From: Candidatus Jordarchaeales archaeon
GTDB lineage: Archaea > Asgardarchaeota > Jordiarchaeia > Jordiarchaeales > Freyrarchaeaceae
NCBI GenBank assembly: GCA_038889235.1
Contig: JAWAHN010000001.1
Coordinates: 344,499 to 408,498 of the forward strand
DNA length: 64,000 nt
Direction: 5' to 3'
In this document: positions 1 to 64,000 of the stretch, piece after piece
Layout: each line of letters starts with the position of its first letter
Numbering within the stretch: the first letter of the stretch is position 1
Program-made: the position numbers and the translations under genes
Notes under the pieces: generated by a model
Databases searched by the model: none
What the model was told of the DNA's origin: nothing
Seen by the model: only the letters and a program-made list of their open reading frames with translations

Positions 1-2929
1 GGCTGACACCCTGCAGGCTGAGCTGGCCAGACAAGCTAGCGCCGGACAGCTGCAGTGAGCCGTCGAGCGTTATGCTGCCCGACGGCAGGCTGACAACAGT
101 CCTGCCATCCATGCTCAGGCTGCCGGTCATGTTGAGCGAGCCGCTCAGAGAGGCTAGGTTAATGTTGCTGTTGGGGCCTATTGTTATTGTTGTGTTTTGT
201 GTTGTGGTTTGTAGGTTGAGGTTGTTGATGTTTGTTGTGGCTTGGAGGTTTGTTTGTGTGAGTTGGAGGGTTCCGGTTAGGGTTATTGTGGTGGATGGGA
301 GTTGTATGATTGTTTTTCCTCCGCTTATTTCTAGGTTTCCTGTGAGTGTGATGGTGCTGTTTATGTTGAGTGTTGTGCTTCCTTCGCTTAGTGTGATTGT
401 TGTCTTGTCTGTTGTTATGTTTGCGTTTGCGGTTATGTCGAGGGTGCCGTTTAGTGTTCCGTTGAGGGATAGTTGTCCGTTGAGTGTGATTTTTCCGTTG
501 TCTGGCATGTTTATTTCGGTGTTTCCGGTTAGTTGTATGTTTCCCTGCATGTTTATGCCGCCTTTAAGGGTGGCATTTAGTGTTCCTGTTCCTGTTGTTA
601 GTGCTATGTTTCCGTTGCTGATTGTTATGTTGGTTGAGTCTGGGGATGTTGTGTTGATGGATATTGTTGAGTTTGTGATGTTTAGTTGTGTGTTGGTTGC
701 GTTTATTGTTATGCTTGGTGTTTGGAGGAGGAGGTTGTTGAGGCCTGTTAGTGTGGCGTTGTCTGTTGTGAGGTTTAGGCTTATTGCTGTGTTTGTGAGG
801 GTTGCGTTGAGCTGGTTGATGCTTATGGCTGCTTTGCTGGGTGTGACGTCGAGAAGCGCGTTTATGTTGTGTATGGTTCCTCCGCCGCTGGAGGTTATGT
901 TGGCTTTGAGCTGTGTGTTGGTTGCGTTGAGTTTTAGTGTTCCGTCTGTGAGTTCGACGTTTGGATTAGCCATTTCGAGTGATATTGCCGTGTTGGGGTT
1001 TATTGTGGCGCTCCCTTGTATTCCGAGTGTGAGTGGATTGTCCTGCGTCGAGGAAACGGATATTTCTGTGCTAGTGATGTTTAGTGTGCTGTTGTCTGTG
1101 GACATTGTGAGGTTGAGGGTTCCTGTTAGGGATAGGGCGCCTGAGGCGTTAAGCTTCGTGCTTGGTGATGTAAGAGTCAGGTTGAGGTTCTGGAGGCTCG
1201 TTGTACCTGAGGTGGTGAGGGTCAGGCTGCCGGAGGTTATGTTTCCGCTCATTGGCGGGTTAAGGGAGACACGCATGGGGTTTGCCACGATGACGGACAT
1301 GTTCATGCTTAGCGTGCCTGTGGTGGTGAGGGAGAGGTTGGCTGAGCCCGACGTGAACAACGACGTGGAGCCAGCAGTCACGTTAACGTTACCCGTCATG
1401 TTGAGGGCAAGCGTAGCCGCCGTCATGGATGCAGTACCAGTCATCGTTATATTGTCTGGCGAAATGTAGGAGTATCCTCCGGGCATCGAGACGTAGCCGC
1501 TAAGCGTCAAGCCGAGTGTGTTGGTGGTGTCGTAGCTGCGCTGCAGGTCGAGTGTGCCGTTAAGCGTTAACCCGCCCTGTATAGTGACGTTAGTTGATGC
1601 GGGGAACCACTGGGAGCCACTCAAGTCAAAGCGCAGTCCGCTGGTAAGTGTCTGGCTGTATGAGGTAAGACGGACATTTGTTTGAGTTAGGTTCTGTAGA
1701 CCAACCATGAAGACTGAGCCGCCGGTAGTCCAGCCCCAAGAACTGAAGCTAAATGCTTCAAGGTGCACGCGGAGACTGTTTGCAGGATACGTCGGGGACG
1801 GAACAACCCTGATAGCACTAGAAGTCGTCGAATTAAGGGTAAAGGTCATGTAAGCAGAATCCCAAGTCAACATCTGCATACGCGTATCGGTTACACGTAT
1901 GAGCCCGTCATTAATGAGCATAGGGTTAATAGGTGTAGGCTGAGGATTCTGAGGGCTAGAAACACTCCAAGACTCAAAATCAGTATTCGCCCCCCACCTA
2001 ATGTAATACAGAGAACTGTAGCAATTCTCATACGTTTCCATGTTTATTATTTCATCATTCATGTCAACAGCATACAAACCTAAATACAGTGATAGTGTTG
2101 GGAGGACGCCGTCGTGCGCCATTTGGCTTAGGTTAACGTATGGGTATGTTGGGTAATACTGGTAGGCTTCCCTGTCAGAACTAGTACCCAAGATGGTATG
2201 TCTAACATATAGGTAGAATTCTATGTGTGTGGTGTTGATTGTTATGAAAAGGTGGCAGTATGCAGTACCGAGCGCCACGCTTCGTATTAGGTATGTGTAT
2301 GTTTGTATGTATCCGCTGTTTACTTTTATTGGTGCTCTTACGTCTATTTTTGTTGTGTTTGAGGCGTTTGCGTAGTCTCCTATGTATCCTGCTCCTCCTG
2401 GTCCTGTGGTGAATCGTACGTAGTATTGTTTGAGTTGTTGGTTTAGGCAGTCTTCTGTCACTGCTCCTGTGGCGTCTGTTACTGCTCCTATGGTTATGTT
2501 TCCTTGGGCTGTGAAGTTTGCTGGGGTTGTTGTGGTGCCGTTTATTGTGATTTGTCCGCCTGAGCCTAGTGGGTATCCTTGGTGGAATTCTGTGGTGATT
2601 GTGTCCATTGTGAATGGGTTGTTGGTTGTGTTTGTCATTGTGAGTGTTGGTGATATGGTTAGGTTGGCGTTGCTGCTTGTATTTGTTATTTGGAGGTTTC
2701 CCGTTATGGTGCTTAGTCCTGTTACTGTTATTGGGCTCCATGCTGTGAGGTTTCCTGTCAGGCTTGCTTGTCCTGTTATTGCTTGGAGTGGTTGGGGTTG
2801 CTGTTGCTGGGGTGTTATCGCGGCTAGTATGATTGGGGTTGGGGTTATTGAGAGGAATATGAGGAGTATTATTGCAAGTGTGCTTATTGTTAGTAGCGTG
2901 ATTTTTTTGTGATTGCCTCTTCTATCCAA
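1..2929 (-). CDS. Giant secreted repeat-rich surface protein, N-terminal part (runs off window)
   Basis: An uninterrupted minus-strand frame of about 976 codons reaches the left edge, so the C-terminus is missing. I chose TTG at 2929 because GGAGAG lies a few bases upstream and the product then begins MDRRGNHKK followed by about 25 hydrophobic residues, a clear signal peptide. Residues about 35-165 and 440-976 are Thr/Asn/Ser-rich with short units of the type LNGTL, NLTLT and LTGN, alternating hydrophobic residues and many N-x-S/T sequons, as in a beta-solenoid or adhesin stalk on the cell surface. Residues about 165-430 are less repetitive, with aromatic residues and a few cysteines, and may be a globular domain. 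Codon choice switches between blocks: A- or C-ending codons almost exclusively in some, mixed in others. Exact function is unknown; an S-layer or adhesin role is inference from composition. Confidence 0.8.
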   Translation of the reverse strand, partial: MDRRGNHKKITLLTISTLAIILLIFLSITPTPIILAAITPQQQQPQPLQAITGQASLTGNLTAWSPITVTGLSTITGNLQITNTSSNANLTISPTLTMTNTTNNPFTMDTITTEFHQGYPLGSGGQITINGTTTTPANFTAQGNITIGAVTDATGAVTEDCLNQQLKQYYVRFTTGPGGAGYIGDYANASNTTKIDVRAPIKVNSGYIQTYTYLIRSVALGTAYCHLFITINTTHIEFYLYVRHTILGTSSDREAYQYYPTYPYVNLSQMAHDGVLPTLSLYLGLYAVDMNDEIINMETYENCYSSLYYIRWGANTDFESWSVSSPQNPQPTPINPMLINDGLIRVTDTRMQMLTWDSAYMTFTLNSTTSSAIRVVPSPTYPANSLRVHLEAFSFSSWGWTTGGSVFMVGLQNLTQTNVRLTSYSQTLTSGLRFDLSGSQWFPASTNVTIQGGLTLNGTLDLQRSYDTTNTLGLTLSGYVSMPGGYSYISPDNITMTGTASMTAATLALNMTGNVNVTAGSTSLFTSGSANLSLTTTGTLSMNMSVIVANPMRVSLNPPMSGNITSGSLTLTTSGTTSLQNLNLTLTSPSTKLNASGALSLTGTLNLTMSTDNSTLNITSTEISVSSTQDNPLTLGIQGSATINPNTAISLEMANPNVELTDGTLKLNATNTQLKANITSSGGGTIHNINALLDVTPSKAAISINQLNATLTNTAISLNLTTDNATLTGLNNLLLQTPSITINATNTQLNITNSTISINTTSPDSTNITISNGNIALTTGTGTLNATLKGGINMQGNIQLTGNTEINMPDNGKITLNGQLSLNGTLNGTLDITANANITTDKTTITLSEGSTTLNINSTITLTGNLEISGGKTIIQLPSTTITLTGTLQLTQTNLQATTNINNLNLQTTTQNTTITIGPNSNINLASLSGSLNMTGSLSMDGRTVVSLPSGSITLDGSLQLSGASLSGQLSLQGVS

Positions 2930-2983
2930 TTTTCTCTCCTTCCTTAGGTTTTCTAATATCTCTCTATGTTTTTTTTTGTATTT

Positions 2984-2993
2984 TTTAAATATT
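2984..2993 (-). promoter_or_regulatory. Probable TATA box of the giant surface protein gene
   Basis: Read on the minus strand this is ATATTTAAAA, about 55 bases upstream of the chosen TTG. It would place the transcript start near 2963 with a short leader carrying the GGAGAG site. Nearby A-rich sequence makes the exact box uncertain. Confidence 0.4.
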
Positions 2994-3466
2994 TTGTTTG
3001 CGATTTTCGCTTTCTATTTTGTTGATTTTTGTTTTTTCCGCTATTTTTACTGCTTTCATCTTTTTGTTTTTGTTTATAGTTTATTTTTTCTTTGGTTTTG
3101 TATATATGTTTCAGTATGCACACCTGTTGTGTGTTGTGTTTTCGGCAATTTTTTCGTTTGTTTTACCGTTTTTGGTTTGTTTTAAAGGGGGGGTTGAATA
3201 TTTCGCAAATAAAGTTTTGGTAATTTTTGGAGGGTGGAGGTTGAGTGTTTTTGGTGTTGATGGTTTTCGGGTTACTGTTTTTCTGTTGGGTTCCCGGGTG
3301 GTGTCGTGGATGGTTTTCATGAAAAGGGGATTACGTGACTGTGTGTTGTTTGTTGATTTTGGGTTGGAGTTTGCCGGGTGGAAGGGGGGTTGTGGTGAAG
3401 TTGTTTTGTTGCGGTTGCTGTAGGGTTTAGTGGTAGCTGTTTTTGTTTTTAAGTGGAAGAGTATTT
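2994..3466. other. Gene-free G/T-rich stretch
   Basis: About 470 bases between the divergent surface-protein and V4R genes. The plus strand is very rich in T and G, continuing the strand bias seen inside the surface-protein gene. The open frames here are low-complexity, lack good ribosome sites and resemble no protein I know, so I call no gene. It may be a long 5' regulatory region or a decayed end of the surface locus. Confidence 0.5.
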
Positions 3467-3473
3467 TGAAAAG

Positions 3474-3482
3474 TTTTATATG
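3474..3482 (+). promoter_or_regulatory. TATA box for the V4R operon
   Basis: TTTTATATG, preceded by GAAAAG, is centred 25 bases before the ATG at 3503. No Shine-Dalgarno lies between, so the first V4R message is probably leaderless. Confidence 0.55.
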
Positions 3483-3502
3483 TATATGGTGAAAATTAGT
3501 GG

Positions 3503-4102
3503 ATGGTTGTCTTTGGGGGTGTTTGTTTGGTTGAGTTTTCTGAGGTGTTGGAGGCTGCCCTGCAGAGGATTCTTGGCGAGGTCGAAGTTGACGAGGATGG
3601 TAGGGTTTTCTATAGGGGTGTGCGGTATATTTTCTTGGAGCAGGATCTCTTAATGTGTGTTTTTGAGGAGTTGATGAATGTTATTGGGGCTTCTATGAAG
3701 GCTTTGATATTTCCTTTCGTTGAGATTTCAGGTTACACTGTGGCTAGGCAGTTGATGGATAGTGGGGTTCCGCCTGAGAGGGTTATTGAGGCTTACGCGG
3801 AGTACAATAATCCGAGAGGTTGGGGGTTGACTGAGGCTGTTAGGGTTGACTTGGATAAGCCTGAGGTTGTCGTCAGAATGTATAATCAGTATGTTTCTTC
3901 TTGGCTTAGGGAGAACGTGAAGGATTTGGATAAGCGTTTTCCGTTTTACGAGTGTGCTTGGGGGTTTAGCTGGGTTGGAGCCGTCAGGGCTGTCCTTGAG
4001 AGGCTTGGACGTGGATCCGTGAGGCTTGTGTTTGAGGAGACGGAGTGCCTCGCTAAGGGAGGAAAGTACTGTGAGTTCGTTGTAAGGGGTGAGGAAAGGT
4101 GA
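3503..4102 (+). CDS. V4R-domain protein, first of a pair
   Basis: A 199-residue protein with a C-terminal V4R (4-vinyl reductase) domain. The domain shows the typical end pattern of a Cys followed about ten residues later by G-x-YCEF (CLAKGGKYCEF) after a helical stretch with a Trp/Phe-rich segment (CAWGFSWVGAV). V4R domains bind small hydrophobic molecules or metals and act as sensors or as subunits of reductases. The N-terminal half (about residues 1-80) is not recognised. The ATG is preceded by a TATA box at leaderless distance. The stop overlaps the start of the next V4R gene by four bases, so the two are translationally coupled and may form a heterodimer. The ligand cannot be told from sequence. 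Confidence 0.75.
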   Translation: MVVFGGVCLVEFSEVLEAALQRILGEVEVDEDGRVFYRGVRYIFLEQDLLMCVFEELMNVIGASMKALIFPFVEISGYTVARQLMDSGVPPERVIEAYAEYNNPRGWGLTEAVRVDLDKPEVVVRMYNQYVSSWLRENVKDLDKRFPFYECAWGFSWVGAVRAVLERLGRGSVRLVFEETECLAKGGKYCEFVVRGEER

Positions 4103-4644
4103 GCGGTGAAGCAACTAGGCTTGTTAGGGAGTTTATGAAGCGACTTAAGGTGACGGTTGATGGGAGCCTCGTGGCTGACTCTAAGAGGTTTGTTTTTACG
4201 CCCGGCTTGCTTGTTAGCGTGGCGATTTTCGCCGTACCGGTGGAACGTTTTGGTGGCAGTGTGAAACCGCTCTTTAGGAGAGCTTTCATAAAATATGGTA
4301 CGAGGAGGGCGATGAAGGACGAAGGGCTTGGTGCTAGGGGGGCGCTGGAGAAGTACTTGGCCGACAACACTTCTACTGGTTTTGGTAGGGGTGAGCTTGT
4401 CGAGTTTAACGAGCAACGGGTTGTTTTCAGGGTTTACGGCTCACTTTACGGTGAAGAGGCGGGAAACTATTTCAAGATGAAGGGGATGGAGACTGAGCCC
4501 TTATGCACGCAAGGCTTCGTGGCTGAGGGGATACTCAACTACTTCGCGGAAAAAGAGGGGAAGCCGCTTTTCTCGTCGCAGGAGGTTAAGTGTAGGGCTG
4601 TGGGGGACGAGTACTGCGAGTTCGTGCTAGAAAGGAAAACTTAA
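4099..4644 (+). CDS. V4R-domain protein, second of a pair
   Basis: A 181-residue paralogue of the preceding gene. GTG at 4099 overlaps the upstream TGA. The C-terminal end carries the V4R signature (EVKCRAVGDEYCEF), preceded by a helical segment including CTQGFVAEGILNYF. It has a basic N-terminal half with little Cys. The close coupling to its neighbour suggests joint function, perhaps as a two-subunit sensor. No DNA-binding or output domain is visible in either member, so partners must lie elsewhere. Confidence 0.75.
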   Translation: MSGEATRLVREFMKRLKVTVDGSLVADSKRFVFTPGLLVSVAIFAVPVERFGGSVKPLFRRAFIKYGTRRAMKDEGLGARGALEKYLADNTSTGFGRGELVEFNEQRVVFRVYGSLYGEEAGNYFKMKGMETEPLCTQGFVAEGILNYFAEKEGKPLFSSQEVKCRAVGDEYCEFVLERKT

Positions 4645-4671
4645 ACAATTCCGGTTTCTTGCGTGGTGTCT

Positions 4672-5241
4672 TCATAGTTGTTTTTTCCAACAGAATATTT
4701 TTTGTATGAGTGTTCTTGCTGTTTTTGGGTCTGGGGTTTCGTCTTGTTTTCCTGTAAGCCTGTGTAGGGTTTCGGCCATTTGGAGTGTTACTGGGTGGAA
4801 GCCGAAGGCTAGGATTATTCTTTCTCTCGCGTCTGCTAGTAGCTGGTAGACTTGGCGCATCGGGGTTTGCCTAGAGAGAAGGAGTGAGACTGCTCTGTCA
4901 AGCTCCCAGAGTATTGTTGCAAGTTGATCCCACTGGTTTTGCGTTTGCCTGGATTTCTCGACGACTTCTTGTGCCTTGAGCCTGGCCTGCTGGGGGTCCT
5001 CGGCCCACACGTTGACTGTTATACTTGAGCCCGAAAGCTTCAATTCGTATAACGCCTTTCTCCCCGAGTCGAGTGACATCAGTCTGATTTCGCCTGCCGC
5101 CGTGATGAAGCTCTCCGTTAAAAGAATGCATGCGGAGCGCTGCGATATGGCACAGTAGATGGACTGGAGAAGTGAGGGACTGTCTACGTTCAGCGTTATG
5201 GAAGCATCTGGAGACTTGTGAAACTTCGGAGGAAAGGTCAA
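4672..5241 (-). CDS. Unrecognised protein, 189 residues
   Basis: I do not recognise the family. The N-terminal half (to about residue 90) alternates predicted strands and short helices; the C-terminal half is helical, with leucine-rich segments around residues 105-150 and a basic end (CWKKQL). There is no signal peptide or membrane segment, so a cytosolic alpha/beta protein is likely. Start TTG at 5241 is supported by GAGGTG about 10 bases upstream. The start codon and the bases after the ribosome site form one arm of an 11-bp perfect inverted repeat with 5373-5383. It converges with the V4R operon. Confidence 0.55.
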   Translation of the reverse strand: MTFPPKFHKSPDASITLNVDSPSLLQSIYCAISQRSACILLTESFITAAGEIRLMSLDSGRKALYELKLSGSSITVNVWAEDPQQARLKAQEVVEKSRQTQNQWDQLATILWELDRAVSLLLSRQTPMRQVYQLLADARERIILAFGFHPVTLQMAETLHRLTGKQDETPDPKTARTLIQKIFCWKKQL

Positions 5242-5383
5242 CGAGAGGCACCTCCCGGGGCAAGACGCGCCTACAAAATCAGGAAGAGAAGATTACTGAT
5301 AGATAAAACCTTCCCTGTTCTCCTGCGCTATTCTAAACTGCACACCTTGATTTGGCACCATCCCTTTCCTGGGCCTCTCGTTG
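5239..5383. repeat. 11-bp perfect inverted repeat enclosing a start codon
   Basis: CAACGAGAGGC at 5239-5249 is exactly complementary to GCCTCTCGTTG at 5373-5383, with 123 bases between. On the minus strand the inner arm contains the TTG start of the gene ending at 5241 and most of the spacer to its ribosome site. If transcription began upstream of 5383, pairing would hide that start. A TTTTATCT box (minus, about 5301-5308) would instead start the message inside the loop, excluding the far arm, so the role is open. Confidence 0.45.
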
Positions 5384-5412
5384 GAGGAGACTTCTTTTGG
5401 GAGACCGGGTTC

Positions 5413-5844
5413 TTAGTCTGTTGACGGGTAGGTTAGTATTATGTTCCCTGAGTCGTTTATTGTGAAGTCGTAGTCGTATGTTTTATGCTCGCTGCATATG
5501 ACAAGTTTGTACTTGTGCCCCTTCTGGAGCTTGCTTTTAGGCTGTAGGGTTACCTCCCTAGTTTCCTCTATAGGTGGTTCGGGTACCCTGTGGGAGGCTA
5601 ACATTACTAGGCGCTTGGTTGTTGTTACTAGTCCGAAAAAGTGCTTCTGCTTTTCCGGCTCATCTAAAAGTTCGACGAGACGAATGCTTAAGAAGCCGTG
5701 GCACTCATATCCCAGGTTTTTTATAGTAAGGGTTACTGTGCCGTCGTTCACGCAGATGGATTTCACTTCTAACTTAGAGCGCCTCTTCTCTAACTCTTCA
5801 AGTTCCTGTGGCCCGCTTAACCGTCTGAAACCGTAACACCACAT
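5413..5844 (-). CDS. Unrecognised small protein, probably all-beta
   Basis: A 143-residue product with no family I can name. After a short Cys-containing, charged N-terminus (residues 1-25), the rest alternates strand-like segments (KSICVNDGTVTLTIKNLG, GHKYKLVICSEHKTYDY), which suggests a beta-sandwich of the kind that follows transmembrane or CARDB-type proteins. There is no signal peptide or anchor. ATG at 5844 has no strong ribosome site; a TTTAAAA box about 37 bases upstream on the minus strand gives a short leader. It is divergent from selB with about 240 bases between. Confidence 0.5.
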   Translation of the reverse strand: MWCYGFRRLSGPQELEELEKRRSKLEVKSICVNDGTVTLTIKNLGYECHGFLSIRLVELLDEPEKQKHFFGLVTTTKRLVMLASHRVPEPPIEETREVTLQPKSKLQKGHKYKLVICSEHKTYDYDFTINDSGNIILTYPSTD

Positions 5845-5919
5845 TTTTTCTCGAATGAGAATCTAAACAAATCAGGTTTTAAACTTTTTGGATGATTTAC
5901 ACAGCGCATTTGTGTCTCC

Positions 5920-5967
5920 CTCTCGGGCTGGTTCCTGCACCTGAATGGCTCCCTGTTAGCCCGAGAG
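5920..5967 (+). promoter_or_regulatory. Strong hairpin upstream of selB
   Basis: CTCTCGGGCT (5920-5929) pairs perfectly with AGCCCGAGAG (5958-5967). The 28-base interior can extend the stem with GG/CC and CC/GG pairs around a 2x2 internal loop. It lies about 120 bases before the selB start in the divergent intergenic region. It could be a regulatory leader element of the selB-spcS operon or a terminator for unseen transcripts; there is no T-run after it. Confidence 0.45.
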
Positions 5968-6087
5968 ACGTGAGAGTTTTGGGGGCAGAGGGGAAGAGGG
6001 AGCTGCTTGTTGTAGTGCTTTGTAGGTTCTTGGTTGAGAAAAAGGGTTTTTATTTCTCTGTTCGCCTGTTGGGTTTGGTGGAATGTT

Positions 6088-7479
6088 TTGATCCCTGTTC
6101 ACGTGGGACTTCTGGGACATGTAGATCATGGGAAGACGTCTCTGGCGCGAGCTCTCAGCGAGTACGTTTCCACTGCTGGTCTTGACAAGCACCCCCAGGC
6201 TAGGGAGAGGGAGATGACGATAGACTTAGGTTTCACTTTCTTTAGGCTTGACGGTTTTCTGGTGACGTTGGTGGATGCTCCGGGGCATGCTGACCTCGTG
6301 AGGAACGTTGTGGCGGGCGTTAACATCATCGACGCAGCGATACTCGTCGTTGCAGCAGATGAGGGTCCTAAGGTTCAGACTGGTGAGCACATATTGATAC
6401 TTCACACTTTCGGAATTTCGAGGGTTGTCGTGGCTATTAACAAGGTGGACTTGGTTGGTGAGGAGCGAGTTGCAGAGGTTGAAGAGCAGGTTAGGAGGAT
6501 TCTTAAGGGAACTGTGCTCGAGGGGGCTCCCATAGTGAGGATTTCAGCCGCCACCGGAGAAGGTTTAGAGGAGCTCAAGAGGAGACTTCTCAGCGTTTTG
6601 GATGTCCCGAAGAGGAATTTTGATGGACCGTTCATGATGCCAATAGACCACGCATTCCACGTTAAAGGGGCGGGGACTGTCGTTACTGGGACGGTTCACC
6701 GGGGAGTTGTGAGGGTTGGTGACACCGTTGACCTAATGCCGCTTGGGTTAAGTGTGAAGGTGAGGTCCATTCAGTCCGTCGGGGAGGACAGAGAGGAAGC
6801 TAGGGCGGGGGACAGGGTTGGCGTGGCAGTTTCCGGGGTGGAGCCTGAGAAGATATACAGGGGGTGCTACCTCGGCGCTCCCGGCACTTTAAAGGCTACG
6901 ACGAGGATAATTGCAAGAGTGAAGTTCAACAGGATCTTCAAGTACGCGTTGAAAAGCGGCTCAGACGTGCATTTGACCGTGGGTATGCCGACCGTTCCAG
7001 CCAAAATATACCCGCTGAGAGAGGTTGGGGACGGGGTTTACATCTCCGTGAGGGAGGTTAGGGGTGGCGAGGAGGCGAACTGCTACTTCGTCCTTGGCAG
7101 GGCTGTTGTGGCTGAGGAGGGGATGCCCGTCTTAGTCTCTAAACTCGACCTACCTCCGACGGTTCTTAGGATAGCTGGAGGCGGCAGAGTTGTCGACGCC
7201 AGTCCGGGAAGCGTTAGGCTAGCTTCGGAGAAGGTTAAGAGGGGGGTTGTTAGGATGAGGAAAGGTGAAAGGTGGGTTGTGAGTGGGCTTGCGTCCAGCC
7301 GCATAGGGGCGGAGAAGCTTGTCGGCGAGTGCGTTGAGGCTGCTGGAGGGGCTAAGGGAAGAATTGTTGAGGCGTTCGGCGGCAGGGGGGATGTGGTGGT
7401 CGAGTTCACGGGAAGCGTTACAGAGGGTGAAGAGGTACACTTAAAGATTCTGAAGTTTAAGGAGGGGGCGCTGCCTTGA
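6088..7479 (+). CDS. selB: Selenocysteine-specific elongation factor SelB, archaeal type
   Basis: SelB is the GTPase that delivers Sec-tRNA to recoded UGA codons. I chose TTG at 6088 (GGTGG about 8 bases upstream), which gives MIPVHVGLLGHVDHGKT; the open frame extends to 6034 but the extra residues do not fit the family. G1 GHVDHGKT is at residues 10-17, G3 DAPGH at about 63-67 and G4 NKVD at about 118-121. The SelB-typical domain II start DHAFHVKGAGTVVTGT and the LPPTVLRIAGGG segment of domain III separate it from EF-1A and eIF2-gamma. At 463 residues it has the length of archaeal SelB and lacks the bacterial winged-helix domain. Its stop overlaps the start of spcS, so the two are one operon. 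A strong hairpin precedes it. Confidence 0.95.
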   Translation: MIPVHVGLLGHVDHGKTSLARALSEYVSTAGLDKHPQAREREMTIDLGFTFFRLDGFLVTLVDAPGHADLVRNVVAGVNIIDAAILVVAADEGPKVQTGEHILILHTFGISRVVVAINKVDLVGEERVAEVEEQVRRILKGTVLEGAPIVRISAATGEGLEELKRRLLSVLDVPKRNFDGPFMMPIDHAFHVKGAGTVVTGTVHRGVVRVGDTVDLMPLGLSVKVRSIQSVGEDREEARAGDRVGVAVSGVEPEKIYRGCYLGAPGTLKATTRIIARVKFNRIFKYALKSGSDVHLTVGMPTVPAKIYPLREVGDGVYISVREVRGGEEANCYFVLGRAVVAEEGMPVLVSKLDLPPTVLRIAGGGRVVDASPGSVRLASEKVKRGVVRMRKGERWVVSGLASSRIGAEKLVGECVEAAGGAKGRIVEAFGGRGDVVVEFTGSVTEGEEVHLKILKFKEGALP

Positions 7480-8795
7480 TGGAACTGGAAAAATATGTCT
7501 CCGACGTCCTTCCGAGGAGTATGGCGTCGCACGGGTTGACGATTTACAAGGCTGTCCTTAAGCCTCTCAAGGTGTTGCTGGAGCAGAGGAGGATTCCGGA
7601 GGAGGGATGGAGGGACGAGGATGTCAGGCTGCTCTTAAAGCTCTTCTCGATGATGGACACGGACAAGGACCCTGAGGCGGCTAGGGTTGGGGAGAGGGAG
7701 GGGAGGGTTGCGTCGCAGCTTGTCGCTGAGCTTGCCGCGGGGTTCTGCCACGGCGTTGGGAGAAGTGGGGATGTGGCTGCTCCTCAGCCGAAGGCTCCCG
7801 GTAGCTCTGCGATGTACGCGCTGGCCAACGCTTTGGCGTCTGATGCTATGAGGAGGTTTGGTGCTCCAAACTTGCGTCACGCTGTCGTTTTGCCGTTGTC
7901 GACTGGGATGAGCATAGCCCTTGCACTGGCAGCCTTGAAGAGAGGGGAGGGAAGGTACGTTGTGTATCCTAGGGTTGACCACAAGTCGCCTATGAAGGCT
8001 GTGGAGCTTGTCGGGCTCAAGTTGAGGGTTGTGGAGGGGGTTGTTGAGGGGGACGCTGTGAGGGTTCCAGTTGAAGACGTCGCCGAAGCAGTCGACGACG
8101 ACACTGCGGCTATAGTTTCGACGACCACGTTCTTCCCGCCTAGGGAGCCAGACAACATTAAGGAGATAGCTAAGGTTGCAAGGGATCTCGGTGTGCCTCA
8201 CATAGTGAACAACGCTTACGGTGTTCAGAGCAGGGAGATAATGAGGATGGTTAGGGGGGCCGTTGACGCGGGGAGAGTTGACGCGGTAATCCAGAGCACT
8301 GATAAAAACTTCCTCACACCGGTGGGCGGCTCTGTAGTCGCCGCCAAGGAGGAAGGGGTGATCGAGAGGATCAGCGGGATGTACGCTGGGAGGGCGACAG
8401 CCGCCCCCGTAGTGCAGTTCCTTGCAGCCATACTCTGCCTCGGAGTTAAAGGATACGAGAGACTTAGGGACGAGCAGGAGGAGAACAGAAGGCTACTCGA
8501 GAAGCTTTTAGGGGAGGTTGCGGAGAGGCATGGTGAGAGGCTGCTGAACGTGTTCAACCCTATAGCGTGCGCCATGACCCTGACCGGGAAGGAGCCGGTG
8601 AAAATTGGCGCCGCTCTCTACAACTTGAGGGTTAATGGTCCTCGCGCCCTGGGGCCAGAGGACTGGGGGGTGTGCTGTAAGAGGTATAAGACAGCCTACT
8701 TAACCATGAACGCCGCTATAGGGGCTAGTAGGAGGGATGTTGAGGTAGCTGTTGAAAGGCTTGAAGTGGCGCTCAGACAAGTGTGTGAAGGATGA
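7479..8795 (+). CDS. spcS: O-phosphoseryl-tRNA(Sec) selenium transferase (SepSecS)
   Basis: This PLP enzyme converts phosphoseryl-tRNA(Sec) to selenocysteinyl-tRNA(Sec) with selenophosphate, the last step of the archaeal/eukaryal route. At 438 residues it matches archaeal family size. The PLP lysine lies in STDKNFLTPVGG (K276), and the phosphate-loop region is visible as GSSAMYALANAL and LPLSTGMSIALAL. ATG at 7479 overlaps the selB stop (TGATG) and has GGAGGGGG 10 bases upstream; TTG at 7476 is an alternative. It is cotranscribed with selB. pstK, for the preceding step, lies at 30.2-31.1 kb. Confusion with the tRNA-Cys enzyme SepCysS is unlikely, since that protein is shorter and lacks the DKNF motif. 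Confidence 0.95.
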   Translation: MELEKYVSDVLPRSMASHGLTIYKAVLKPLKVLLEQRRIPEEGWRDEDVRLLLKLFSMMDTDKDPEAARVGEREGRVASQLVAELAAGFCHGVGRSGDVAAPQPKAPGSSAMYALANALASDAMRRFGAPNLRHAVVLPLSTGMSIALALAALKRGEGRYVVYPRVDHKSPMKAVELVGLKLRVVEGVVEGDAVRVPVEDVAEAVDDDTAAIVSTTTFFPPREPDNIKEIAKVARDLGVPHIVNNAYGVQSREIMRMVRGAVDAGRVDAVIQSTDKNFLTPVGGSVVAAKEEGVIERISGMYAGRATAAPVVQFLAAILCLGVKGYERLRDEQEENRRLLEKLLGEVAERHGERLLNVFNPIACAMTLTGKEPVKIGAALYNLRVNGPRALGPEDWGVCCKRYKTAYLTMNAAIGASRRDVEVAVERLEVALRQVCEG

Positions 8796-8797
8796 CA

Positions 8798-10159
8798 TTA
8801 GCACCGCTCGATGTTCCTTTTCACTGTTTCCATCGCGAGGTTTAGCAGGTTTCTGAGCCTACTTTCCGTCCTCGCCTCAACCGTTATTCTTATGAGTGGC
8901 TGCGTGTTGGAAGGCCTTATTATGAACCAGCCGTCGTCTAGGTCAACTCGGACGCCGTCTATAGTGTTTATCTCGTAGCCTTCGCGCTCGAGTTCCTCCT
9001 TGACGCGGTCGACTACTTTGAACTTCTTCTCGTCGGGGCATTCAATGTTCCTTTCGGTTATCGGGTAGCTTGGCAGCTCGTCCACTAAGGTGGAGAGGGG
9101 GCGCCTCTCCTTTGACAGTATTTCGGCCATCAGTAGGCTGGCATATATTCCGTCGTCGAACGGCATTAGGAAGGACGGGTAGTAGTGTCCTGAAGCCTCT
9201 ATGCCGAAGACCGCGCCGTGCTTCTTTATCGCCTCGGTTATGAACACGTCGCCCACGCGCTCCCACACAACTTCTCCACCGAGCTCCTCGACTTTTTCCT
9301 TCACGACCATCGAGCAGGAGATGTTCGCCACCACCCTGCCTTTCCTGCGCGAGAACGCTTCTTCGACCAGTATGACGCCTGCAGTTTCAGGCCTTAAAAC
9401 GCGCCCCTTATCATCGACGAAGACAGCCCTGTCAGCGTCTCCGTCGTATGCGACTCCCATATCTGCTCCTACGGCGACAGTTAGTTGCCGGAGCTCGTTC
9501 ACTGTATCCTCTTTCGGGTGCGGGTCCCTGCCTGGAAACGTGCCGTCAGGTTGAGCGTTAAGCGTGTAAACCTTCATTCCAGCACGTCTGAAAAGTTCTG
9601 GGGCAACCGTGGAGGCTGCCCCACAACCGGGGTCTAACACCACTTTCAGCGGTCTTTCTATGCTGATGTTTTCAAGGAGGAATTCCTGGTATGATGCGGC
9701 CACAACTTCTGTGTTTAAGCTCTGGAACGAGCCGAGCTCGTTCCACCTTTTCTTGACGAATTCCCCCTTCATGTAGACTTCCTTTATGTCTTGGTTTTCC
9801 CTAGAGAACCCTGTCCCGTCCGGGCGCCTGAAACGTATTCCAGTGTAGTGGGGTGGATTGTGGGAGGCTGTCACTATTGCGCCCGCCTTGTAGCTGCCGC
9901 TGCGCCAAAGGTGGAAGTTGAAAGTTGGAATTGGAAGCATTCCTACGGAGACCACGTTGCACCCGGCGGAGCAGAGACCCGCTATGAGCGCTTGCTCAAC
10001 TATTCTGGAGCTCTCGCGCACGTCTCTCCCGGTTGCTACCGTCCCCTTTCCTCCAAGATATGTGGCTAGTGCTAAGCCGACCTTAACGCTGAAGGCGGCG
10101 TCGAGGTCCTGGTTGAATACGCCTCTAATATCATAGGCTCTAAAAACGTGTTCTCCCAA
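8798..10159 (-). CDS. Phosphomannomutase/phosphoglucomutase (alpha-D-phosphohexomutase)
   Basis: It interconverts hexose 1- and 6-phosphates, supplying sugar nucleotides for glycans such as those of the 43-64 kb island. The four-domain hexomutase signatures are present: catalytic serine loop TASHNPP (about residues 97-103), metal loop DGDADR (about 240), sugar-binding loop GIEASGH (about 320) and phosphate-binding RPSNTQP near the C-terminus. At 453 residues it is full length. The substrate (mannose, glucose or glucosamine phosphate) cannot be fixed from motifs. ATG at 10159 was kept; the region upstream contains GGGAG sequences and a possible TATA at 10229-10238 (minus). It converges with spcS, leaving two bases between stops. 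Confidence 0.88.
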   Translation of the reverse strand: MGEHVFRAYDIRGVFNQDLDAAFSVKVGLALATYLGGKGTVATGRDVRESSRIVEQALIAGLCSAGCNVVSVGMLPIPTFNFHLWRSGSYKAGAIVTASHNPPHYTGIRFRRPDGTGFSRENQDIKEVYMKGEFVKKRWNELGSFQSLNTEVVAASYQEFLLENISIERPLKVVLDPGCGAASTVAPELFRRAGMKVYTLNAQPDGTFPGRDPHPKEDTVNELRQLTVAVGADMGVAYDGDADRAVFVDDKGRVLRPETAGVILVEEAFSRRKGRVVANISCSMVVKEKVEELGGEVVWERVGDVFITEAIKKHGAVFGIEASGHYYPSFLMPFDDGIYASLLMAEILSKERRPLSTLVDELPSYPITERNIECPDEKKFKVVDRVKEELEREGYEINTIDGVRVDLDDGWFIIRPSNTQPLIRITVEARTESRLRNLLNLAMETVKRNIERC

Positions 10160-10301
10160 AGGCTGAACCCCCCGGAGGGAAGCTGCTCTCCCTTTGTTTT
10201 CAACACTTGAATGGTTTCACGGAAGAGTTTAATACTGGTCGAGTTCTTAAAAGTCTCGTGTTCTAGCGCCCGCTGTATGGCGGGGTCGGTGAGGGGCCTG
10301 T

Positions 10302-10970
10302 ATGGATGAGGCGGAGAGAGTGCTGACCACTATCGAGGACAATATAGGTGTGGAGGCAGCTGCTATACTCAACAGTGAGGGGGGAATAGTTGCCTCACAC
10401 ATTCCCGAAGAGGAGCAAGACGTGATTCAATCATTGCTGTTCTCTCTCGGTGGAACCGCCATCTCAAGCTTCATCGCAGAGGTTGGGGGGAAGGTTGTAG
10501 GCTTGAAGAAGGCTGAGAAGTTCATGTTGGCCATCATGGACAGAGGGGATATTAGAGAGGTGCATGCGAAGCTTGAAAGGGGAATGGTACTCCTGAAGGA
10601 GTTGATTAAGGAGGGAGTGAAGGAGGGGTTGCTTGAGGTCACCGAACGGGCTCCTGTGCATTTGACTCCCGCGGCTAGGAAGGTTGCTATGGAGATGAGG
10701 ATTCCAGCGGAGTATGTGGCTTTCTCTGTTCCGACGAGGAAAATCTTCACCCTTGAGTTTATGGAGAGCAGGGTTTCAAGAGAGCTGGTCGAGAAGTACG
10801 GGGGCTGGGTGATGGACCTCTTCATGATGATTGATGGGGAGAAAAGCGTTGGGGCACTGGCGGAAGTGCTTGGGAGGGATCTAAACGAGGTTGTGGTGGT
10901 CGTGGGCGAGCTTCTTAGGGCGAAGGCCGTTACAATTAAGAGGATAGACATACCACCGCTACGCTCCTAG
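10302..10970 (+). CDS. Roadblock/LC7-domain protein with C-terminal helical domain
   Basis: Residues 1-115 have the Roadblock/LC7 pattern (strand-turn IEDNIGVEAAAILNSEGGIVAS, central helix, AIMDRGDIREVHAKLERG). Such domains dimerise and regulate small Ras/MglA-type GTPases or serve as scaffold subunits. Residues about 150-222 (VMDLFMMIDGEKSVGALAEVLGRDLNEVVVVVGELLRAKAV) look like a winged-helix or PqqD-like fold. ATG at 10302 has GAGGGG 6 bases upstream; TTCTTAAAAGTC at about 10245-10256 is a possible TATA. It is followed by two coiled-coil genes on the same strand and a third on the other. No GTPase gene is adjacent. Confidence 0.75.
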   Translation: MDEAERVLTTIEDNIGVEAAAILNSEGGIVASHIPEEEQDVIQSLLFSLGGTAISSFIAEVGGKVVGLKKAEKFMLAIMDRGDIREVHAKLERGMVLLKELIKEGVKEGLLEVTERAPVHLTPAARKVAMEMRIPAEYVAFSVPTRKIFTLEFMESRVSRELVEKYGGWVMDLFMMIDGEKSVGALAEVLGRDLNEVVVVVGELLRAKAVTIKRIDIPPLRS

Positions 10971-11051
10971 TTGGCTGCCGCTTAGACTAAGCAGGCACCT
11001 CGCCGGCTCTCGACAGTATGAGTGGTTCTTGTTTTGGGAAAGAGCTTATGT

Positions 11052-11072
11052 GCAGGATTCCTGCTAAATATC
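11052..11072 (+). promoter_or_regulatory. Palindrome abutting a TATA-like box
   Basis: GCAGG-ATT-CCTGC (11052-11064) is a perfect palindrome directly before TAAATATC, which lies about 30 bases ahead of the ATG at 11100. A palindrome covering the BRE position is where an archaeal repressor would bind. Confidence 0.4.
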
Positions 11073-11099
11073 GTGTATGAAGAGTGTGATAGGAGTGTG

Positions 11100-11519
11100 A
11101 TGTGCTTGGGAGAGAAGGTGGATAACATACTCTACCAGTTTAAGAGCTTGTCGTTGAAGCTGGATGAGTCGCTTAAGGTTATGGAGAGAAACTTCGAGCT
11201 TCTCTCCGCGTTAATGGAGCGAGTGGAGCAGAGCATTAGGGGGCTTAACGCCACCTTTGAGAACCTTGCGAGAACCATAAAGGAGCAGGAGGAACTTTTC
11301 GCGGAGCAAGTAGAAACTCTCCTCAACACTTTCAACTTCGAGATTAGGGGTTTCAGGGAAGCGGTCAAGCTTGAGACGTTTAATGAGACGAAGGAGATGC
11401 TTGACAGCATCCTTCAAACTATTCGAAGCGAAATAGACCCGCATAGGATTAAGCCCATGATGAGCGAGCTTGTTCAGGCATCTCTTAAGATACTCTCCAG
11501 GGCTGGTGGAGGAAAGTAG
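11100..11519 (+). CDS. Coiled-coil protein, first of a set
   Basis: A 139-residue, almost wholly helical protein with heptad leucines through residues about 10-125. I chose ATG at 11100 (MCLGEKVDNILYQF) over the upstream in-frame start at 11022, because AGGAG precedes it closely and the extra N-terminus does not fit. There is no membrane segment or enzyme motif. It lies between the Roadblock gene and another coiled-coil gene 22 bases downstream, suggesting a structural or scaffold complex. I know no named family. Confidence 0.6.
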   Translation: MCLGEKVDNILYQFKSLSLKLDESLKVMERNFELLSALMERVEQSIRGLNATFENLARTIKEQEELFAEQVETLLNTFNFEIRGFREAVKLETFNETKEMLDSILQTIRSEIDPHRIKPMMSELVQASLKILSRAGGGK

Positions 11520-11540
11520 GAGGTTTAGGGGGTCGATGCC

Positions 11541-11978
11541 ATGTCTATTCCCGAGTCTATGATTCCGCTGATAACCCAAGCCTTGAACGACATATATAGT
11601 AAGGTTGATCAGCTGAGTGGACAGGTCGAGAAGTACACCGGGAAAATAGAGAAGTTCACCGAGTTTTTCACCAAGAACATTTCAACGCTCATGAAGGGAG
11701 TGGAGGAGCTGGCGAATATTATCAGGGAGGAAAGGGTGAAAACAATACGGCACTTAAGTGAGTCGACAGTTAACGTGGTTGAGGAAATAAAGAGGCTTCA
11801 ATCAGTTAACATGGAGACCATGCGGAGGGAGACCATCGAACTCCACAGAAAGACTTTAGAAAGCGTGAGGGAGGCCATTTGGGTTCTTCAGACGATGATA
11901 CTGATAAACAGATTTCTTCTAGCCATAGGGGAACTTCAGAAGAAAATGGGGGAAGCGGGGAGCTCACCCGGCCAGTGA
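11541..11978 (+). CDS. Coiled-coil protein, second of a set
   Basis: A 145-residue helical protein with an extended heptad region (about residues 10-125; for example YTGKIEKFTEFFTKNISTLM) and a short Gly/Ser/Pro tail. Start ATG at 11541 follows GGGGGTC and the stop of the preceding coiled-coil gene by 22 bases, so the two are probably one operon. It resembles the signalling stalks of chemoreceptor-like or kinesin-like coiled coils only in general pattern. A structural or adaptor role with the Roadblock protein is inference. Confidence 0.6.
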   Translation: MSIPESMIPLITQALNDIYSKVDQLSGQVEKYTGKIEKFTEFFTKNISTLMKGVEELANIIREERVKTIRHLSESTVNVVEEIKRLQSVNMETMRRETIELHRKTLESVREAIWVLQTMILINRFLLAIGELQKKMGEAGSSPGQ

Positions 11979-12009
11979 TGGCTGAATGAAAAATGGCGGA
12001 AGTGAGAGG

Positions 12010-12702
12010 CTAGTAGCCCCTCCTGAACAAGTCTGATGGCTTTATCAGGCGTTCTTCCTCCGCGGGTTTCGGTTCCTCGTAAACTGGAGCCGGCATCCTG
12101 GCTGGTTTAGCTGGGCCTGGCTCCTTCCTTCTAACCGTTGGTGGAGGCACCTCTTTCTTTTCCTCCTTTGGAGCCTCTTTTTCTGGCTTCACAACCTTTC
12201 CTTCCCTTATCTGGAGGGCGAGGTTTTCCACTTTCTCGACAAGGTCCTTTATAGCCATTATCTCCATCCCTTTCTGGAGGTTGCTCACGGTCTTCTCTAG
12301 GGCTTCTTCGAGCCTCGAAACCCCCTTCAGCTCGACGCTTTCAACGCGGCTGACCAAGTCTTCTCTGATTTCCTCCATTCTCTTCTCTAGTAGGGAGAAC
12401 CTTTCGTTTAGGAGGCGCTCGACTCTTAGCACGGTCTTCGCCACGTCCTCCATTAAGCTGACTATCATCCGGAGAAGTGCTAGGTCTTCTCTGGTTTCAG
12501 TTTCTTTGACGGGTTTCTCGACGGCAGGCTTTTTTGCGACGACCTCTTCGCTTTTAGCCGCTTCGATCTTAACCATGCTAACGATGTCAGCGCTTTTAGC
12601 AGCGTCCGAAGGTTTGACAGCTACAACAGATGGTTGTTGCCCCTCTGGATTTTCCGGCTTTTCGGGAACCTTCACGGTGGGAGACCCGCTCTTCTCAGAC
12701 AA
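12010..12702 (-). CDS. Coiled-coil protein with Pro/Lys/Glu-rich arms, third of a set
   Basis: A 230-residue protein in three parts: a disordered Pro/Ala/Lys/Glu-rich N-terminus (1-70), a coiled coil (about 72-165) and a second disordered Pro/Lys/Glu tail ending KPSDLFRRGY. TTG at 12702 is preceded by GGTGAG. It is convergent with the other two coiled-coil genes, leaving about 30 bases. The conserved-looking C-terminal peptide could be a docking motif. No enzyme motif is visible. Flexible arms on a coiled coil fit an adaptor or cytoskeletal linker, but the function is unknown. Confidence 0.6.
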   Translation of the reverse strand: MSEKSGSPTVKVPEKPENPEGQQPSVVAVKPSDAAKSADIVSMVKIEAAKSEEVVAKKPAVEKPVKETETREDLALLRMIVSLMEDVAKTVLRVERLLNERFSLLEKRMEEIREDLVSRVESVELKGVSRLEEALEKTVSNLQKGMEIMAIKDLVEKVENLALQIREGKVVKPEKEAPKEEKKEVPPPTVRRKEPGPAKPARMPAPVYEEPKPAEEERLIKPSDLFRRGY

Positions 12703-12769
12703 AGCTCACCACACTCCACATCCCACTACCCGAATGGGTCACCATATTTTCTATAACTGGGTTCAAGGA

Positions 12770-12948
12770 AGGGCTTCCAAGCTTCTCCTTAAAGGGAGCC
12801 ATAGTTTACGCCACCAGCTGGAAACATCGTTGAACTTCCACTCCTCCCCTTTCGGCAGACTTAGATTTTCCGTGGAGTAACGGCGTCGGCAGCTACACTA
12901 CTAGTGACGCCGGGGGCAAGTGAGTACCAAGACCAGCTTGGAAGCCCT
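12770..12948. ncRNA. Candidate structured RNA closed by a 14-bp perfect stem
   Basis: AGGGCTTCCAAGCT (12770-12783) pairs perfectly with AGCTTGGAAGCCCT (12935-12948). Inside lie further stems: CGGCGTC/GACGCCG (12881-12887 with 12906-12912), TCCAC/GTGGA flanked by CGTT/AACG, and a short CTCC/GGGAG hairpin. The 326-base gap holds no credible open frame. TATA-like boxes exist on both sides (CTATAAC near 12751; TTATTAATT on the minus strand near 12975), so orientation is open. I see no RNase P or SRP signature. A small inverted-repeat element (MITE-like) is the main alternative. Confidence 0.5.
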
Positions 12949-13028
12949 CTTTCTCTTTGGGGACCTCAATTAATAAGTTCTCAGTGGATTTATAAAAAAG
13001 TGTTGATTAGCCGGTGTACAAGATTTCG

Positions 13029-13511
13029 CTAGAGGGACCAGTACTCGTCTCCGACCCAGTGAAGGTTCTTCACGGCTTTCCCTTTTCCCCCCGCTTTGAT
13101 GGCTTCCGCGTCTAGGAGGGCTTCCCCCACCGCTATGGGTTTCTGGTGTTTTTCGTCGACCACCACTACTAAGGAGCCGGCTTTTACAGACTCGTCGACG
13201 GCTCTTATTCCGGGAAGCATAACGTCTGCACCGTTAGTTATGTGAGGAACTGCACCCATGTCTACGACAATCTTCGGGAGAGTGAATAGGCCGCCGAGAA
13301 GTGATCTGAGCGATGGAAGTAGTCTACCCCCTTTCCTCAGCAGTAGGAGTTGCCCATGGTGGAAGTACACCTCGTCGTCGTTCTCCGTGAACGCCACTTC
13401 TACGTCTTCTAAGGAGATCACTGCTCCTAGAGATTGGTGGAGTTCTTCAGTGAGCCTTTTAACCTCCGATTTTTTGAGAAAGTGCCTCCTCTTCAGCTTC
13501 AAATCACACAC
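13029..13511 (-). CDS. PUA-domain protein (MCT-1/Tma20-like)
   Basis: A 160-residue protein of the archaeal DUF1947-plus-PUA type, related to eukaryal MCT-1/Tma20 and the ligatin/DENR recycling factors. The N-terminal 75 residues begin with a basic helix (LKRRHFLKKSEVKRLTEEL). The PUA part shows VDMGAVPHITNGADVMLPGI, followed by AGSLVVVVDEKHQKPIAVGEALL. PUA domains bind RNA, so a ribosome- or tRNA-linked role is likely. GTG at 13511 lies 6 bases past the stop of the HTH regulator gene, so the two are cotranscribed, the regulator first. Confidence 0.82.
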   Translation of the reverse strand: MCDLKLKRRHFLKKSEVKRLTEELHQSLGAVISLEDVEVAFTENDDEVYFHHGQLLLLRKGGRLLPSLRSLLGGLFTLPKIVVDMGAVPHITNGADVMLPGIRAVDESVKAGSLVVVVDEKHQKPIAVGEALLDAEAIKAGGKGKAVKNLHWVGDEYWSL

Positions 13512-13517
13512 CGTTCC

Positions 13518-14258
13518 TCAGGGGGGTGAAAGGTTAACTTGTTGGGAGAACTGCCTGAGAAGCTTTATGAGCTCTTCGACCGTTACTTCCTTGGTGACGG
13601 CTAAGGGAATTTTCTCGTTTTCAACCAGGCTCAAGGTTGCAGGGTCGAGTTTTGAGACTCCGTGGAGGATTAATAGGCCGGGCTTATGTTTATTTCCTTT
13701 AATGGTTACAGTGAGGGATCGACCAGTGCTCGCGTTGACCAATATGAGACTTCTCCCGACGGACGCCTGGTAGAGTTTCGCGTAGCCTTCGCTTGAAAGG
13801 TCTTTAAGCATTGCTTTGCTTTCAACGACAATGTACCCTGAAAGTTCTTTGTCGAGCAGCTCACTTGGGGTGAGGGGCTCAGCTCCTATGGCGTGGCAGA
13901 GCCTTTTAGCGCTGACGGGGGAGATAAACTCCCTGGCATCCAGGATTATCGAGGAGGGGATCTCGACGTCCATTAAGCGTCCTAGAGCTGATGTTACAGG
14001 GTTCCCTCTCCTTCCGTCTATGTCTAGCAAGGCTTCGACAAAGCGTTTTATGGTCTTGGTTCCAGGGGACTTCCTCCTGTTAGCCTCGTAATCGCTTATG
14101 ACTGACGGGGATACTTCTAGGTACTCGGCTAGGGTTATCTGGCTTACGTGAAACAGCTCCCTCCACCTTCGCATCACTTTTCCGGGGTCCTCGGCTAGGA
14201 CTATTTCACCGGCTATACGACGGGCAAGCCTCTCCCGGACGTCGACCAGAATGTTCAA
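13518..14258 (-). CDS. HTH (XRE-like) transcriptional regulator, COG1709-like
   Basis: The N-terminal helix-turn-helix is clear (VSQITLAEYLEVSPSVISDYE, about residues 38-58). It is followed by about 150 residues that look like a sensor domain (GYIVVESKAMLKDL, SVGRSLILVNASTG). I chose TTG at 14258 because GGAGGGG lies 8 bases upstream; the longer frame to 14318 would include the TATA box region. It is first gene of a two-gene unit with the PUA protein. Targets are unknown; autoregulation at the TATA at 14286-14295 is plausible but not shown. Confidence 0.78.
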   Translation of the reverse strand: MNILVDVRERLARRIAGEIVLAEDPGKVMRRWRELFHVSQITLAEYLEVSPSVISDYEANRRKSPGTKTIKRFVEALLDIDGRRGNPVTSALGRLMDVEIPSSIILDAREFISPVSAKRLCHAIGAEPLTPSELLDKELSGYIVVESKAMLKDLSSEGYAKLYQASVGRSLILVNASTGRSLTVTIKGNKHKPGLLILHGVSKLDPATLSLVENEKIPLAVTKEVTVEELIKLLRQFSQQVNLSPP

Positions 14259-14285
14259 AGAGACCCCTCCACGAAGCACTCCCCT

Positions 14286-14295
14286 TACATATATA
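14286..14295 (-). promoter_or_regulatory. TATA box of the HTH-PUA operon
   Basis: On the minus strand CAATATATATG lies about 32 bases upstream of the TTG at 14258, giving a short leader that carries GGAGGGG. The divergent signal peptidase gene starts about 55 bases away on the other side. Confidence 0.5.
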
Positions 14296-14348
14296 TTGCA
14301 CGTGTAATAAAAATTCACTGTCGCCTCGAAGGCCTTGGAGGTGTCTTT

Positions 14349-14942
14349 TTGAGCAAAAAAAAGGGAGAAGTGGAACTTGCAAGGTATGTTTTGCTAATAG
14401 TGTTAATCGTGATTGTGGTTTTCGGCGGCTTTCAGCTATTGAAAGCGTACCTGGGGACACCTGCACCTTTCAGGGTAGTTTCAACTTCACCTTCAAGCAT
14501 GGAGCCAACCCTCTACTACGGGGACCTCGTGGTGATAAAGAAAGCTCCGTTCTACGAGATAGGAGTAGGAGACGTCATAGTGTTCGACGCTTACAACTGG
14601 TATTTTGAAGCGGGCGAACTTCCGCCGAACATACCAGTGATCCACAGGGTTTACTGGGTGTCATTTGAGAACGGGCAACTCTACTACTACACTTGGGGAG
14701 ATAACAGACTTACCAATCCTTCCCCCGACCCCGCCCCGACACCTTACTGGCTAGTACACGGGAAGGTCGTCTTCACAATACCGAAACTTGGCTTAGTCAT
14801 ATTATTCATTCAAAGCGGCGGATTCATAGTACTAATAGTGATATTGATAATATTACTGATGATCACAATAACAGCCAAGGATGTGGAGGAAGAAAGCAAA
14901 AGAGATGGGAAGAGACACGACGAGGGCTCGAAAATTATATAA
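14349..14942 (+). CDS. Signal peptidase I, archaeal/ER (Sec11) type
   Basis: It cleaves signal peptides from secreted proteins at the membrane. The protein has an N-terminal membrane helix (about residues 11-31), the catalytic serine box SSMEPTLYYGD (Ser at about 50), and the His box IHRVYW (His at about 98), which replaces the bacterial lysine as in Sec11. GDN follows near 117 as a further conserved site. A second membrane helix lies near the C-terminus (about 150-175), followed by a charged tail. TTG at 14349 has GGAGGTG 5-6 bases upstream. A tRNA gene follows directly. Confidence 0.9.
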   Translation: MSKKKGEVELARYVLLIVLIVIVVFGGFQLLKAYLGTPAPFRVVSTSPSSMEPTLYYGDLVVIKKAPFYEIGVGDVIVFDAYNWYFEAGELPPNIPVIHRVYWVSFENGQLYYYTWGDNRLTNPSPDPAPTPYWLVHGKVVFTIPKLGLVILFIQSGGFIVLIVILIILLMITITAKDVEEESKRDGKRHDEGSKII

Positions 14943-14946
14943 AAAA
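14933..14946 (+). promoter_or_regulatory. TATA box of the tRNA-Gln gene
   Basis: ATTATATAAAAAAC ends about 23 bases before the first tRNA base at 14969. It overlaps the last codons and stop of the signal peptidase gene. Confidence 0.6.
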
Positions 14947-14968
14947 CCCGGGAAAACCTAGAATTGGA

Positions 14969-15073
14969 AGCCCGGTGGTGTAGAGCCTTTAGGGGGCGCG
15001 GAGCGGCCAAGCATCCGGGGCTTTGGACCCCGGGACCCCAGACACGGGAGGAATTCGAATCTGGGCCGGGCTA
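14969..15073 (+). tRNA. tRNA-Gln(TTG) with two inserts (D loop and T arm)
   Basis: The acceptor AGCCCGG (14969-14975) pairs with CCGGGCT (15066-15072), then discriminator A. The anticodon arm is CGGGG-CTTTGGA-CCCCG (15016-15032) with anticodon TTG at 15023-15025. The D stem GTGT/GCAT and the T stem CCCAG/CTGGG with loop TTCGAAT are complete only if about 20 bases (14984-15003) are removed from the D loop and 12 bases (15042-15053) from between positions 53 and 54. The spliced product would be 73 bases with every standard pair. The anticodon loop itself is uninterrupted. Insert boundaries can slide by one or two bases because of AG repeats. Confidence 0.88.
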
Positions 15074-15171
15074 CCAACACCCTACTTTTCCCCCAAAACA
15101 AGTGAAGAAAAAGGGCGGCGAATATGTTCGGCGGTGAACGTCGTTTTTCTTAGCCCACCCTTCAGACATTG

Positions 15172-16911
15172 TTAGAGCATTCTACGCCTGAGTTCCTGTA
15201 TTTTCTTCTCCACTCTGGAGACGAACTTGTCCTTCTTTTTCTCCTGCTCTTCCACTAGTTTTTCGTAAACCTCCTTCGATATTCTCCCAGCGGCGAACCT
15301 CTTCCTAATGAACTCTATGGTTGCCCTTGCCTGCTCGGCTTGCGCTATAGACATTTCAAGTTCCTCGAAGTCTGCAGCGTACTGCTTGTTTAGGGAGAGA
15401 AGCTTTTCCTTCTCTTCTTTTATCCGCCTGTCTATGGATGAAAGCTGCTTTTCTATGTCCTCCAAGCGCTTCGCATACTCGAACTTTTTCACTTTTCGTA
15501 GGGCGCGCTTTTCTTCCAGCTCGTCGCGCTCGAGCAGAAGGAGGTGTTTTTCTTCGTAGAGGTCGCAAAGCCTGCCTAGGAGAGCATACTCCTCTCTGAC
15601 TTCAACCATGACGGGCTTAACCGGGGCCCGCGCCCTGAACGTGAACAGAGCTAAAGTGAAAATGAGAAGGATTGCCGCGACGAAGAATATGGGCTCAGAG
15701 TAGAGTGAAATAGGTGAGGAGGTGTAGTACACGTACACTGGGAACGAGTGGTTTGGAAGTATGTCGTCGAACTTGTAAAGGAACAATGACGCTCTGCCTA
15801 ACAGGAGTCCCGTGAATATGGGGGGCGATGGCGGATACAATGCTTGAGGCGATAGGCTACCGCTCAAAGCTATTACTGATAGCGACGCGGGAATTATTGC
15901 GTCGTAACTCGGAGTCGCCGGGAACGCGAAAACATAGTGGTCATATATTTTGATGTGGTAGAACGGCATTGGTATCCGGTACTTGACATAGTAGATGTAG
16001 TGGTCGTTCTGCTCTAAGGGGATGCGGGGAAATACGGCTATGTGGTCTCCTTCAACCCAGGCGCCTATAACGTCGATGCCGTCATACGCCAAAAGTTGCA
16101 CGACGAACGGAGGTACTTTACATTCAAGTTTCAAGGCGGTCTGCGGTCCTTCATTTCTAACCATGTAGAGGTCTATGACCTCTATTCCCCTCCAAGGATC
16201 AACTTGAACGTACCTGAGACTCCACTCGAACTTGATCAAGGTCCCGTAGTATTTCACAGTCATGGGGGTTGCATTGAACGCGCCTATGTTTGCATCGGTT
16301 ATTCTGAGCGACCCATTCACGAGTACGGCGCCGCTAGGGTAGGGGTATTGGGGTATGGCGCCTTCATGGAAAGATATGATGATGGAACAGTTCAAGATCG
16401 GGTGGGGGATCACAGGGTATCTGTAAAGGGTTGCATAGAGAGAGGAGGAATTTGGGGTAACCAGGTTAGCGAATGTCTGGGTTACGGTGAAGTTGTAGCT
16501 CCACCCCGGCGGGACATTGTGGTCAAAAAACACGCGCTTAGCGTAGTGAAAAGCAAAAGAACTGTCTATCACATCTTTAACTTCTAAGGGGACCCCACTG
16601 TTATCAACTGCTGAAAAAGATATCATGCCCTGATGGAGCTCCGGAGGGTAAAAGATGTCTATGAAGGACGCTGCTTCAATGCCAGTATTCACTACGCTGA
16701 AAGAGTCGGTAACACATACGAGTCCGTAAGAGTTTATCTTAATGCTTCTGTTAAGCACTTGAATGCTAAGCGACGGAAAAGGCTGCGCATCCGTGGAGCA
16801 GGATGTTAACTCCTTACCGGCATGTTGATGTTGGAGGGTGTAGGGGGAGAGAACGCAACCAGTAACGGGTGTAAGTGCATATAGTACAAAGATGAGGGAG
16901 ATTAAAAGCAT
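15172..16911 (-). CDS. Ribophorin I-like membrane protein (putative OST subunit)
   Basis: A 579-residue protein with a signal peptide, a large extracytoplasmic beta-rich domain (to about residue 415) with several N-x-S/T sites, one membrane helix (about 420-440, in EPIFFVAAILLIF) and a cytosolic coiled-coil tail of about 140 residues. Size, topology, the YYT...EP..VAA segment entering the helix and the Tyr/Lys-rich end (ISKEVYEKL) recall eukaryal ribophorin I, a subunit of oligosaccharyltransferase. Homologues are known from Asgard archaea. This is my reading from memory of the family, not an alignment. ATG at 16911 lacks a ribosome site; a perfect AGGAGGGAG six bases before CTG at 16935 would add eight residues (LNRKSALL) and a positively charged signal-peptide start. 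Confidence 0.6.
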   Translation of the reverse strand: MLLISLIFVLYALTPVTGCVLSPYTLQHQHAGKELTSCSTDAQPFPSLSIQVLNRSIKINSYGLVCVTDSFSVVNTGIEAASFIDIFYPPELHQGMISFSAVDNSGVPLEVKDVIDSSFAFHYAKRVFFDHNVPPGWSYNFTVTQTFANLVTPNSSSLYATLYRYPVIPHPILNCSIIISFHEGAIPQYPYPSGAVLVNGSLRITDANIGAFNATPMTVKYYGTLIKFEWSLRYVQVDPWRGIEVIDLYMVRNEGPQTALKLECKVPPFVVQLLAYDGIDVIGAWVEGDHIAVFPRIPLEQNDHYIYYVKYRIPMPFYHIKIYDHYVFAFPATPSYDAIIPASLSVIALSGSLSPQALYPPSPPIFTGLLLGRASLFLYKFDDILPNHSFPVYVYYTSSPISLYSEPIFFVAAILLIFTLALFTFRARAPVKPVMVEVREEYALLGRLCDLYEEKHLLLLERDELEEKRALRKVKKFEYAKRLEDIEKQLSSIDRRIKEEKEKLLSLNKQYAADFEELEMSIAQAEQARATIEFIRKRFAAGRISKEVYEKLVEEQEKKKDKFVSRVEKKIQELRRRML

Positions 16912-17117
16912 TAAAAGTGCGCTTTTGCGATTCAGCGTAGGCTCCCTCCTATCTAGCCGTAAGCGTAAAGGTAACTTTTCATCTCCCAGCGTCCGACGTG
17001 AATTGGGAGTTCTTTCCCTTTCGAAAGGGATTAATTATTTTACGCGTTTTGACGGCTTTAGCTTTTTATTTATCTTTTTAGTTAATTACTTTTGCGGTTA
17101 AAAGGTGGTGAGGGGCC

Positions 17118-17564
17118 TTGGCTGACCTGACTAGAGTTTACCCTGAAAGGCCTCTTGTCGGCGTTGGGGGTGTCGTATTTAGAGAAAAAGAGGTGCTTAT
17201 CGTTAGGAGGGGAAGTGAGCCTTCTTATGGAAAGTGGTCTATTCCAGGTGGGCTCGTCAACCTGGGGGAGACCGTTGCTGAAGCTTGCGCTAGAGAGGTT
17301 GAGGAGGAGACGGGGATCATAGTTGAGGTTGGCGAGGTTGTTGATGTATGTGACTACATAGAAAGGGATGCCGACGGAAGGGTTAGATTCCACTACGTCA
17401 TAATCGACTTCCTAGCCGTCCCTATTGGCGGGGCTCTCAGAGCTGGAAGCGACGTCCTAGACGCTAAGTTCGTCAAGATTGATGAGCTGAACGATTATGA
17501 TTTAACGAGGACTGCGCGTAGGGTGTTCGAGAAGCTTGGGTGGCTGAGCGGTGGGGTTGGCTAG
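17118..17564 (+). CDS. Nudix hydrolase
   Basis: A 148-residue protein with a complete Nudix box (GGLVNLGETVAEACAREVEEETGI, about residues 47-70), whose REVEE glutamates bind the catalytic magnesium. It is of the ADP-ribose pyrophosphatase/NUDT general type, cleaving nucleoside diphosphate-linked substrates; the exact substrate cannot be told. TTG at 17118 has GGTGAGGGG just upstream. The stop overlaps the end of the convergent PDCD5 gene by four bases. Confidence 0.88.
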   Translation: MADLTRVYPERPLVGVGGVVFREKEVLIVRRGSEPSYGKWSIPGGLVNLGETVAEACAREVEEETGIIVEVGEVVDVCDYIERDADGRVRFHYVIIDFLAVPIGGALRAGSDVLDAKFVKIDELNDYDLTRTARRVFEKLGWLSGGVG

Positions 17565-17944
17565 TCTTTTTTCAAGGCGTCAGACAGGTCTACAGGAGCA
17601 CGCTCCCCCCGTCTTTTAATCATTATCTTTGGTTCTACTCCTTCTATTTTCCGCTCCATTTTCATGATGTCTACCTCGGTCAGTCTCCTGTTTATGAGGC
17701 CGTTAGCGAAGATGTAGACTATGGCGTTCTCTATTTTCTCGGCTACGGCAGGCTTTGCCGCCTTTATCTTGGCGAGATAGCGCCTCGCCTCTTCTGTAAG
17801 AGCCACGCTGAAGAGGCGCTCCTTGGATTTTTCAATATTTTCTTTTTCACTTTTCTGTTGTTCGACAGTTATCTTCTTCGCAGTCTCCTTCATCATTTGC
17901 AGAAGCTTGCGGCTTTTAATTAGCTCCAGCTCGTCGTCCGACAT
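17561..17944 (-). CDS. PDCD5/TFAR19-family DNA-binding protein
   Basis: A 127-residue helical, basic protein matching the archaeal/eukaryal PDCD5 family: an N-terminal DDELELI helix, then EEARRYLAKIKAAKPAVAEKIENAIVYIF, a Gly-containing turn and the family end pattern of a basic KIMIKRRGE segment. Members bind DNA and in eukaryotes the prefoldin/TRiC system. ATG at 17944 has GGGAG 6 bases upstream. In many archaea this gene lies near ribosomal protein genes, which are absent here. Confidence 0.8.
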   Translation of the reverse strand: MSDDELELIKSRKLLQMMKETAKKITVEQQKSEKENIEKSKERLFSVALTEEARRYLAKIKAAKPAVAEKIENAIVYIFANGLINRRLTEVDIMKMERKIEGVEPKIMIKRRGERAPVDLSDALKKD

Positions 17945-18052
17945 TTTGAACTCCCAATGCTACAAAGCAGGCGACTCAAATAACTTTTTTGATCCCCTTG
18001 GGTTCCCTTGGTTAGGGGGCACGCCGCAGCCAGGTATGTCAACATAAAAGGG

Positions 18053-18062
18053 CATAAAAAAT
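18053..18062 (+). promoter_or_regulatory. TATA box of the PhoU-like gene
   Basis: CATAAAAAAT after a GGG BRE-like run, about 42 bases before ATG 18099. It puts the transcript start near 18082, which excludes the longer open frame beginning at 18072. Confidence 0.5.
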
Positions 18063-18098
18063 GAATGCAAATTGTTTTTCTGGGAAAGCGGGCTTCTA

Positions 18099-18908
18099 AT
18101 GCTTGGAGGACTTGGGGTTTTGGAAGAAGAGAGAAGAGTGGTTGTTAGAAGCAGGGAAGAGCTCGAAAAAGTGGTGCACACCATAGAGCTGCTATACGTC
18201 GAAGGCGTTAGATCCTTAAGGATAGAGTTGGAGGAGCCTTTGACCGGCGTCGACTTAGAGAAAATCAACAGTGTGCTCCGCAGGTTGCCGGGTTTCGAAA
18301 TCTCGCTTTGCACTCCGAGGAACATAGTTCTCCAAGACGTGATGGAATCTTCCCCCGACGAGGTTTTCAAGATAATATACGAGGCGACCAAAAAACTCTT
18401 CGACGACATACTGGAGGCTGTTGAAAAAGAGGACGCTGAGATTGCTGAGGCCATTGAGAACGCACATGACATCGTTCATAGGTACGCTCAGCGCTTCAGA
18501 AGGCATATTTCGCAGAGTCCTAGAAAGGCCAGGGAGCTCTTTGAGAAGGCCGGGCACGTGACGTTCCTAGAAAAGGTGGCAGACTACTTGGCTCACACAG
18601 CGCACGCCGTAGCTAGAAGGGGGATTTTTGGGGGTATGAAGCAAGAGGTGATCAGAGTCATGAGAATGACGAAGGACCTACTCGAGGCGTCTTTCGAAGC
18701 GTATAAGAAAGGAGAGAGAGGGAAAGCGGACGCTATAATCAGGGCGGAAGAGTTTCTCCAGAAGGAGATTAGCAGGTTGATGGAGAAAGCCGTGGGGTTA
18801 CCTGACAGGTTTTACAGGCTCCCAGTGGAAGCAGTGCTCATACACATGAACGAGATAATAAAGGGGATACACCAGGTGGCTTTAGACCTCCTGAAAAGCG
18901 AAAAGTGA
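18099..18908 (+). CDS. PhoU-like (DUF47-type) helical protein
   Basis: After a short alpha/beta N-terminus (residues about 1-85, partly strand-like: RSLRIELEEPLTG), the rest is a helical bundle with acidic/basic helices typical of PhoU/DUF47 proteins, which bind metals and regulate phosphate transport. Examples are EAIENAHDIVHRYAQRFRRH and VADYLAHTAHAVARRGI. ATG at 18099 was chosen from the TATA position. No phosphate transporter gene is adjacent, so its partner is unknown. SepF follows about 90 bases downstream. Confidence 0.6.
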   Translation: MLGGLGVLEEERRVVVRSREELEKVVHTIELLYVEGVRSLRIELEEPLTGVDLEKINSVLRRLPGFEISLCTPRNIVLQDVMESSPDEVFKIIYEATKKLFDDILEAVEKEDAEIAEAIENAHDIVHRYAQRFRRHISQSPRKARELFEKAGHVTFLEKVADYLAHTAHAVARRGIFGGMKQEVIRVMRMTKDLLEASFEAYKKGERGKADAIIRAEEFLQKEISRLMEKAVGLPDRFYRLPVEAVLIHMNEIIKGIHQVALDLLKSEK

Positions 18909-18996
18909 GAGTGTCATGTTTTGTTGGTAAGATTGGAGGAACATTAACGCATATAACCTTGAAATTTGGGAGGCTTTCTTCGGAGGTTGCCTAAGA

Positions 18997-19563
18997 ATGG
19001 GAATAGCTGGGTTCTTGAAGAAAATTGGTGGGCGCACAAGAGAGAAGGAGAAAGCCCTGACAGCCGCGCAATGCCTAGATGACGACCTCAACGAGTTCAA
19101 CCTCTGCCCCCCGGAGGAGATATACATAAAGTCGCTGCCGCTAATAACGCTTTCAGACGTGCAAAAAGTGGTAACGGAGCTCAAAGCGGGAAACATAGTG
19201 ATACTTCACATAAAACCCATGCTACAGAGGGATAAGACGAGGAACGAGTTGAAGCGTGCAGTCGACCAGCTGAGAGGGGTATGTCGCCAAATAGAGGGAG
19301 ACATAGCCCAACTTGGAGGAGAGTACATAATAATCACGCCTGGGCCATTCGTTAGAATATACAAGCCTGAGCCGAGAAAAGTAGAGGAGAAAGAGGAGAG
19401 CGAGGCGAAGGAGGAGGCGAAGGAGGAGGCGAGCAGTAGTCCGATAGTTTCAGGTAGGAGGCCTTACAGTTTCGAGCACGCGAAGCTGGGGGCGGGCCGT
19501 GAAACACAGCCCGACCAGGCGGTTCTAGCCACCGCGCGTTCTTCGACCTTCGGCAATTTCTAG
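18997..19563 (+). CDS. sepF: SepF-like cell division protein with C-terminal extension
   Basis: SepF anchors FtsZ to the membrane. The protein begins with an amphipathic helix (MGIAGFLKKIGGRTREKEKAL), the membrane-targeting element. Residues about 45-125 carry the SepF core: YIKSLPLITLSDVQKVVTEL, GNIVILHIKPML, ELKRAVDQLR, GDIAQLGGEYIIITP. Archaeal SepF normally ends soon after this core, but here about 55 further residues follow, first Glu/Lys/Ala repeats and then a Ser/Gly-rich tail. ATG at 18997 has GGAGGT 9 bases upstream. It indicates FtsZ-based division; no ftsZ is in the window. Confidence 0.85.
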   Translation: MGIAGFLKKIGGRTREKEKALTAAQCLDDDLNEFNLCPPEEIYIKSLPLITLSDVQKVVTELKAGNIVILHIKPMLQRDKTRNELKRAVDQLRGVCRQIEGDIAQLGGEYIIITPGPFVRIYKPEPRKVEEKEESEAKEEAKEEASSSPIVSGRRPYSFEHAKLGAGRETQPDQAVLATARSSTFGNF

Positions 19564-19706
19564 TACGAAGAAAGTTGTTTTGGCTTCCCCTCATTTTAAA
19601 AATTCGCGGCTTGTTTTTGGAAAAGGATAAGTGGTCTCAGCAACTTGTTTTTTATTGTTGAGCTGGTCCCATTAGGCCGGAAGGCTGGAGAAGGTGGGAA
19701 GGGAGT

Positions 19707-20882
19707 TTGGGAGAGGTTGGCCGCGTGGCTGTTATTGGTGCGGGAACTATGGGGTCTGATGTTTCTTTCCTCTTCGCGCTTTCTGGATGTGAAGTCGTTG
19801 TGAACGACGTGTCGGAGCGGGCGCTGAACAAGTTGAGGGCGAAGTTCGAAAAGAACATTGAGGAGTTGCAGCGTGAGGACGTGGTCAAGGAGGACGTTGA
19901 GACTGTTTGGGAGCGGGTAACCACGACGACAAATCTGGACGACGTGAAGGATGTGGACTTTGTTTTCGAGGCGGTGAATGAGGATCTAGAGTTAAAGAGG
20001 AAAGTTTTCAGGAGGCTCGACGAGCTACCGAGGAGCGTGGTACTTGCAACCAATACTTCAAGCTTGACTGTCACAGAGATAGCGGAGGGGCTGAGGGGGG
20101 CGGAGAGAGTTGGCGGAATGCACTTCTCTAATCCCCCCATAATAATGCCGCTGGTGGAAGTCGTTAAGGGGAGGGAGACAAGCGAGGAGACTCTTGAGGT
20201 CATATCCCGCGTAGCGGAGAGGCTAGGTAAGACCCCTGTCATAGTTAGGATAGATATGAGGGGGTTCATTCTCAACAGGATTCTTTTATCCGCCGGAGCA
20301 GAGGGCTTGTGGGCGATCAGTAGAGGGGAGGCGGCTGCCGAGGAGCTTGACGGCTCCATTAAAGCTATGGGGTTCCCAATAGGGCTCGCTGAGGCGGTCG
20401 ACATCATAGGTGTAGACATAGTGATGGCTGTTAGTAGAAATCTCCGCGAAGCCTACGGGGACAGATTCATGCTCCCTATGAGTATGCTTGAAGAAATGGC
20501 TAGAAAAGGTAGACTGGGGAAAAAGGCTGGAGCGGGGTTCTACGACTGGAGCGAGGGCAAGCCGCGGATAAGCGAGGGCATACAGGGAGCTTACGACGTC
20601 ACTAGGATTGTTGCGGTAGCAGCAAATGAGGCATTCTGGATAATGAGTGACGGTGTTGCTGAGCCGGAAACAATCGACAGGGTAGTCAAACTGGGGATGT
20701 TATCCCCTGTTGGAATATGCGAGCTAGCAGACGCCCTGGGACTAGACACCCTCGCGAAAACCTTGCACGAAGTTTACAAGAAGTATGGCCTAGAACTATA
20801 CAGGCTCTGCCCGCTGTTCGAGGACTACGTTAAGCATGGACGAAAGGGGAGAAGTGTCGGTAAAGGGTTTTACGAGTACTAG
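19707..20882 (+). CDS. 3-hydroxyacyl-CoA dehydrogenase
   Basis: It oxidises L-3-hydroxyacyl-CoA to 3-ketoacyl-CoA with NAD. The Rossmann start VAVIGAGTMGSDV (residues 6-18) and the catalytic His segment GMHFSNPP (about 135) are visible, followed by the dimerisation domain (GFILNRILLSAG). A second, related C-terminal domain ends GRSVGKGFYEY. At 391 residues it is the common two-tail-domain archaeal form without an enoyl-CoA hydratase part. TTG at 19707 has GGTGGG upstream. The next gene, a LarA-family protein, starts 12 bases downstream, so the two are one unit and may share a hydroxy-acid pathway. Confidence 0.9.
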   Translation: MGEVGRVAVIGAGTMGSDVSFLFALSGCEVVVNDVSERALNKLRAKFEKNIEELQREDVVKEDVETVWERVTTTTNLDDVKDVDFVFEAVNEDLELKRKVFRRLDELPRSVVLATNTSSLTVTEIAEGLRGAERVGGMHFSNPPIIMPLVEVVKGRETSEETLEVISRVAERLGKTPVIVRIDMRGFILNRILLSAGAEGLWAISRGEAAAEELDGSIKAMGFPIGLAEAVDIIGVDIVMAVSRNLREAYGDRFMLPMSMLEEMARKGRLGKKAGAGFYDWSEGKPRISEGIQGAYDVTRIVAVAANEAFWIMSDGVAEPETIDRVVKLGMLSPVGICELADALGLDTLAKTLHEVYKKYGLELYRLCPLFEDYVKHGRKGRSVGKGFYEY

Positions 20883-20893
20883 GAGGATTACCT

Positions 20894-22372
20894 GTGAGGC
20901 TGCCGGTACTCCACGGCGACAAGGTGGTTGTCGAGGAGTTCCCCGAAGAAACTGTTGTTCTAACTTCTCCTCCTACGCTGCAACCTCTCGAAAACCCCAC
21001 TGCAGCTGTACGTGAAGCCATAGAGAATCCTTTAAACGAGCAACGGTTTAGCGAGCTGTTAGGTGAGTGCAGGAACATCGTTCTGGCGTTCGACGATCCC
21101 GTCCTCCCCATACCGATCCCCAGAGAGGATCCCAGGAAAATCGTCGTGAAAGAGGTGATGGCCGCCGCAGAGGAAGCGGGAGTCAGAGTTAAGCTTCTGT
21201 GCGCTAATGGCACGCATAGAAAGTGGTCTGAGAGGGAGCTGGCGGCTATCGTAGGAGACTTTGCCAAGCGTACGTTGTGCCACGATGCTGAGGACGAGAA
21301 GAACCTCGCCGATCTAGGGTCAGCGGACGGAGCGCCAGTTGTAATAAACAAGGAGGCCGCTGAAAGTGACCTACTCGTATACGTCAATGTTACTTTTACT
21401 CCGATGAATGGAGGCTGGAAGTCGGTTAACGTTGGGCTCGGATCGTACGAGTCTATAAGTTACCACCATAACCCGGACTCCTTTGGGCGGGGCCTTATGG
21501 AGCCCGAGGTATCAGAAATGCACAAGACACTGTGGAAGATGGGTAGGGTTGTTGAGGAGAACGTCAAGGTCTTCCAAATAGAGACAATTGTGACAAATAA
21601 TCTGCAGCCAAGCCTGTCACTGGTCGGCGGGGAGGGGCTGCGAGCCCCGTTAACTCTGAAAGCCTTCTCTCTGCTCCCAAGAAGAGTGAGGGACAAGCTT
21701 AGGGGTTTTGTCAGGGCGGCTTACAGGATGGCTTACGTCAAAGCTGGAAAAGTTGTAGATGTGCACGCTGAAACTCTGAGAGTCTTGAGAAAACAGCTCG
21801 AGTTAATGGTTGAGAAACAGTTCGACATAGTGGTTGCAGGCATCCCTAACATGAGCCCCTACGCCACGTTCTCCGTCCAGAACCCCATACTTTCCGCTAA
21901 CCTAGCTTTAGGGTACGCTTTCAGCTTCCTTAGCGTCGGAAAACCGCTCCTTAGAAAGGGCGGCGTATTTGTCTTTTTCAGCCCAATGGACGAAGTCTTC
22001 CACGAAGGGCACCACCCCTCATATGTGGAGTTCTACAAAATCCTAAGCGAAACACGCGACCCATGGGAGCTGCGCGAGAAGTACGAAAAGAAGTTTGCCA
22101 AGAACGAAAAGTACGTCAGGTTGTACAGGTATGGCTATGCGTACCATGGAGCACACCCGTTCTTCGTCTGGTATGCCATTAGGCCAGCGCTAGAACAGGC
22201 GTCTGCCGTGATAAACGTCGCCCCGTCAAACTCCAAGGTCCCCGAAAAAATGGGCTTCGAGTGGGCTAGAAACTTGCGCGAAGCGCTTGGTAAAGCTTAC
22301 AGCTACGTGGGGAAAGATGCGAGCATAGTATATCCCGCCATGCCGCCAATTTTCTGCACACGAGTGGGTTAA
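20894..22372 (+). CDS. LarA-family protein (DUF2088), divergent
   Basis: A 492-residue member of the lactate racemase LarA superfamily. The N-terminal domain has the FDDPVLP and LLCANGTH motifs (His at about residue 107). However, the second His-rich metal/cofactor segment of LarA (PHP.FGFGGGAK in the paralogue at 26.9 kb) is replaced by FTPMNGGWKSVNVGLG, so nickel-pincer chemistry may differ or be lost. GTG at 20894 follows AGGAGGA. It is coupled to 3-hydroxyacyl-CoA dehydrogenase, which suggests a hydroxyacid or acyl substrate. No larB, larC or larE lies in the window. Confidence 0.78.
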   Translation: MRLPVLHGDKVVVEEFPEETVVLTSPPTLQPLENPTAAVREAIENPLNEQRFSELLGECRNIVLAFDDPVLPIPIPREDPRKIVVKEVMAAAEEAGVRVKLLCANGTHRKWSERELAAIVGDFAKRTLCHDAEDEKNLADLGSADGAPVVINKEAAESDLLVYVNVTFTPMNGGWKSVNVGLGSYESISYHHNPDSFGRGLMEPEVSEMHKTLWKMGRVVEENVKVFQIETIVTNNLQPSLSLVGGEGLRAPLTLKAFSLLPRRVRDKLRGFVRAAYRMAYVKAGKVVDVHAETLRVLRKQLELMVEKQFDIVVAGIPNMSPYATFSVQNPILSANLALGYAFSFLSVGKPLLRKGGVFVFFSPMDEVFHEGHHPSYVEFYKILSETRDPWELREKYEKKFAKNEKYVRLYRYGYAYHGAHPFFVWYAIRPALEQASAVINVAPSNSKVPEKMGFEWARNLREALGKAYSYVGKDASIVYPAMPPIFCTRVG

Positions 22373-22540
22373 CCATTTCGCAAGAATTTGCTCGGTACCC
22401 CGGCTGCTTAAAACTTCTAGTTACTCTGGGCGTGCCACCAACTGAGGACCTTGTGGCGAAGTAGGGGCTGCTCGTTTAGCATGAAGTCGGCGGTTCCCAG
22501 GTTCTGTGTAAAGTAGCTTTGGGTTGGTGTGCCGAAAATG

Positions 22541-22571
22541 TTACTCAAAAATGAGTAGCAACAAATATATT
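22541..22571 (+). promoter_or_regulatory. Riboflavin operon promoter with palindromic operator
   Basis: TACTC (22542-22546) and GAGTA (22553-22557) form an inverted repeat, extended outward by GTT/AAC, immediately before the TATA box AAATATATT (22563-22571). The palindrome covers the BRE position. Archaeal riboflavin genes are controlled in several lineages by RbkR, whose operators I recall as TTACT/AGTAA-type palindromes; the match is suggestive only. Confidence 0.5.
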
Positions 22572-22603
22572 ATGGAGGTGTGTTTCGTAAGTCAGGTGCT
22601 AAC

Positions 22604-23771
<1,168 letters not shown>

Positions 23772-23795
23772 AGTGGTGTTCGTGTGGTGATTGTG

Positions 23796-24227
23796 ATGGC
23801 GAATGAGGATGTAAGGCTTGGTATTGTCGTCTCCGAGTTTAACTACGACATAACATACCTAATGCTGCAAAGGGCACTGGACCACGCCGAGTTCCTCGGC
23901 GTAAAGGTTGTTAAAGTTGTTAAGGTTCCCGGCGTCTTCGACATGCCCCTAGCGGTCAAAAAGCTCTTGGAGAGGAACGACGTTGACGCAGTAGTTACAA
24001 TAGGGGCTGTCATGAAAGGTGACACAGACCACGACCAGGTTGTGGCACAGCACGCGGCGAGAAAGATTGTTGACTTGTCCGTGGAGTATAATAAGCCTGT
24101 GGCGCTGGGCGTCTCCGGTCCTGGGATGACTAGAATGGAGGCCATGGAGAGGATAGAGGAGTACCCGAGGAGAGCGGTTGAGGCCGCCGTGAAAATGGTT
24201 AGGCGCTTAAGGGAGATCTCAAAGTAG
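23796..24227 (+). CDS. ribH: 6,7-dimethyl-8-ribityllumazine synthase
   Basis: It condenses the ribB product with the ribitylaminopyrimidine. The lumazine synthase motifs are SEFNYDIT (residues about 11-18), [15 protein letters not shown] (about 45-59), [12 protein letters not shown] with the catalytic His (about 74-85), and [11 protein letters not shown] at 23796 has GGTGA 8 bases upstream; GTG at 23784 is an alternative. Family length is about 145 residues. It is 24 bases after ribC and 11 bases before arfA. Confidence 0.92.
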
Positions 24228-24238
24228 GGGGGCCGCGC

Positions 24239-25003
24239 TTGATAAAGATAACATTGGTCCAGCTGGACAACTATGGTCCGTGGACTGAGGAGCTTGGAAA
24301 TGACAGGGAGGCGGACATTCAGGTTCTTCAGTCGGAGCTCTACGCCGACCTTCAGAGGATGTTTTCAGCCAGAGGTGGGCTACTCTTTTTCTCTCGTTTT
24401 GATAACATGCTGGCTGTCTCGAACGGTGTAAGCATCAGGGAGCACGAGATGATACTTAGAAGTGTGGCTAGAAGGTACCCTGTCACTGTGAGCATGGGCA
24501 TCGGATTGGGGGAGACGGCTTACGAGGCACAACGCGCTGCGACGCGAGCCCTACAGAGTAAGGGGAGCGCTCAGTCCTCTGAGAGGAGGGCTGTCTTAGC
24601 TTACAACGGTAATGGTGCGACGAAGGAGGGTTACGTCCAGATGGCACACATAGATGTCAACAATTTTACTGGAAACGTGACTGACAAAGAGGACGCTTAC
24701 AAGGCAATGTACCTCGTATCAAGTCTGACGACTATCCTGATGAAGCTTTCAATGGATAAGGGTGCGCTCACCTTCTTCAATGGCGGGGACAACTTCATAT
24801 CTGTGTGCAATGGGCTAACTGAGTGCGACTTTAGAGAGATTTTCGATAAACTTGAGACGAGCACAGGCTTAAAGTTCAAGGCTGGCGTCGGCTTTGGGAG
24901 GAACGCTTGCGAGGCGCTTGCGAGAGCGAACGAGGCGCTCTCCAGGATAAGAAGGGGGCTGACGAGAGAGCAAATACTGTTCCTAGGAGGACCGCCCGGG
25001 TGA
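24239..25003 (+). CDS. arfA: GTP cyclohydrolase III (ArfA)
   Basis: It opens the imidazole ring of GTP to the formylamino-pyrimidine, the first step of archaeal riboflavin and F420 synthesis. The protein begins MIKITLVQLDNYGPWTEELG and has two related halves. Each is a cyclase-like fold with a metal site: GLLFFSRFDNMLAVSNG in the first (about residues 42-58) and ALTFFNGGDNFISVCNG in the second (about 177-193). At 254 residues it is full length. TTG at 24239 follows a GGGGGG run. Its TGA overlaps the GTG start of the amidohydrolase gene. Confidence 0.93.
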   Translation: MIKITLVQLDNYGPWTEELGNDREADIQVLQSELYADLQRMFSARGGLLFFSRFDNMLAVSNGVSIREHEMILRSVARRYPVTVSMGIGLGETAYEAQRAATRALQSKGSAQSSERRAVLAYNGNGATKEGYVQMAHIDVNNFTGNVTDKEDAYKAMYLVSSLTTILMKLSMDKGALTFFNGGDNFISVCNGLTECDFREIFDKLETSTGLKFKAGVGFGRNACEALARANEALSRIRRGLTREQILFLGGPPG

Positions 25004-26139
25004 AGACGATATACTGCGAGTTCGGACTCATTGGAAAAGAGCTCGCCTTCGAAGAGAATGTCTATATTTCGTTTTCGAAAAACGGGTTCATAAAGGATGT
25101 TTCCCACACTCCGCCCGGAGGAGTGAATGAAGAGTATGTGTCTTGCCTTGTAATGCCGGGTCTGGTGAACGCGCACACCCACGTTGGAGACTCGTTCTTC
25201 AAGGAGGTAGGGTATAACTATAGCATAGATGAGCTGGTAGCACCTCCGCACGGACTTAAGCACAACTTGCTGGACTCCGTGCCGGAGAGGGAGATCAAGG
25301 AAGGAATAAAATGGGCTGCAGTTGAGATGCTGTCGTCTGGAACAACCACCTTCGCAGACTTCAGGGAGGGGGGTGTCAGGGGGGCGCTTATACTAAGGAG
25401 GGCGTTGGAGGACGTCCCAATTAAATGCCTCATTCTGGGTAGGGATCACACCAATATAGGCGACCTCTTGAAGGTGTGCGACGGGGTGGGGCTTCCTTCA
25501 ACTGTCCCCTACAGTGATGAGGAGCTTAGAATGGTGTATGAAGAGTGCAAGCTAAGGGAGGCGATAATTTCAGTCCACGCTTCTGAGACCGTGGATGAGA
25601 GGGAGAGGTCTCTCAGAATGCATGGCGTGACAGACGTGGTTAGAGCGGTGAACATCCTAAACGCAGATCTCTTAGTTCACTTGACTCACGTGAGCGATGA
25701 GGAGCTTTCCCTAGTCTCCGGGAGGGGGGTTGCGTGTTGCCCTCGGGCTAACGCCTACCTGGGCGTCGGTATTCCGCCCGTCGAAAAAATGGTGGAAGCG
25801 GGCGTTAAGGTTTGCCTTGGAACAGACAACGTGATGATAAACTCCCCAGACCTGTTTAGGGAAATGGACTTTTTGGGTAAGGTTGTTAGGGCTAGATCCG
25901 GTGTGAGGGCGCTGAGCGCGAAAAGCATACTGAAGATGGTCACGGTAAACCCGGCTGAAGTCTTAAAGCTGAACTCCGGGTGGATTGAGCGGGGGAGAGC
26001 GGCCGACATAGTGATAATAGACTTAGAGGCGCCCAACGTTAAACCGGTACACCACCCTTACCAGGCTCTTGTGCACAGGGTTAAGTCTGAAAACGTGGTC
26101 TCGGTTTACGTTAACGGGGTGAAAGTTCATGAGAAATAG
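25000..26139 (+). CDS. Amidohydrolase in the riboflavin operon
   Basis: A 379-residue metal-dependent amidohydrolase of the cytosine/S-adenosylhomocysteine deaminase group. The first metal site is NAHTHVGDSF (about residues 51-60), followed by HAS (about 188), HLTHVSDEEL (about 227) and the catalytic GTDN (about 276). GTG at 25000 has AGGAGG 10 bases upstream and overlaps the arfA stop; the gene overlaps arfC by 11 bases. It sits exactly where the ArfB deformylase step (creatininase family in methanogens) would be expected, between ArfA and ArfC genes, and no ArfB is in the operon. Deformylation or deamination of the riboflavin intermediate is therefore a reasonable inference, not shown by sequence. 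Confidence 0.82.
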   Translation: MKTIYCEFGLIGKELAFEENVYISFSKNGFIKDVSHTPPGGVNEEYVSCLVMPGLVNAHTHVGDSFFKEVGYNYSIDELVAPPHGLKHNLLDSVPEREIKEGIKWAAVEMLSSGTTTFADFREGGVRGALILRRALEDVPIKCLILGRDHTNIGDLLKVCDGVGLPSTVPYSDEELRMVYEECKLREAIISVHASETVDERERSLRMHGVTDVVRAVNILNADLLVHLTHVSDEELSLVSGRGVACCPRANAYLGVGIPPVEKMVEAGVKVCLGTDNVMINSPDLFREMDFLGKVVRARSGVRALSAKSILKMVTVNPAEVLKLNSGWIERGRAADIVIIDLEAPNVKPVHHPYQALVHRVKSENVVSVYVNGVKVHEK

Positions 26140-26812
26140 GCCGTACGTGATACTTAACGCCGCCATGAGCCTGGATGGAAAGATAGCCACAGTCTCCGGA
26201 GACTCCGCGTTCTCCGACGAAAAAGACTGGGAGAGAGTGCACAGGTTGAGGAGCGAGGTTGACGCCATAATGGTCGGAGTGAACACGGTGCTTGTAGACG
26301 ATCCTAAGCTGACATCTAAGGTTGGGAAGAGCCCGCTGAGGGTTGTCGTGGACAGTAAGGCGAGGACTCCTCCAACCGCTAGGGTGATCACCTTCATGAA
26401 GGGGGAAGTCCCGACCGTTGTGGCGGTTACAAGTAAGGCTCCGGCTGAAAGAGTTGAGAGGTTGAAGCAGGCAGGGGCTAAAGTTATAGTCTGCGGGAAC
26501 GGAGACAAAGTCGACTTGGAGATGCTTATGGAGAAGCTGTCCGAGATGGGTGTGAGGACTCTAATGCTCGAGGGGGGAGGGAACCTCAACTGGGGGATGC
26601 TCGAAAAAGGGCTCGTCGACGAAATAAGGGTTGCAATAGCCCCAGTGGTGGTTGGCGGAAGCAAGGCGGTGACTCTCGTTGAGGGGGAAGGCTTTGAAAA
26701 AGTGAGCCAAGCCGTGAAGCTGGAGTTCGTTAAAGTTGAAACTGTGGGAAGCTGCTTACTTGTAACGTGCAAGGTTAAGGGTAGGGGGCAAACTTCCGAA
26801 GGGAATGTTTAA
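26129..26812 (+). CDS. arfC: 2,5-diamino-6-ribosylamino-pyrimidinone 5'-phosphate reductase (ArfC)
   Basis: A RibD C-terminal-domain (HTP) reductase that reduces the ribosyl to the ribityl side chain with NAD(P)H. The start PYVILNAAMSLDGKIA, the VDAIMVGVNTVLVDDPKLT segment (about residues 45-63), GVRTLMLEGGGNLNWGML (about 140-157) and a final AIAPVVVGG are all typical. It is a stand-alone reductase of 227 residues as in archaea. The start overlaps the amidohydrolase gene. It ends the operon; a short CCCCT/AGGGG hairpin lies 50 bases after the stop. Confidence 0.92.
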   Translation: MRNRPYVILNAAMSLDGKIATVSGDSAFSDEKDWERVHRLRSEVDAIMVGVNTVLVDDPKLTSKVGKSPLRVVVDSKARTPPTARVITFMKGEVPTVVAVTSKAPAERVERLKQAGAKVIVCGNGDKVDLEMLMEKLSEMGVRTLMLEGGGNLNWGMLEKGLVDEIRVAIAPVVVGGSKAVTLVEGEGFEKVSQAVKLEFVKVETVGSCLLVTCKVKGRGQTSEGNV

Positions 26813-26887
26813 GCTTTTGTGGGTTCCGCGCTAGGACCGGGGGATTTTCACTTACGGAGGACCCCTTTATAGCAGGGGGTTGAAAGA

Positions 26888-26899
26888 AGCTTAAAAAAC
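26888..26899 (+). promoter_or_regulatory. TATA box of the LarA gene
   Basis: AGCTTAAAAAAC lies about 50 bases before ATG 26944. The intervening leader carries GGTGGGG close to the start. Confidence 0.45.
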
Positions 26900-26943
26900 A
26901 TTGTCCATATAGGTTATTAAGTGGCACTCTGGGTGGGGATTGG

Positions 26944-28200
26944 ATGAAGGTTTGCTTGCCTCAGATGCCGTGGTTTGGAGACACCGTTTTAGAGTTGGAG
27001 TTCCCAGACGGGTGGGATGTCCACTTCTGCAGCATGGCTGGCGACGGGAAGCCTCCTTTGAGCAGGGAGCAAGTGTTGTCGGCTTTAAGGAACCCTGTGG
27101 GAACAAAGCCTCTGAGTAAGCTGGCTGAGGGTAGAGAGGAGGCAGTCATAATCTTCGATGACATGACTAGGCCGACTAGGGTCTACGAAATAGCCCCACT
27201 GGTGCTTGAGGAGCTGAGGAGAGGAGGAATTGGGGAAGACCACGTGAGGTTCATCTGTGCTAACGGCGCCCATGGAACCTTTGACAGGGAGGACTTCGCA
27301 AAGAAGCTTGGAGAGGATATAGTTGAAGGGTACCCTGTTTTCAACCACAACCCCTACAGCAACTTGGATTACCTGGGTCACACTAGGTATGGAACCCCCG
27401 TCGAGGTTAACTCTGAGGTGATGAGCTGCGACCTTAAGATTTGCATAGGCTCGATAGTGCCGCACCCGCAGTTCGGCTTCGGCGGAGGGGCTAAGATGAT
27501 CTTGCCGGGGGTGTCAAGCGTGAGGTCGATATCATTCAATCACGGCGACCTGGGTGGGTGGTCTGCTGCTTCAGATTACAGGGATTTGCACCCAAGTTGC
27601 CAGCTGGCCTATGGAAGGGTTAACGATGAGAACATAATGAGGAAGGACGCCGAGGAAGCTGCGAGAATGGTTGGAGTGGACATGGTGGTGAACGTCCTAG
27701 TAGACTTGAAGAGGAATTCTACGAACATATTTGCAGGGGACGTCGTGGAGGCGCAGAGGGAGGGGGTCAAGGAGGCGATGACCCATTATAGGGCACAGCT
27801 CGTCCAGAGCCCGGACATAGTTGTTTCAAACGCCTACTCGAAGGCTAGTGAGGCGACCATAGCGGCATGGCCCGCCGTCCTGCTTAAAGAGGGAGGAACC
27901 CTTGTGATAGTTTGTAACACGCCCACCGGGCAGGTTTCGCACTACGTGCACGGGCGATGGGGGGTTAAGAGGGTTGGAGGAAACCTTTGGCTTCCCCCGA
28001 CGAGGATACTTGACAGGGCCGGGAGGATAATAATCCTGTCGAGGTACCCGGAGAAACAGTACTGGCTCGAGATAGCACCCAAAGAGAAGACTCTCAAAGT
28101 GAAGACATGGGAGGAAGCGCTCGAGGAGCTTAGGAACGCGCATGGGGACAAGCCGAGGGTCGCAGTGTTCCCCGACGCGACGATACAGAAACCCTTCTAA
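26944..28200 (+). CDS. LarA-family protein (lactate racemase-like)
   Basis: A 418-residue protein with the full LarA motif set: IFDDMTRPTR (about residue 63), ICANGAH (about 102-108), FNHNPYSNLDYLG (about 136) and IVPHPQFGFGGGAKMILPG (about 172). These carry the His and Lys residues that bind the nickel-pincer cofactor in lactate racemase. Substrates in the family include lactate, malate and other 2-hydroxyacids. The cofactor genes larB, larC and larE are not in the window. It converges with the nucleotidyltransferase-pstK unit. It is a distant paralogue of the 20894-22372 protein and keeps the motifs that one has lost. Confidence 0.85.
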   Translation: MKVCLPQMPWFGDTVLELEFPDGWDVHFCSMAGDGKPPLSREQVLSALRNPVGTKPLSKLAEGREEAVIIFDDMTRPTRVYEIAPLVLEELRRGGIGEDHVRFICANGAHGTFDREDFAKKLGEDIVEGYPVFNHNPYSNLDYLGHTRYGTPVEVNSEVMSCDLKICIGSIVPHPQFGFGGGAKMILPGVSSVRSISFNHGDLGGWSAASDYRDLHPSCQLAYGRVNDENIMRKDAEEAARMVGVDMVVNVLVDLKRNSTNIFAGDVVEAQREGVKEAMTHYRAQLVQSPDIVVSNAYSKASEATIAAWPAVLLKEGGTLVIVCNTPTGQVSHYVHGRWGVKRVGGNLWLPPTRILDRAGRIIILSRYPEKQYWLEIAPKEKTLKVKTWEEALEELRNAHGDKPRVAVFPDATIQKPF

Positions 28201-28216
28201 CGACCCTCTATTTTTC

Positions 28217-29287
28217 CTAGATCGGTTTTACTGGTTTTAGAACTTGGTCGTAATATTTTTCTCCGGGTATGTAGGAAAGGGTGACTTGGTGGAAGCTCTT
28301 CTTAGGCGCTTGGACCTCCTCCAACATTCCTTCAACGACTATGCGGTCTCCCTCCTTCGCCACCATCTTAAACTCCTCGACGTAAGAAACCGCCCGCATT
28401 ATGTCGTCTACCTTAACACCACTTATCACTTTGACGTCTTCGAGGAGGTAAACTGCAGGGGTGAAGTACGAGTCCTCGTCACCCGCCACGGTTGCCTCAA
28501 TTCTAATCCAACCCTTGCTCTTTACCCTAGTTTCAGGATTGTACTCGTTCCTTATTTCGCTCCAATCCTTTACGGGCTCAAACTCTACCTTCACAGTTCG
28601 CCCAAGTTCGGGTGAGTCGTACACGGCGTATATCATCTTCTGCTTCTCGTAAAACAGGTATTCTTGAAGCGAATAGTTTTTGAATCGCCAGTTCTTGTTG
28701 AGGAGGGCTGCGGGTTGTGAGAACTCGTTGCGCAGCGGCCCACCTTCTTCGTATATACACTTTAGCGCTTCAACTAGTTCTAGGAGCTTTTTCCGCCCGT
28801 AGACGATGAGGTCTATGTCGCTGAAGTACGCGTTGTAGAAGTCGTGTAGAAGGGAGCCGAAAACCCCGAAGTCTGTGTACTTTAAGCTCGAAACCTCCAT
28901 TACGGTTTCTACGACGTTTATAGCCGCGTCCACCATTAGGTCTGGTTCCTCGCTGAAAAACAGCTGAAACCTGTGGTCTGGTCTTCTGACCTCGGAAAGC
29001 TGGCCCTCTTTAACCCCCACCACTCTGCGCTGGAGGGGTTCATGGAAGAAAGTGTACTGCGGGTATTTCTCCATGACGAACCTTAGGCCCTCGTCGCCGT
29101 AAAACTTATAGTAGGTTATGGGGAGCCCGTCCCTAATTGCCCTAGGATTCTGGCTTCTGTATATTGTTTCAGGAGCGTACTCGACGTCGCACACGCAGCA
29201 GGTGGGCGGGTGGTCGTAGCCGTAAACTCTGAATATTATTCCTTCCTGGGTGACGGGGGCATCCCTATCTCTGAGCCTCAAAACCAA
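28217..29287 (-). CDS. Nucleotidyltransferase-fold protein, second in the pstK operon
   Basis: A three-part protein of about 356 residues. An N-terminal region (to about 130) has a Cys cluster (PPTCCVCDVEY). The Pol-beta nucleotidyltransferase core is visible as GVFGSLLHDFYNAYFSDIDLIVYG, with GS and DID as the catalytic signature. A C-terminal beta domain (DRIVVEGMLEEVQAP) looks OB-like. I chose TTG at 29287 (GGAGGG about 8 bases upstream) because the product then aligns from its first residue with its paralogue. It starts 5 bases after the upstream stop. The substrate is unknown; cotranscription with pstK suggests a tRNA or RNA link. Confidence 0.72.
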   Translation of the reverse strand: MVLRLRDRDAPVTQEGIIFRVYGYDHPPTCCVCDVEYAPETIYRSQNPRAIRDGLPITYYKFYGDEGLRFVMEKYPQYTFFHEPLQRRVVGVKEGQLSEVRRPDHRFQLFFSEEPDLMVDAAINVVETVMEVSSLKYTDFGVFGSLLHDFYNAYFSDIDLIVYGRKKLLELVEALKCIYEEGGPLRNEFSQPAALLNKNWRFKNYSLQEYLFYEKQKMIYAVYDSPELGRTVKVEFEPVKDWSEIRNEYNPETRVKSKGWIRIEATVAGDEDSYFTPAVYLLEDVKVISGVKVDDIMRAVSYVEEFKMVAKEGDRIVVEGMLEEVQAPKKSFHQVTLSYIPGEKYYDQVLKPVKPI

Positions 29288-29292
29288 ACGGC

Positions 29293-30279
29293 TTAACCCT
29301 CCGTTACAGGCCATATGTATTCCTCGTCTCCTACACCGGAGCCGACGACTACGCGGAGCCAGCTGCCTTTGGGCCCCTCGACGCGTTCAAGCATCCCTTT
29401 AACCTTAACGCGCTCACCCTTGCGCGCCACGTCCCTAAACTGTCCTATCATGCTCACAACCTGCTTTACCTCCGGGTTTTCGCACTCCACCCAGTAGACG
29501 GCTGGCCTGAAAACGGCTTCCCAGTCGTCGGTCACCGTGCACTCGACTTCAACCGGATTGATCGCCCGATACGTGTACTCTCCGTACCTCTCCCTGATCT
29601 CCTCCAGTCGTCTCGTGGCGTTCACCACGACGCGCACTCCTTCAAAGATAACCCTGTTCCTCCTGAGCTCATCGAACCGATCGGCCAAGAGGGGCTCAGC
29701 AGCGCCTTCCTCGACTAGAGCTGTTAAAGCCTCTTTTACCCTTCTGAAGTTCTCTGACCCATAGACTGTTATGTCTATGTCGCTTTCCGAGCTGTGCATT
29801 TGGAGGGATATGGACCCGTGTATGCCGAACTCGCTTAATGGAACCCTTGATCTATCTGAAAGGAGGAGTATGACTTTGACGGCGAGTCTCTCGAGTGGGT
29901 CGGGGTTCTTCTTTGAGAGTAAAGATTTTAGGCACTCGCCTGGGACGTAGACCCTTTTTATTCTCTCCCTTGGTACTGTGACCACCTCTTTCCCGTCGTG
30001 TGGAGAGTAGTAGACGTAGTCTTCGGATAGTTTTCTCAGCGCTGAGAGCACGTTCCGGTATATTTTCGGGGAGTATAGCTTGACCGGTCTAACCAGGGTG
30101 ACTCCTTCCAACCGCCATGTGTAAGGCAGCCATGGGACGTCAAAGAGGTGCTTTAATTTTAGGGGTATGTACTTCAAGTAGGCGACCACTCTGTCCTCCG
30201 GATGGGCGTAGCCCATAGTGTAGAAGACTAGGTCTTCAACGGTCACTATTATGTCCCCGTCCCTTGGAGTCCAGTTCAT
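29293..30279 (-). CDS. Nucleotidyltransferase-fold protein, first in the pstK operon
   Basis: A 328-residue paralogue of the next gene with the same order: N-terminal region (about 1-150), nucleotidyltransferase core with GIHGSISLQMHSSESDIDITVYG (GS and DID), and a C-terminal domain GERVKVKGMLERVEGPKGSW. ATG at 30279 has GGAGGT 6 bases upstream and lies inside pstK, overlapping it by 44 bases, so translation is coupled to the kinase. The N-terminal region lacks the Cys cluster of its paralogue. COG2413-like proteins are the closest group I can name; none has a firmly known reaction. Confidence 0.72.
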   Translation of the reverse strand: MNWTPRDGDIIVTVEDLVFYTMGYAHPEDRVVAYLKYIPLKLKHLFDVPWLPYTWRLEGVTLVRPVKLYSPKIYRNVLSALRKLSEDYVYYSPHDGKEVVTVPRERIKRVYVPGECLKSLLSKKNPDPLERLAVKVILLLSDRSRVPLSEFGIHGSISLQMHSSESDIDITVYGSENFRRVKEALTALVEEGAAEPLLADRFDELRRNRVIFEGVRVVVNATRRLEEIRERYGEYTYRAINPVEVECTVTDDWEAVFRPAVYWVECENPEVKQVVSMIGQFRDVARKGERVKVKGMLERVEGPKGSWLRVVVGSGVGDEEYIWPVTEG

Positions 30280-31096
30280 TTAGGACCTCCTCGACGCGTT
30301 CCCTAAACGCCTTCTCCGCTTCAACTGTTGACAGACCCGCTTTTAATGCTTCCCTAACAAAGGACTTGCGCAACCCGCTGAGGACTTTAGCGGCAGCCGG
30401 GGCGCGCTTGACAACTTCGGACACCACTCTCCTCGTTGCCTTGTCGATTTCCTCTGCAGCACTACCCTTCACAGAAATTTTATCTCTCCCTTCCTGTTTC
30501 AGGGAGAGGAGGAGTTTTAGGATCTCCCTAGCACACTCTTCGGCCTTAGTTTTGGAGAGATCTACGCTGACCAGGCTTCTGTCCCACTTATACTTGGATC
30601 CGGGTTTTTCGAACTTCTCGCTTATGGAGGTTATGACTTCCTGTGGGATTGGAAGACCCCTCTCTTCATTCCACTTGAGGGCGACTTCGAGTGGGGTTTC
30701 CACTGCAATTATCGCGTAAGCGGCGCCCGTTTGCCTGGCCAGCTCCACGAGCTTGTGGCGCACTGAAGAGTAATAGTTTGTGTCGTCGCTTATCACGCTC
30801 ACGCCGGTTTTCAGAAGGAGGCGAATTGTTTGAAGCGTTAATTCTCTCACTACAGGCTCCCTTTCTGGAGGGAAGCGCTCCCGGTATATGGGCATCATTC
30901 TTCGAAAGTCGTCGGATCCCACTACCGCAACTGGTATTCCGCTGTGCTCCATAGCTAGGGCAAGGTGTGTGGCGAGGGTGGTCTTGCCGCTGCTCGGGAG
31001 CCCGCAGAGAACTACGAGAAACTTTCTGGGCGACGCGAGCTGTATTCTTATTCCCTCCGCACGATCTCTTGGGAGATTGAACGGTTTAGGAAACAC
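30236..31096 (-). CDS. pstK: L-seryl-tRNA(Sec) kinase (PSTK)
   Basis: It phosphorylates Ser-tRNA(Sec) to give the substrate of SepSecS. The P-loop is GLPSSGKT (residues 32-39). The PSTK-specific signatures are SDDFRR (61-66), DDTNYYSSVRHKL (104-116) and KFEKPGSKYKWD (161-172); the last two closely match what I recall of the methanococcal enzyme. The C-terminal 100 residues form a helical region, where archaeal PSTK binds the tRNA D arm. GTG at 31096 lies about 22 bases from the shared TATA, so the message is probably leaderless. PSTK-like proteins also occur in archaea without selenocysteine, but here selB and spcS are present. Confidence 0.9.
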   Translation of the reverse strand: MFPKPFNLPRDRAEGIRIQLASPRKFLVVLCGLPSSGKTTLATHLALAMEHSGIPVAVVGSDDFRRMMPIYRERFPPEREPVVRELTLQTIRLLLKTGVSVISDDTNYYSSVRHKLVELARQTGAAYAIIAVETPLEVALKWNEERGLPIPQEVITSISEKFEKPGSKYKWDRSLVSVDLSKTKAEECAREILKLLLSLKQEGRDKISVKGSAAEEIDKATRRVVSEVVKRAPAAAKVLSGLRKSFVREALKAGLSTVEAEKAFRERVEEVLNELDSKGRGHNSDR

Positions 31097-31113
31097 TTTA
31101 AATTGTTGCTTCG

Positions 31114-31123
31114 TTTTTAAGTA
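31114..31123. promoter_or_regulatory. Shared TATA element between pstK and thiDN
   Basis: TTTTTAAGTA on the plus strand reads TACTTAAAAA on the minus strand. Its centre is 22 bases from the pstK GTG and about 20-26 bases from the thiDN starts, so one A/T core could serve both divergent genes. Confidence 0.5.
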
Positions 31124-31137
31124 TTGAGGAGAGAGGG

Positions 31138-32496
31138 GTGGCTATGATTCCCGTGGCTCTCACCATAGCTGGCTCTGACCCCCTCGGTGGAGCCGGCGTC
31201 CAGATGGATCTGAAGACTTTTGCGGCTCTCGGGGTCCACGGGGTGTGTGCTATAACTGCTGTCACCGCTCAGAACACTGTGCACGTTAGGGACATTTACG
31301 TGATTCCACCTGAGATAATAATGGCCCAAGTCGACGTGTTGATGGAGGATGTAGAAGTTAATGCCGCTAAGACGGGCATGTTGAGGGATAAGGAGACAGT
31401 TGAGGTTGTTTGCGCCATAGAGGACGAGTACGGTTTCCCGCTTGTAGTTGACCCCATAATTTGGGCTGGCTCCGGCGAGAGACTGGCTTCACCTTCAGCC
31501 GAGAGAGCGATAATAGACCAGCTTGTCCCAAGGGCGACTGTGGTTACACCCAACATTGCGGAGGCCTCTCTAATAGCGGACATGCAGATTAAGAGTGTTA
31601 GAGACATGGAAGAGGCTGCGAAAGCCATAGCTTCGAGGGGGGTTGAGTGCGTGGTGGTTAAAGGAGGACACTTGGATGAACAGAGCAACGTTGTCGTCGA
31701 CGTCATGTACTCTAAAGGGGATGTGAAGGTTTTCGAGAAGCCTCGTTTTAAGGAGGGGGCAAGCCACGGGAGGGGGTGCTGCTTCTCCGCCGCCATCACA
31801 GCGTTCATCGCGATGGGTGAGCCACCGACCACCGCCGTGGAGAAGGCTGAAAACTACGTTGAAAAAGTTTTCTGCCATCCTGTTGATGTTGGAAGAGGGA
31901 GGAAGCCTGCGAATCCGCTGGTAATAGTTCATCACGAGGCTGAGAGGTGGCGTGTTATTAACGACATCGATAAGGCTTTAGAGTTGCTTGAAGCGGAGAA
32001 AAACATGGACGTGTTGATACCCGAGGTCAGAATGAACATAGGGATGGCGACGAGCTTCGCTAAGCGCGTTGAGGACGTTGCGGCTGTGGAGGGGCGGATT
32101 GCTAGCTTCAGGGGGCGTGCTAGGCCGCTGGGGTGCCCGAAGTTTGGCGTCTCAAGCCACATAGCCAGGGTGATATTGAAAGTCATGGAGTACGACCCGG
32201 GGATGAGGGCGGCTGCAAACATTAGGTATTCCCCAGAGATACTTGAAGCTTGCAGGAAGGCTGGGTTCGTGGTCTCGAGCTTCGACAGAAGGGAGGAGCC
32301 AGAGGATGTTAGATCCGTGGAGGGTAAGAGTCTTCAGTGGGGTGTGGAGCAGGCGATTCAGAAGGCGATGAGGGTGCCCGATGTGATCTATGACGAGGGA
32401 GGGTTTGGGAAAGAGGGGATGATAAGGGTACTAGGTCAGACGGCGACGGATGTCGTGGAAAAGATTTTGCGCATAAAAAGCCAGCTGAAGCTCTGA
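31138..32496 (+). CDS. thiDN: Hydroxymethylpyrimidine kinase fused to thiamine-phosphate synthase ThiN
   Basis: A 452-residue bifunctional enzyme. Residues 1 to about 265 are ThiD ([60 protein letters not shown]-like ATP site). Residues about 275-452 are ThiN, the archaeal thiamine-phosphate synthase domain ([55 protein letters not shown]). It thus makes HMP diphosphate and joins it to the thiazole phosphate. GTG at 31138 and ATG at 31144 are both possible behind GAGGAGAGAGG. In the ATP site the usual Gly-Thr/Ala-Gly-Asp reads GRGCC, an unusual pair of cysteines. Confidence 0.93.
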
Positions 32497-32602
32497 AGGG
32501 TCTGGACATGAAGTTAGCGTAGGCTGTAAATGTGTGGTAAGGGTTTAACCCCCTGACAACGGTTTATTAGATTGTGGCTTCCTTACGTGTAGACGACAAG
32601 CG

Positions 32603-34639
32603 TTGAGAGTGGTTTCTTTGAGCGAGACCGTGGAAGAGAGGTTTAGGGAGCTTATCCCCTACAAGCCTTACCCTGCCCAACTCCAGTACATGAGAGACGT
32701 CTTTAAACTCGTTGAGGGGGGTGGGGTTGGCTTCCTAGAGGCGCCAACGGGGTTCGGTAAGACGATATCTATACTTTCGGCCACGTTGCCGTTTCCATGT
32801 AGGATCTTCTACTACTCTAGGACTCACACCGAGATGAGACAGGTGGCTTGCGAGCTGGAGAGGATAAACGCTCTGGGACACAGCTTCACGTGCGTAGTGA
32901 GGGGTTCCAGAATTCAGCTTTGCCTCGACAAAGATGTGAGGGGTATGAGCGACCACTTGAAGGCGGATGAAAGTTGCCTTTCGAGGATTAGAAGCGCAGA
33001 TGGTGACTTGAGCCTCGCTGAACTCACTGTGCAGAGACCGGACATAACTCTCTCGAGCCAAGAGCAGCTTCCTCTGGACTTACGCTTATACTGCGAGTTC
33101 GAGGGGAGGAGGGTGGAGGTTCCAAGCTATTTGCCGCGCAACGTACCGATAGTGGCGAGCGTTGAAAGCTTGCTGAGTTATGGTGAGAGTAGGAACATAT
33201 GCCCATACTACCTGGCTAAGCTACTCTCCCAGGTGTGCAAAGTGGTGATTGGATCATACAACTACCTTTTCCTAGATCCTGCTTTCAAGGGCGGCATAAT
33301 AGTCATGGATGAGGCGCACAACATAGAGGACTTTTGCAAGGAGGTTAAATCATACCTGTTATCGAAGAAGACAGTTGAAAGAGCCATAGACGAAGTCAAA
33401 GAGGTCGATAGGCCGTGGGCTTCAGACGTGGAAGCATTTCTCGCCTTTCTTCTAAGGTTCTTCAACCACGCAGACTTCAAGAGGGACGAACTTCTGACGA
33501 AGAGTGCCGTACTACGTGAGATGGAGGAGAACGGTGTAACCTTGGAGAGGATTGAAGAGTTTCTGGAAGGGTGGCCGCTCATACTAAACATTCAGAGAGA
33601 GCTTATAGCTAAGAAGGGGAGAGTGGTTATTCTTGACAGAATGAGGGTTGCCCAGGTTTACTCTTTCATTGAGGCTTTCATGTCAAGCAACGAGGGAGTC
33701 TACGTAGGTTTCTGGAACGTTGAAGACGAGGAGAACCCGTCACTCGAATGGATTTGCCTGGACCCGAGGATAGCGTTCGATGAGATAATGTCTGAGAAGC
33801 CTAGGGCAGTCATACTTACGAGCGGAACGCTCTCACCCCTAGAAGGGGTGGCCGCCCGGCTAGGAGTTCCAGACGCCTTCAAGAAAAGCTATCCCTCTGT
33901 CATAGCTAGGGAGAACATTATGGTTTTAGCTGTTGGAAGAGGGCCCAGCGGCCACACGCTCACCACAAAGTACGAGGCAAGGGGGGACGAGAAAACGATC
34001 TTAGAGTACGGTGAAGCTGTTGTGAGGATCGTGAAAAACATACCCAACGGAACTATAGTGTTCTTCCCGGCATACCACGTTATGGACCAAATGCTGAACA
34101 CTTGGAACGCGTACGGCGTATTGGGCTCTATAGATGCAGCGGTTTTCATCGAAACAACAGGCAGCACGACCTCCCTTTTGGAGTCATATAAAAGGGAGGC
34201 GGAGGCGGGGAAAGCTGTCCTCTTTGCCGTGGTTAGGGGGAAGCTGAGCGAGGGGGCAAACTTTCCAGACGAGACAGGGAGAGGGGTCATCATGGTCGGA
34301 ATACCGTACCCAAACGTTTCAGACCCCAGAGTTATGGCGCAGAAGGAGTTTTATGAGAGAATGGGGAAAGGCATGGGAAGAAAGTGGTATCTCGACTACT
34401 CCTTTAACGCCGTCAACCAGTCGCTCGGCAGAGCCTGGAGGCATAAGGATGACTACGCTGTTGGCGTGCTACTCGACACCAGGTACGGCTGGGAGGAGAG
34501 CCGGAAGAGGCTCTCGCCGTGGCTTATGGAGAGGACAACCTTCGTCGATCCAAGGACGCCGTTCCAAACAGTGGAGAGGATGATTAAAACTTTTTTCGAG
34601 AGAGGTGATAGACATGGTGGTAAGCGCGAACATAGTTAA
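32603..34639 (+). CDS. XPD/Rad3-family iron-sulfur DNA helicase
   Basis: A 678-residue superfamily 2 helicase. Walker A APTGFGKT is at 47-54, the DEAH box MDEAHN at about 235-240, motif Ia is YYSRTHTEMRQ and motif VI is QSLGRAWRHKDD (about 630). Cys107, 125, 164 and 200 are spaced as in the 4Fe-4S domain of XPD, FANCJ and RTEL1. An arch domain lies between about 245 and 400. It unwinds DNA 5' to 3' in repair. TTG at 32603 has no ribosome site; a TTTATTAG box about 40 bases upstream suggests a short leader. The 3' end overlaps the phosphatase gene by 26 bases. Confidence 0.9.
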   Translation: MRVVSLSETVEERFRELIPYKPYPAQLQYMRDVFKLVEGGGVGFLEAPTGFGKTISILSATLPFPCRIFYYSRTHTEMRQVACELERINALGHSFTCVVRGSRIQLCLDKDVRGMSDHLKADESCLSRIRSADGDLSLAELTVQRPDITLSSQEQLPLDLRLYCEFEGRRVEVPSYLPRNVPIVASVESLLSYGESRNICPYYLAKLLSQVCKVVIGSYNYLFLDPAFKGGIIVMDEAHNIEDFCKEVKSYLLSKKTVERAIDEVKEVDRPWASDVEAFLAFLLRFFNHADFKRDELLTKSAVLREMEENGVTLERIEEFLEGWPLILNIQRELIAKKGRVVILDRMRVAQVYSFIEAFMSSNEGVYVGFWNVEDEENPSLEWICLDPRIAFDEIMSEKPRAVILTSGTLSPLEGVAARLGVPDAFKKSYPSVIARENIMVLAVGRGPSGHTLTTKYEARGDEKTILEYGEAVVRIVKNIPNGTIVFFPAYHVMDQMLNTWNAYGVLGSIDAAVFIETTGSTTSLLESYKREAEAGKAVLFAVVRGKLSEGANFPDETGRGVIMVGIPYPNVSDPRVMAQKEFYERMGKGMGRKWYLDYSFNAVNQSLGRAWRHKDDYAVGVLLDTRYGWEESRKRLSPWLMERTTFVDPRTPFQTVERMIKTFFERGDRHGGKREHS

Positions 34640-35465
34640 GAACCCATGGGTAGCTTCCAAGCTGAGCGAGAGCGAGGTTAAGGAGCTGGTATACGAAGCT
34701 GAAGAGGTGTTAGGAGAGGAGCCGCCACTGGTCGAGGTTGAAGGTGAAAGAGTGATATTTGTCGGCGACACTCACGGAGACATGCTTTCAACCATTGCAG
34801 CCGTTAAGAAGTTCTTCTCCTCCAACTACGACCTCCTAATCTTCCTAGGGGACTACGTCGACAGGGGTAGCGAGCAGGTTGGAAACATTAACTACGTTCT
34901 CTCATTGAAGCTGGAATACTCTGACCGCGTGGTATTATTGAGGGGGAACCACGAGACCCCTCTCGCTAACCAGTACTATGGTTTCATCGAGTCTGTATCA
35001 AGGAGGTATAATCCATCGATCTACAAAGTGTATGCTTCCATGTTTTCGTGTCTGCCTTACGCCTGCCTGCTCAACAAGGAAATCCTCTGCCTCCATGGAG
35101 GAATAGCTATGGGGTTAAAGAAGCTCGAACAGCTGAAAGCGCTTCCAAGAGAGATAGACGTGACGAACCCTATAGGGTTCCAAGTCCTCTGGAATGACCC
35201 TGAAGAAGGGATCAGAGGTTTCGCTCCAAGCCCTAGGGGGCCGGGGATATACGTTTTCGGCAAAGACGTCTTCTTAGAGTTTGCCGAAAGCAACGGTGTA
35301 AGCTTCATGGTGAGGGCGCATGAAGCCTTCCAGCGAGGATTTAAATGGTACTTCGGAGGAAGGGTGCTAAGCCTGTTCTCCACTGCTAACTACACTGTGC
35401 CGGTAGACGCCAAGATAGGAGAACTAGTGGGCGGGGAGCTTAGAGTTATAAGCCCATTCTCATAG
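34614..35465 (+). CDS. PPP-family serine/threonine protein phosphatase
   Basis: A 283-residue metallophosphatase of the PP1/PP2A class. The three signatures are GDTHGDMLS (about residue 50), GDYVDRG (about 82) and LRGNHE (about 113), followed by CLHGGIA (about 160) and a final Arg-Ala-His (VRAHEA). They bind two metals and the phosphate. ATG at 34614 has GAGGTG 8 bases upstream, inside the end of the helicase gene, so the two are translationally coupled. Protein phosphatase coupling to an XPD-like helicase is unusual and may link phosphorylation to DNA repair. Confidence 0.9.
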   Translation: MVVSANIVKNPWVASKLSESEVKELVYEAEEVLGEEPPLVEVEGERVIFVGDTHGDMLSTIAAVKKFFSSNYDLLIFLGDYVDRGSEQVGNINYVLSLKLEYSDRVVLLRGNHETPLANQYYGFIESVSRRYNPSIYKVYASMFSCLPYACLLNKEILCLHGGIAMGLKKLEQLKALPREIDVTNPIGFQVLWNDPEEGIRGFAPSPRGPGIYVFGKDVFLEFAESNGVSFMVRAHEAFQRGFKWYFGGRVLSLFSTANYTVPVDAKIGELVGGELRVISPFS

Positions 35466-35525
35466 AACTTCCGAAATTCCCACAAATCGTTCAACAAAAA
35501 CCGAAAGCAGGCGTTTTAAATGGAC

Positions 35526-36251
35526 CTAAGGGAGGCCAGTTACTTTTTGCAGATCGTTCTTGGTTATCTCCCCTGTGTGAAGTGCGGTTGCAACTAGGGC
35601 TCCTGCTACACCGATCTCCTTGAGCAGTTTCAGATCTTCCACGTGCCTCACCCCTCCTCCAACTATGATCGGTATCGAAATCTCACTTACTAATTCCTTT
35701 AGGAGTTTTATTGGGGGTCCGCTCCCAGTGCCTACTCTTGAAAGGTCGACCACTATGAGAGACTGCACGCCGGCGTCCTCAAACATCTTCGCAACATCTA
35801 GAGGCGACAGCCCCGATATCTCGGGGCTCCTAGCTACCACCACGACGTCTCTCAAGTCAAGGCCGCCGATAATCTTGTCCCCGTAACGCTTCACGCACTC
35901 TGATACAAATGAAGGCGATGGAACAGACTCCGTTGCGAGGACAACACCTGAAACGTGAGCGTTAAGCATAGTCTCCACAGATTTCATGTCCCTCACGCCC
36001 ACGTCAACTATCACCTTCATTGAAGAACGCCTCACGATAGACCTTATAGCCCCGAAGTTTGGGGCCCTCCCCTCTATGGCGTCTATATCCGCTATGTAAA
36101 GCTCGGTGAAGCCAAGTCTCTTGAACGCGTACATCACACTCATCGGGTCCGGCGACGGGGAAAGAACGGACTTAATTGGGGCATATAAGTTTCTTGCCCC
36201 ACACTTCGCGTGCACAACAACACCGCCTTTCAAGTCCATTACAGGGATCAC
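35526..36251 (-). CDS. HisA/HisF-related barrel protein of the C1-cofactor type
   Basis: A (beta/alpha)8 barrel of about 241 residues, of the HisA/HisF-related family found next to methanopterin/methanofuran genes in methanogens and methylotrophs (hisAF_rel). Seen are VIPVMDLKGGVVVHA at the first strand, DIDAIEGR, DVGVRD, and phosphate loops VDLSRVGTGSGP and IIVGGGVRHVEDL. The catalytic role in cofactor synthesis is unproven. GTG at 36251 is preceded by AAGGGG; TTG at 36257 is equally possible. The longer frame to 36368 starts inside a CTTAAAAATATACC promoter and is rejected. It is divergent from the MfnD-like gene. Confidence 0.75.
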   Translation of the reverse strand: MIPVMDLKGGVVVHAKCGARNLYAPIKSVLSPSPDPMSVMYAFKRLGFTELYIADIDAIEGRAPNFGAIRSIVRRSSMKVIVDVGVRDMKSVETMLNAHVSGVVLATESVPSPSFVSECVKRYGDKIIGGLDLRDVVVVARSPEISGLSPLDVAKMFEDAGVQSLIVVDLSRVGTGSGPPIKLLKELVSEISIPIIVGGGVRHVEDLKLLKEIGVAGALVATALHTGEITKNDLQKVTGLP

Positions 36252-36446
36252 GCGCAAGCCCCTTAACCCCCAAACACGCTGTATTAGCTGCCGCGCACGA
36301 AAACCGAGAAGTAATTCCTGAGGAGCAAAGAGGTTGCCTACTTGAGGAGTTGGTATATTTTTAAGCACTGGTTTCAGCTAAAAATGTATCGATGAAGGGA
36401 GGTTGCTTTTCGCTCCAGAAGCTGCATCGACGGGGTGCGTGGCGAA

Positions 36447-37586
36447 ATGGAGGGAAAGGTGTTTGTCTACGAGTTCCTTTCAGGAGAAGGGGCTGGCGTG
36501 GGGCTCCACGCAGACGTCGCCGTTGAGGGGGCCGCCATGCTCCTTGGGGTAGCCGAGGACTTCGCCGCAGCAGGATTCAAAACATTTACGACTATAAGCC
36601 ACGGACTTGGAAGCCTAGTAGGAGAGTTTACCGGTAAAGGGGTTGAGGTTAGACACTTTAGTTTCTCGGAAGGAGTAAGAGAGGCGGACTACTGCCTAGT
36701 CATTGCTCCTGAGAGCGGGGGGGTGTTACACCGCCTGGTGAGGGAGGTCGAGGGGGAGGGAAAGATCCACTTGGGACCAGACTCGGAAAGTGTGGCTCTT
36801 ACCACGGACAAGGTGAGGACTCTTGAGCTCGCAGAGAGTGTTGGGTTAAATGTCCCGCTCACTCTGGAGGCTGGAAGCGTCGAAGAAGCTGTAAGGAAGG
36901 CTTGGGACATAGGGTTTCCCGTGGTTTTCAAACCTGTTGACGGAGTCGGATGTGAGGGGGCAAGCGTCGTTTGGGGGGAGGAGGACGTTGAGGGGGCTGC
37001 TAGAAGGGCGCTTGAGGCTTCTGGTGTTGGGAGGGCTGTCGTCCAAGAGTACGTGAAAGGCGTTGACGCAAGCGTGAGCGTGATCGTAGGAAAGAGGGGG
37101 GCGCTCTCTCTGACTTTGAACGCGCAGGTGGTCTCGCGCGGTGAGGGGGGGAGGTTGAGGTACGAGGGAGGGTACGTTCCCCTGAAACATGATGCGAGGG
37201 CCGAGGCCTTTAAGACTGCGGAAAAGCTTGTATCCAGCATCCCCGGACTGAGGGGCTACGTTGGAGTGGACCTAGTGCTCTCCCCTAAAGGAGTTTTCGT
37301 CATGGAAGTAAACCCGCGCATTACAACTTCCTACCTTGGGGTGAGAATGGTGATCGATGGAAACGTTGCAAAGTACATCTTCGACGCGTGTACTAAGGGT
37401 GTAGCTCCGAGGAGGGTGAGGGTTAGAGGCGTAGCGGCGTTCAGGAAGACCGCTGCGTGCGAAGCCGCAAGTTGGAGGGTTTCACTAAGCGAGGGAGGTA
37501 CGTTCGCAGTTTTCCATGAAAGGAACACTAGAAGGGCGCTTGCGAAAGCTGGCATAACCCCCATAACTATTCAGAGCGAAGGTTAG
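36447..37586 (+). CDS. mfnD: ATP-grasp ligase, tyramine-glutamate ligase (MfnD) type
   Basis: MfnD joins tyramine to glutamate in methanofuran synthesis. At 379 residues the protein has the ATP-grasp order: N-terminal Rossmann-like part with LVIAPESGG, the lysine loop GFPVVFKPVDGVGCEGASVV (about 155-174), YVKGVDASVSVIVG, and the metal site FVMEVNPRITTSYLG (about 280-294); the last is the pattern I recall for MfnD. ATG at 36447 is preferred over the in-frame GTG at 36435. A hisA-related gene and an mfnF-like gene flank it, which supports the assignment. Other ATP-grasp peptide ligases cannot be fully excluded. Confidence 0.78.
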   Translation: MEGKVFVYEFLSGEGAGVGLHADVAVEGAAMLLGVAEDFAAAGFKTFTTISHGLGSLVGEFTGKGVEVRHFSFSEGVREADYCLVIAPESGGVLHRLVREVEGEGKIHLGPDSESVALTTDKVRTLELAESVGLNVPLTLEAGSVEEAVRKAWDIGFPVVFKPVDGVGCEGASVVWGEEDVEGAARRALEASGVGRAVVQEYVKGVDASVSVIVGKRGALSLTLNAQVVSRGEGGRLRYEGGYVPLKHDARAEAFKTAEKLVSSIPGLRGYVGVDLVLSPKGVFVMEVNPRITTSYLGVRMVIDGNVAKYIFDACTKGVAPRRVRVRGVAAFRKTAACEAASWRVSLSEGGTFAVFHERNTRRALAKAGITPITIQSEG

Positions 37587-37703
37587 GCTAAAGGGTGTAA
37601 GTGCTTCAAGCTGGAGGTTTAGGATGCTTTCACGGTCAGCTTGCTGTGGTTGGATGGCTGGTCCTACTAGTGTGTTTAAGAGGATTTTTGTGAGGTGTCT
37701 TGG

Positions 37704-38777
37704 TTGATTTTCGTCGGATTGGACGTTGGGGGTGCTAATACTAAGGCTGCAGTGCTAAATGTTGAAGGTGGCAGGGTTAGGATTGACACGTTTAGAGAGT
37801 ACTTCCCCGTCTGGGTTAGGTCGAAAAGTGAGCTTCCCGAGCTCTTGCTCAGGGTGAGAAGGCTACTTTGCGGCGACTCCAAGCCGGAGGCTGTCTGTGT
37901 CACCATGACCGCTGAGATCTCCGATGCCTACGAGACTAAAAGGGAGGGGGTTAACCACGTTTTGTCCTCTGTTGAGGAAGCTTTCGGCGGCGTCGAAAAG
38001 TACGTTGTGAGCTGCACAGCGGAGCTCTTAAACATGGAGGAGGCTAGGGAAAGGTATCTGGATGTCGCCGCCGCCAACTGGCCTGCCACAGGGTGGATGA
38101 TTGGAAGGGTAATCAAAAACTGCATTTTCATAGATGTGGGGAGCACCACCACGGACATAATACCTGTCAGGGGCGGCGTACCTTGCCCCGAGGGTAGAAG
38201 GGATGTGGAGAGACTGGTGAGCGGGGAGCTCGTTTTCACAGGAGTTCTCAGAACTAACATTTCAGCGATAACTAGCTGGGTGCCGTTTAGGGGGCGCATG
38301 TGTAGGGTGGCCCCCGAAAAGTTCGCTCTTACTGCTGACGTTCACCTGGTTCTTGGGCACATATCCGAGAAGGATTATACTTGTGATACCGCTGATGGTA
38401 GAGGAAAAGACGTCTACCACTCGATGGCGAGAATAGCGAGAGTGGTGTGCGCCGACCTAGAGGAAATAAGCCGAGGCGACGTGGTAAGGATAGCTAAACA
38501 CGTGTATCTCAAGCAGTTAGAACAGATAGTTGATGGTTTAGAGCAGGTTTCATCCAGGAACCCAGACTTGGACACCGTGGTCACCGTTGGACTGGGCGAA
38601 GACTTCCTAGCTAGGAGGGCGGCCGAAGCAGTTGGCTTCACTAAGATTTATAGTCTAAAGAGGATGATTGGTGAGAAGGCTTCCGAGAATGCACCAGCGG
38701 TTGCCGCGGCCATCATGGCTGCAGAGAGGAAGGGATTTAATGCTGGGGAAATCATTGAAGCACTGAAAATAGTCTAG
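37704..38777 (+). CDS. mfnF: Methanofuran synthesis protein MfnF-like (H4MPT-linked C1 pathway, hydantoinase/ASKHA fold)
   Basis: The protein begins MIFVGLDVGGANTKAA, the ASKHA phosphate loop. It then shows TMTAEISDAYETKREGV (about residues 70-86), AAANWPATGW, IFIDVGSTTTDIIPV (about 141-155) and FALTADVHLVLGHI. All are typical of the hydantoinase-like family whose methanogen member MfnF condenses the furan and tyramine units of methanofuran. TTG at 37704 has GAGGTG 6 bases upstream, giving a start like family members; GTG at 37695 is longer. It ends a probable C1-cofactor unit with mfnD. About 358 residues. Confidence 0.82.
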   Translation: MIFVGLDVGGANTKAAVLNVEGGRVRIDTFREYFPVWVRSKSELPELLLRVRRLLCGDSKPEAVCVTMTAEISDAYETKREGVNHVLSSVEEAFGGVEKYVVSCTAELLNMEEARERYLDVAAANWPATGWMIGRVIKNCIFIDVGSTTTDIIPVRGGVPCPEGRRDVERLVSGELVFTGVLRTNISAITSWVPFRGRMCRVAPEKFALTADVHLVLGHISEKDYTCDTADGRGKDVYHSMARIARVVCADLEEISRGDVVRIAKHVYLKQLEQIVDGLEQVSSRNPDLDTVVTVGLGEDFLARRAAEAVGFTKIYSLKRMIGEKASENAPAVAAAIMAAERKGFNAGEIIEALKIV

Positions 38778-38852
38778 TTCTACTTGGGGGCAGGCAACGA
38801 CGACTGGAAATTTTTCAGCGTAAAGTTTTCAGAGAGGATGTTCTTACAGAAA

Positions 38853-38864
38853 AGTAAATAAAGA
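38853..38864 (+). promoter_or_regulatory. TATA-like box ahead of the 38.9-kb RNA candidate
   Basis: AAGTAAATAAAG is centred about 28 bases before the GGGGTTTAG that opens the structured RNA. This is the spacing expected for an archaeal RNA gene promoter. Confidence 0.35.
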
Positions 38865-38885
38865 ACAGAGAACTTTAATTGAAAA

Positions 38886-38993
38886 ATGGGGTTTAGAAGG
38901 AGTCATAAGGAGGGCTGGGCAACCCCCTTGTCGGGGAAACTTCCGGATTCTTCTGCGCCCGTAAAGCCCTCCTAAGCCTTAAACTAAACCCCT
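38886..38993 (+). ncRNA. Candidate structured RNA between convergent genes
   Basis: GGGGTTTAG (38888-38896) pairs with CTAAACCCC (38984-38992). Next AAGG/CCTT continues the stem after a three-base bulge, then AGGAGGGCT (38908-38916) pairs with AGCCCTCCT (38965-38973). Inside are GGGC/GCCC and a CCCC-loop-GGGG hairpin. Some 26 nested pairs in the two outer stems plus the AAGG/CCTT link fill a 108-base gap with no open frame. It ends at the stop of the DUF2240 gene. A TATA-like box lies upstream on the plus strand. It could also act as a bidirectional terminator, though T-runs are absent. I cannot name the family. Confidence 0.55.
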
Positions 38994-39531
38994 AGAAGAG
39001 CGTTGTCTGCTTGAATTTCTTTTCCTCTTCTTTACGCTTTTCCTCTTTCTTCTTTGCCTCTTTCCTTTCCTCTTTTTCTCCGGTTTTCTCCGGCTGTACC
39101 GCTGCTTCGGCTGCAGGGGGGCTTGTTTCGGCCGGCTTATCGGTCTTCTTTCGCTTCGCGGCAGGTTTTTTGGCGGCTGTATCGATCAGCGCGCTAACTT
39201 GTTTCTTAACCTCTTCGCGGCTTACTTCAATCTTGAACTCCAATGGGTATGGTTCCACGTCTTTTAGCCCACTGAAATCAATCTTTTTACCGTGAAAGAA
39301 GAGGGGTTTGATGTGCACCTCTTTGCTCATCAAAAGTTGTCCATCACGTTCCTCAAGTATGCCCTCGTCTAGTGCGAGTCTGAGAATTTTGAGGGCGAGC
39401 GTCGGCGTCAGCCCATATGGCAGACCCCAGTCGAATGAAAGGACGAAACACCACTCTTTCGGAGCGAGCGCCCTTTTCCCCGAGATAAAGAAGGGTATTG
39501 CCGAGAGAAGTTCTAGGGCGTCCGCCATCAA
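38992..39531 (-). CDS. DUF2240-like protein ending in a PCNA-binding-like peptide
   Basis: A 179-residue protein. Residues 1-110 resemble archaeal DUF2240: FFISGKRALAPKEWCFVLSFDWGLPYG, then a winged-helix-like ALKILRLALDEGILEERDGQLLMS. Residues 115-170 are a flexible Lys/Glu/Ala/Pro-rich tail. The last residues KKFKQTTLF match the short archaeal PIP-box (Q-x-T-L-F), which binds the PCNA sliding clamp. A DNA replication or repair role is therefore inferred. ATG at 39531 follows AGGAGATGACTTCC on the minus strand. It starts 16 bases after the stress-like gene upstream, so the two are probably cotranscribed. Confidence 0.7.
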   Translation of the reverse strand: MMADALELLSAIPFFISGKRALAPKEWCFVLSFDWGLPYGLTPTLALKILRLALDEGILEERDGQLLMSKEVHIKPLFFHGKKIDFSGLKDVEPYPLEFKIEVSREEVKKQVSALIDTAAKKPAAKRKKTDKPAETSPPAAEAAVQPEKTGEKEERKEAKKKEEKRKEEEKKFKQTTLF

Positions 39532-39546
39532 AGGAAGTCATCTCCT

Positions 39547-40494
39547 TCAGCTCTTCTTTGGAGGGACGGCTGGGGATTCCGGTGGACACTTGGGTATGAG
39601 GAGAAATGACGAGAAGGACGCGGTTTCCAGTAGTACCAGTTTAGTTTCTGGGCGAAGCTTCATTTTAACCGGGATTGCTATCAGGTGAGCCCCTATCTTC
39701 TTCATGAGATTTATCGAAGCCTCATCAACTGTTCCAGCTTCTATGATGTGGTTCACTTTGAAGCCTTGAGCGATGAGCGACGGCTTAACCTCCTTTATCG
39801 CCTTCTCCATCATGTTGCAGGCGGACGCCACAAGTTTCTCTTTCTCCATGTGGCTCATTTCGGAGAGCACACTGCAAAGGAAGTCTAGGGACGACAGGAA
39901 GTAGTCGCCTATGTACGTCAGAAACGTCATGCTCGCCTCCTCGGCGCATACAGAGATCAGCACTGGCAGAGGGTCTTTTATGTCGTCCGGCTCCCTAACC
40001 AAGACCATAACGTTCCCAAGAATTCTTTCCGGCGCCAGGCTTGATCTTTCAACAATAAGCATGGGAAACCCTAACTTTTGGGAGAAGGACTCTATGAGTT
40101 TAAACGAGTCCTCCATAGACTTAGGTGAAGGCATAACTATGAGGCTTAACTTCCCCTCGGTTATCATAGAAATGAACGATGCGACGTCGTCCGTTGAAAC
40201 GTATTCCTCGACATCCCCTACATTTTTCTCCCGTAATTTTTCTCTGAACGCCGAGAGGACTTTGCCGCACTCTGTTTCCGTCTGATGGTGGCAAACAAGC
40301 TTAACCTTGCACTTATGCTTTTTTGCAAGGAAAGAAACGACTCCCACCACGGACTCGGCAAGGTCTTGGAAAGCATCAAGTACGAGCACAATAGAGCTGA
40401 ATGACACAGGCTTCAATTCTGACAGAGGGATTATCAACCGCTGCTTAAGCCTGGTTTCAAGCTCAGCAATCTTCTCGAGTTCTTCTAAACTCAA
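39547..40494 (-). CDS. Tandem universal-stress-like protein
   Basis: About 315 residues with two alpha/beta halves like the Usp/HUP fold: SSIVLVLDAFQDLAESVVGVVSFLAKKH with KLSLIVMPSP in the first, and NVMVLVREP...PVLISVCAEEASMTFLTYIG with AGTVDEASINLMKKIGAHLIAIP in the second. The G-2x-G-9x-G ATP motif of canonical Usp is not visible, so ATP binding is uncertain. I chose TTG at 40494, with GGAGGG 7 bases upstream; the longer frame adds an implausible hydrophobic start. It is first gene of a pair with the DUF2240 protein. Confidence 0.6.
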   Translation of the reverse strand: MSLEELEKIAELETRLKQRLIIPLSELKPVSFSSIVLVLDAFQDLAESVVGVVSFLAKKHKCKVKLVCHHQTETECGKVLSAFREKLREKNVGDVEEYVSTDDVASFISMITEGKLSLIVMPSPKSMEDSFKLIESFSQKLGFPMLIVERSSLAPERILGNVMVLVREPDDIKDPLPVLISVCAEEASMTFLTYIGDYFLSSLDFLCSVLSEMSHMEKEKLVASACNMMEKAIKEVKPSLIAQGFKVNHIIEAGTVDEASINLMKKIGAHLIAIPVKMKLRPETKLVLLETASFSSFLLIPKCPPESPAVPPKKS

Positions 40495-40810
40495 GGGGAA
40501 CCCTCCTAGGGGAAAAATGGGGGAAAAGGCCGCAACAAGGAAGGCACCTAAAAAGGGGTTGAACAATATTCTAGCAAGCCACTCCAGAAAAACATCGCAA
40601 ACAGTTATTTAAAAATTTTCTATTCAACATTTTATACAAACCAAGACTCAACATTAGAAATAACTAAGGAAATTAGGAAATAGACGGACAACCATACTAT
40701 TTAATTCACCATGCTCCATAACACCGTGCGACAAGCACTCAACCCAGACAGTTTTCTTGAAAATAGATAAAAAGGAATTAGATTTAGGCAAAGTTGACCT
40801 TAGCCAAAAG
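40495..40810. other. AT-rich intergenic region
   Basis: About 316 bases with no supported gene. It contains promoter-like A/T boxes (minus-strand AAATTTTTAAATAAC near 40608-40620) upstream of the stress-like gene, and the 3' region of the Lys/Ala-rich gene. I see no hairpin RNA here. Confidence 0.5.
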
Positions 40811-41149
40811 TTATTGAGATTTCTGCTCTTGGGCCTCTTTGGCTTCTTTGGCTGCCTTAGCTTTTTTAGTAGGTTTAGCGGCTTTGGCCGGCTTGGCTTC
40901 TGCCGGTTTAGCTTCTTTTGCCTTCAGCTTTTCCTCCTCTTTCTTGGCTTTTTCAGACGCCTTGTCTATTTCTTTCACCTGTTTCTCTGTTGTTCCGACT
41001 AGCTTTTTCAGCATATCCGCCCGTATCTTAGATGGCTTATCTGTCGGCGTTCCAAGTGACTCGAGGATCGACTTGTATTCCTTGAGCGCCTTCTCGGCCA
41101 CTTCCTTGGCTGCACTTAGGGGGTCCTTTGCTGACGACTTCTTTGACAT
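40811..41149 (-). CDS. Small Lys/Ala/Glu-rich protein
   Basis: A 112-residue very basic protein. Residues 1-65 look helical (SAAKEVAEKALKEYKSILESLG, KPSKIRADMLKKLVG). The C-terminal 45 residues are a KAKEAKPAEAKPAK-type low-complexity tail, as in DNA- or RNA-binding proteins with histone-H1-like tails. I chose ATG at 41149, with AAGGAG close upstream; TTG at 41182 would be a longer form. No named family; nucleic-acid binding is inference from composition. Confidence 0.55.
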   Translation of the reverse strand: MSKKSSAKDPLSAAKEVAEKALKEYKSILESLGTPTDKPSKIRADMLKKLVGTTEKQVKEIDKASEKAKKEEEKLKAKEAKPAEAKPAKAAKPTKKAKAAKEAKEAQEQKSQ

Positions 41150-41312
41150 CCGCTCCTTCTCCCCCATTTCCCTTTTTATCAAGGAATCTTTTATTGACGT
41201 ACTTGCTTAAATAGTTAATTGAAAAGAGTGCTGGGTTGCCGTTTCCAAAATCGTTTTTAACTACGGTGATTTCCCATTTTTTCTTAAAGGGACTAAAATG
41301 GTGTTGGTTTGA

Positions 41313-42017
41313 ATGTACCTGTTCGACTTGCATGTGCACACTTGTTGTTCCAGGCACCCTGTTTGGGGTAACGATGCTACTAGTAGCCCGCGCGAGGTTG
41401 TGGAGGAGGCGGCAAGGAAGGGGCTTAGCGGTTTAGCGATAACAGACCATAATACCACGAAGGGGGGTTTGCTTGGGGTTAAAGCCGCTAGGAAAGCTGG
41501 TTTGACCGTCGTTCCTGGTGTTGAGATAAGTAGCAGAAGGGGGGACTTGATAGTTTTGGGTTTGACTGAACTGTTTGAGTTTAAACCTAAGGAGATGGAT
41601 GTGGGAGAAGTGGTGGACTTTGCAAGGGATTTCGGAGGAGTCGTGGTGGTTCCACATCCGTACAGGCGCAGTAAGCCTCCAACATTCGTGATGGAGTTCA
41701 AAGTTGACGCGTTAGAAGGATTTAACGCTAGGACCTCGAGGCGGCTGAATGAGAAGGCTAAGAAGCTGGCAGAAATTGTAAACTTGCCCGTCGTCGCTGG
41801 GAGTGACGCACATACGTTGGGTGAGATAGGTAACGGGTTGACCGGTGTAATTGCTGATGGCGGTGGGCTGGACGACGTGCTTGAAGCTATAAGGAGGGGG
41901 AATGTGAACATTCAGCGTGAAAGACCATTCAGGCTCACAGAGAGAGTTAGATACTACGGGGTGAAAGTGCGAGACCTAGTGCTTCACGGGAGGAGGTACA
42001 TTTGCCCGGAGTATTAA
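41313..42017 (+). CDS. PHP-domain metallohydrolase
   Basis: A 234-residue PHP phosphoesterase. Metal-binding motifs run in order: FDLHVHTCCS (residues 4-13), AITDHNTTKGG (about 42-52), VVPGVEIS (about 66), VVVVPHPYRR (about 108) and VAGSDAHTLGEIG (about 165). These bind three metals in the family, which includes histidinol-phosphate phosphatase and 5'-3' nucleases. The substrate is not determinable. ATG at 41313 lies about 28 bases after TTCTTAAAGG, so the message is probably leaderless. Confidence 0.88.
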   Translation: MYLFDLHVHTCCSRHPVWGNDATSSPREVVEEAARKGLSGLAITDHNTTKGGLLGVKAARKAGLTVVPGVEISSRRGDLIVLGLTELFEFKPKEMDVGEVVDFARDFGGVVVVPHPYRRSKPPTFVMEFKVDALEGFNARTSRRLNEKAKKLAEIVNLPVVAGSDAHTLGEIGNGLTGVIADGGGLDDVLEAIRRGNVNIQRERPFRLTERVRYYGVKVRDLVLHGRRYICPEY

Positions 42018-42043
42018 GGCATAGAGGTGAATGCTTCAGGGTT

Positions 42044-43429
42044 CTAGGCTTTTTCAACTATTAGTGTGAGACCTGAAACCCCTACTACCCTTACTTTTGA
42101 GCCCTCCGGTATTGTCGAGTTGTCTGCTGAGCGGGCTGACCAAACCTCCCCCTTCACAAGTACTTGTCCACGCGGGGTGAGCGCCGTTTTAGCCACTCCT
42201 TCCACACCAACCAGTTTTTCCGGTTCTAACTCTGACTTCAGCCTGCGTACTTCAGCTGCTTTGTAGGCTAAGAATACGAAGAGCGCGGTCATAGCACCCG
42301 AGATTGCGATCAGAAGTGTTGTGAGCGATTGGGTGAATGAAGGTGTGAACAGCCAGCTCGCTGGGACAATCATGAGGCTGCCGAGTATCAAGCATGCCAC
42401 GCCTCCTATTGCGAAGACACTTGTCCCCGTCTTTATTTCCAGCAGCAGTAGTGTGAAGCCAAGTAAGAAGAGGAGGAGAGAGACTACGCTGAGCCCCAGC
42501 ACGCCCAGTCCCAGGAGGGATAGGAGAAGCGATATGGTGCCGCCTATTTCGGCCCCGTACCCGGGCGTCTTGATCCCTATTACAATACCGAATATGCCGA
42601 GTATTAGGAGGGAGTACGCGATGAACGGGTTAACTATGAGGTCTAATATGTTGTACTTAAGGGATTTCGGGTAGAATACTGGGTAAGCGTTGCTTATACC
42701 CGACAGGTGGACCACTCTGACGGGGTTGTAGATTCCAGCCTCCTGTCCGTCCACGAGCTTCCATGAAAGGGTACCAGTCTCGTTGTTCATGTACTGCACC
42801 AGCGCTTTTCCCTCAAGCTTTGAAAGAAGCTCATGAAGCGAGTTAGCCACTATTTCTATTACGTTGCTTTCCTTCGCTTGCTCTGGAAGCATGTTCAGGT
42901 TTATGTAGACGAACTGGCTCGCAGCGGACTCGTTCCTCGAGTGCAGGCGGGCGTGAGCCACCATTAGGGCAGCCATAGCATTAACGTACTTTGGATCGTA
43001 GACCGGCTGCCCTCCCATGGTGGGCTGACATGAACCTATCACCGTCCCACTAGACATGGCCGCTATGTGGCTCGCCATGAGTATATATGTCCCCCCACTC
43101 CACGCCGTGGACCCAGGGGGTGACACGAAAACACAGACAGGTACCAAGCTCAGCTCGAAGAGGTTCATTATCTCGTTGACGGCGCCAAGCTCACCGCCAG
43201 GACTATTAACGTAGAAGACTACAAGGCGTGAGCCGTACTGAAGAGCTGACATCAACACCTCCTGAACCATGTAAAGGGTAGAACGGGTGATCTCACCTCT
43301 AATCTCTGCAACCAGTATCGTTTCACTCGGAGAAGCGGTAACCTTAATGCTCGTAGAGAATGGAGCTAAGAGTAAGGGTGAAGCAGCGAGAAGTGCTAAC
43401 ATCAAGAGAGGGGCGACTTTAACGTGCAT
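42044..43429 (-). CDS. NfeD-type membrane-bound ClpP-class serine protease
   Basis: A 461-residue protein: signal peptide (1-30), a ClpP-like protease domain with YVNSPGGELG (about 73-82) and the catalytic Ser region STAWSGGTYILMASHIAAMS (about 107-126). Four or five membrane helices follow (about 275-395), then a C-terminal NfeD OB-fold domain (VGVEGVAKTALTPRGQVLVKGEVWSA). It cleaves membrane proteins, often stomatin; no stomatin gene is adjacent here. ATG at 43429 has GAGGTGGG about 9 bases upstream, and an A/T box near 43473-43485 (minus) is a likely promoter. Confidence 0.9.
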   Translation of the reverse strand: MHVKVAPLLMLALLAASPLLLAPFSTSIKVTASPSETILVAEIRGEITRSTLYMVQEVLMSALQYGSRLVVFYVNSPGGELGAVNEIMNLFELSLVPVCVFVSPPGSTAWSGGTYILMASHIAAMSSGTVIGSCQPTMGGQPVYDPKYVNAMAALMVAHARLHSRNESAASQFVYINLNMLPEQAKESNVIEIVANSLHELLSKLEGKALVQYMNNETGTLSWKLVDGQEAGIYNPVRVVHLSGISNAYPVFYPKSLKYNILDLIVNPFIAYSLLILGIFGIVIGIKTPGYGAEIGGTISLLLSLLGLGVLGLSVVSLLLFLLGFTLLLLEIKTGTSVFAIGGVACLILGSLMIVPASWLFTPSFTQSLTTLLIAISGAMTALFVFLAYKAAEVRRLKSELEPEKLVGVEGVAKTALTPRGQVLVKGEVWSARSADNSTIPEGSKVRVVGVSGLTLIVEKA

Positions 43430-43534
43430 TAAAAACCCACCTCTTTCTCAAATTTTACATAAAAGGGCTGCAGCATATTAAAAGTTGTAGAAAACTAGAG
43501 GGGGGCCGGGGGGCAAAAGCAGGAGCTTTAATGA

Positions 43535-43602
43535 CGGAGTCTAGGCAAAGGAACGTGCTGCAAAGGGGGTGTTCGTTGCACAAAATTGCTCAGACTTCTC
43601 CG
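43535..43602. other. Imperfect hairpin in the gap before the epimerase gene
   Basis: CGGAG-TCT pairs with AGA-CTT-CTCCG around an inner TGCAA/TTGCA stem. The gap between the nfeD-type and epimerase genes (43430-43649) has no gene I can support. The structure is weaker than those at 12.8 and 38.9 kb. Confidence 0.3.
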
Positions 43603-43649
43603 TTGCAGTAAAGGCTTCCGCAATATTTATCTATGATTCAGGTAGCCTT

Positions 43650-44582
43650 TTAGACTTCCGGTATCCAGTCCAGCTTTTCGTAGTATGCTATCGTTTTGTC
43701 TATTCCTTCTTCGAGCCCTGTCTTCGCTCTGAAGCCTAGAAGTTTCTCCGCCTTGGTTGGGTCTGCGAGCGTCCGGTACACGTAGTTTTTAACCGGGTTT
43801 GGAACGTATTTCGGCTTTATGTTCTTCCCAAGCTTCCTGTTGAGTATTCCAACTATTTCGTTAAACGAAGTTTCTTTACCTGTTCCCACGTTGAAAACGT
43901 CGAACTCTATGTCTGTTTCCATGGCTAGCATTGCGGCTTCGACTGCATCTTTAACGTAGACGAAGTCCCTTGTCTGCGTTCCGTCCCCATATATCACGGG
44001 GGGCTTATCCTTCATTAGGCACCAGAGGAACTGCGTGATATTGTTCGCGTAATGCCTTTTGTACTCCTCTCTGGGACCATATATGCTGAAGTGCCTGAGC
44101 GTGATCACGCTTAATCCGTAAAGCTTGTGGTAGAGCTCGGCAAGCCTTTCTATGGCTATCCTAGCCTCCGTGTAGAAGTCTGTGACGAAGGGGACGGCGT
44201 CCTCCCTCCACGGCGTCGGGAGACCATTATAAATACTGGACGTGGAACACAGCACGACGCGGGAACCGCAGTCCTTCGCAAACTCGAACACCACAATAGC
44301 GTCGCCCACTGCTTCGGCAACCCTCCTCCTGTCCTCCTTATACATCGGAGAGGAAGAGTAAATCCCGTAGTGGAGGATGAAATCCATTTTAGGGAGGGAG
44401 AGTGACTGCAGACTTCCAGCACTGCACTTGAAAAGCTTTATAGAGTCGATTACATCTTCTAAGTTTTTCTCATTGCCGGTGTGCATGTTGTCGATAACGT
44501 AAGTTTCAAACCCTTTTCTAACGAGCTCAACGACAATGTTTGAACCTATAAAACCAGCTCCACCTGTAACCAGAACCTTCAT
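43650..44582 (-). CDS. NAD-dependent sugar-nucleotide epimerase/dehydratase (extended SDR)
   Basis: A 310-residue GalE-like SDR. The NAD site GGAGFIGSN is at residues 7-15, with YVIDNMHTGNEKNLE next. The catalytic Ser region is LCSTSSIYNG (about 108-117), followed by RHFSIYGPRE and YGDGTQTRDFVYVKDA. The active-site motif that is normally YxxxK reads YTEAR, so the lysine is replaced by arginine. It probably supplied an epimerised sugar nucleotide to the glycan island; activity is uncertain because of the Arg. ATG at 44582 was kept. It is divergent from the UDP-sugar dehydrogenase gene. Confidence 0.82.
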   Translation of the reverse strand: MKVLVTGGAGFIGSNIVVELVRKGFETYVIDNMHTGNEKNLEDVIDSIKLFKCSAGSLQSLSLPKMDFILHYGIYSSSPMYKEDRRRVAEAVGDAIVVFEFAKDCGSRVVLCSTSSIYNGLPTPWREDAVPFVTDFYTEARIAIERLAELYHKLYGLSVITLRHFSIYGPREEYKRHYANNITQFLWCLMKDKPPVIYGDGTQTRDFVYVKDAVEAAMLAMETDIEFDVFNVGTGKETSFNEIVGILNRKLGKNIKPKYVPNPVKNYVYRTLADPTKAEKLLGFRAKTGLEEGIDKTIAYYEKLDWIPEV

Positions 44583-44715
44583 TAAGCAACCCCCTCAAAC
44601 ATGTACTGATCAGATAGACACCGTGTGCGTAAATGCACCTGCAACCTATATATGCTTTGTCGTCTTGAGAAATGCTTATTTTGGATAGGGATTTCTTTTC
44701 GGTTAGGTGTTGCTT

Positions 44716-45597
44716 TTGAGAAGTGCGGTGATTGGTGCGGGTGTTGTAGGTAGGGCTACTGGCATTGGTCTTCAAATGTACGGTTATGAGGTCATATTTT
44801 ATGATGTTAACCCGGAGAAAACCGCAGAGTTAGAGAAACAGGGTTTTAAGGTTGCTAGGAGTGTTAAAGAGGCTGTACGCTGGTCGGACATTTCATTCGT
44901 GTGCGTTCAGACCCCCTACGTGGATAGCAGAGTTGATTTGTCATATCTGAAGAGCGCTATTATGAGTATTGGTGAATCTCTGGATGGAGAAAACTATCAT
45001 GTGGTTGCCGTCAGGAGCACCGTTCCACCATTTACAACAAGGAACATTGTAATTCCCTTGCTGCAAGAATGTTCTGGTCTTCGCGTCGGAAAAGATTTTG
45101 GCGTATGTTTTAACCCGGAGTTCCTTAGGGAGGCAAGCGCACTCCAAGATTTCCTAAGCCCAGCTAGGATTGTGATAGGAGAAGTCGACAAGAAAGCTGG
45201 AGACATTTTAGAGGAACTTTACAAGCCCTTCAAAGCACCGATAATCAGAACGAACCCAGAAACAGCAGAGGTTATTAAGTACGTAGCGAACACCTTCCTA
45301 GCAACAAAGATATCCTTTTTTAATGAAGTATACTTATTGTGCGCCAAGCTTGGTTTAGATCCAAACCTTGTGGCGGAAACAGTTGCCCTAGACCCGCGCA
45401 TAGGCAAGTATGGAATATACGGCGGCAGGCCTTTCGGTGGAAGCTGCCTACCCAAAGATTTAAAGACATTCATACAGTTTTTTAGGGAAAATGGTGTTGA
45501 GCCGACACTACTGAGCGCTGTGCTTGCAGTTAACGAGAAAATGGAGGAAATTCAGAAGCGGAGGGAAATGAGTGAAAGAGATAAGTGCTTACAGTGA
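44716..45597 (+). CDS. UDP-glucose/GDP-mannose dehydrogenase family, short form
   Basis: The protein has the Rossmann start AVIGAGVVGRATGIGL (residues about 4-19), the SVRSTVPP-like AVRSTVPP, the NPEFLREASALQDFLSPARIVIG segment, and the catalytic Cys in FGGSCLPKDLKT (about 250). It then stops after 293 residues, about 120-140 short of normal family members, so the C-terminal UDP-binding domain is missing. The TGA is followed by further stops, so readthrough would not restore it. TTG at 44716 has AGGTG 6 bases upstream. The stop lies inside the next gene. A shortened enzyme or C-terminal loss are both possible. Confidence 0.8.
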   Translation: MRSAVIGAGVVGRATGIGLQMYGYEVIFYDVNPEKTAELEKQGFKVARSVKEAVRWSDISFVCVQTPYVDSRVDLSYLKSAIMSIGESLDGENYHVVAVRSTVPPFTTRNIVIPLLQECSGLRVGKDFGVCFNPEFLREASALQDFLSPARIVIGEVDKKAGDILEELYKPFKAPIIRTNPETAEVIKYVANTFLATKISFFNEVYLLCAKLGLDPNLVAETVALDPRIGKYGIYGGRPFGGSCLPKDLKTFIQFFRENGVEPTLLSAVLAVNEKMEEIQKRREMSERDKCLQ

Positions 45598-46267
45598 GTG
45601 GTACTTTGAAAAGAAATATAAGTACTCGAAGAAGAAAGAGGCTGTTCAAAGACATTATTTGAACATATTATCTTGGGCTGACCGCAACATGGAGGGAAGA
45701 GTTCTCAATGGAAAGGGTAAAAGGGCTCTTGATGTTGGATGTGCCTATGGTTTCGTCGTTGAACTGCTCTCGAGGATCGGCTATGATGCTGTTGGAGTGG
45801 ACATTTCGAGTTACGCCGTTAGGAGAGGAAGGAAAGCAGGTCTCCTTCTTGAAGCAGATGCTGGGCATCTTCCTTTTGCGGGGAACACGTTTGACCTAGT
45901 AACTTGCTTCGCCGTTCTTGAACACCTACTTAACCTTGAAAAAGCGCTAAGAGAGATTGCAAGGGTGATGAAGCCAGGAGGAATAATTGTGGTGACAACG
46001 CCCAATATTAATGTAGTTGCGAAAGTTTTAATCCACGTTTTAGCCCGTGAGCCGACGGAAACACATCCGTCAGCCAGGCTGCCAGGCGAATGGATTAAAA
46101 CATTGACAAACTTTGGGTTTGGGGACGTGAAGGCGAAGCATTTTCTCTTGCTTCCGATACCACCAAGGCTTTTTCAAAGGTACTTCACTGTAGGAGCGCA
46201 TTTTACGCTAGCAAGCCACATAGGAATAGTGGCGGTAAAAAATGGAGGAGGGGATTGGAGTGCCTAA
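45572..46267 (+). CDS. SAM-dependent methyltransferase (class I)
   Basis: A 231-residue methyltransferase with motif I ALDVGCAYGFVVELL (about 52-66), VDISSYAVRRGRKAG, DAGHLPFAGNTFDLVTCFAVLEHL (about 93-116) and ARVMKPGGIIVVTTPN. It is the Methyltransf_11 type common in polysaccharide clusters, likely methylating a sugar or lipid carrier. GTG at 45572 overlaps the dehydrogenase gene by 26 bases, and its own end overlaps the GT2 gene by 8 bases, so all three are one operon. Confidence 0.85.
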   Translation: MKEISAYSEWYFEKKYKYSKKKEAVQRHYLNILSWADRNMEGRVLNGKGKRALDVGCAYGFVVELLSRIGYDAVGVDISSYAVRRGRKAGLLLEADAGHLPFAGNTFDLVTCFAVLEHLLNLEKALREIARVMKPGGIIVVTTPNINVVAKVLIHVLAREPTETHPSARLPGEWIKTLTNFGFGDVKAKHFLLLPIPPRLFQRYFTVGAHFTLASHIGIVAVKNGGGDWSA

Positions 46268-46997
46268 GTTTTCCGTGATAATTCCGGCTTTAAACGAGGA
46301 GAAATATATTGGGTTAACGCTCAATTCCATAGCTAGGCAGACTCTTAAGGATGCAGAAGTCATAGTAGTAGTTGATGATAGAACTAGGGATGCCACAGCG
46401 GACATAGCCAGACAAAAGGGAGCGAAGGTGATTTTTTGCAGCAAGCACACCGTGAGTGATGGAAGGCATGAGGGAGCAAAACACGCTACAGGAGAAATAC
46501 TAGTTTTCACGGACGCTGACACGTTAATTCCACCGGACTTCCTTGAAAAAGTCGAAAAAAAGTTTAGAGACAGTGATGTGATCGCTTTAAGCGGTCTAGC
46601 AATCCCCTACGACGCGCCCCTAATTGGGAAAGTAGAGTATATCGCCTGGTCACTGGGGAGATACGTACTCAACCGCTTAGGAAAGTTCTTTCCGCCGGGG
46701 TATTTTACTGTAATTAGGAGAGACACATACTTCAAAGCAGGAGGATACATCAACATCAAAGAACCTTGCGAAATGTCGCTGGATGGAAGAGACGGAATAT
46801 TCGGGCTTGAACTAGTCAAGAAGGTTGGAGGGAAAACTATCTACAGCTTAGACATACCAGTTTTCCCCTCATCGAGAAGGATGCATAAACTTGGCTTCTT
46901 GAAGTTCAACCTCTACTACGCCTATATACTCAACCACTTATTCCCTTCAGTTAAGCTCTTCAGAAAACTGGTGCAATTTAAGGAGAAAATTGGGTAA
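46260..46997 (+). CDS. GT2-family glycosyltransferase
   Basis: A 245-residue GT-A enzyme: FSVIIPALNEEKYIGLTLNSI at the N-terminus, VVVDDRTRDATADIARQKGAKVIF, and the metal site FTDADT (about residue 85). The C-terminal part includes a short hydrophobic segment (about 130-150) that may associate with the membrane. I chose GTG at 46260, with GGAGGGG 8 bases upstream, over ATG 46242. It is last in the operon with the dehydrogenase and methyltransferase. Its end overlaps the convergent DUF2079 gene by 20 bases. Confidence 0.85.
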   Translation: MPKFSVIIPALNEEKYIGLTLNSIARQTLKDAEVIVVVDDRTRDATADIARQKGAKVIFCSKHTVSDGRHEGAKHATGEILVFTDADTLIPPDFLEKVEKKFRDSDVIALSGLAIPYDAPLIGKVEYIAWSLGRYVLNRLGKFFPPGYFTVIRRDTYFKAGGYINIKEPCEMSLDGRDGIFGLELVKKVGGKTIYSLDIPVFPSSRRMHKLGFLKFNLYYAYILNHLFPSVKLFRKLVQFKEKIG

Positions 46998-48654
46998 GGT
47001 TGGCTCGTCCTATCACTAACACCCCATCGAAGTTAAACAATATAGTGTAATTGTCCGAGGCAAGCAACATGGTAGCTAGTTCGCTTGGCGCTAATCTGTC
47101 GTAGAACAACCTTAGCCCACCCGAGCCGCTGAGGTAGTACCATGGTGAGCACGTGTCGAGAACTAGGATGTCATAGTACTCGGTAGGCATGAATGTGTAG
47201 TGTCCTAGGTATAGGTTTAGGCTCGGTGTTAAGTGGGGGAAAAGATCGCCCTGTGTTGAAACAGTGAAATATGGTGGAATGGAAGATGTTACCGCGTGAA
47301 GCACTTGGTCGCGAGGAGTTCCCCCTTCGACGAGCCATACCGGGCTCCAAAGGTAGAAGCTAGCAAAACTACAGAGCAACACTACAAGCGTGAGACAGAA
47401 GAAAGCCCCACCTTTAGTGTAGAATGCCTTTACCAGGTGAGGAGCAAGGTTGATTTTCGATACAAATTTCCACGATAAGCTTACGAGGTTCTTTGTTGCG
47501 TGAACTGACGCCAAGAAAATGAATGGGACCAGAAGAGATGGATACTGGTATCCCACAGCAGTGTAATGTGTCGGCGTAACGGATGATAAATTAAGGAGAA
47601 TCCACGGAATGGCAGGCAACAGCACAGCTGGACTCATCAATGGGAGGAAAGCGAAGGGGAAAAACAATTGGAGCAAATAATACGATTTCATGCTGGGCTC
47701 TGCGAGGACTAAGGCTAGCAAGAGTTGGTCTGAAAAGTATTTCCCGTGGAGAAGCTTTAAGAGAAAGAACTTGACTGGTGTGGGTGTGAAAGCCGCATGG
47801 AGGCTGCCAACCGGGTTTGTAAGAAAGCTCTTCGCAACACCGACTAGCCCTATTCCGAGGTAGCTCCAGGAGAAGGCGTGCCTATCAGCGGAAATTACTG
47901 AGGGAAACATGCACGACGCGAGAACAAACCATCCGACACCCAGAACGACCGTTAACGTTGCGAAGGATAGGTAGCGACTTGAAAAAGCGCCTTTAAATTC
48001 AAGCTTAACGAGAGAGCGCCATGGAATTTCTTTTCTGTAAGCCCACGCGACGTACACTCCGATAGCCGCAACTGTAAAGGCTGCAGTCTCCTTACACATA
48101 AGGGCTAGAAACATGCAGAAAGCCGATTTTAAAAGGCGTCCACGCTCAATGAAAAGCAAGGAGGAGAAAAAAAGGAGGGGGAAGAAGCAATCAGGGTGAA
48201 AATCGTAAAGGTTAATCCCGTGAATAGACGGGTTCAGTAAATAACAAAGTGAGATGAGAAGGGCGAGGGAGCCTGATTTGAGGACGGCGCGTGAAATGAG
48301 GAACGCGGGAACGGCTGCAAAACCAAGCGCGATAGATTGAATGGCGAGGAGCAAAAGAGGTGTCTGAGCGAAAGAGTAAATTGGGAGGATGAGGAAAAGA
48401 ATTGGGTCAAAGTGGAATTGGAAATGACTGCCAAGCTCGATGGTGTCATAAAACAGAAGGCCGAAGTTCAAGGAAGAGTAAAGAGCCTGATTGAATATTC
48501 CAAGGTCACCTGCAAGTGTCCTAAACGAGTAATGGTTTGTAAAGGAGAGGGAAGTAAATAGACAAGAGTATAGAACTGAAAGCAGAAATATTACGAAAAG
48601 TGGGCGATCCCTCAAAAAACGCGAAAAGAACAAAATAAAACACCTCCGACCCAA
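46978..48654 (-). CDS. DUF2079 multi-pass membrane protein
   Basis: A 558-residue protein with about ten membrane helices. It has the DUF2079 signature after the first helix: GDLGIFNQALYSSLNFG (about 49-65) and HFQFHFDPILFLILPIYSF (about 76-94), with a polar C-terminal domain (about 440-558) outside. DUF2079 proteins resemble GT-C glycosyltransferases and may transfer sugars from a lipid carrier. Start ATG 48654 was kept; no strong ribosome site is visible. It sits among glycan genes on the opposite strand. Confidence 0.8.
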   Translation of the reverse strand: MGRRCFILFFSRFLRDRPLFVIFLLSVLYSCLFTSLSFTNHYSFRTLAGDLGIFNQALYSSLNFGLLFYDTIELGSHFQFHFDPILFLILPIYSFAQTPLLLLAIQSIALGFAAVPAFLISRAVLKSGSLALLISLCYLLNPSIHGINLYDFHPDCFFPLLFFSSLLFIERGRLLKSAFCMFLALMCKETAAFTVAAIGVYVAWAYRKEIPWRSLVKLEFKGAFSSRYLSFATLTVVLGVGWFVLASCMFPSVISADRHAFSWSYLGIGLVGVAKSFLTNPVGSLHAAFTPTPVKFFLLKLLHGKYFSDQLLLALVLAEPSMKSYYLLQLFFPFAFLPLMSPAVLLPAIPWILLNLSSVTPTHYTAVGYQYPSLLVPFIFLASVHATKNLVSLSWKFVSKINLAPHLVKAFYTKGGAFFCLTLVVLLCSFASFYLWSPVWLVEGGTPRDQVLHAVTSSIPPYFTVSTQGDLFPHLTPSLNLYLGHYTFMPTEYYDILVLDTCSPWYYLSGSGGLRLFYDRLAPSELATMLLASDNYTILFNFDGVLVIGRANLTQFSP

Positions 48655-49532
48655 AGAGAGGTGATAAAATTAAAAACCTTTCGGAGACAAGCTTCCAGCT
48701 GAGTAGTATTCGTAAGTGGGTGGAACATAACTTGCTTACAAAGAAACATGGGTTACTTAAGGGTTCTCTCAAAACTCGCGGAAAACTAAGATGCTACCCG
48801 ACTTTTAGAAAAACACCCGTTGATAAGATAGTTCCAAAAGTATAATATGAAAACCTTTAAGAAATTTCACCGAATTTTTCACTTTAAACTAAGCCGGCCT
48901 AAGGAGAGTTCTAAAATTTAAAGAGAGCACAATACAGATGCTTGAGAAATGAATGGAGACAACTGAAGAAGACAACAGGCTTCTATTATTTAATTTTCGC
49001 TGATTTTCCCTGTAAGGGTTCAACGGAGGAAAAGACAAGGAGACAAATTAAGGGAACGAGGGAGACCATTAAGGTTCCTAACGGGCCCCTCACATAAGAC
49101 TAACAACAATATCACACCGACTATATTTTCTATTAATTTCTATTAATTTCTCTATAATAAAAATTTTATTTATTTTTATTTCAAAGGTTCTATCTCGATA
49201 ACGACTGCATTGAGGGAAACAAGACGTGATTATTTGAGACAGACGAGTGGCTGCTGCGTACCCTGTAATCCTTATTTTAAACTTTATTCAGTAGCGTTAA
49301 GGGTGCATTCTAGTGGTTTTTTTCCTGGAAACCGCACTGAAAGACCAACTTACGAAGAATGTGCCCTCTTAGTCCTTTCGCTGAAGAATATTTAAAAACA
49401 CCCATCTATCTTTAACCAGAAGCACTTTGATTGCCTCAAAGTCTAATGTAAGTTTTCCAGCAGAGACTGCAAAGAGGGTTGGAAGTGGCTGCACGTTTAG
49501 GGGGACACGTCAGGATATAACTCAAGAATGAT
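48655..49532. other. 878-base AT-rich region without a supported gene
   Basis: No open frame here has a credible start and recognisable product. Around 49130-49155 the unit TATTAATTTC occurs twice in tandem, followed by an A/T-only stretch (to about 49185). The 62-codon frame at 49210-49395 has an odd Cys/Pro-rich composition and looks like a relic. Several A/T boxes could serve as promoters. I read it as a decayed or insertion-prone stretch of the glycan island. Confidence 0.5.
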
Positions 49533-51350
49533 CTAAGATTCAACTTCGGAATGCCTATCTATGTTGTCAAGTAGCATGAGGAGGGCGGCGAAAAAGGAGA
49601 TCAACAGCAAAACACTGACAAGTGTGCCTCCATTAGCACATAGCGGGTTTAATGATGACGGGGACGGAGTGAACATTAAGGCATGAGATATTCCTGACGC
49701 AACGAATGAAATAGTCTCTTTCACTATCCACGAGGCGAGCGCAGAAGCTAGTGCTAAAGGTATCGTTAAAAGGGCGATTTTCACTCTCAGGCTCAGGCGC
49801 TTGGCGTATTGCCTGTTTTTCAGCAAGATGGGTTTAATGATTGTCAGCATAAACGCTGGTAGCAGTATGCACACAACCAAGAATAGTATTATTATTCTGA
49901 ATGCTAGAGGATATGTGAATTCTTCGAGCTGGAAAGCTGGCAGAATGGGGTACTGCGACCAAAGTATGCCGTTCGCATTCAGTGGAAGTGAGATGATCAC
50001 TAGAGTGGCTACCATAAGTAGGGAGAGAGCAAAGGAATTGCCTGGTAATATTTCGGCCATGAGTAAAAGCTGTCTCTTAAACGGGAAGACATTTTCTTCG
50101 AATAGAAGATTTACGAGAACAGCAAGGCATAAGACGGAAAAAATTAAGCCTATTGCAGGAATGAGGGACGACGGACCCGCGTAGCCCCAGTAGCCACCAT
50201 TAATGTAGTAGAAAATGCTGTTCACAAGGAAGTAGTTGCAAAGGGGGAGAAAGTTGAAGAGGAGTAAGATTACTCTATCCAAACTACGGTCAGAATATAG
50301 CAGGAGCAAAAATGGAAGAGCCCAAAGAACATAGTGAGGGTTCACCTTGCTCATCGAGAGAAAAGCTGCCATGTAAGCGGCTGAGAAGTAAGCTGCGAGA
50401 AGCACCCTTCTGCCACCATACTTCAACTTGAACACTCCCTTAAAATGAGCAAAGTAAGCTAAACAGCAAAAAATTAAGCCATAAACAAGCACACTTAGCT
50501 TAAGAGAAACAAACGGTATCCAGGTTAAGCCAAGCCTTATCAGAAAACTGTAATGCGATAGATTGGGGTTAGCATTCATGAGCGTGAAAGGATCAACCTC
50601 CGTGGCGTATTTTGTGAGGGGCGTCAGCGCACGTTCAATTGAGGGGGCAAAAAAGAAAACGTGGAAGTTTGGGTCGTAATAAAAGAGGCCTAAGGGAAGA
50701 AGGGAGAGGGAAGCGAAGATTATGAAGGAAAGGGCAAATTTCAAAACGTTTCTCCACTTTCCCCACATGAAAAGAATTGCTGCCGGAAACAATATAACAC
50801 CCTGGTACTTGACGCCGAAACTCAAGGCCAGCTCAAGCCCGCCAAGAACGTATCTCTCTTTCCATAGATGATAGAAACCGAGAATGGCAAAAAACACAGA
50901 GATAGACTCAAAGTGTCCGTGCACGTTGCTTACAAAAATGGACAGTGGGTTAAGCCAGTACGCCAAGCTTAAAGGCATGGCATAGCGCTCCTTACCATCT
51001 TCCCTAAGCATACGAAAAATGAGGTAGGCGACCCCAAGATCTGCGAGGGTAAATGGTAGCTTTAGGAAGAATTTCTCGGAGATCGAAAACAACTGGCCGA
51101 AAATGAAGAATGGGTCACTTATCAAGTCAACTGGAAAATACGAAAGCAGAAGAATGAAAAAGTAGACCACAGGATACGCCCACTCAACAAAGAACATTAA
51201 AGCCCCATCACGATAATACGCTCTAGCAACAGATAGAAAAAAGTTAACATCAAAATCGTGAGCAAAAAACACCGAAAGAATTGAACGCAAAAACAAGCCA
51301 AAAAGCACGAAACGGTTACCAAGAAACTCCCGCAGCCAATACAAACCCAA
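49533..51350 (-). CDS. GT-C-like multi-pass membrane glycosyltransferase
   Basis: A 605-residue membrane protein with 12 or more helices. The first loop carries FFAHDFDVNFF (about residues 28-38), an acidic motif in the first outer loop as expected of GT-C enzymes that use dolichol-phosphate sugars. Downstream are LAYWLNPLSIFVSNVHGHFESISVFF (about 128-153) and SKVNPHYVLWALPFLLLL (about 328-345). The same blocks occur in the protein at 53515-55440, so the two are paralogues. ATG at 51350 was kept. It is divergent from the GT4 gene. Confidence 0.75.
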   Translation of the reverse strand: MGLYWLREFLGNRFVLFGLFLRSILSVFFAHDFDVNFFLSVARAYYRDGALMFFVEWAYPVVYFFILLLSYFPVDLISDPFFIFGQLFSISEKFFLKLPFTLADLGVAYLIFRMLREDGKERYAMPLSLAYWLNPLSIFVSNVHGHFESISVFFAILGFYHLWKERYVLGGLELALSFGVKYQGVILFPAAILFMWGKWRNVLKFALSFIIFASLSLLPLGLFYYDPNFHVFFFAPSIERALTPLTKYATEVDPFTLMNANPNLSHYSFLIRLGLTWIPFVSLKLSVLVYGLIFCCLAYFAHFKGVFKLKYGGRRVLLAAYFSAAYMAAFLSMSKVNPHYVLWALPFLLLLYSDRSLDRVILLLFNFLPLCNYFLVNSIFYYINGGYWGYAGPSSLIPAIGLIFSVLCLAVLVNLLFEENVFPFKRQLLLMAEILPGNSFALSLLMVATLVIISLPLNANGILWSQYPILPAFQLEEFTYPLAFRIIILFLVVCILLPAFMLTIIKPILLKNRQYAKRLSLRVKIALLTIPLALASALASWIVKETISFVASGISHALMFTPSPSSLNPLCANGGTLVSVLLLISFFAALLMLLDNIDRHSEVES

Positions 51351-51803
51351 TAACCACCCATTAATTGTTAACTAAAAACTTTCAAGAACATCTCTTTCTA
51401 TGAATTTTTTGATTTTCGCGTTTTTAAAAAAATAAGAAGAGGTTGTAAGCTTTTCGATGAACTTATAAAGACTGTGAACTTAAGTTAGCTTCAACCATAA
51501 AACATCACTAAGAAACCCACTTTACAATGTTACGAAAACATTCTATAAATAAAATAATAAAAGAATAATAAAGCTAAATAGATAACTAAGGAAACAGATG
51601 CTACATAAAGTAATTCCAGGCGATGCACGAAATACTTGAGAGTGATAAAGGTTATAGCCGACATAAAAAGGTGAACCATAGTTGATGCATGTTTCCTATC
51701 ACTCAAAAATGCAGAATAAAATAATAAAAAAAGAGAGGAAATATTCACATTGATACATGAAAGGTTTTGTTGTGTAATAGATGAAGTAGAAGAGGGGCAA
51801 GAG
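51351..51803. other. AT-rich intergenic region
   Basis: About 450 very AT-rich bases. A 72-codon hydrophobic frame on the minus strand (51530-51748) has no ribosome site and an A/T-driven composition, so I leave it out. Promoters of both flanking genes must lie here; many A/T boxes prevent a firm choice. Confidence 0.45.
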
Positions 51804-52907
51804 GTGATTCTTATTAAAATTCTTGTGTTTAATTGGCGGGATATTTTAAATCCAGAGGCGGGTGGCGCAGAAGTTCACCTTCACGAAATATTTAAAAGAA
51901 TATCTTATATGGGACACGAAGTAGTTGTGATTTCTTCAAGGTTTAACGGATGTAAAAACCATGAAAAAATAAACGGCGTAAAAATTTATAGAGTTGGGGG
52001 TAAATTTCTCTATGGCGTTATAGTACCATTGTACTACCTCTTAAAGCTAAGAAAGGACAGGTTTGACGTGGTAATTGACGACATAAGCAAGGCCCCGTTA
52101 TTTACCCCTCTTTATGTTAGAAAACCTCTCATAGCGATAGTTCATCATTTTCACGGCCTGACCCTCTTTAAAGAGCTACCTTTCCTGCTAGCCTTACCGT
52201 TATATATTCTTGAAAAAATGATTCCTCTAATTTACAAAAGGACTCCTTTCGTAACTGTCTCGGAAAGCACTAAGCATGAGTTGGCCAGTTATCACATTAA
52301 GAGGGAACAGATAGCCGTAATATATAACGGAGTAAACTTGCATTGCTCTATCGGCAAAAAGGCAGAGAAACCCTTAGTAGTATACGTCGGTAGAGTAAAA
52401 AGGTACAAGCAACTAAATCACTTAATTGAAGCCTTCAAAGGAGTTAAGCAAAAGGTTCCAGAGGCCAAACTAGTGATAGCAGGTAAGGGAGATGCTCATG
52501 AAGAACTTATAGAGTTGGCGAAAAAAATAGGGGTGGAATTTACGTGCATAAGGGAGATTAGCGAAGAAGAAAAAGTCAGATTATTGCAGAAGGCGTGGGT
52601 CTACGTCACAACATCAATGAAGGAAGGATGGGGGATAAGCGTAATAGAGGCAAACGCCTGTGGCACACCAGTGGTCGCATATGACGTAGCAGGCTTAAGA
52701 GAAGCCGTAAAAAACGGGAAAACAGGATACCTTGTAACCTACGGTGATATAAAAGAATTAACGGGAAAAATAACTGATATTTTACTTAACCATCAACTTA
52801 GACAAGAAATGTCAAGAAACGCAGTTGAGTGGGCTAAGAAATTTGACTGGCAAGCAGCCTCAACAAAAATGCTTAAAATAATTTATGCAATAACACGGAA
52901 AAGTTAA
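51804..52907 (+). CDS. GT4-family glycosyltransferase
   Basis: A 367-residue GT-B enzyme. The N-terminus has VFNWRDILNPEAGGAEVHLHEIF (about 6-28) and SEST with NGVNL near the domain hinge. The donor-binding half shows VVYVGRVKRYKQLNHLIEAF, LVIAGKGD and the E-x7-E motif region TSMKEGWGISVIEANACGTPVVAYD. I chose GTG at 51804 because GAGGGG precedes it; the frame could start at TTG 51750. It lies between two GT-C paralogues. Sugar and acceptor are unknown. Confidence 0.85.
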   Translation: MILIKILVFNWRDILNPEAGGAEVHLHEIFKRISYMGHEVVVISSRFNGCKNHEKINGVKIYRVGGKFLYGVIVPLYYLLKLRKDRFDVVIDDISKAPLFTPLYVRKPLIAIVHHFHGLTLFKELPFLLALPLYILEKMIPLIYKRTPFVTVSESTKHELASYHIKREQIAVIYNGVNLHCSIGKKAEKPLVVYVGRVKRYKQLNHLIEAFKGVKQKVPEAKLVIAGKGDAHEELIELAKKIGVEFTCIREISEEEKVRLLQKAWVYVTTSMKEGWGISVIEANACGTPVVAYDVAGLREAVKNGKTGYLVTYGDIKELTGKITDILLNHQLRQEMSRNAVEWAKKFDWQAASTKMLKIIYAITRKS

Positions 52908-53514
52908 AATTGAAAATGCCTAAAATTGAAAGTCCTCATAACTCGTTTCAGGGTGCAAAAATTAGCTTCATTAAAGACACAAGGTATAATTAAAAACATT
53001 TACTTTTCGAAGGATATCTTTGCTAAAATTCCGCAATTTATTGAACAAGCCATATATTTGATCCTATATGCGGAGTCCTCATTCCAATGAAACATTCTGT
53101 TCTTTAAATTTTTGTTTTGAAGAGAGACTTAAAATATAAGGTTTAGAGAGGCCAAACCGCGTTTCGAACTTCCCATTAAAATGGGAACTGCTTTTTTTTT
53201 AAAAAAAAAAAGAAAAAATAAAGAGATTGTCAACTACTGAGACCCTTTAAGCTCAGGTATAACCTAGAAGGCTTATAATTTTTCAAAGCTACACTTTAAT
53301 GAAATTATGGAGAATTAGAGTAGGTGGCAAGAAGTCATTAATAATTGCCTGATTTTGGAACGAGAAGAGACAAATAATCAATTACACCGACAAATTTCAT
53401 TTTGATGACTGCTTAGAGCTGCGAAAAAGCCAAATGTAAGTAAATTTACAGTACGGCGGGTAATCAAGTAAAAGTAATAAAAATAAAACTTAAATTCCTC
53501 TGAAGGGCCGTCGT
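52908..53514. other. 607-base AT-rich intergenic region
   Basis: No gene is supported here. It holds the terminator-like hairpin at 53170-53211 and, near its right end, AAAACTTAAATT (about 53486-53497), a likely promoter of the GT-C gene that starts at 53515. The rest is featureless AT-rich sequence. Confidence 0.5.
53170..53211 (+). terminator. Hairpin followed by T-run (intrinsic-type terminator)
   Basis: TTCCCATT-AA-AATGGGAA (53170-53187) is followed within five bases by nine T and then eleven A. It lies 260 bases after the GT4 stop. The T9/A11 block itself is a perfect A/T palindrome that could form a terminator on either strand. Confidence 0.5.
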
Positions 53515-55440
53515 TTGAAGGACAAAAATCTGAAGCAGAGGGACAAGGCATTGCAAGATAAAACGTCTTTTAAGAAATTTATCAGAAACAAGCCCTTAAT
53601 GTTGGGGCTCGCGTTTCGCCTTGCTATCACGCCTTTATTTGCTCACCAATATGATTTTACGGTTTTTGTGAACGCGGCTAGAACTTTTTACATGCAAGGT
53701 GTTGCAACGTTCTTCGTTGACCGGTCATACATAATTTGTTTTAATTTTACGGGATGGCCTTACCCTGTTCTTAGTTATTTGTTTTTACTTGCTTCGTATT
53801 TTCCTGTTCGTCTCTTGTCATGGGATATTGCCCTTTTTTACGAGAACTTCACATTGGCTGAGAAGCTTTTTGTTAAGCTTCCCTTGAATCTTTGCGACCT
53901 TGCCACGGCATACATACTCTTCTTAACAGCTAAAAGAAATGGGATGGAAAAGCATGCCATGCCTTTAGCTCTCGCATACTGGCTAAATCCACTATCCATA
54001 TACGTTAGTAGTTTTTATGGAACATTTGACCCCGTTGGGGTGATGTTGGCGCTTGCTGCATTCTACCACTTTACTCGCGAACGCTACGCTCTAGCAGCCA
54101 TAGAAGCAATGCTTGGAGCGGCAGTAAAGTTCCATGCATTACTTATCATACCACCACTGCTGGTAATCCTTTGGACAAAAAGGAGAGAGAAGCTGCCAGC
54201 ATTTCTCGCAACGCTCACAGTAACTTACATCGTGGTATTCGTGTTCCCTAAAATGATAAAACAAATTCCTTATCTCAACTTGTGGATAATTCAACCATCC
54301 ATCTCAAGTTTAATCCAGGCGCTGTCGCCGCCCAAGGTAGGTTTTAATATGACGTACCACATGCTTCTCGCAAGAACTGAGATAGCCCCTCTTTTATATT
54401 ACGTTTATGCTTCTCATGGAGGGCTGGTTGAGTTAGGTTCGTCTGCAGCTATTTTCGCTGTTTTAACGTATCTAGTCTTAAAAAAGGAGCTGGTGAGCTT
54501 ATCGTCACAAACAGCTTACATCATCGGGACACATATGGCATTTTACTTGTCCTCCTCACAAATACATCAACATTATGCTTTGTGGGCTCTTCCCTTTCTT
54601 TTACTGCTTTTAGCGTGTGGAAATATTCAGCGAAACCTAGTCCTAATCTATAACGTTGTCCCAATAGTTCACGGCTTCTGGCGAGATAGTATATTCTACT
54701 TCATAAACCAGAAATATTTTCCTTACGGAGTTGGATGGGGGAGCTTCGCAGCGACGGGAACTATATTCTCGATAGTCTGTTTAGTGATACTGCAGGCGAT
54801 CGTTAAAGACCAGATCTTAAGGTGCAAAGTACCATCTAGAATCGAGGAATTCTTTTCCCGTGTTTCGCCAGAAGTAAGAAATATGTTGCTATATGCGACG
54901 TTAGCTTTGACGTTCGTCACGATAGTTAGCATGCTGAACGTCAACGGCGTTTATTGGGCAAGCATACCATTCGTGCAACTCTGCCCTATAGAATGGGGTT
55001 GGGATGGCTTCGGGATTCTTCCAAGGGACAAGGAGTTAGTATTGCTGTATCTTGCCGCGACTTTAATGGTTCCGTTGCCTCTAGCGTTGACGCTCCTAAG
55101 AAATGAGGCTGCACGGCAACTTAACCCGGTGAGGGAAGCGAAGCTTCTGATACCACTAATCCTCACGGCGCTAACAATACTGACAATCACAATTTTAAAC
55201 TCAACAATCACCTATATAGGATTACTTAAATTAGTCTATTACATATATTACGTCGTAGAGGTTTTAAAAAAGTGGCAGACTTTAGTTCCCCTAGTTTTCT
55301 TGGTATATGCTAACTTGCCTTTGGGTGGGTTCTTAACGCTGGCTCATGGGGGGATAATGACATCAGTTCTAATATGGATGGCAGCAATAATAACGCTTCT
55401 CACAATAATTCCATTAAACCAAAAAGAGAAACAAAAATAG
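53515..55440 (+). CDS. GT-C-like multi-pass membrane glycosyltransferase, paralogue
   Basis: A 641-residue membrane protein with about 13 helices and a basic cytosolic N-terminus (MKDKNLKQRDKALQDK). It shares with the 49533-51350 protein the outer-loop acidic motif (FAHQYDFTVF), ALAYWLNPLSIYVSSFYGTFDPVGVMLAL and SSQIHQHYALWALPFLLLLL, so the two are old duplicates. TTG at 53515 has GAAGGG about 10 bases upstream. The function is probably transfer of a lipid-linked sugar to a surface glycan; the substrate is unknown. Confidence 0.75.
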   Translation: MKDKNLKQRDKALQDKTSFKKFIRNKPLMLGLAFRLAITPLFAHQYDFTVFVNAARTFYMQGVATFFVDRSYIICFNFTGWPYPVLSYLFLLASYFPVRLLSWDIALFYENFTLAEKLFVKLPLNLCDLATAYILFLTAKRNGMEKHAMPLALAYWLNPLSIYVSSFYGTFDPVGVMLALAAFYHFTRERYALAAIEAMLGAAVKFHALLIIPPLLVILWTKRREKLPAFLATLTVTYIVVFVFPKMIKQIPYLNLWIIQPSISSLIQALSPPKVGFNMTYHMLLARTEIAPLLYYVYASHGGLVELGSSAAIFAVLTYLVLKKELVSLSSQTAYIIGTHMAFYLSSSQIHQHYALWALPFLLLLLACGNIQRNLVLIYNVVPIVHGFWRDSIFYFINQKYFPYGVGWGSFAATGTIFSIVCLVILQAIVKDQILRCKVPSRIEEFFSRVSPEVRNMLLYATLALTFVTIVSMLNVNGVYWASIPFVQLCPIEWGWDGFGILPRDKELVLLYLAATLMVPLPLALTLLRNEAARQLNPVREAKLLIPLILTALTILTITILNSTITYIGLLKLVYYIYYVVEVLKKWQTLVPLVFLVYANLPLGGFLTLAHGGIMTSVLIWMAAIITLLTIIPLNQKEKQK

Positions 55441-55473
55441 TTACAAAAATTTTGTATCTCATCTAGATTTTAT

Positions 55474-55940
55474 CTAGATTTTAGTAGTTAGCTTGTCCAG
55501 TATCCCTTTTAAGTATACTTTTGCTTTTTCAACCTTTCCACAACTGGTCTTTTTTGACCATAGGACAATCATGAGGTAGTACAATGTGAAAAACCAGTTA
55601 AATAGTAATGTGAAAAGCAGGAGTTGCCATTTTTTGAGCATTTTCTGTGGAAAATTATTCTGTCTCTTGCCGCGTAGTATGCTCTGAGCTCGTTGTGAAC
55701 ATGGAACAGGCGGGCTTTGTCACCCACTTCCTCCGGCAAAGGCAAATCGTGCCAAACCTTCGCTCTAGGGTTGTACACCAACCTGAAACCGACTCTCCTA
55801 CTGCTCGGCGAAGTCAGCTTCATTATAGTATTCGATGACTTCCCTTCCAGCCATGAAGCAGTTAAGGAATCAATGGAAACTATAAGCAAGTCAAGGTTTC
55901 CTTCAAATTATATTATTGAGCTACATAAAGCGAGTTAAAA
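55474..55940 (-). pseudogene. Broken GT2 glycosyltransferase, C-terminal remnant
   Basis: Three pieces of one GT2 C-terminus lie in different minus-strand frames. NCFMAGREVIEYYNEADFAEQ comes first (plus coordinates about 55880-55815). Next is GFRLVYNPRAKVWHDLPLPE through YYAARDRIIFHRK (to about 55640). After a shift at an A6 run (55636-55641) comes WQLLLFTLLFNWFFTLYYLM to a TAG at 55474. The catalytic N-terminal domain is absent. At least two frameshifts plus truncation make it a pseudogene. Confidence 0.75.
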
Positions 55941-56061
55941 AAGTAACCATGCTTTTCATGACGTCAACACGCCAGATATAGTCCAGCCGCTCGTAGTATA
56001 CCTGATAGTAGTGGTAACATCTATCTTCTATATTTAGAAATCGATTAAATCTTTTTTCTGA

Positions 56062-56694
56062 CTAATTCTCATCTTCTTTCTGTGCTACTATAATTATGAT
56101 CGACGAGAGTGAAGGTATTTTGCTGAAAAATTTATCTACCTTCCTTATTGGTGTAGGAAGCTTGTCGAAGCTTGTTCCTTTAATTTTTATAATTTTAAAT
56201 CCATGATATTTCAGAAATTCTTTTAATGCTCTCAAAGTAAATAGTCTTAAGTGACCAACAACTTGCTGTCCTGGTCTCCCAAAGATTTTAATTGTTGATA
56301 CTTCTGAGAAAATTGGTTGAATTCCAAGAAGGAGCAATATTCTGTTGTACCAGCAAGCAAGATTTGGAGTCGAAAGCACGAGGAAACCATCTTTCTTCAG
56401 CACTCTCCTAACTTCCCTAATTGCGAAGTCGGGGTTTGCTAGGTGTTCTATAACTTCACCCATGTGTACTACGTGAAAAGAGTTGTCCTCAAAGGGTAAC
56501 CTTTCACTAGAAACATCAACTTTGCACGCGTTAACACCTGCTTGCCTAGCTTTATCAACAAGTTCCTGTGAAATATCCACTCCAAACACTTTAAAAACAC
56601 TTCCAAAAATTTTAGTAAAACTTCCATCAGCACATCCTACATCGCACATCAATGGTTGGCCGTCATACTTCAGCACGCCTAATATGTTTTCCAT
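56062..56694 (-). CDS. SAM-dependent methyltransferase (class I)
   Basis: A 210-residue methyltransferase with motif I MCDVGCADGSFTKIFG (about 16-31), VFGVDISQELVDKARQAG, LPFEDNSFHVVHMGEVIEHL (about 65-84) and VRRVLKKDGFLVLSTPNL. The domain begins almost at the first residue, so the N-terminus is short for this group. ATG at 56694 lacks a clear ribosome site. It stands alone between two broken GT2 genes in the AT-rich glycan island. Confidence 0.8.
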   Translation of the reverse strand: MENILGVLKYDGQPLMCDVGCADGSFTKIFGSVFKVFGVDISQELVDKARQAGVNACKVDVSSERLPFEDNSFHVVHMGEVIEHLANPDFAIREVRRVLKKDGFLVLSTPNLACWYNRILLLLGIQPIFSEVSTIKIFGRPGQQVVGHLRLFTLRALKEFLKYHGFKIIKIKGTSFDKLPTPIRKVDKFFSKIPSLSSIIIIVAQKEDEN

Positions 56695-56920
56695 TATAAT
56701 TTTGTAAACATATTTTTTCTTTCCTCAAAAAGTTCATTCATCCTTTCTCAACTCCGAGCAATATGAAACATTTACACCTGATTTTTCTATTTCATTTTTT
56801 CTATTTTTAGATATGTACTTTATGCATCACTTGACTTCCGTGATTTCGATTACTTTGACAGAAAAAATTAAACATTAATCTATAAACTTTGTTTTAGTAA
56901 TTCTGTGGAGGAGCTGCTAA

Positions 56921-57824
56921 TTGATTTCTGTGTGTGTCGGCATTCCGGCGTATAATGAGGAAAAAATATCAAGTTTGTTTTGAATTCTGTTTTGGCTCAA
57001 AAAGAAAATGACTCTTTTAAAATAGGTGAAATTTTAGTTGTAAGCGATGGTAGTATAGATGCAACTCCTGACATTGTTAGGGAATACTGTGCGTTTGATT
57101 CCAGAATTAGGTTGTATCATTATGATGTTCGGAAAGGAAAAGTTATGCGCTTAACGTGATTTTCAGAGAAGGACGTGGGGATGTTTTCGTTCTTTTTGAT
57201 GCTGACGTTATCCTTAAAGATGAATGGGTGGTATGTGGTTTAGTGGAGCCTTTTCTCATGGATAAACGTGTCGGATTAGTAGGAGGGTTGCCTGTCCCCT
57301 TACCACCAGAAGGACTAATAGAATTAGCTGGCATCTTTAGTTTTAAGCTTCAAAAATTCATAAAGGAAAACGTAAGAGGTGGCTGTAATCTCTATGCTGC
57401 TCATGGCCGTGTACTCGCTCTTTCCTCAAAATTAGCAAAAAGTGTTAAGATCCCGAATATCCCTGCCGTTGACGCCTACCTTTACCTAAGATGTATAAGC
57501 GCTGGCTACAAGTTCGTTTACGTTGGCGATAAAGCAACAGTCTTTTATAGAGCACCAAGAAACGTTAAGGGGTTTGTAAGTCAGAGTGCGAGGTTTAGGA
57601 GAGCACGAGAGCCTTTACGAAAAATATTCGGCGAATTGGTTGACCGAGAAGTAAAAGTGCCTATGACCACCTTCTTAAAGGCCTACATTAAAGGTTTAAT
57701 CGAGGACCCGCGCGGAAGCGTTCTCTGGACTTTACTTTACTCTTATGCGACACTCACCATTAAACGTGCTCCTCCACACGGAATATGGTTTGTTGATGAA
57801 CGGTCAAAACCTCTTTTCACTTAA
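56921..57824 (+). pseudogene. GT2 glycosyltransferase with two frameshifts
   Basis: TTG at 56921 (GGAGGAGC upstream) opens MISVCVGIPAYNEEKISSL, which hits TGA at TTTTGA near 56983. One frame over it continues NSVLAQKENDSFKIGEILVVSDGS through LYHYDVRKGKV, and shifts again near 57144 to ALNVIFREGRGDVFVLFDADV, which runs open to 57824. The joined product would be a complete enzyme of about 300 residues with the VVSDGS and FDADV catalytic motifs intact. Two shifts in 230 bases suggest a recent pseudogene or sequence errors. Confidence 0.75.
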
Positions 57825-57873
57825 AAAACTTCTTTATTCTTCCATAATAAGGAGTGCGAGTGAGGTGTGAAAA

Positions 57874-58497
57874 ATGAGGTTCGTCTATTTCAATGATTAT
57901 GAAGTGATTAATCGTGAGAGATTGAAATTGTTTGCTAAATATGCAAAGGGTATAGTGCTGGATGTTGGAGCGGCACAATTGCCAAATAAGTTTTTTGACT
58001 ATTCAACAAAAGTTAAGGAAGTTTGGATGGTAGATATTAAAGAAGCAAAAGTAAGACTGCCTGAAAAATACAAAAAAGTCATATTTTTCGATTTAGATTC
58101 AGGAAGACGTCTTCCCTTTGAAGACGGCTCTATAGATACTATTGTGTTAGGTGAAATTTTAGAGCATTTGCGTTTTCCCCTTAGAATCTTAAAGGAATGC
58201 AGTAGAATACTCAAGCCCAACGGAATTTTATTAATATCGACCCCAACTCCAAAGTACTATTTGGAGCGGATTTATTACGCAGTTTTTCGAGAGCATCTAT
58301 GCCCTGCAGAACATAAAGTCCTTTTCACAAGAAACCAGATGAAAACAACACTTGTTAAACACGGATTTATTCTCAAAAAGGTAATTGGATACAGTTTTTG
58401 GGTCCCTTTACTAAAAATTGGCTTTGTTCAAACTAGATATAAGATGGCTGAGCTTTTCACGTGGCAACAGATATATGTTGCAAAAAAAGCTTCTTAA
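57874..58497 (+). CDS. SAM-dependent methyltransferase (class I)
   Basis: A 207-residue methyltransferase. Motif I reads IVLDVGAAQLPNKFF (about 27-41), followed by VWMVDIKEAKVRLP, DGSIDTIVLGEILEHLRFP (about 85-103) and SRILKPNGILLISTPTPKYYLERIY. Motif I is a weak form (GAAQLP in place of GxGxG), but the rest fits. ATG at 57874 has GAGGTG upstream. It is 49 bases after the broken GT2 gene and was probably cotranscribed with it. Confidence 0.8.
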   Translation: MRFVYFNDYEVINRERLKLFAKYAKGIVLDVGAAQLPNKFFDYSTKVKEVWMVDIKEAKVRLPEKYKKVIFFDLDSGRRLPFEDGSIDTIVLGEILEHLRFPLRILKECSRILKPNGILLISTPTPKYYLERIYYAVFREHLCPAEHKVLFTRNQMKTTLVKHGFILKKVIGYSFWVPLLKIGFVQTRYKMAELFTWQQIYVAKKAS

Positions 58498-58822
58498 AAG
58501 AGAAATATTGAAATTAAAAAGTTTATTTTTACTCAGAATTCAAAAATATTAATGTTGAGTTAATGAATCCTATTATGATTTGTTAATGCCTTAATGATAA
58601 GCAAGCTGAATGTAAACAAAGTGCTGAAAGGCCCCATATTTCTGTGTGAAGGAGAGAGCAGACAGGCTTAAGCGAAATAAAATGTATTTCCTGAAGGCTG
58701 TTGGTAACCATGTTCGAAGATGGTAATTTTGCTTTAACTTTTTAGGTGATTTTAAAGAATGCCTTTTGACATAAAAAGGGGACGTAGAAATTTAAAGAGT
58801 GAAAGTGGAAAATTTGTTTGGT
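58498..58822. other. AT-rich intergenic region
   Basis: About 325 bases with no gene. TTAATG occurs five times between 58546 and 58595, probably by composition. An ACCAT/ATGGT hairpin enclosing GTTCGAAG (about 58708-58726) superficially recalls a tRNA T arm, but no tRNA surrounds it. Confidence 0.4.
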
Positions 58823-59820
58823 GGTGTTTGCTGTTTGCGTGCTTTGGTTTCGAGTGGTGGTAGGGGTACTCATTTACGTTCTTTGACTTTTAGTTTGGCT
58901 AAGTGACTTGTTCCTGTCGGTAATCGTCCTGTTTTGGGTTATGTTCTGGATAGGGTTGCCGAGGTCGGGATAAGGGTCGGCGGCATGATCATTGCTCCTG
59001 ATACCGATTAGGCTGTTCGTGAGTATGTTGGTGATGGGGGGTGAGTGGGGGTTTCGTGTTGAGTGTATTGTTCAGGAGCCTTTGGGTTTGGCTCACGCTG
59101 TTAAAGGTTGCCCGTAGCTTTTGGGAGGGTGACGATTTTTCTTATGTATTTGAGTGATAACCTTTTGGGTTTTGAGTCTCTGCAGGTTTGTTGACGAATT
59201 TGAGGGCGGGGGGTTGATTGTCTTGTTCTTTTGAAGGAGGTTGATGACCCGCGTATGTTTGGTATTGTTGTTCTTGACAGGGATGGACGTGTTGTGCGTT
59301 TGGTTGAGAAACTTACTGTGCCTCCGAGTAACTTGGCTCTTGTTGGTGTTTACGTTTTTGAACCGTGTGCATGATGCTGTTGAGAGGATTAAGCCTTCGT
59401 GGCGGGGGTGAGCTCGAGACCACTAATGTTATTCATGAGATGGTTAACATGGGTTGCCGTGCTAGAGCTAGAGTTCTTGACTCCTGGTGGATTGACACCA
59501 GTAAGAAGGACGACGTGCTAACTGCCAATGCTATTGTGTCAGATGAATATTATATTATGTGTGATGTTAGAGGTTAGAGGTGAAGTTGTTGATAGTGGAG
59601 GTTGAGGGGCGTGTTCAAGTCAATGGGGGGCGCATGTCGTGGAAAAGTGTTGTTAGGAGGCTATGCGTGATAGGATGGGTTGCATCATCGAGAACTTGTC
59701 TATCAGTCCGTACACTAGTGTTAATTGTTAATTCTGGTGTTGAACACTGCGTGATTACGGACGGGGACTTTTTGTTAAGAACTTTGGGAAATATGAAGAA
59801 AGTCTTATAGAAGGAGCGCT
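58823..59820 (+). pseudogene. Degenerate sugar-1-phosphate nucleotidyltransferase (RmlA/GlmU type)
   Basis: The translated pieces read [90 protein letters not shown] and a decayed hexapeptide-repeat tail (CVIGWVASSRTCLSV). This is the order of an archaeal glucose-1-phosphate thymidylyl- or GlmU-type uridylyltransferase. At least four in-frame stops and several frameshifts interrupt it, and the catalytic GxGTRL loop is altered (GGRGTHLR). It is clearly dead. Confidence 0.85.
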
Positions 59821-59829
59821 AGGAAAGTT

Positions 59830-59998
59830 TGCCAATAAAATGTACAATCACGTTGCTAGAGCTGATATAATAAAATTGTACCCTTTAAATCCAAGGTTAT
59901 TCGATTATGTTGCGAGTGTGGATGTTCTTGGACAAATACCGTTCCACGAGAAGAACTACTGTCTTATTAAGATAGTGAGAATACTGAAAAATCATTAA
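59830..59998 (+). pseudogene. Fragment resembling a methyltransferase core
   Basis: An open stretch ends at TAA 59996 and reads FDYVASVDVLGQIPFHEKNYC followed by a KIVRILK-type end, which looks like the middle of a class I methyltransferase (SVDVLEHIP...RILKPGG). No motif I precedes it and no end follows, so it is a fragment joined to the dead nucleotidyltransferase. Confidence 0.5.
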
Positions 59999-60417
59999 AT
60001 GTTATTATATCGAAGCTGACGAATAAGATCTGCTCAAAAGACTAGCTTAAAAGAGACACTCTATTTTTATAGAAAGTACTTCACCAAGCAGAACGGCCAT
60101 ATTGGATTGGAAAAGGTCTGACATAAGAAGGAGCTTTGAAAGGATTTTTCATAACTATTATGTAATGCCAATGCTTGTTATCATATCGACCTCCATTGGA
60201 GTACGCTAAGCAGTTTTTAATCAGTATGAAAGGTGATACCTGCCTTTGCAATTGCTTGGACACGTTGGTGAAACATCTACCAATATATCAGAGACTCGAT
60301 AGGAGCTTACTCTTAATTCTACATGTAACCCTAATGAAGATGCCCTTTTTAGACTACAGTTGGGGGGACTTTTTGTTAAAGCACGTATGCGAGTCAAATC
60401 CAATTTTAAGGACGTTA
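59999..60417. other. Degenerate stretch without a supported gene
   Basis: About 420 bases with stops in all frames at short spacing. A short near-repeat, GGGACTTTTTGTTAA, occurs at about 59764 and again at about 60366, suggesting duplicated debris from the nucleotidyltransferase relic. I see no RNA gene or promoter I can support. Confidence 0.4.
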
Positions 60418-61677
60418 TCAGTTCTTACATGAAACGTTGCGCGCGTGGATCTGGCTTAATAGTAGAGCCAATTGTTGTAAGCCATCTAAACTTAGCGTCT
60501 GCAACACTCTGACTTGCTCCCTAATCTTGGTTCGAAGAGCTTGGTTGTTCCTCCATACGTATTCTATTTTCGCCTTCAATGAATCATAGTTTAAGTGCTT
60601 TGCATCACAGAGCAAGTTATCAATTTTAAGAAAGTTTACTAACCCATGAAATTTAGGACTATGTGCTATCAATATTGGAGGAACACCATGCAGGAGGGCA
60701 ACTATAGCAGGATGCATCCTTGATGTAATAAGGATTTTACATTTCGCTATAGTGCTTATCACTTCATGAAGGCTAGAACCCTTTACAAGAGAGATCTTTT
60801 CAGAGCCCATTGTACTTCGAATAGCGTCGAAAGCAACGCTAAGAAACGCTAGGTCGTCTTCATGCCTCCAACGACCACCCCTTGAAAAAGGAATTAACAC
60901 AATCTTCGCGGAATACGTATTCACAAGATAGTTTGAAATATCCCTCAAGATTTGAATGAAGTACTCAGGGCTATAACTATAGAAATGTATCACGGCTTCG
61001 TTACTAATGCAAAAGCACGCTATTGGCTCATCATTTTGCGTTTTTATCTCGAGAGGAATGGAAAAAGCGGCATCAGTAATAAGGCGAACTTTAGATCCAG
61101 TAATTCCCATCTTTCTTAGATAGTTTTCGGAGTTTTGATCTCTCACTGCAATCAGTTTAACATTGTCATTTTCAAGAACCACTTTAACAAATGGTCTTAG
61201 TATACCTAAATTTCCAATAGAATGCGAGTATAGTATTACGGGCTTCTCTAGAAGTAACGCTAAAATTATGGATATGAGATTCGTAAACGTGCTAATAGTT
61301 CGCCTCACACGATACCACATGGTCTTGCTTTGTGCAGGGCAAAATCCATCCCCACTTAGATCTATGACTACATCGGCTTCATAGTAGTATTTTAACGGTT
61401 CCCACAGTAGTAACGTATCGGCTTTAAATCCAACCACTTTAAGAACTCTCCACATAAATGCTCTTATTAAAGCGTTGAGAAGAGTTCTAAGAAGCAGTTT
61501 CACAGGCTTCACACACTTACAATTCTGGTAAACTTTTCTATCGATATCCGGATAGAGGGACTCTATCGTGAATTTGATGCCAGGAATTTTATTGGATAAA
61601 AAGTTCGTGACACCCAAGACTAAAAGGGCCCATCCTCTATTAAGTGAGTAGAAGTTATTGATTATATGAACCCTCAT
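60418..61677 (-). CDS. Polysaccharide pyruvyltransferase family protein
   Basis: A 419-residue protein of the WcaK/CsaB pyruvyltransferase family, which adds ketal pyruvate to surface sugars. Family blocks are INNFYSLNRGWALLVLG near the start (the usual N-x-G-D region), VVIDLSGDGFC (about 105), LYSHSIGNLG (about 150), LIAVRDQNSENYLRKMGI and the C-terminal LITSRMHPAIVALLHGVPPI (about 315). The start is a GT-B-like fold. ATG at 61677 is two bases from the stop of the FrhB-like gene, so the two are cotranscribed, a pairing common in exopolysaccharide clusters. Confidence 0.85.
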   Translation of the reverse strand: MRVHIINNFYSLNRGWALLVLGVTNFLSNKIPGIKFTIESLYPDIDRKVYQNCKCVKPVKLLLRTLLNALIRAFMWRVLKVVGFKADTLLLWEPLKYYYEADVVIDLSGDGFCPAQSKTMWYRVRRTISTFTNLISIILALLLEKPVILYSHSIGNLGILRPFVKVVLENDNVKLIAVRDQNSENYLRKMGITGSKVRLITDAAFSIPLEIKTQNDEPIACFCISNEAVIHFYSYSPEYFIQILRDISNYLVNTYSAKIVLIPFSRGGRWRHEDDLAFLSVAFDAIRSTMGSEKISLVKGSSLHEVISTIAKCKILITSRMHPAIVALLHGVPPILIAHSPKFHGLVNFLKIDNLLCDAKHLNYDSLKAKIEYVWRNNQALRTKIREQVRVLQTLSLDGLQQLALLLSQIHARNVSCKN

Positions 61678-61678
61678 A

Positions 61679-62947
61679 TTAATAATACCTCCTCTGATAC
61701 ATCACCCATAACGCTTTCTCAACCCTTGAGAGAACAAAGGCGTAAGCTTCCAGAATTTTAAAGGGTAATCGTTCTATCATGCGTTGCCCTATGGATGCCT
61801 CCGAAAACCTTTTATTGGCAAGCTGAATTAGGGCAATAACAAGTTGTAGAAGGCTTGTTGGCGAAACACGCTCCTCGGCCCTCTTCGTCACTACCTGCCG
61901 TGCAGGCAACGTTACTTTTTTGAAGAATAGCGGACGCCATTGGGATTCGATAACCTTTTCTATGCCTATTTCTTTTAGTTCAATATAACCAGTATGCCAC
62001 GCCTTTCGCAGAACTTTATCACCTATTTCCGTACGTGATATTGCAATAGATGTGCCCAATCTATCTGTCCTTAAAATCTCTGGTAGCCATGGATCCCCAA
62101 CGGAAATATCGGCATTCTCGTTCATCATATCGGAACAGAACATGCAACCAGTAGGTATGAAAAAGTAAGTGGAAAATAGAGGTCTCCAGTAACTAAAAAA
62201 CGGAAAGAAGATCTCGTTCCCATCTCTTAGGCGCACGTAAAGCTTGCCTGGCCACCCACGCCCTCTAAACGATATTTCCTCAACAACGCCTTCACATATA
62301 CGTAATTTATGTAACAGCGTTCTAACTCCCATCAGACTTGCAGTTCTAGAGCAGAATAACCCTATCAGCAATGATATGCGCTCCTGCAGCTTTTTTGAAA
62401 ACGACATGGCCTTTTTAACCCCTCTGATATGGCAGGGTAGACCTATGATGGCAAACCGCCCTTCAAGGCTGATTATGTCCTTCAACTTTACATTCAGTGC
62501 AACGGGCAAATACTTTGACCCCATTGTTGCAAACAGTTCCTTCGAGCTCTTCGCGATAAAAGGAGTAGGCCTTAGGCCCTCCATCCTCACTGTTAAGACA
62601 CCATCTATGACACCGTCCTCCAGCATAGACATTAGAACAGCTGTAACAAGCCCCCCTGAAGACGCCTTCCACCTAATATCGCTACGTTTTGAGTACCCTA
62701 CGTAGCTGTTAACATATCTGCCTATCAACCCATTATAATTTTCTATATTACTAATTGCCCCACTGGTAATGTCGGAGGTCGGACATACAACACTACATAC
62801 GCCACAGAAAGAACATTCATTCTTGAGTATTGGAGTGTAGTTAGATTTTGGATCAAGCACCATCTCTATGTCCTTGGGACAAAAAGCAGCACAAGTACCA
62901 CACCCCGAGCAAAGCTCGTTCCAAGAAGGTGGCCTCGTCAAAGCCAT
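61679..62947 (-). CDS. FrhB-like protein with N-terminal 2x[4Fe-4S] ferredoxin domain
   Basis: A 422-residue protein: two 4Fe-4S motifs CSGCGTCAAFCP (residues about 13-24) and CSFCGVCSVVCP (about 45-56), then the coenzyme F420 hydrogenase/dehydrogenase beta-subunit N- and C-terminal domains (WKASSGGLVTAVLMSMLEDG, IGLPCHIRGVKKA, GCMFCSDMMNENADISVGD). Next to pyruvyltransferases these proteins probably reduce a sugar or flavin with ferredoxin or F420. ATG at 62947 has AGGTGG 3-8 bases upstream. The membrane GT-C gene ends 6 bases upstream of it. Confidence 0.88.
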   Translation of the reverse strand: MALTRPPSWNELCSGCGTCAAFCPKDIEMVLDPKSNYTPILKNECSFCGVCSVVCPTSDITSGAISNIENYNGLIGRYVNSYVGYSKRSDIRWKASSGGLVTAVLMSMLEDGVIDGVLTVRMEGLRPTPFIAKSSKELFATMGSKYLPVALNVKLKDIISLEGRFAIIGLPCHIRGVKKAMSFSKKLQERISLLIGLFCSRTASLMGVRTLLHKLRICEGVVEEISFRGRGWPGKLYVRLRDGNEIFFPFFSYWRPLFSTYFFIPTGCMFCSDMMNENADISVGDPWLPEILRTDRLGTSIAISRTEIGDKVLRKAWHTGYIELKEIGIEKVIESQWRPLFFKKVTLPARQVVTKRAEERVSPTSLLQLVIALIQLANKRFSEASIGQRMIERLPFKILEAYAFVLSRVEKALWVMYQRRYY

Positions 62948-62953
62948 CCACCT

Positions 62954-64000
62954 TCATATTATTGTTTTTTTGTTTAAACCACGAATAACAATATAAACAA
63001 TGACAAACGAAACAACATAACACAATAGGACAATATGCAGTTCAATAATATAAGAGAACAAAGACAATAAAAGTGTGTAACAAACAGCGTAAATTATGGT
63101 CATCTTTGCTATCTCTGAGGTGAAAATTCTTACACCTGACCTACCGGTTTTTGAGCTGAAAAAGATGTAGTAAGGCCCTAGAGCTATTATTGCCATTAAG
63201 CTATAAGCGGCGGCTTCTACGTCGAGAAGAGGAAGACCATAATATCGTCTTCCAACAGGTATATAACCAATAGTTGAGGTTGATGTGAAATAAATTATTG
63301 ATGCTAGGCTGTAGAGAAGCGTGTATGGTACTAGTTCTACCTTGCGCTTCAAGTAAGCTAGTATTATTAGGAAAGGTACAACCCAAGATAAATGCTGGGG
63401 GTATATCATGTGGTAGTTAAGGTAATGTGAGAGAATGAGTAAAGCCATTGCTGCAGAAATGTTTAGGATGATTGTCTCCCTTCTTTTCGCAGTATACGCA
63501 TACCATAGCACTATTAATGTAATGATGGCCAGGTAAGACCAGGGGTATAGAGGAAGGGAAGGTCTAAAATGCGCAAGTCCTACCCAGGACGTGAGTAAAC
63601 GGCTTGTATAAGTGGTGCGCGTAACGAAATGAGTGAAGAACTCATGGATTCCTCCAAACAGTATGAATGGCATAAATGCAAGTAATGTTGCGCACGTGCC
63701 TATGGTCAGGGCTTTTACTAGTTGATTATATTTCTTTTTAAAGATAGCTGAGGCAATTAGAAGCGCGTAGCCGGCGAATCCAAACGGCTTCGTTAACCCT
63801 GATAGTACAAATAATGTAGTGGCGGCCTGGAACCTCCGCTTCACGAATAAGAAGTAAAGACCTCCTAGGAGAAAAGAGAGAGCCAGCGTATCGTACATTC
63901 CCCATGCACTTGAAATAAAGATTATGAGTGGATTAAAAAGATAGAGAGATCCGTAGAATACGTGCTTGCCCTCGTTTCTCTTGTCGAATATCTTTACGAT
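62954..64000 (-). CDS. GT-C-like membrane glycosyltransferase, 5' end beyond window
   Basis: The frame is open to the right edge, so the N-terminus is missing. The internal ATG at 63898 is not the start: upstream codons read YGSLYLFNPLIIFISSAWG into MYDTLALSFLLGGLYF, the same LNPL...G.(F/Y)D block as in the two GT-C proteins at 49.5 and 53.5 kb. About nine membrane helices follow, with YPQHLSWVVPFLIIL matching their HYVLWALPFLLLL. About 349 residues are present. It is probably a third member of this family and cotranscribed with the FrhB-like and pyruvyltransferase genes. Confidence 0.75.
   Translation of the reverse strand: MVKIFDKRNEGKHVFYGSLYLFNPLIIFISSAWGMYDTLALSFLLGGLYFLFVKRRFQAATTLFVLSGLTKPFGFAGYALLIASAIFKKKYNQLVKALTIGTCATLLAFMPFILFGGIHEFFTHFVTRTTYTSRLLTSWVGLAHFRPSLPLYPWSYLAIITLIVLWYAYTAKRRETIILNISAAMALLILSHYLNYHMIYPQHLSWVVPFLIILAYLKRKVELVPYTLLYSLASIIYFTSTSTIGYIPVGRRYYGLPLLDVEAAAYSLMAIIALGPYYIFFSSKTGRSGVRIFTSEIAKMTIIYAVCYTLLLSLFSYIIELHIVLLCYVVSFVIVYIVIRGLNKKTII

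Follow-up and report, generated by a model that had tools for sequence, protein, structure and literature searches.

The gene at positions 14969-15073 of the window (the whole 64,000-nt stretch of archaeal DNA that was analysed) is best read as a functional tRNA-Gln(UUG) gene interrupted by two short introns, at 15/16 and 53/54, which would be removed by a heteromeric EndA-type endonuclease with a loop resembling the Crenarchaea-specific loop (CSL), the exons then being joined by RtcB. We put the probability of this reading at roughly 93%. It draws on the sequence itself, on its conservation, on compensatory pairing at 53/54 and on the enzyme genes, each of which was observed directly. The preliminary description had called a tRNA-Gln(TTG) with inserts in the D loop and T arm and none in the anticodon loop, and both the sequence and ARAGORN, once the inserts are removed, bear this out. 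Its view of them as two non-canonical introns in a working gene is the best one. Chance is discounted by the recurrence of inserts and exons alike in eight Gln genes from four species.

Gene structure

Positions 14969-15073 read, in consecutive segments, AGCCCGGTGGTGTAG, AGCCTTTAGGGGGCGCGGAG, CGGCCAAGCATCCGGGGCTTTGGACCCCGGGACCCCAG, ACACGGGAGGAA and TTCGAATCTGGGCCGGGCTA, and an encoded CCA follows directly at 15074-15076. The D loop holds a 20-nt insert and position 53/54 one of 12 nt, and the anticodon loop is free of any insert. The features are assigned as follows.

14929-14942, plus strand: putative archaeal promoter element of the BRE/TATA type, CGAAAATTATATAA, lying some 30 nt upstream of where the tRNA begins
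14969-14983, plus strand: exon 1, with the acceptor 5' strand, the D-stem 5' strand, A14 and G15
14984-15003, plus strand: predicted D-loop intron, 20 nt (register 15/16); the alternative is 18 nt, 14984-15001
15004-15041, plus strand: exon 2, with the remaining D arm, anticodon arm, variable loop and T-stem 5' strand
15023-15025, plus strand: anticodon TTG, within exon 2
15042-15053, plus strand: predicted T-arm intron, 12 nt, position 53/54, register unique
15054-15076, plus strand: exon 3, with the T loop, the T-stem and acceptor 3' strands, A73 and the encoded CCA

As encoded, positions 14969-15076 gave no tRNA with ARAGORN or with Rfam at gathering and relaxed thresholds, and neither called one elsewhere in the window. 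Removal of both inserts restored a complete tRNA, which ARAGORN then called as tRNA-Gln(ttg), and the same contrast between spliced and unspliced forms was obtained for eleven related genes. A weak Rfam match to mir-760 at this site was dismissed as chance.

The promoter block, described as TCGAAAA-TATA about 30 nt 5' of the Gln tRNA genes, is itself conserved: within the genus, TCGAAAAYTATATAA stands at a similar distance before seven of the eight Gln tRNA genes, and the TTG gene of G003 has TCGAAAATTATAAAA. In the window the block overlaps the last codons of an upstream signal peptidase I gene, whose TAA stop lies inside the TATA element.

The failure of standard tRNA finders to see the unspliced gene would suit a pseudogene, that is, a Gln copy broken by insertions while the real gene lies elsewhere. 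The preliminary description had asked for a search for another intact copy, and none was found in this genome, which is 95% complete, with a tRNA-Gln model: its two best matches, at 66-67 bits, were the Gln genes, and the next, at about 42 bits, were the two tRNA-Glu genes. The other Gln gene, with anticodon CTG, is the sole further Gln tRNA of the genome and carries inserts identical to those of the TTG gene, so neither isoacceptor has an intact gene. A further copy missed through the 5% shortfall in completeness is unlikely. With the exons conserved in four species, the promoter block conserved and the CCA encoded, we regard a pseudogene as extremely improbable.

Across the whole genome, 12 tRNAs exceed the Rfam cut-off (among loci L001-L027), and, where these are full-length, most exceed the length of a normal tRNA; in ten alignments inspected from this set only L001 looks intron-free. 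A weak Rfam tRNA-Sec match (L012:1736-1843; 30.7 bits against a cut-off of 47) is possibly an interrupted long-arm tRNA.

Splice sites and motifs

In a bulge-helix-bulge, a central 4-bp helix links the 5' exon with the 3' end of the intron, and 3-nt bulges are cut after their second base. Minimum-energy folds of whole precursors gave no clean splice motifs, so the motif (described in PMC6379350) was tested at fixed geometry.

At 53/54, the H helix of the sister family (G004-G007) is CCGC/GCGG in all four genes, with shuffle fractions of 0.004-0.009 each. It is CCCC/GGGG in G001 and, in the remaining genes of the genus including 14969-15076, CCCC/GGaGG with one A bulged. For the TTG gene of this genome, taken alone, the helix has either this bulged A or three of four pairs, the latter with a shuffle fraction of 0.15. 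Between the two families, exon base 50 changes from C to G together with a change of its intron partner from G to C, a compensatory substitution across the exon-intron boundary.

The D-loop site is less sharply placed. The preliminary description had set the junctions at 53/54 and 15/16; the first stands, its register being unique, and the second is one of several possible registers. AG occurs at both ends of the D insert, and the sequence is therefore compatible with more than one junction: cuts at 13/14, 14/15 and 15/16 yield an identical product. A second possibility is an 18-nt intron cut NN^AG, which would leave AG in the mature tRNA and give an 11-nt D loop containing AGAGCGGCC. This variant, which is not an exclusive rival, gives a full 4-bp H helix and a strict 5' bulge in 8/8 genes, would account for the invariant AG before CGG, and yields a product that ARAGORN accepts. 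Its H helix sets GUGU against GCGC, GCAC or ACGC with pairing in every case; changes across genes are one-sided and of the pair-keeping kind only, and in this genome the helix includes two G-U pairs and has a shuffle fraction of 0.06, a value calculated on sequences that are not independent. The 20-nt register instead matches the 9-nt D loop of relatives that lack the D intron, and in most genes provides a 3-bp inner helix (GCC/GGC, or GUU/GAC in one gene) beside a 3-bp H. The fit of the two registers is much the same. On the two grounds just given we place the 18-nt register second, as a possible but doubtful alternative, and favour the 20-nt register by about two to one. With the 20-nt register the mature D loop is expected to be AGCGGCCAA.

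We suggest that transcription would yield a precursor of 105 nt plus the CCA, in which each intron, through its 3' end, pairs with the 5' strand of whichever arm it interrupts. In the D intron, RCRC or its neighbour would pair with GUGU at D-stem positions 10-13, and in the T intron GGaGG would pair with the T-stem CCCC, the resulting motifs being relaxed bulge-helix-bulge or bulge-helix-loop structures. Both introns would be cut by the heteromeric endonuclease, a putative heterotetramer whose catalytic subunit bears the CSL-like loop, and RtcB would join the exons, after which the D and T stems could form. Because the splice helices borrow the 5' strands of the two arms, the mature stems would be possible only after splicing.

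Related genes in Asgard genomes

In each of four species of the genus there is one TTG and one CTG Gln gene, and both inserts are present in 8/8 of these, which rules out an assembly error. The D inserts span 18-30 nt and the T inserts 12-19 nt, with variable intron sequences between nearly unchanged exons. The introns of the TTG and CTG genes are identical to one another within this genome and within G001, nearly so in G003, and different in G002, a pattern suggestive of gene conversion or of a recent duplication.

An alternative is that the mature tRNA is unusual and keeps the inserts as expansion segments, so that they would not be introns at all. Their length and sequence, however, vary freely between species and between paralogues, the T insert would break the T loop, which makes contact with the D loop, genes for the splicing enzymes are present, and tRNA-Glu genes have inserts at the same site; we consider retention very unlikely, if marginally less so than a pseudogene.

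In the sister family, the TTG gene has an insert at 53/54 only, of 28-30 nt, and the CTG gene of G007 has one in the anticodon loop instead. A wider survey took the best-scoring Gln tRNAs of 148 Asgard genomes, a selection that favours high-scoring, intron-poor genes; these were mostly 76 nt long and intron-free. Twenty longer Gln tRNAs extracted from the Asgard set each had a single insert; the anticodon loop was the usual site, the D loop accounted for three and the T loop for one. Among the genes examined, the double 15/16 and 53/54 pattern in tRNA-Gln occurs in this genus only. This distribution suggests that the 53/54 intron is old in Jordarchaeia, and that the D-loop intron is newer or was lost in the sister family.

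The two tRNA-Glu genes of this genome (L144, G000:C1:760886-761022; L145, G000:C1:666083-666213) also have introns at 53/54; the 3' ends of these (GGGAA before TTC) are similar to the ones in tRNA-Gln. Further inserts lie in the D and anticodon regions of the Glu genes. The resemblance suggests that related introns are common to Gln and Glu tRNAs.

The preliminary description had held that multiple non-canonical introns are known mainly from Thermoproteales and a few relatives. That statement is out of date, as Jordarchaeia, the Asgard class to which the host belongs and which corresponds to Freyarchaeia (PMC11291895), had already been described as crowded with such introns. By the counts given in that paper, 92-95% of the tRNA genes in one Freyarchaeia and two Atabeyarchaeia genomes contain introns, over half of them several and often at non-canonical positions (Valentin-Alvarado et al., 2024; PMC11291895). 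Compared through those counts, the present gene agrees in class of organism and in the use of non-canonical sites, and it is a well-supported case of an intron pattern already reported for these archaea. Thermoproteales such as Pyrobaculum and Thermofilum (PMC3218864, PMC4033280) are alike in having up to three short introns in a gene at sites other than 37/38, with relaxed bulge-helix-bulge motifs and a heteromeric endonuclease, but they are a distant crenarchaeotal lineage, and there is no evidence that their introns share descent with these. For the gene neighbouring tRNA-Gln(TTG), the named genome collection gave a single confirmed relative, which has 76% identity and belongs to Candidatus Jordarchaeia archaeon QC4; this match to a Jordarchaeia contig rules out a Thermoproteales origin of the DNA. 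The tRNA-Gln of that QC4 contig is identical to the one on contig C156 of G001, which is of the same genus as the present genome.

One practical consequence is that standard finders badly miss Asgard tRNAs of this sort: neither Gln isoacceptor is visible until two introns have been removed.

Splicing enzymes

The preliminary description had also proposed a search for a heteromeric endonuclease that accepts relaxed motifs, and the genome does contain two EndA-type genes, L029 and L030, as well as a gene for RtcB. L029 aligns over nearly its full length with the catalytic subunit of Aeropyrum pernix (3p1z; E 4e-47) and keeps the Tyr, His and Lys residues; it has K-P-K where the CSL has K44-P45-R46, and is predicted to be catalytic. 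L030, the putative second, degenerate subunit, has neither the catalytic His nor the loop. The pair resembles the (alpha-beta)2 endonuclease of A. pernix (3p1z, 3ajv; PMC6379350, PMC12397907) in the Tyr, His and Lys residues, in K44-P45-[K/R]46 and in a separate second subunit without His; it differs in being an Asgard enzyme, of predicted assembly and activity.

Two EndA genes are found in nearly all of the 148 Asgard genomes, and a K-P-[K/R] loop was present in 30/30 catalytic subunits checked, which are not a random sample because the best-scoring matches were taken. Korarchaeota are known to share the Crenarchaea-specific loop (PMC4033280). No statement of a CSL-like loop in Asgard archaea was found in the searchable literature, a scope that did not take in the 2018 loop survey of Kaneta et al. 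We give about even weight to the view that Asgard catalytic subunits have a CSL-like loop in general, that Asgard archaea at large thus had the means to put up with non-canonical introns in their tRNAs, and that Jordarchaeia are among the lineages in which such introns accumulated; the enzyme alone would not explain intron number. The presence of the loop in all 30 enzymes checked would make a permissive enzyme separable from a high number of introns, a distinction relevant to the pre-eukaryotic spread of tRNA introns.

Other features of the window

Positions 6034-8795 hold a selenocysteine gene pair, SelB (TIGR00475) followed directly by O-phosphoseryl-tRNA(Sec) selenium transferase (TIGR03531). 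Positions 1-4000 have an extreme strand skew (AT skew -0.37, GC skew +0.35), probably caused by a long threonine-rich minus-strand gene that runs off the window. At the other end (44000-64000), the last 16-20 kb show a drop in G+C from about 0.52 to about 0.40, which could mark a mobile or recently acquired region.
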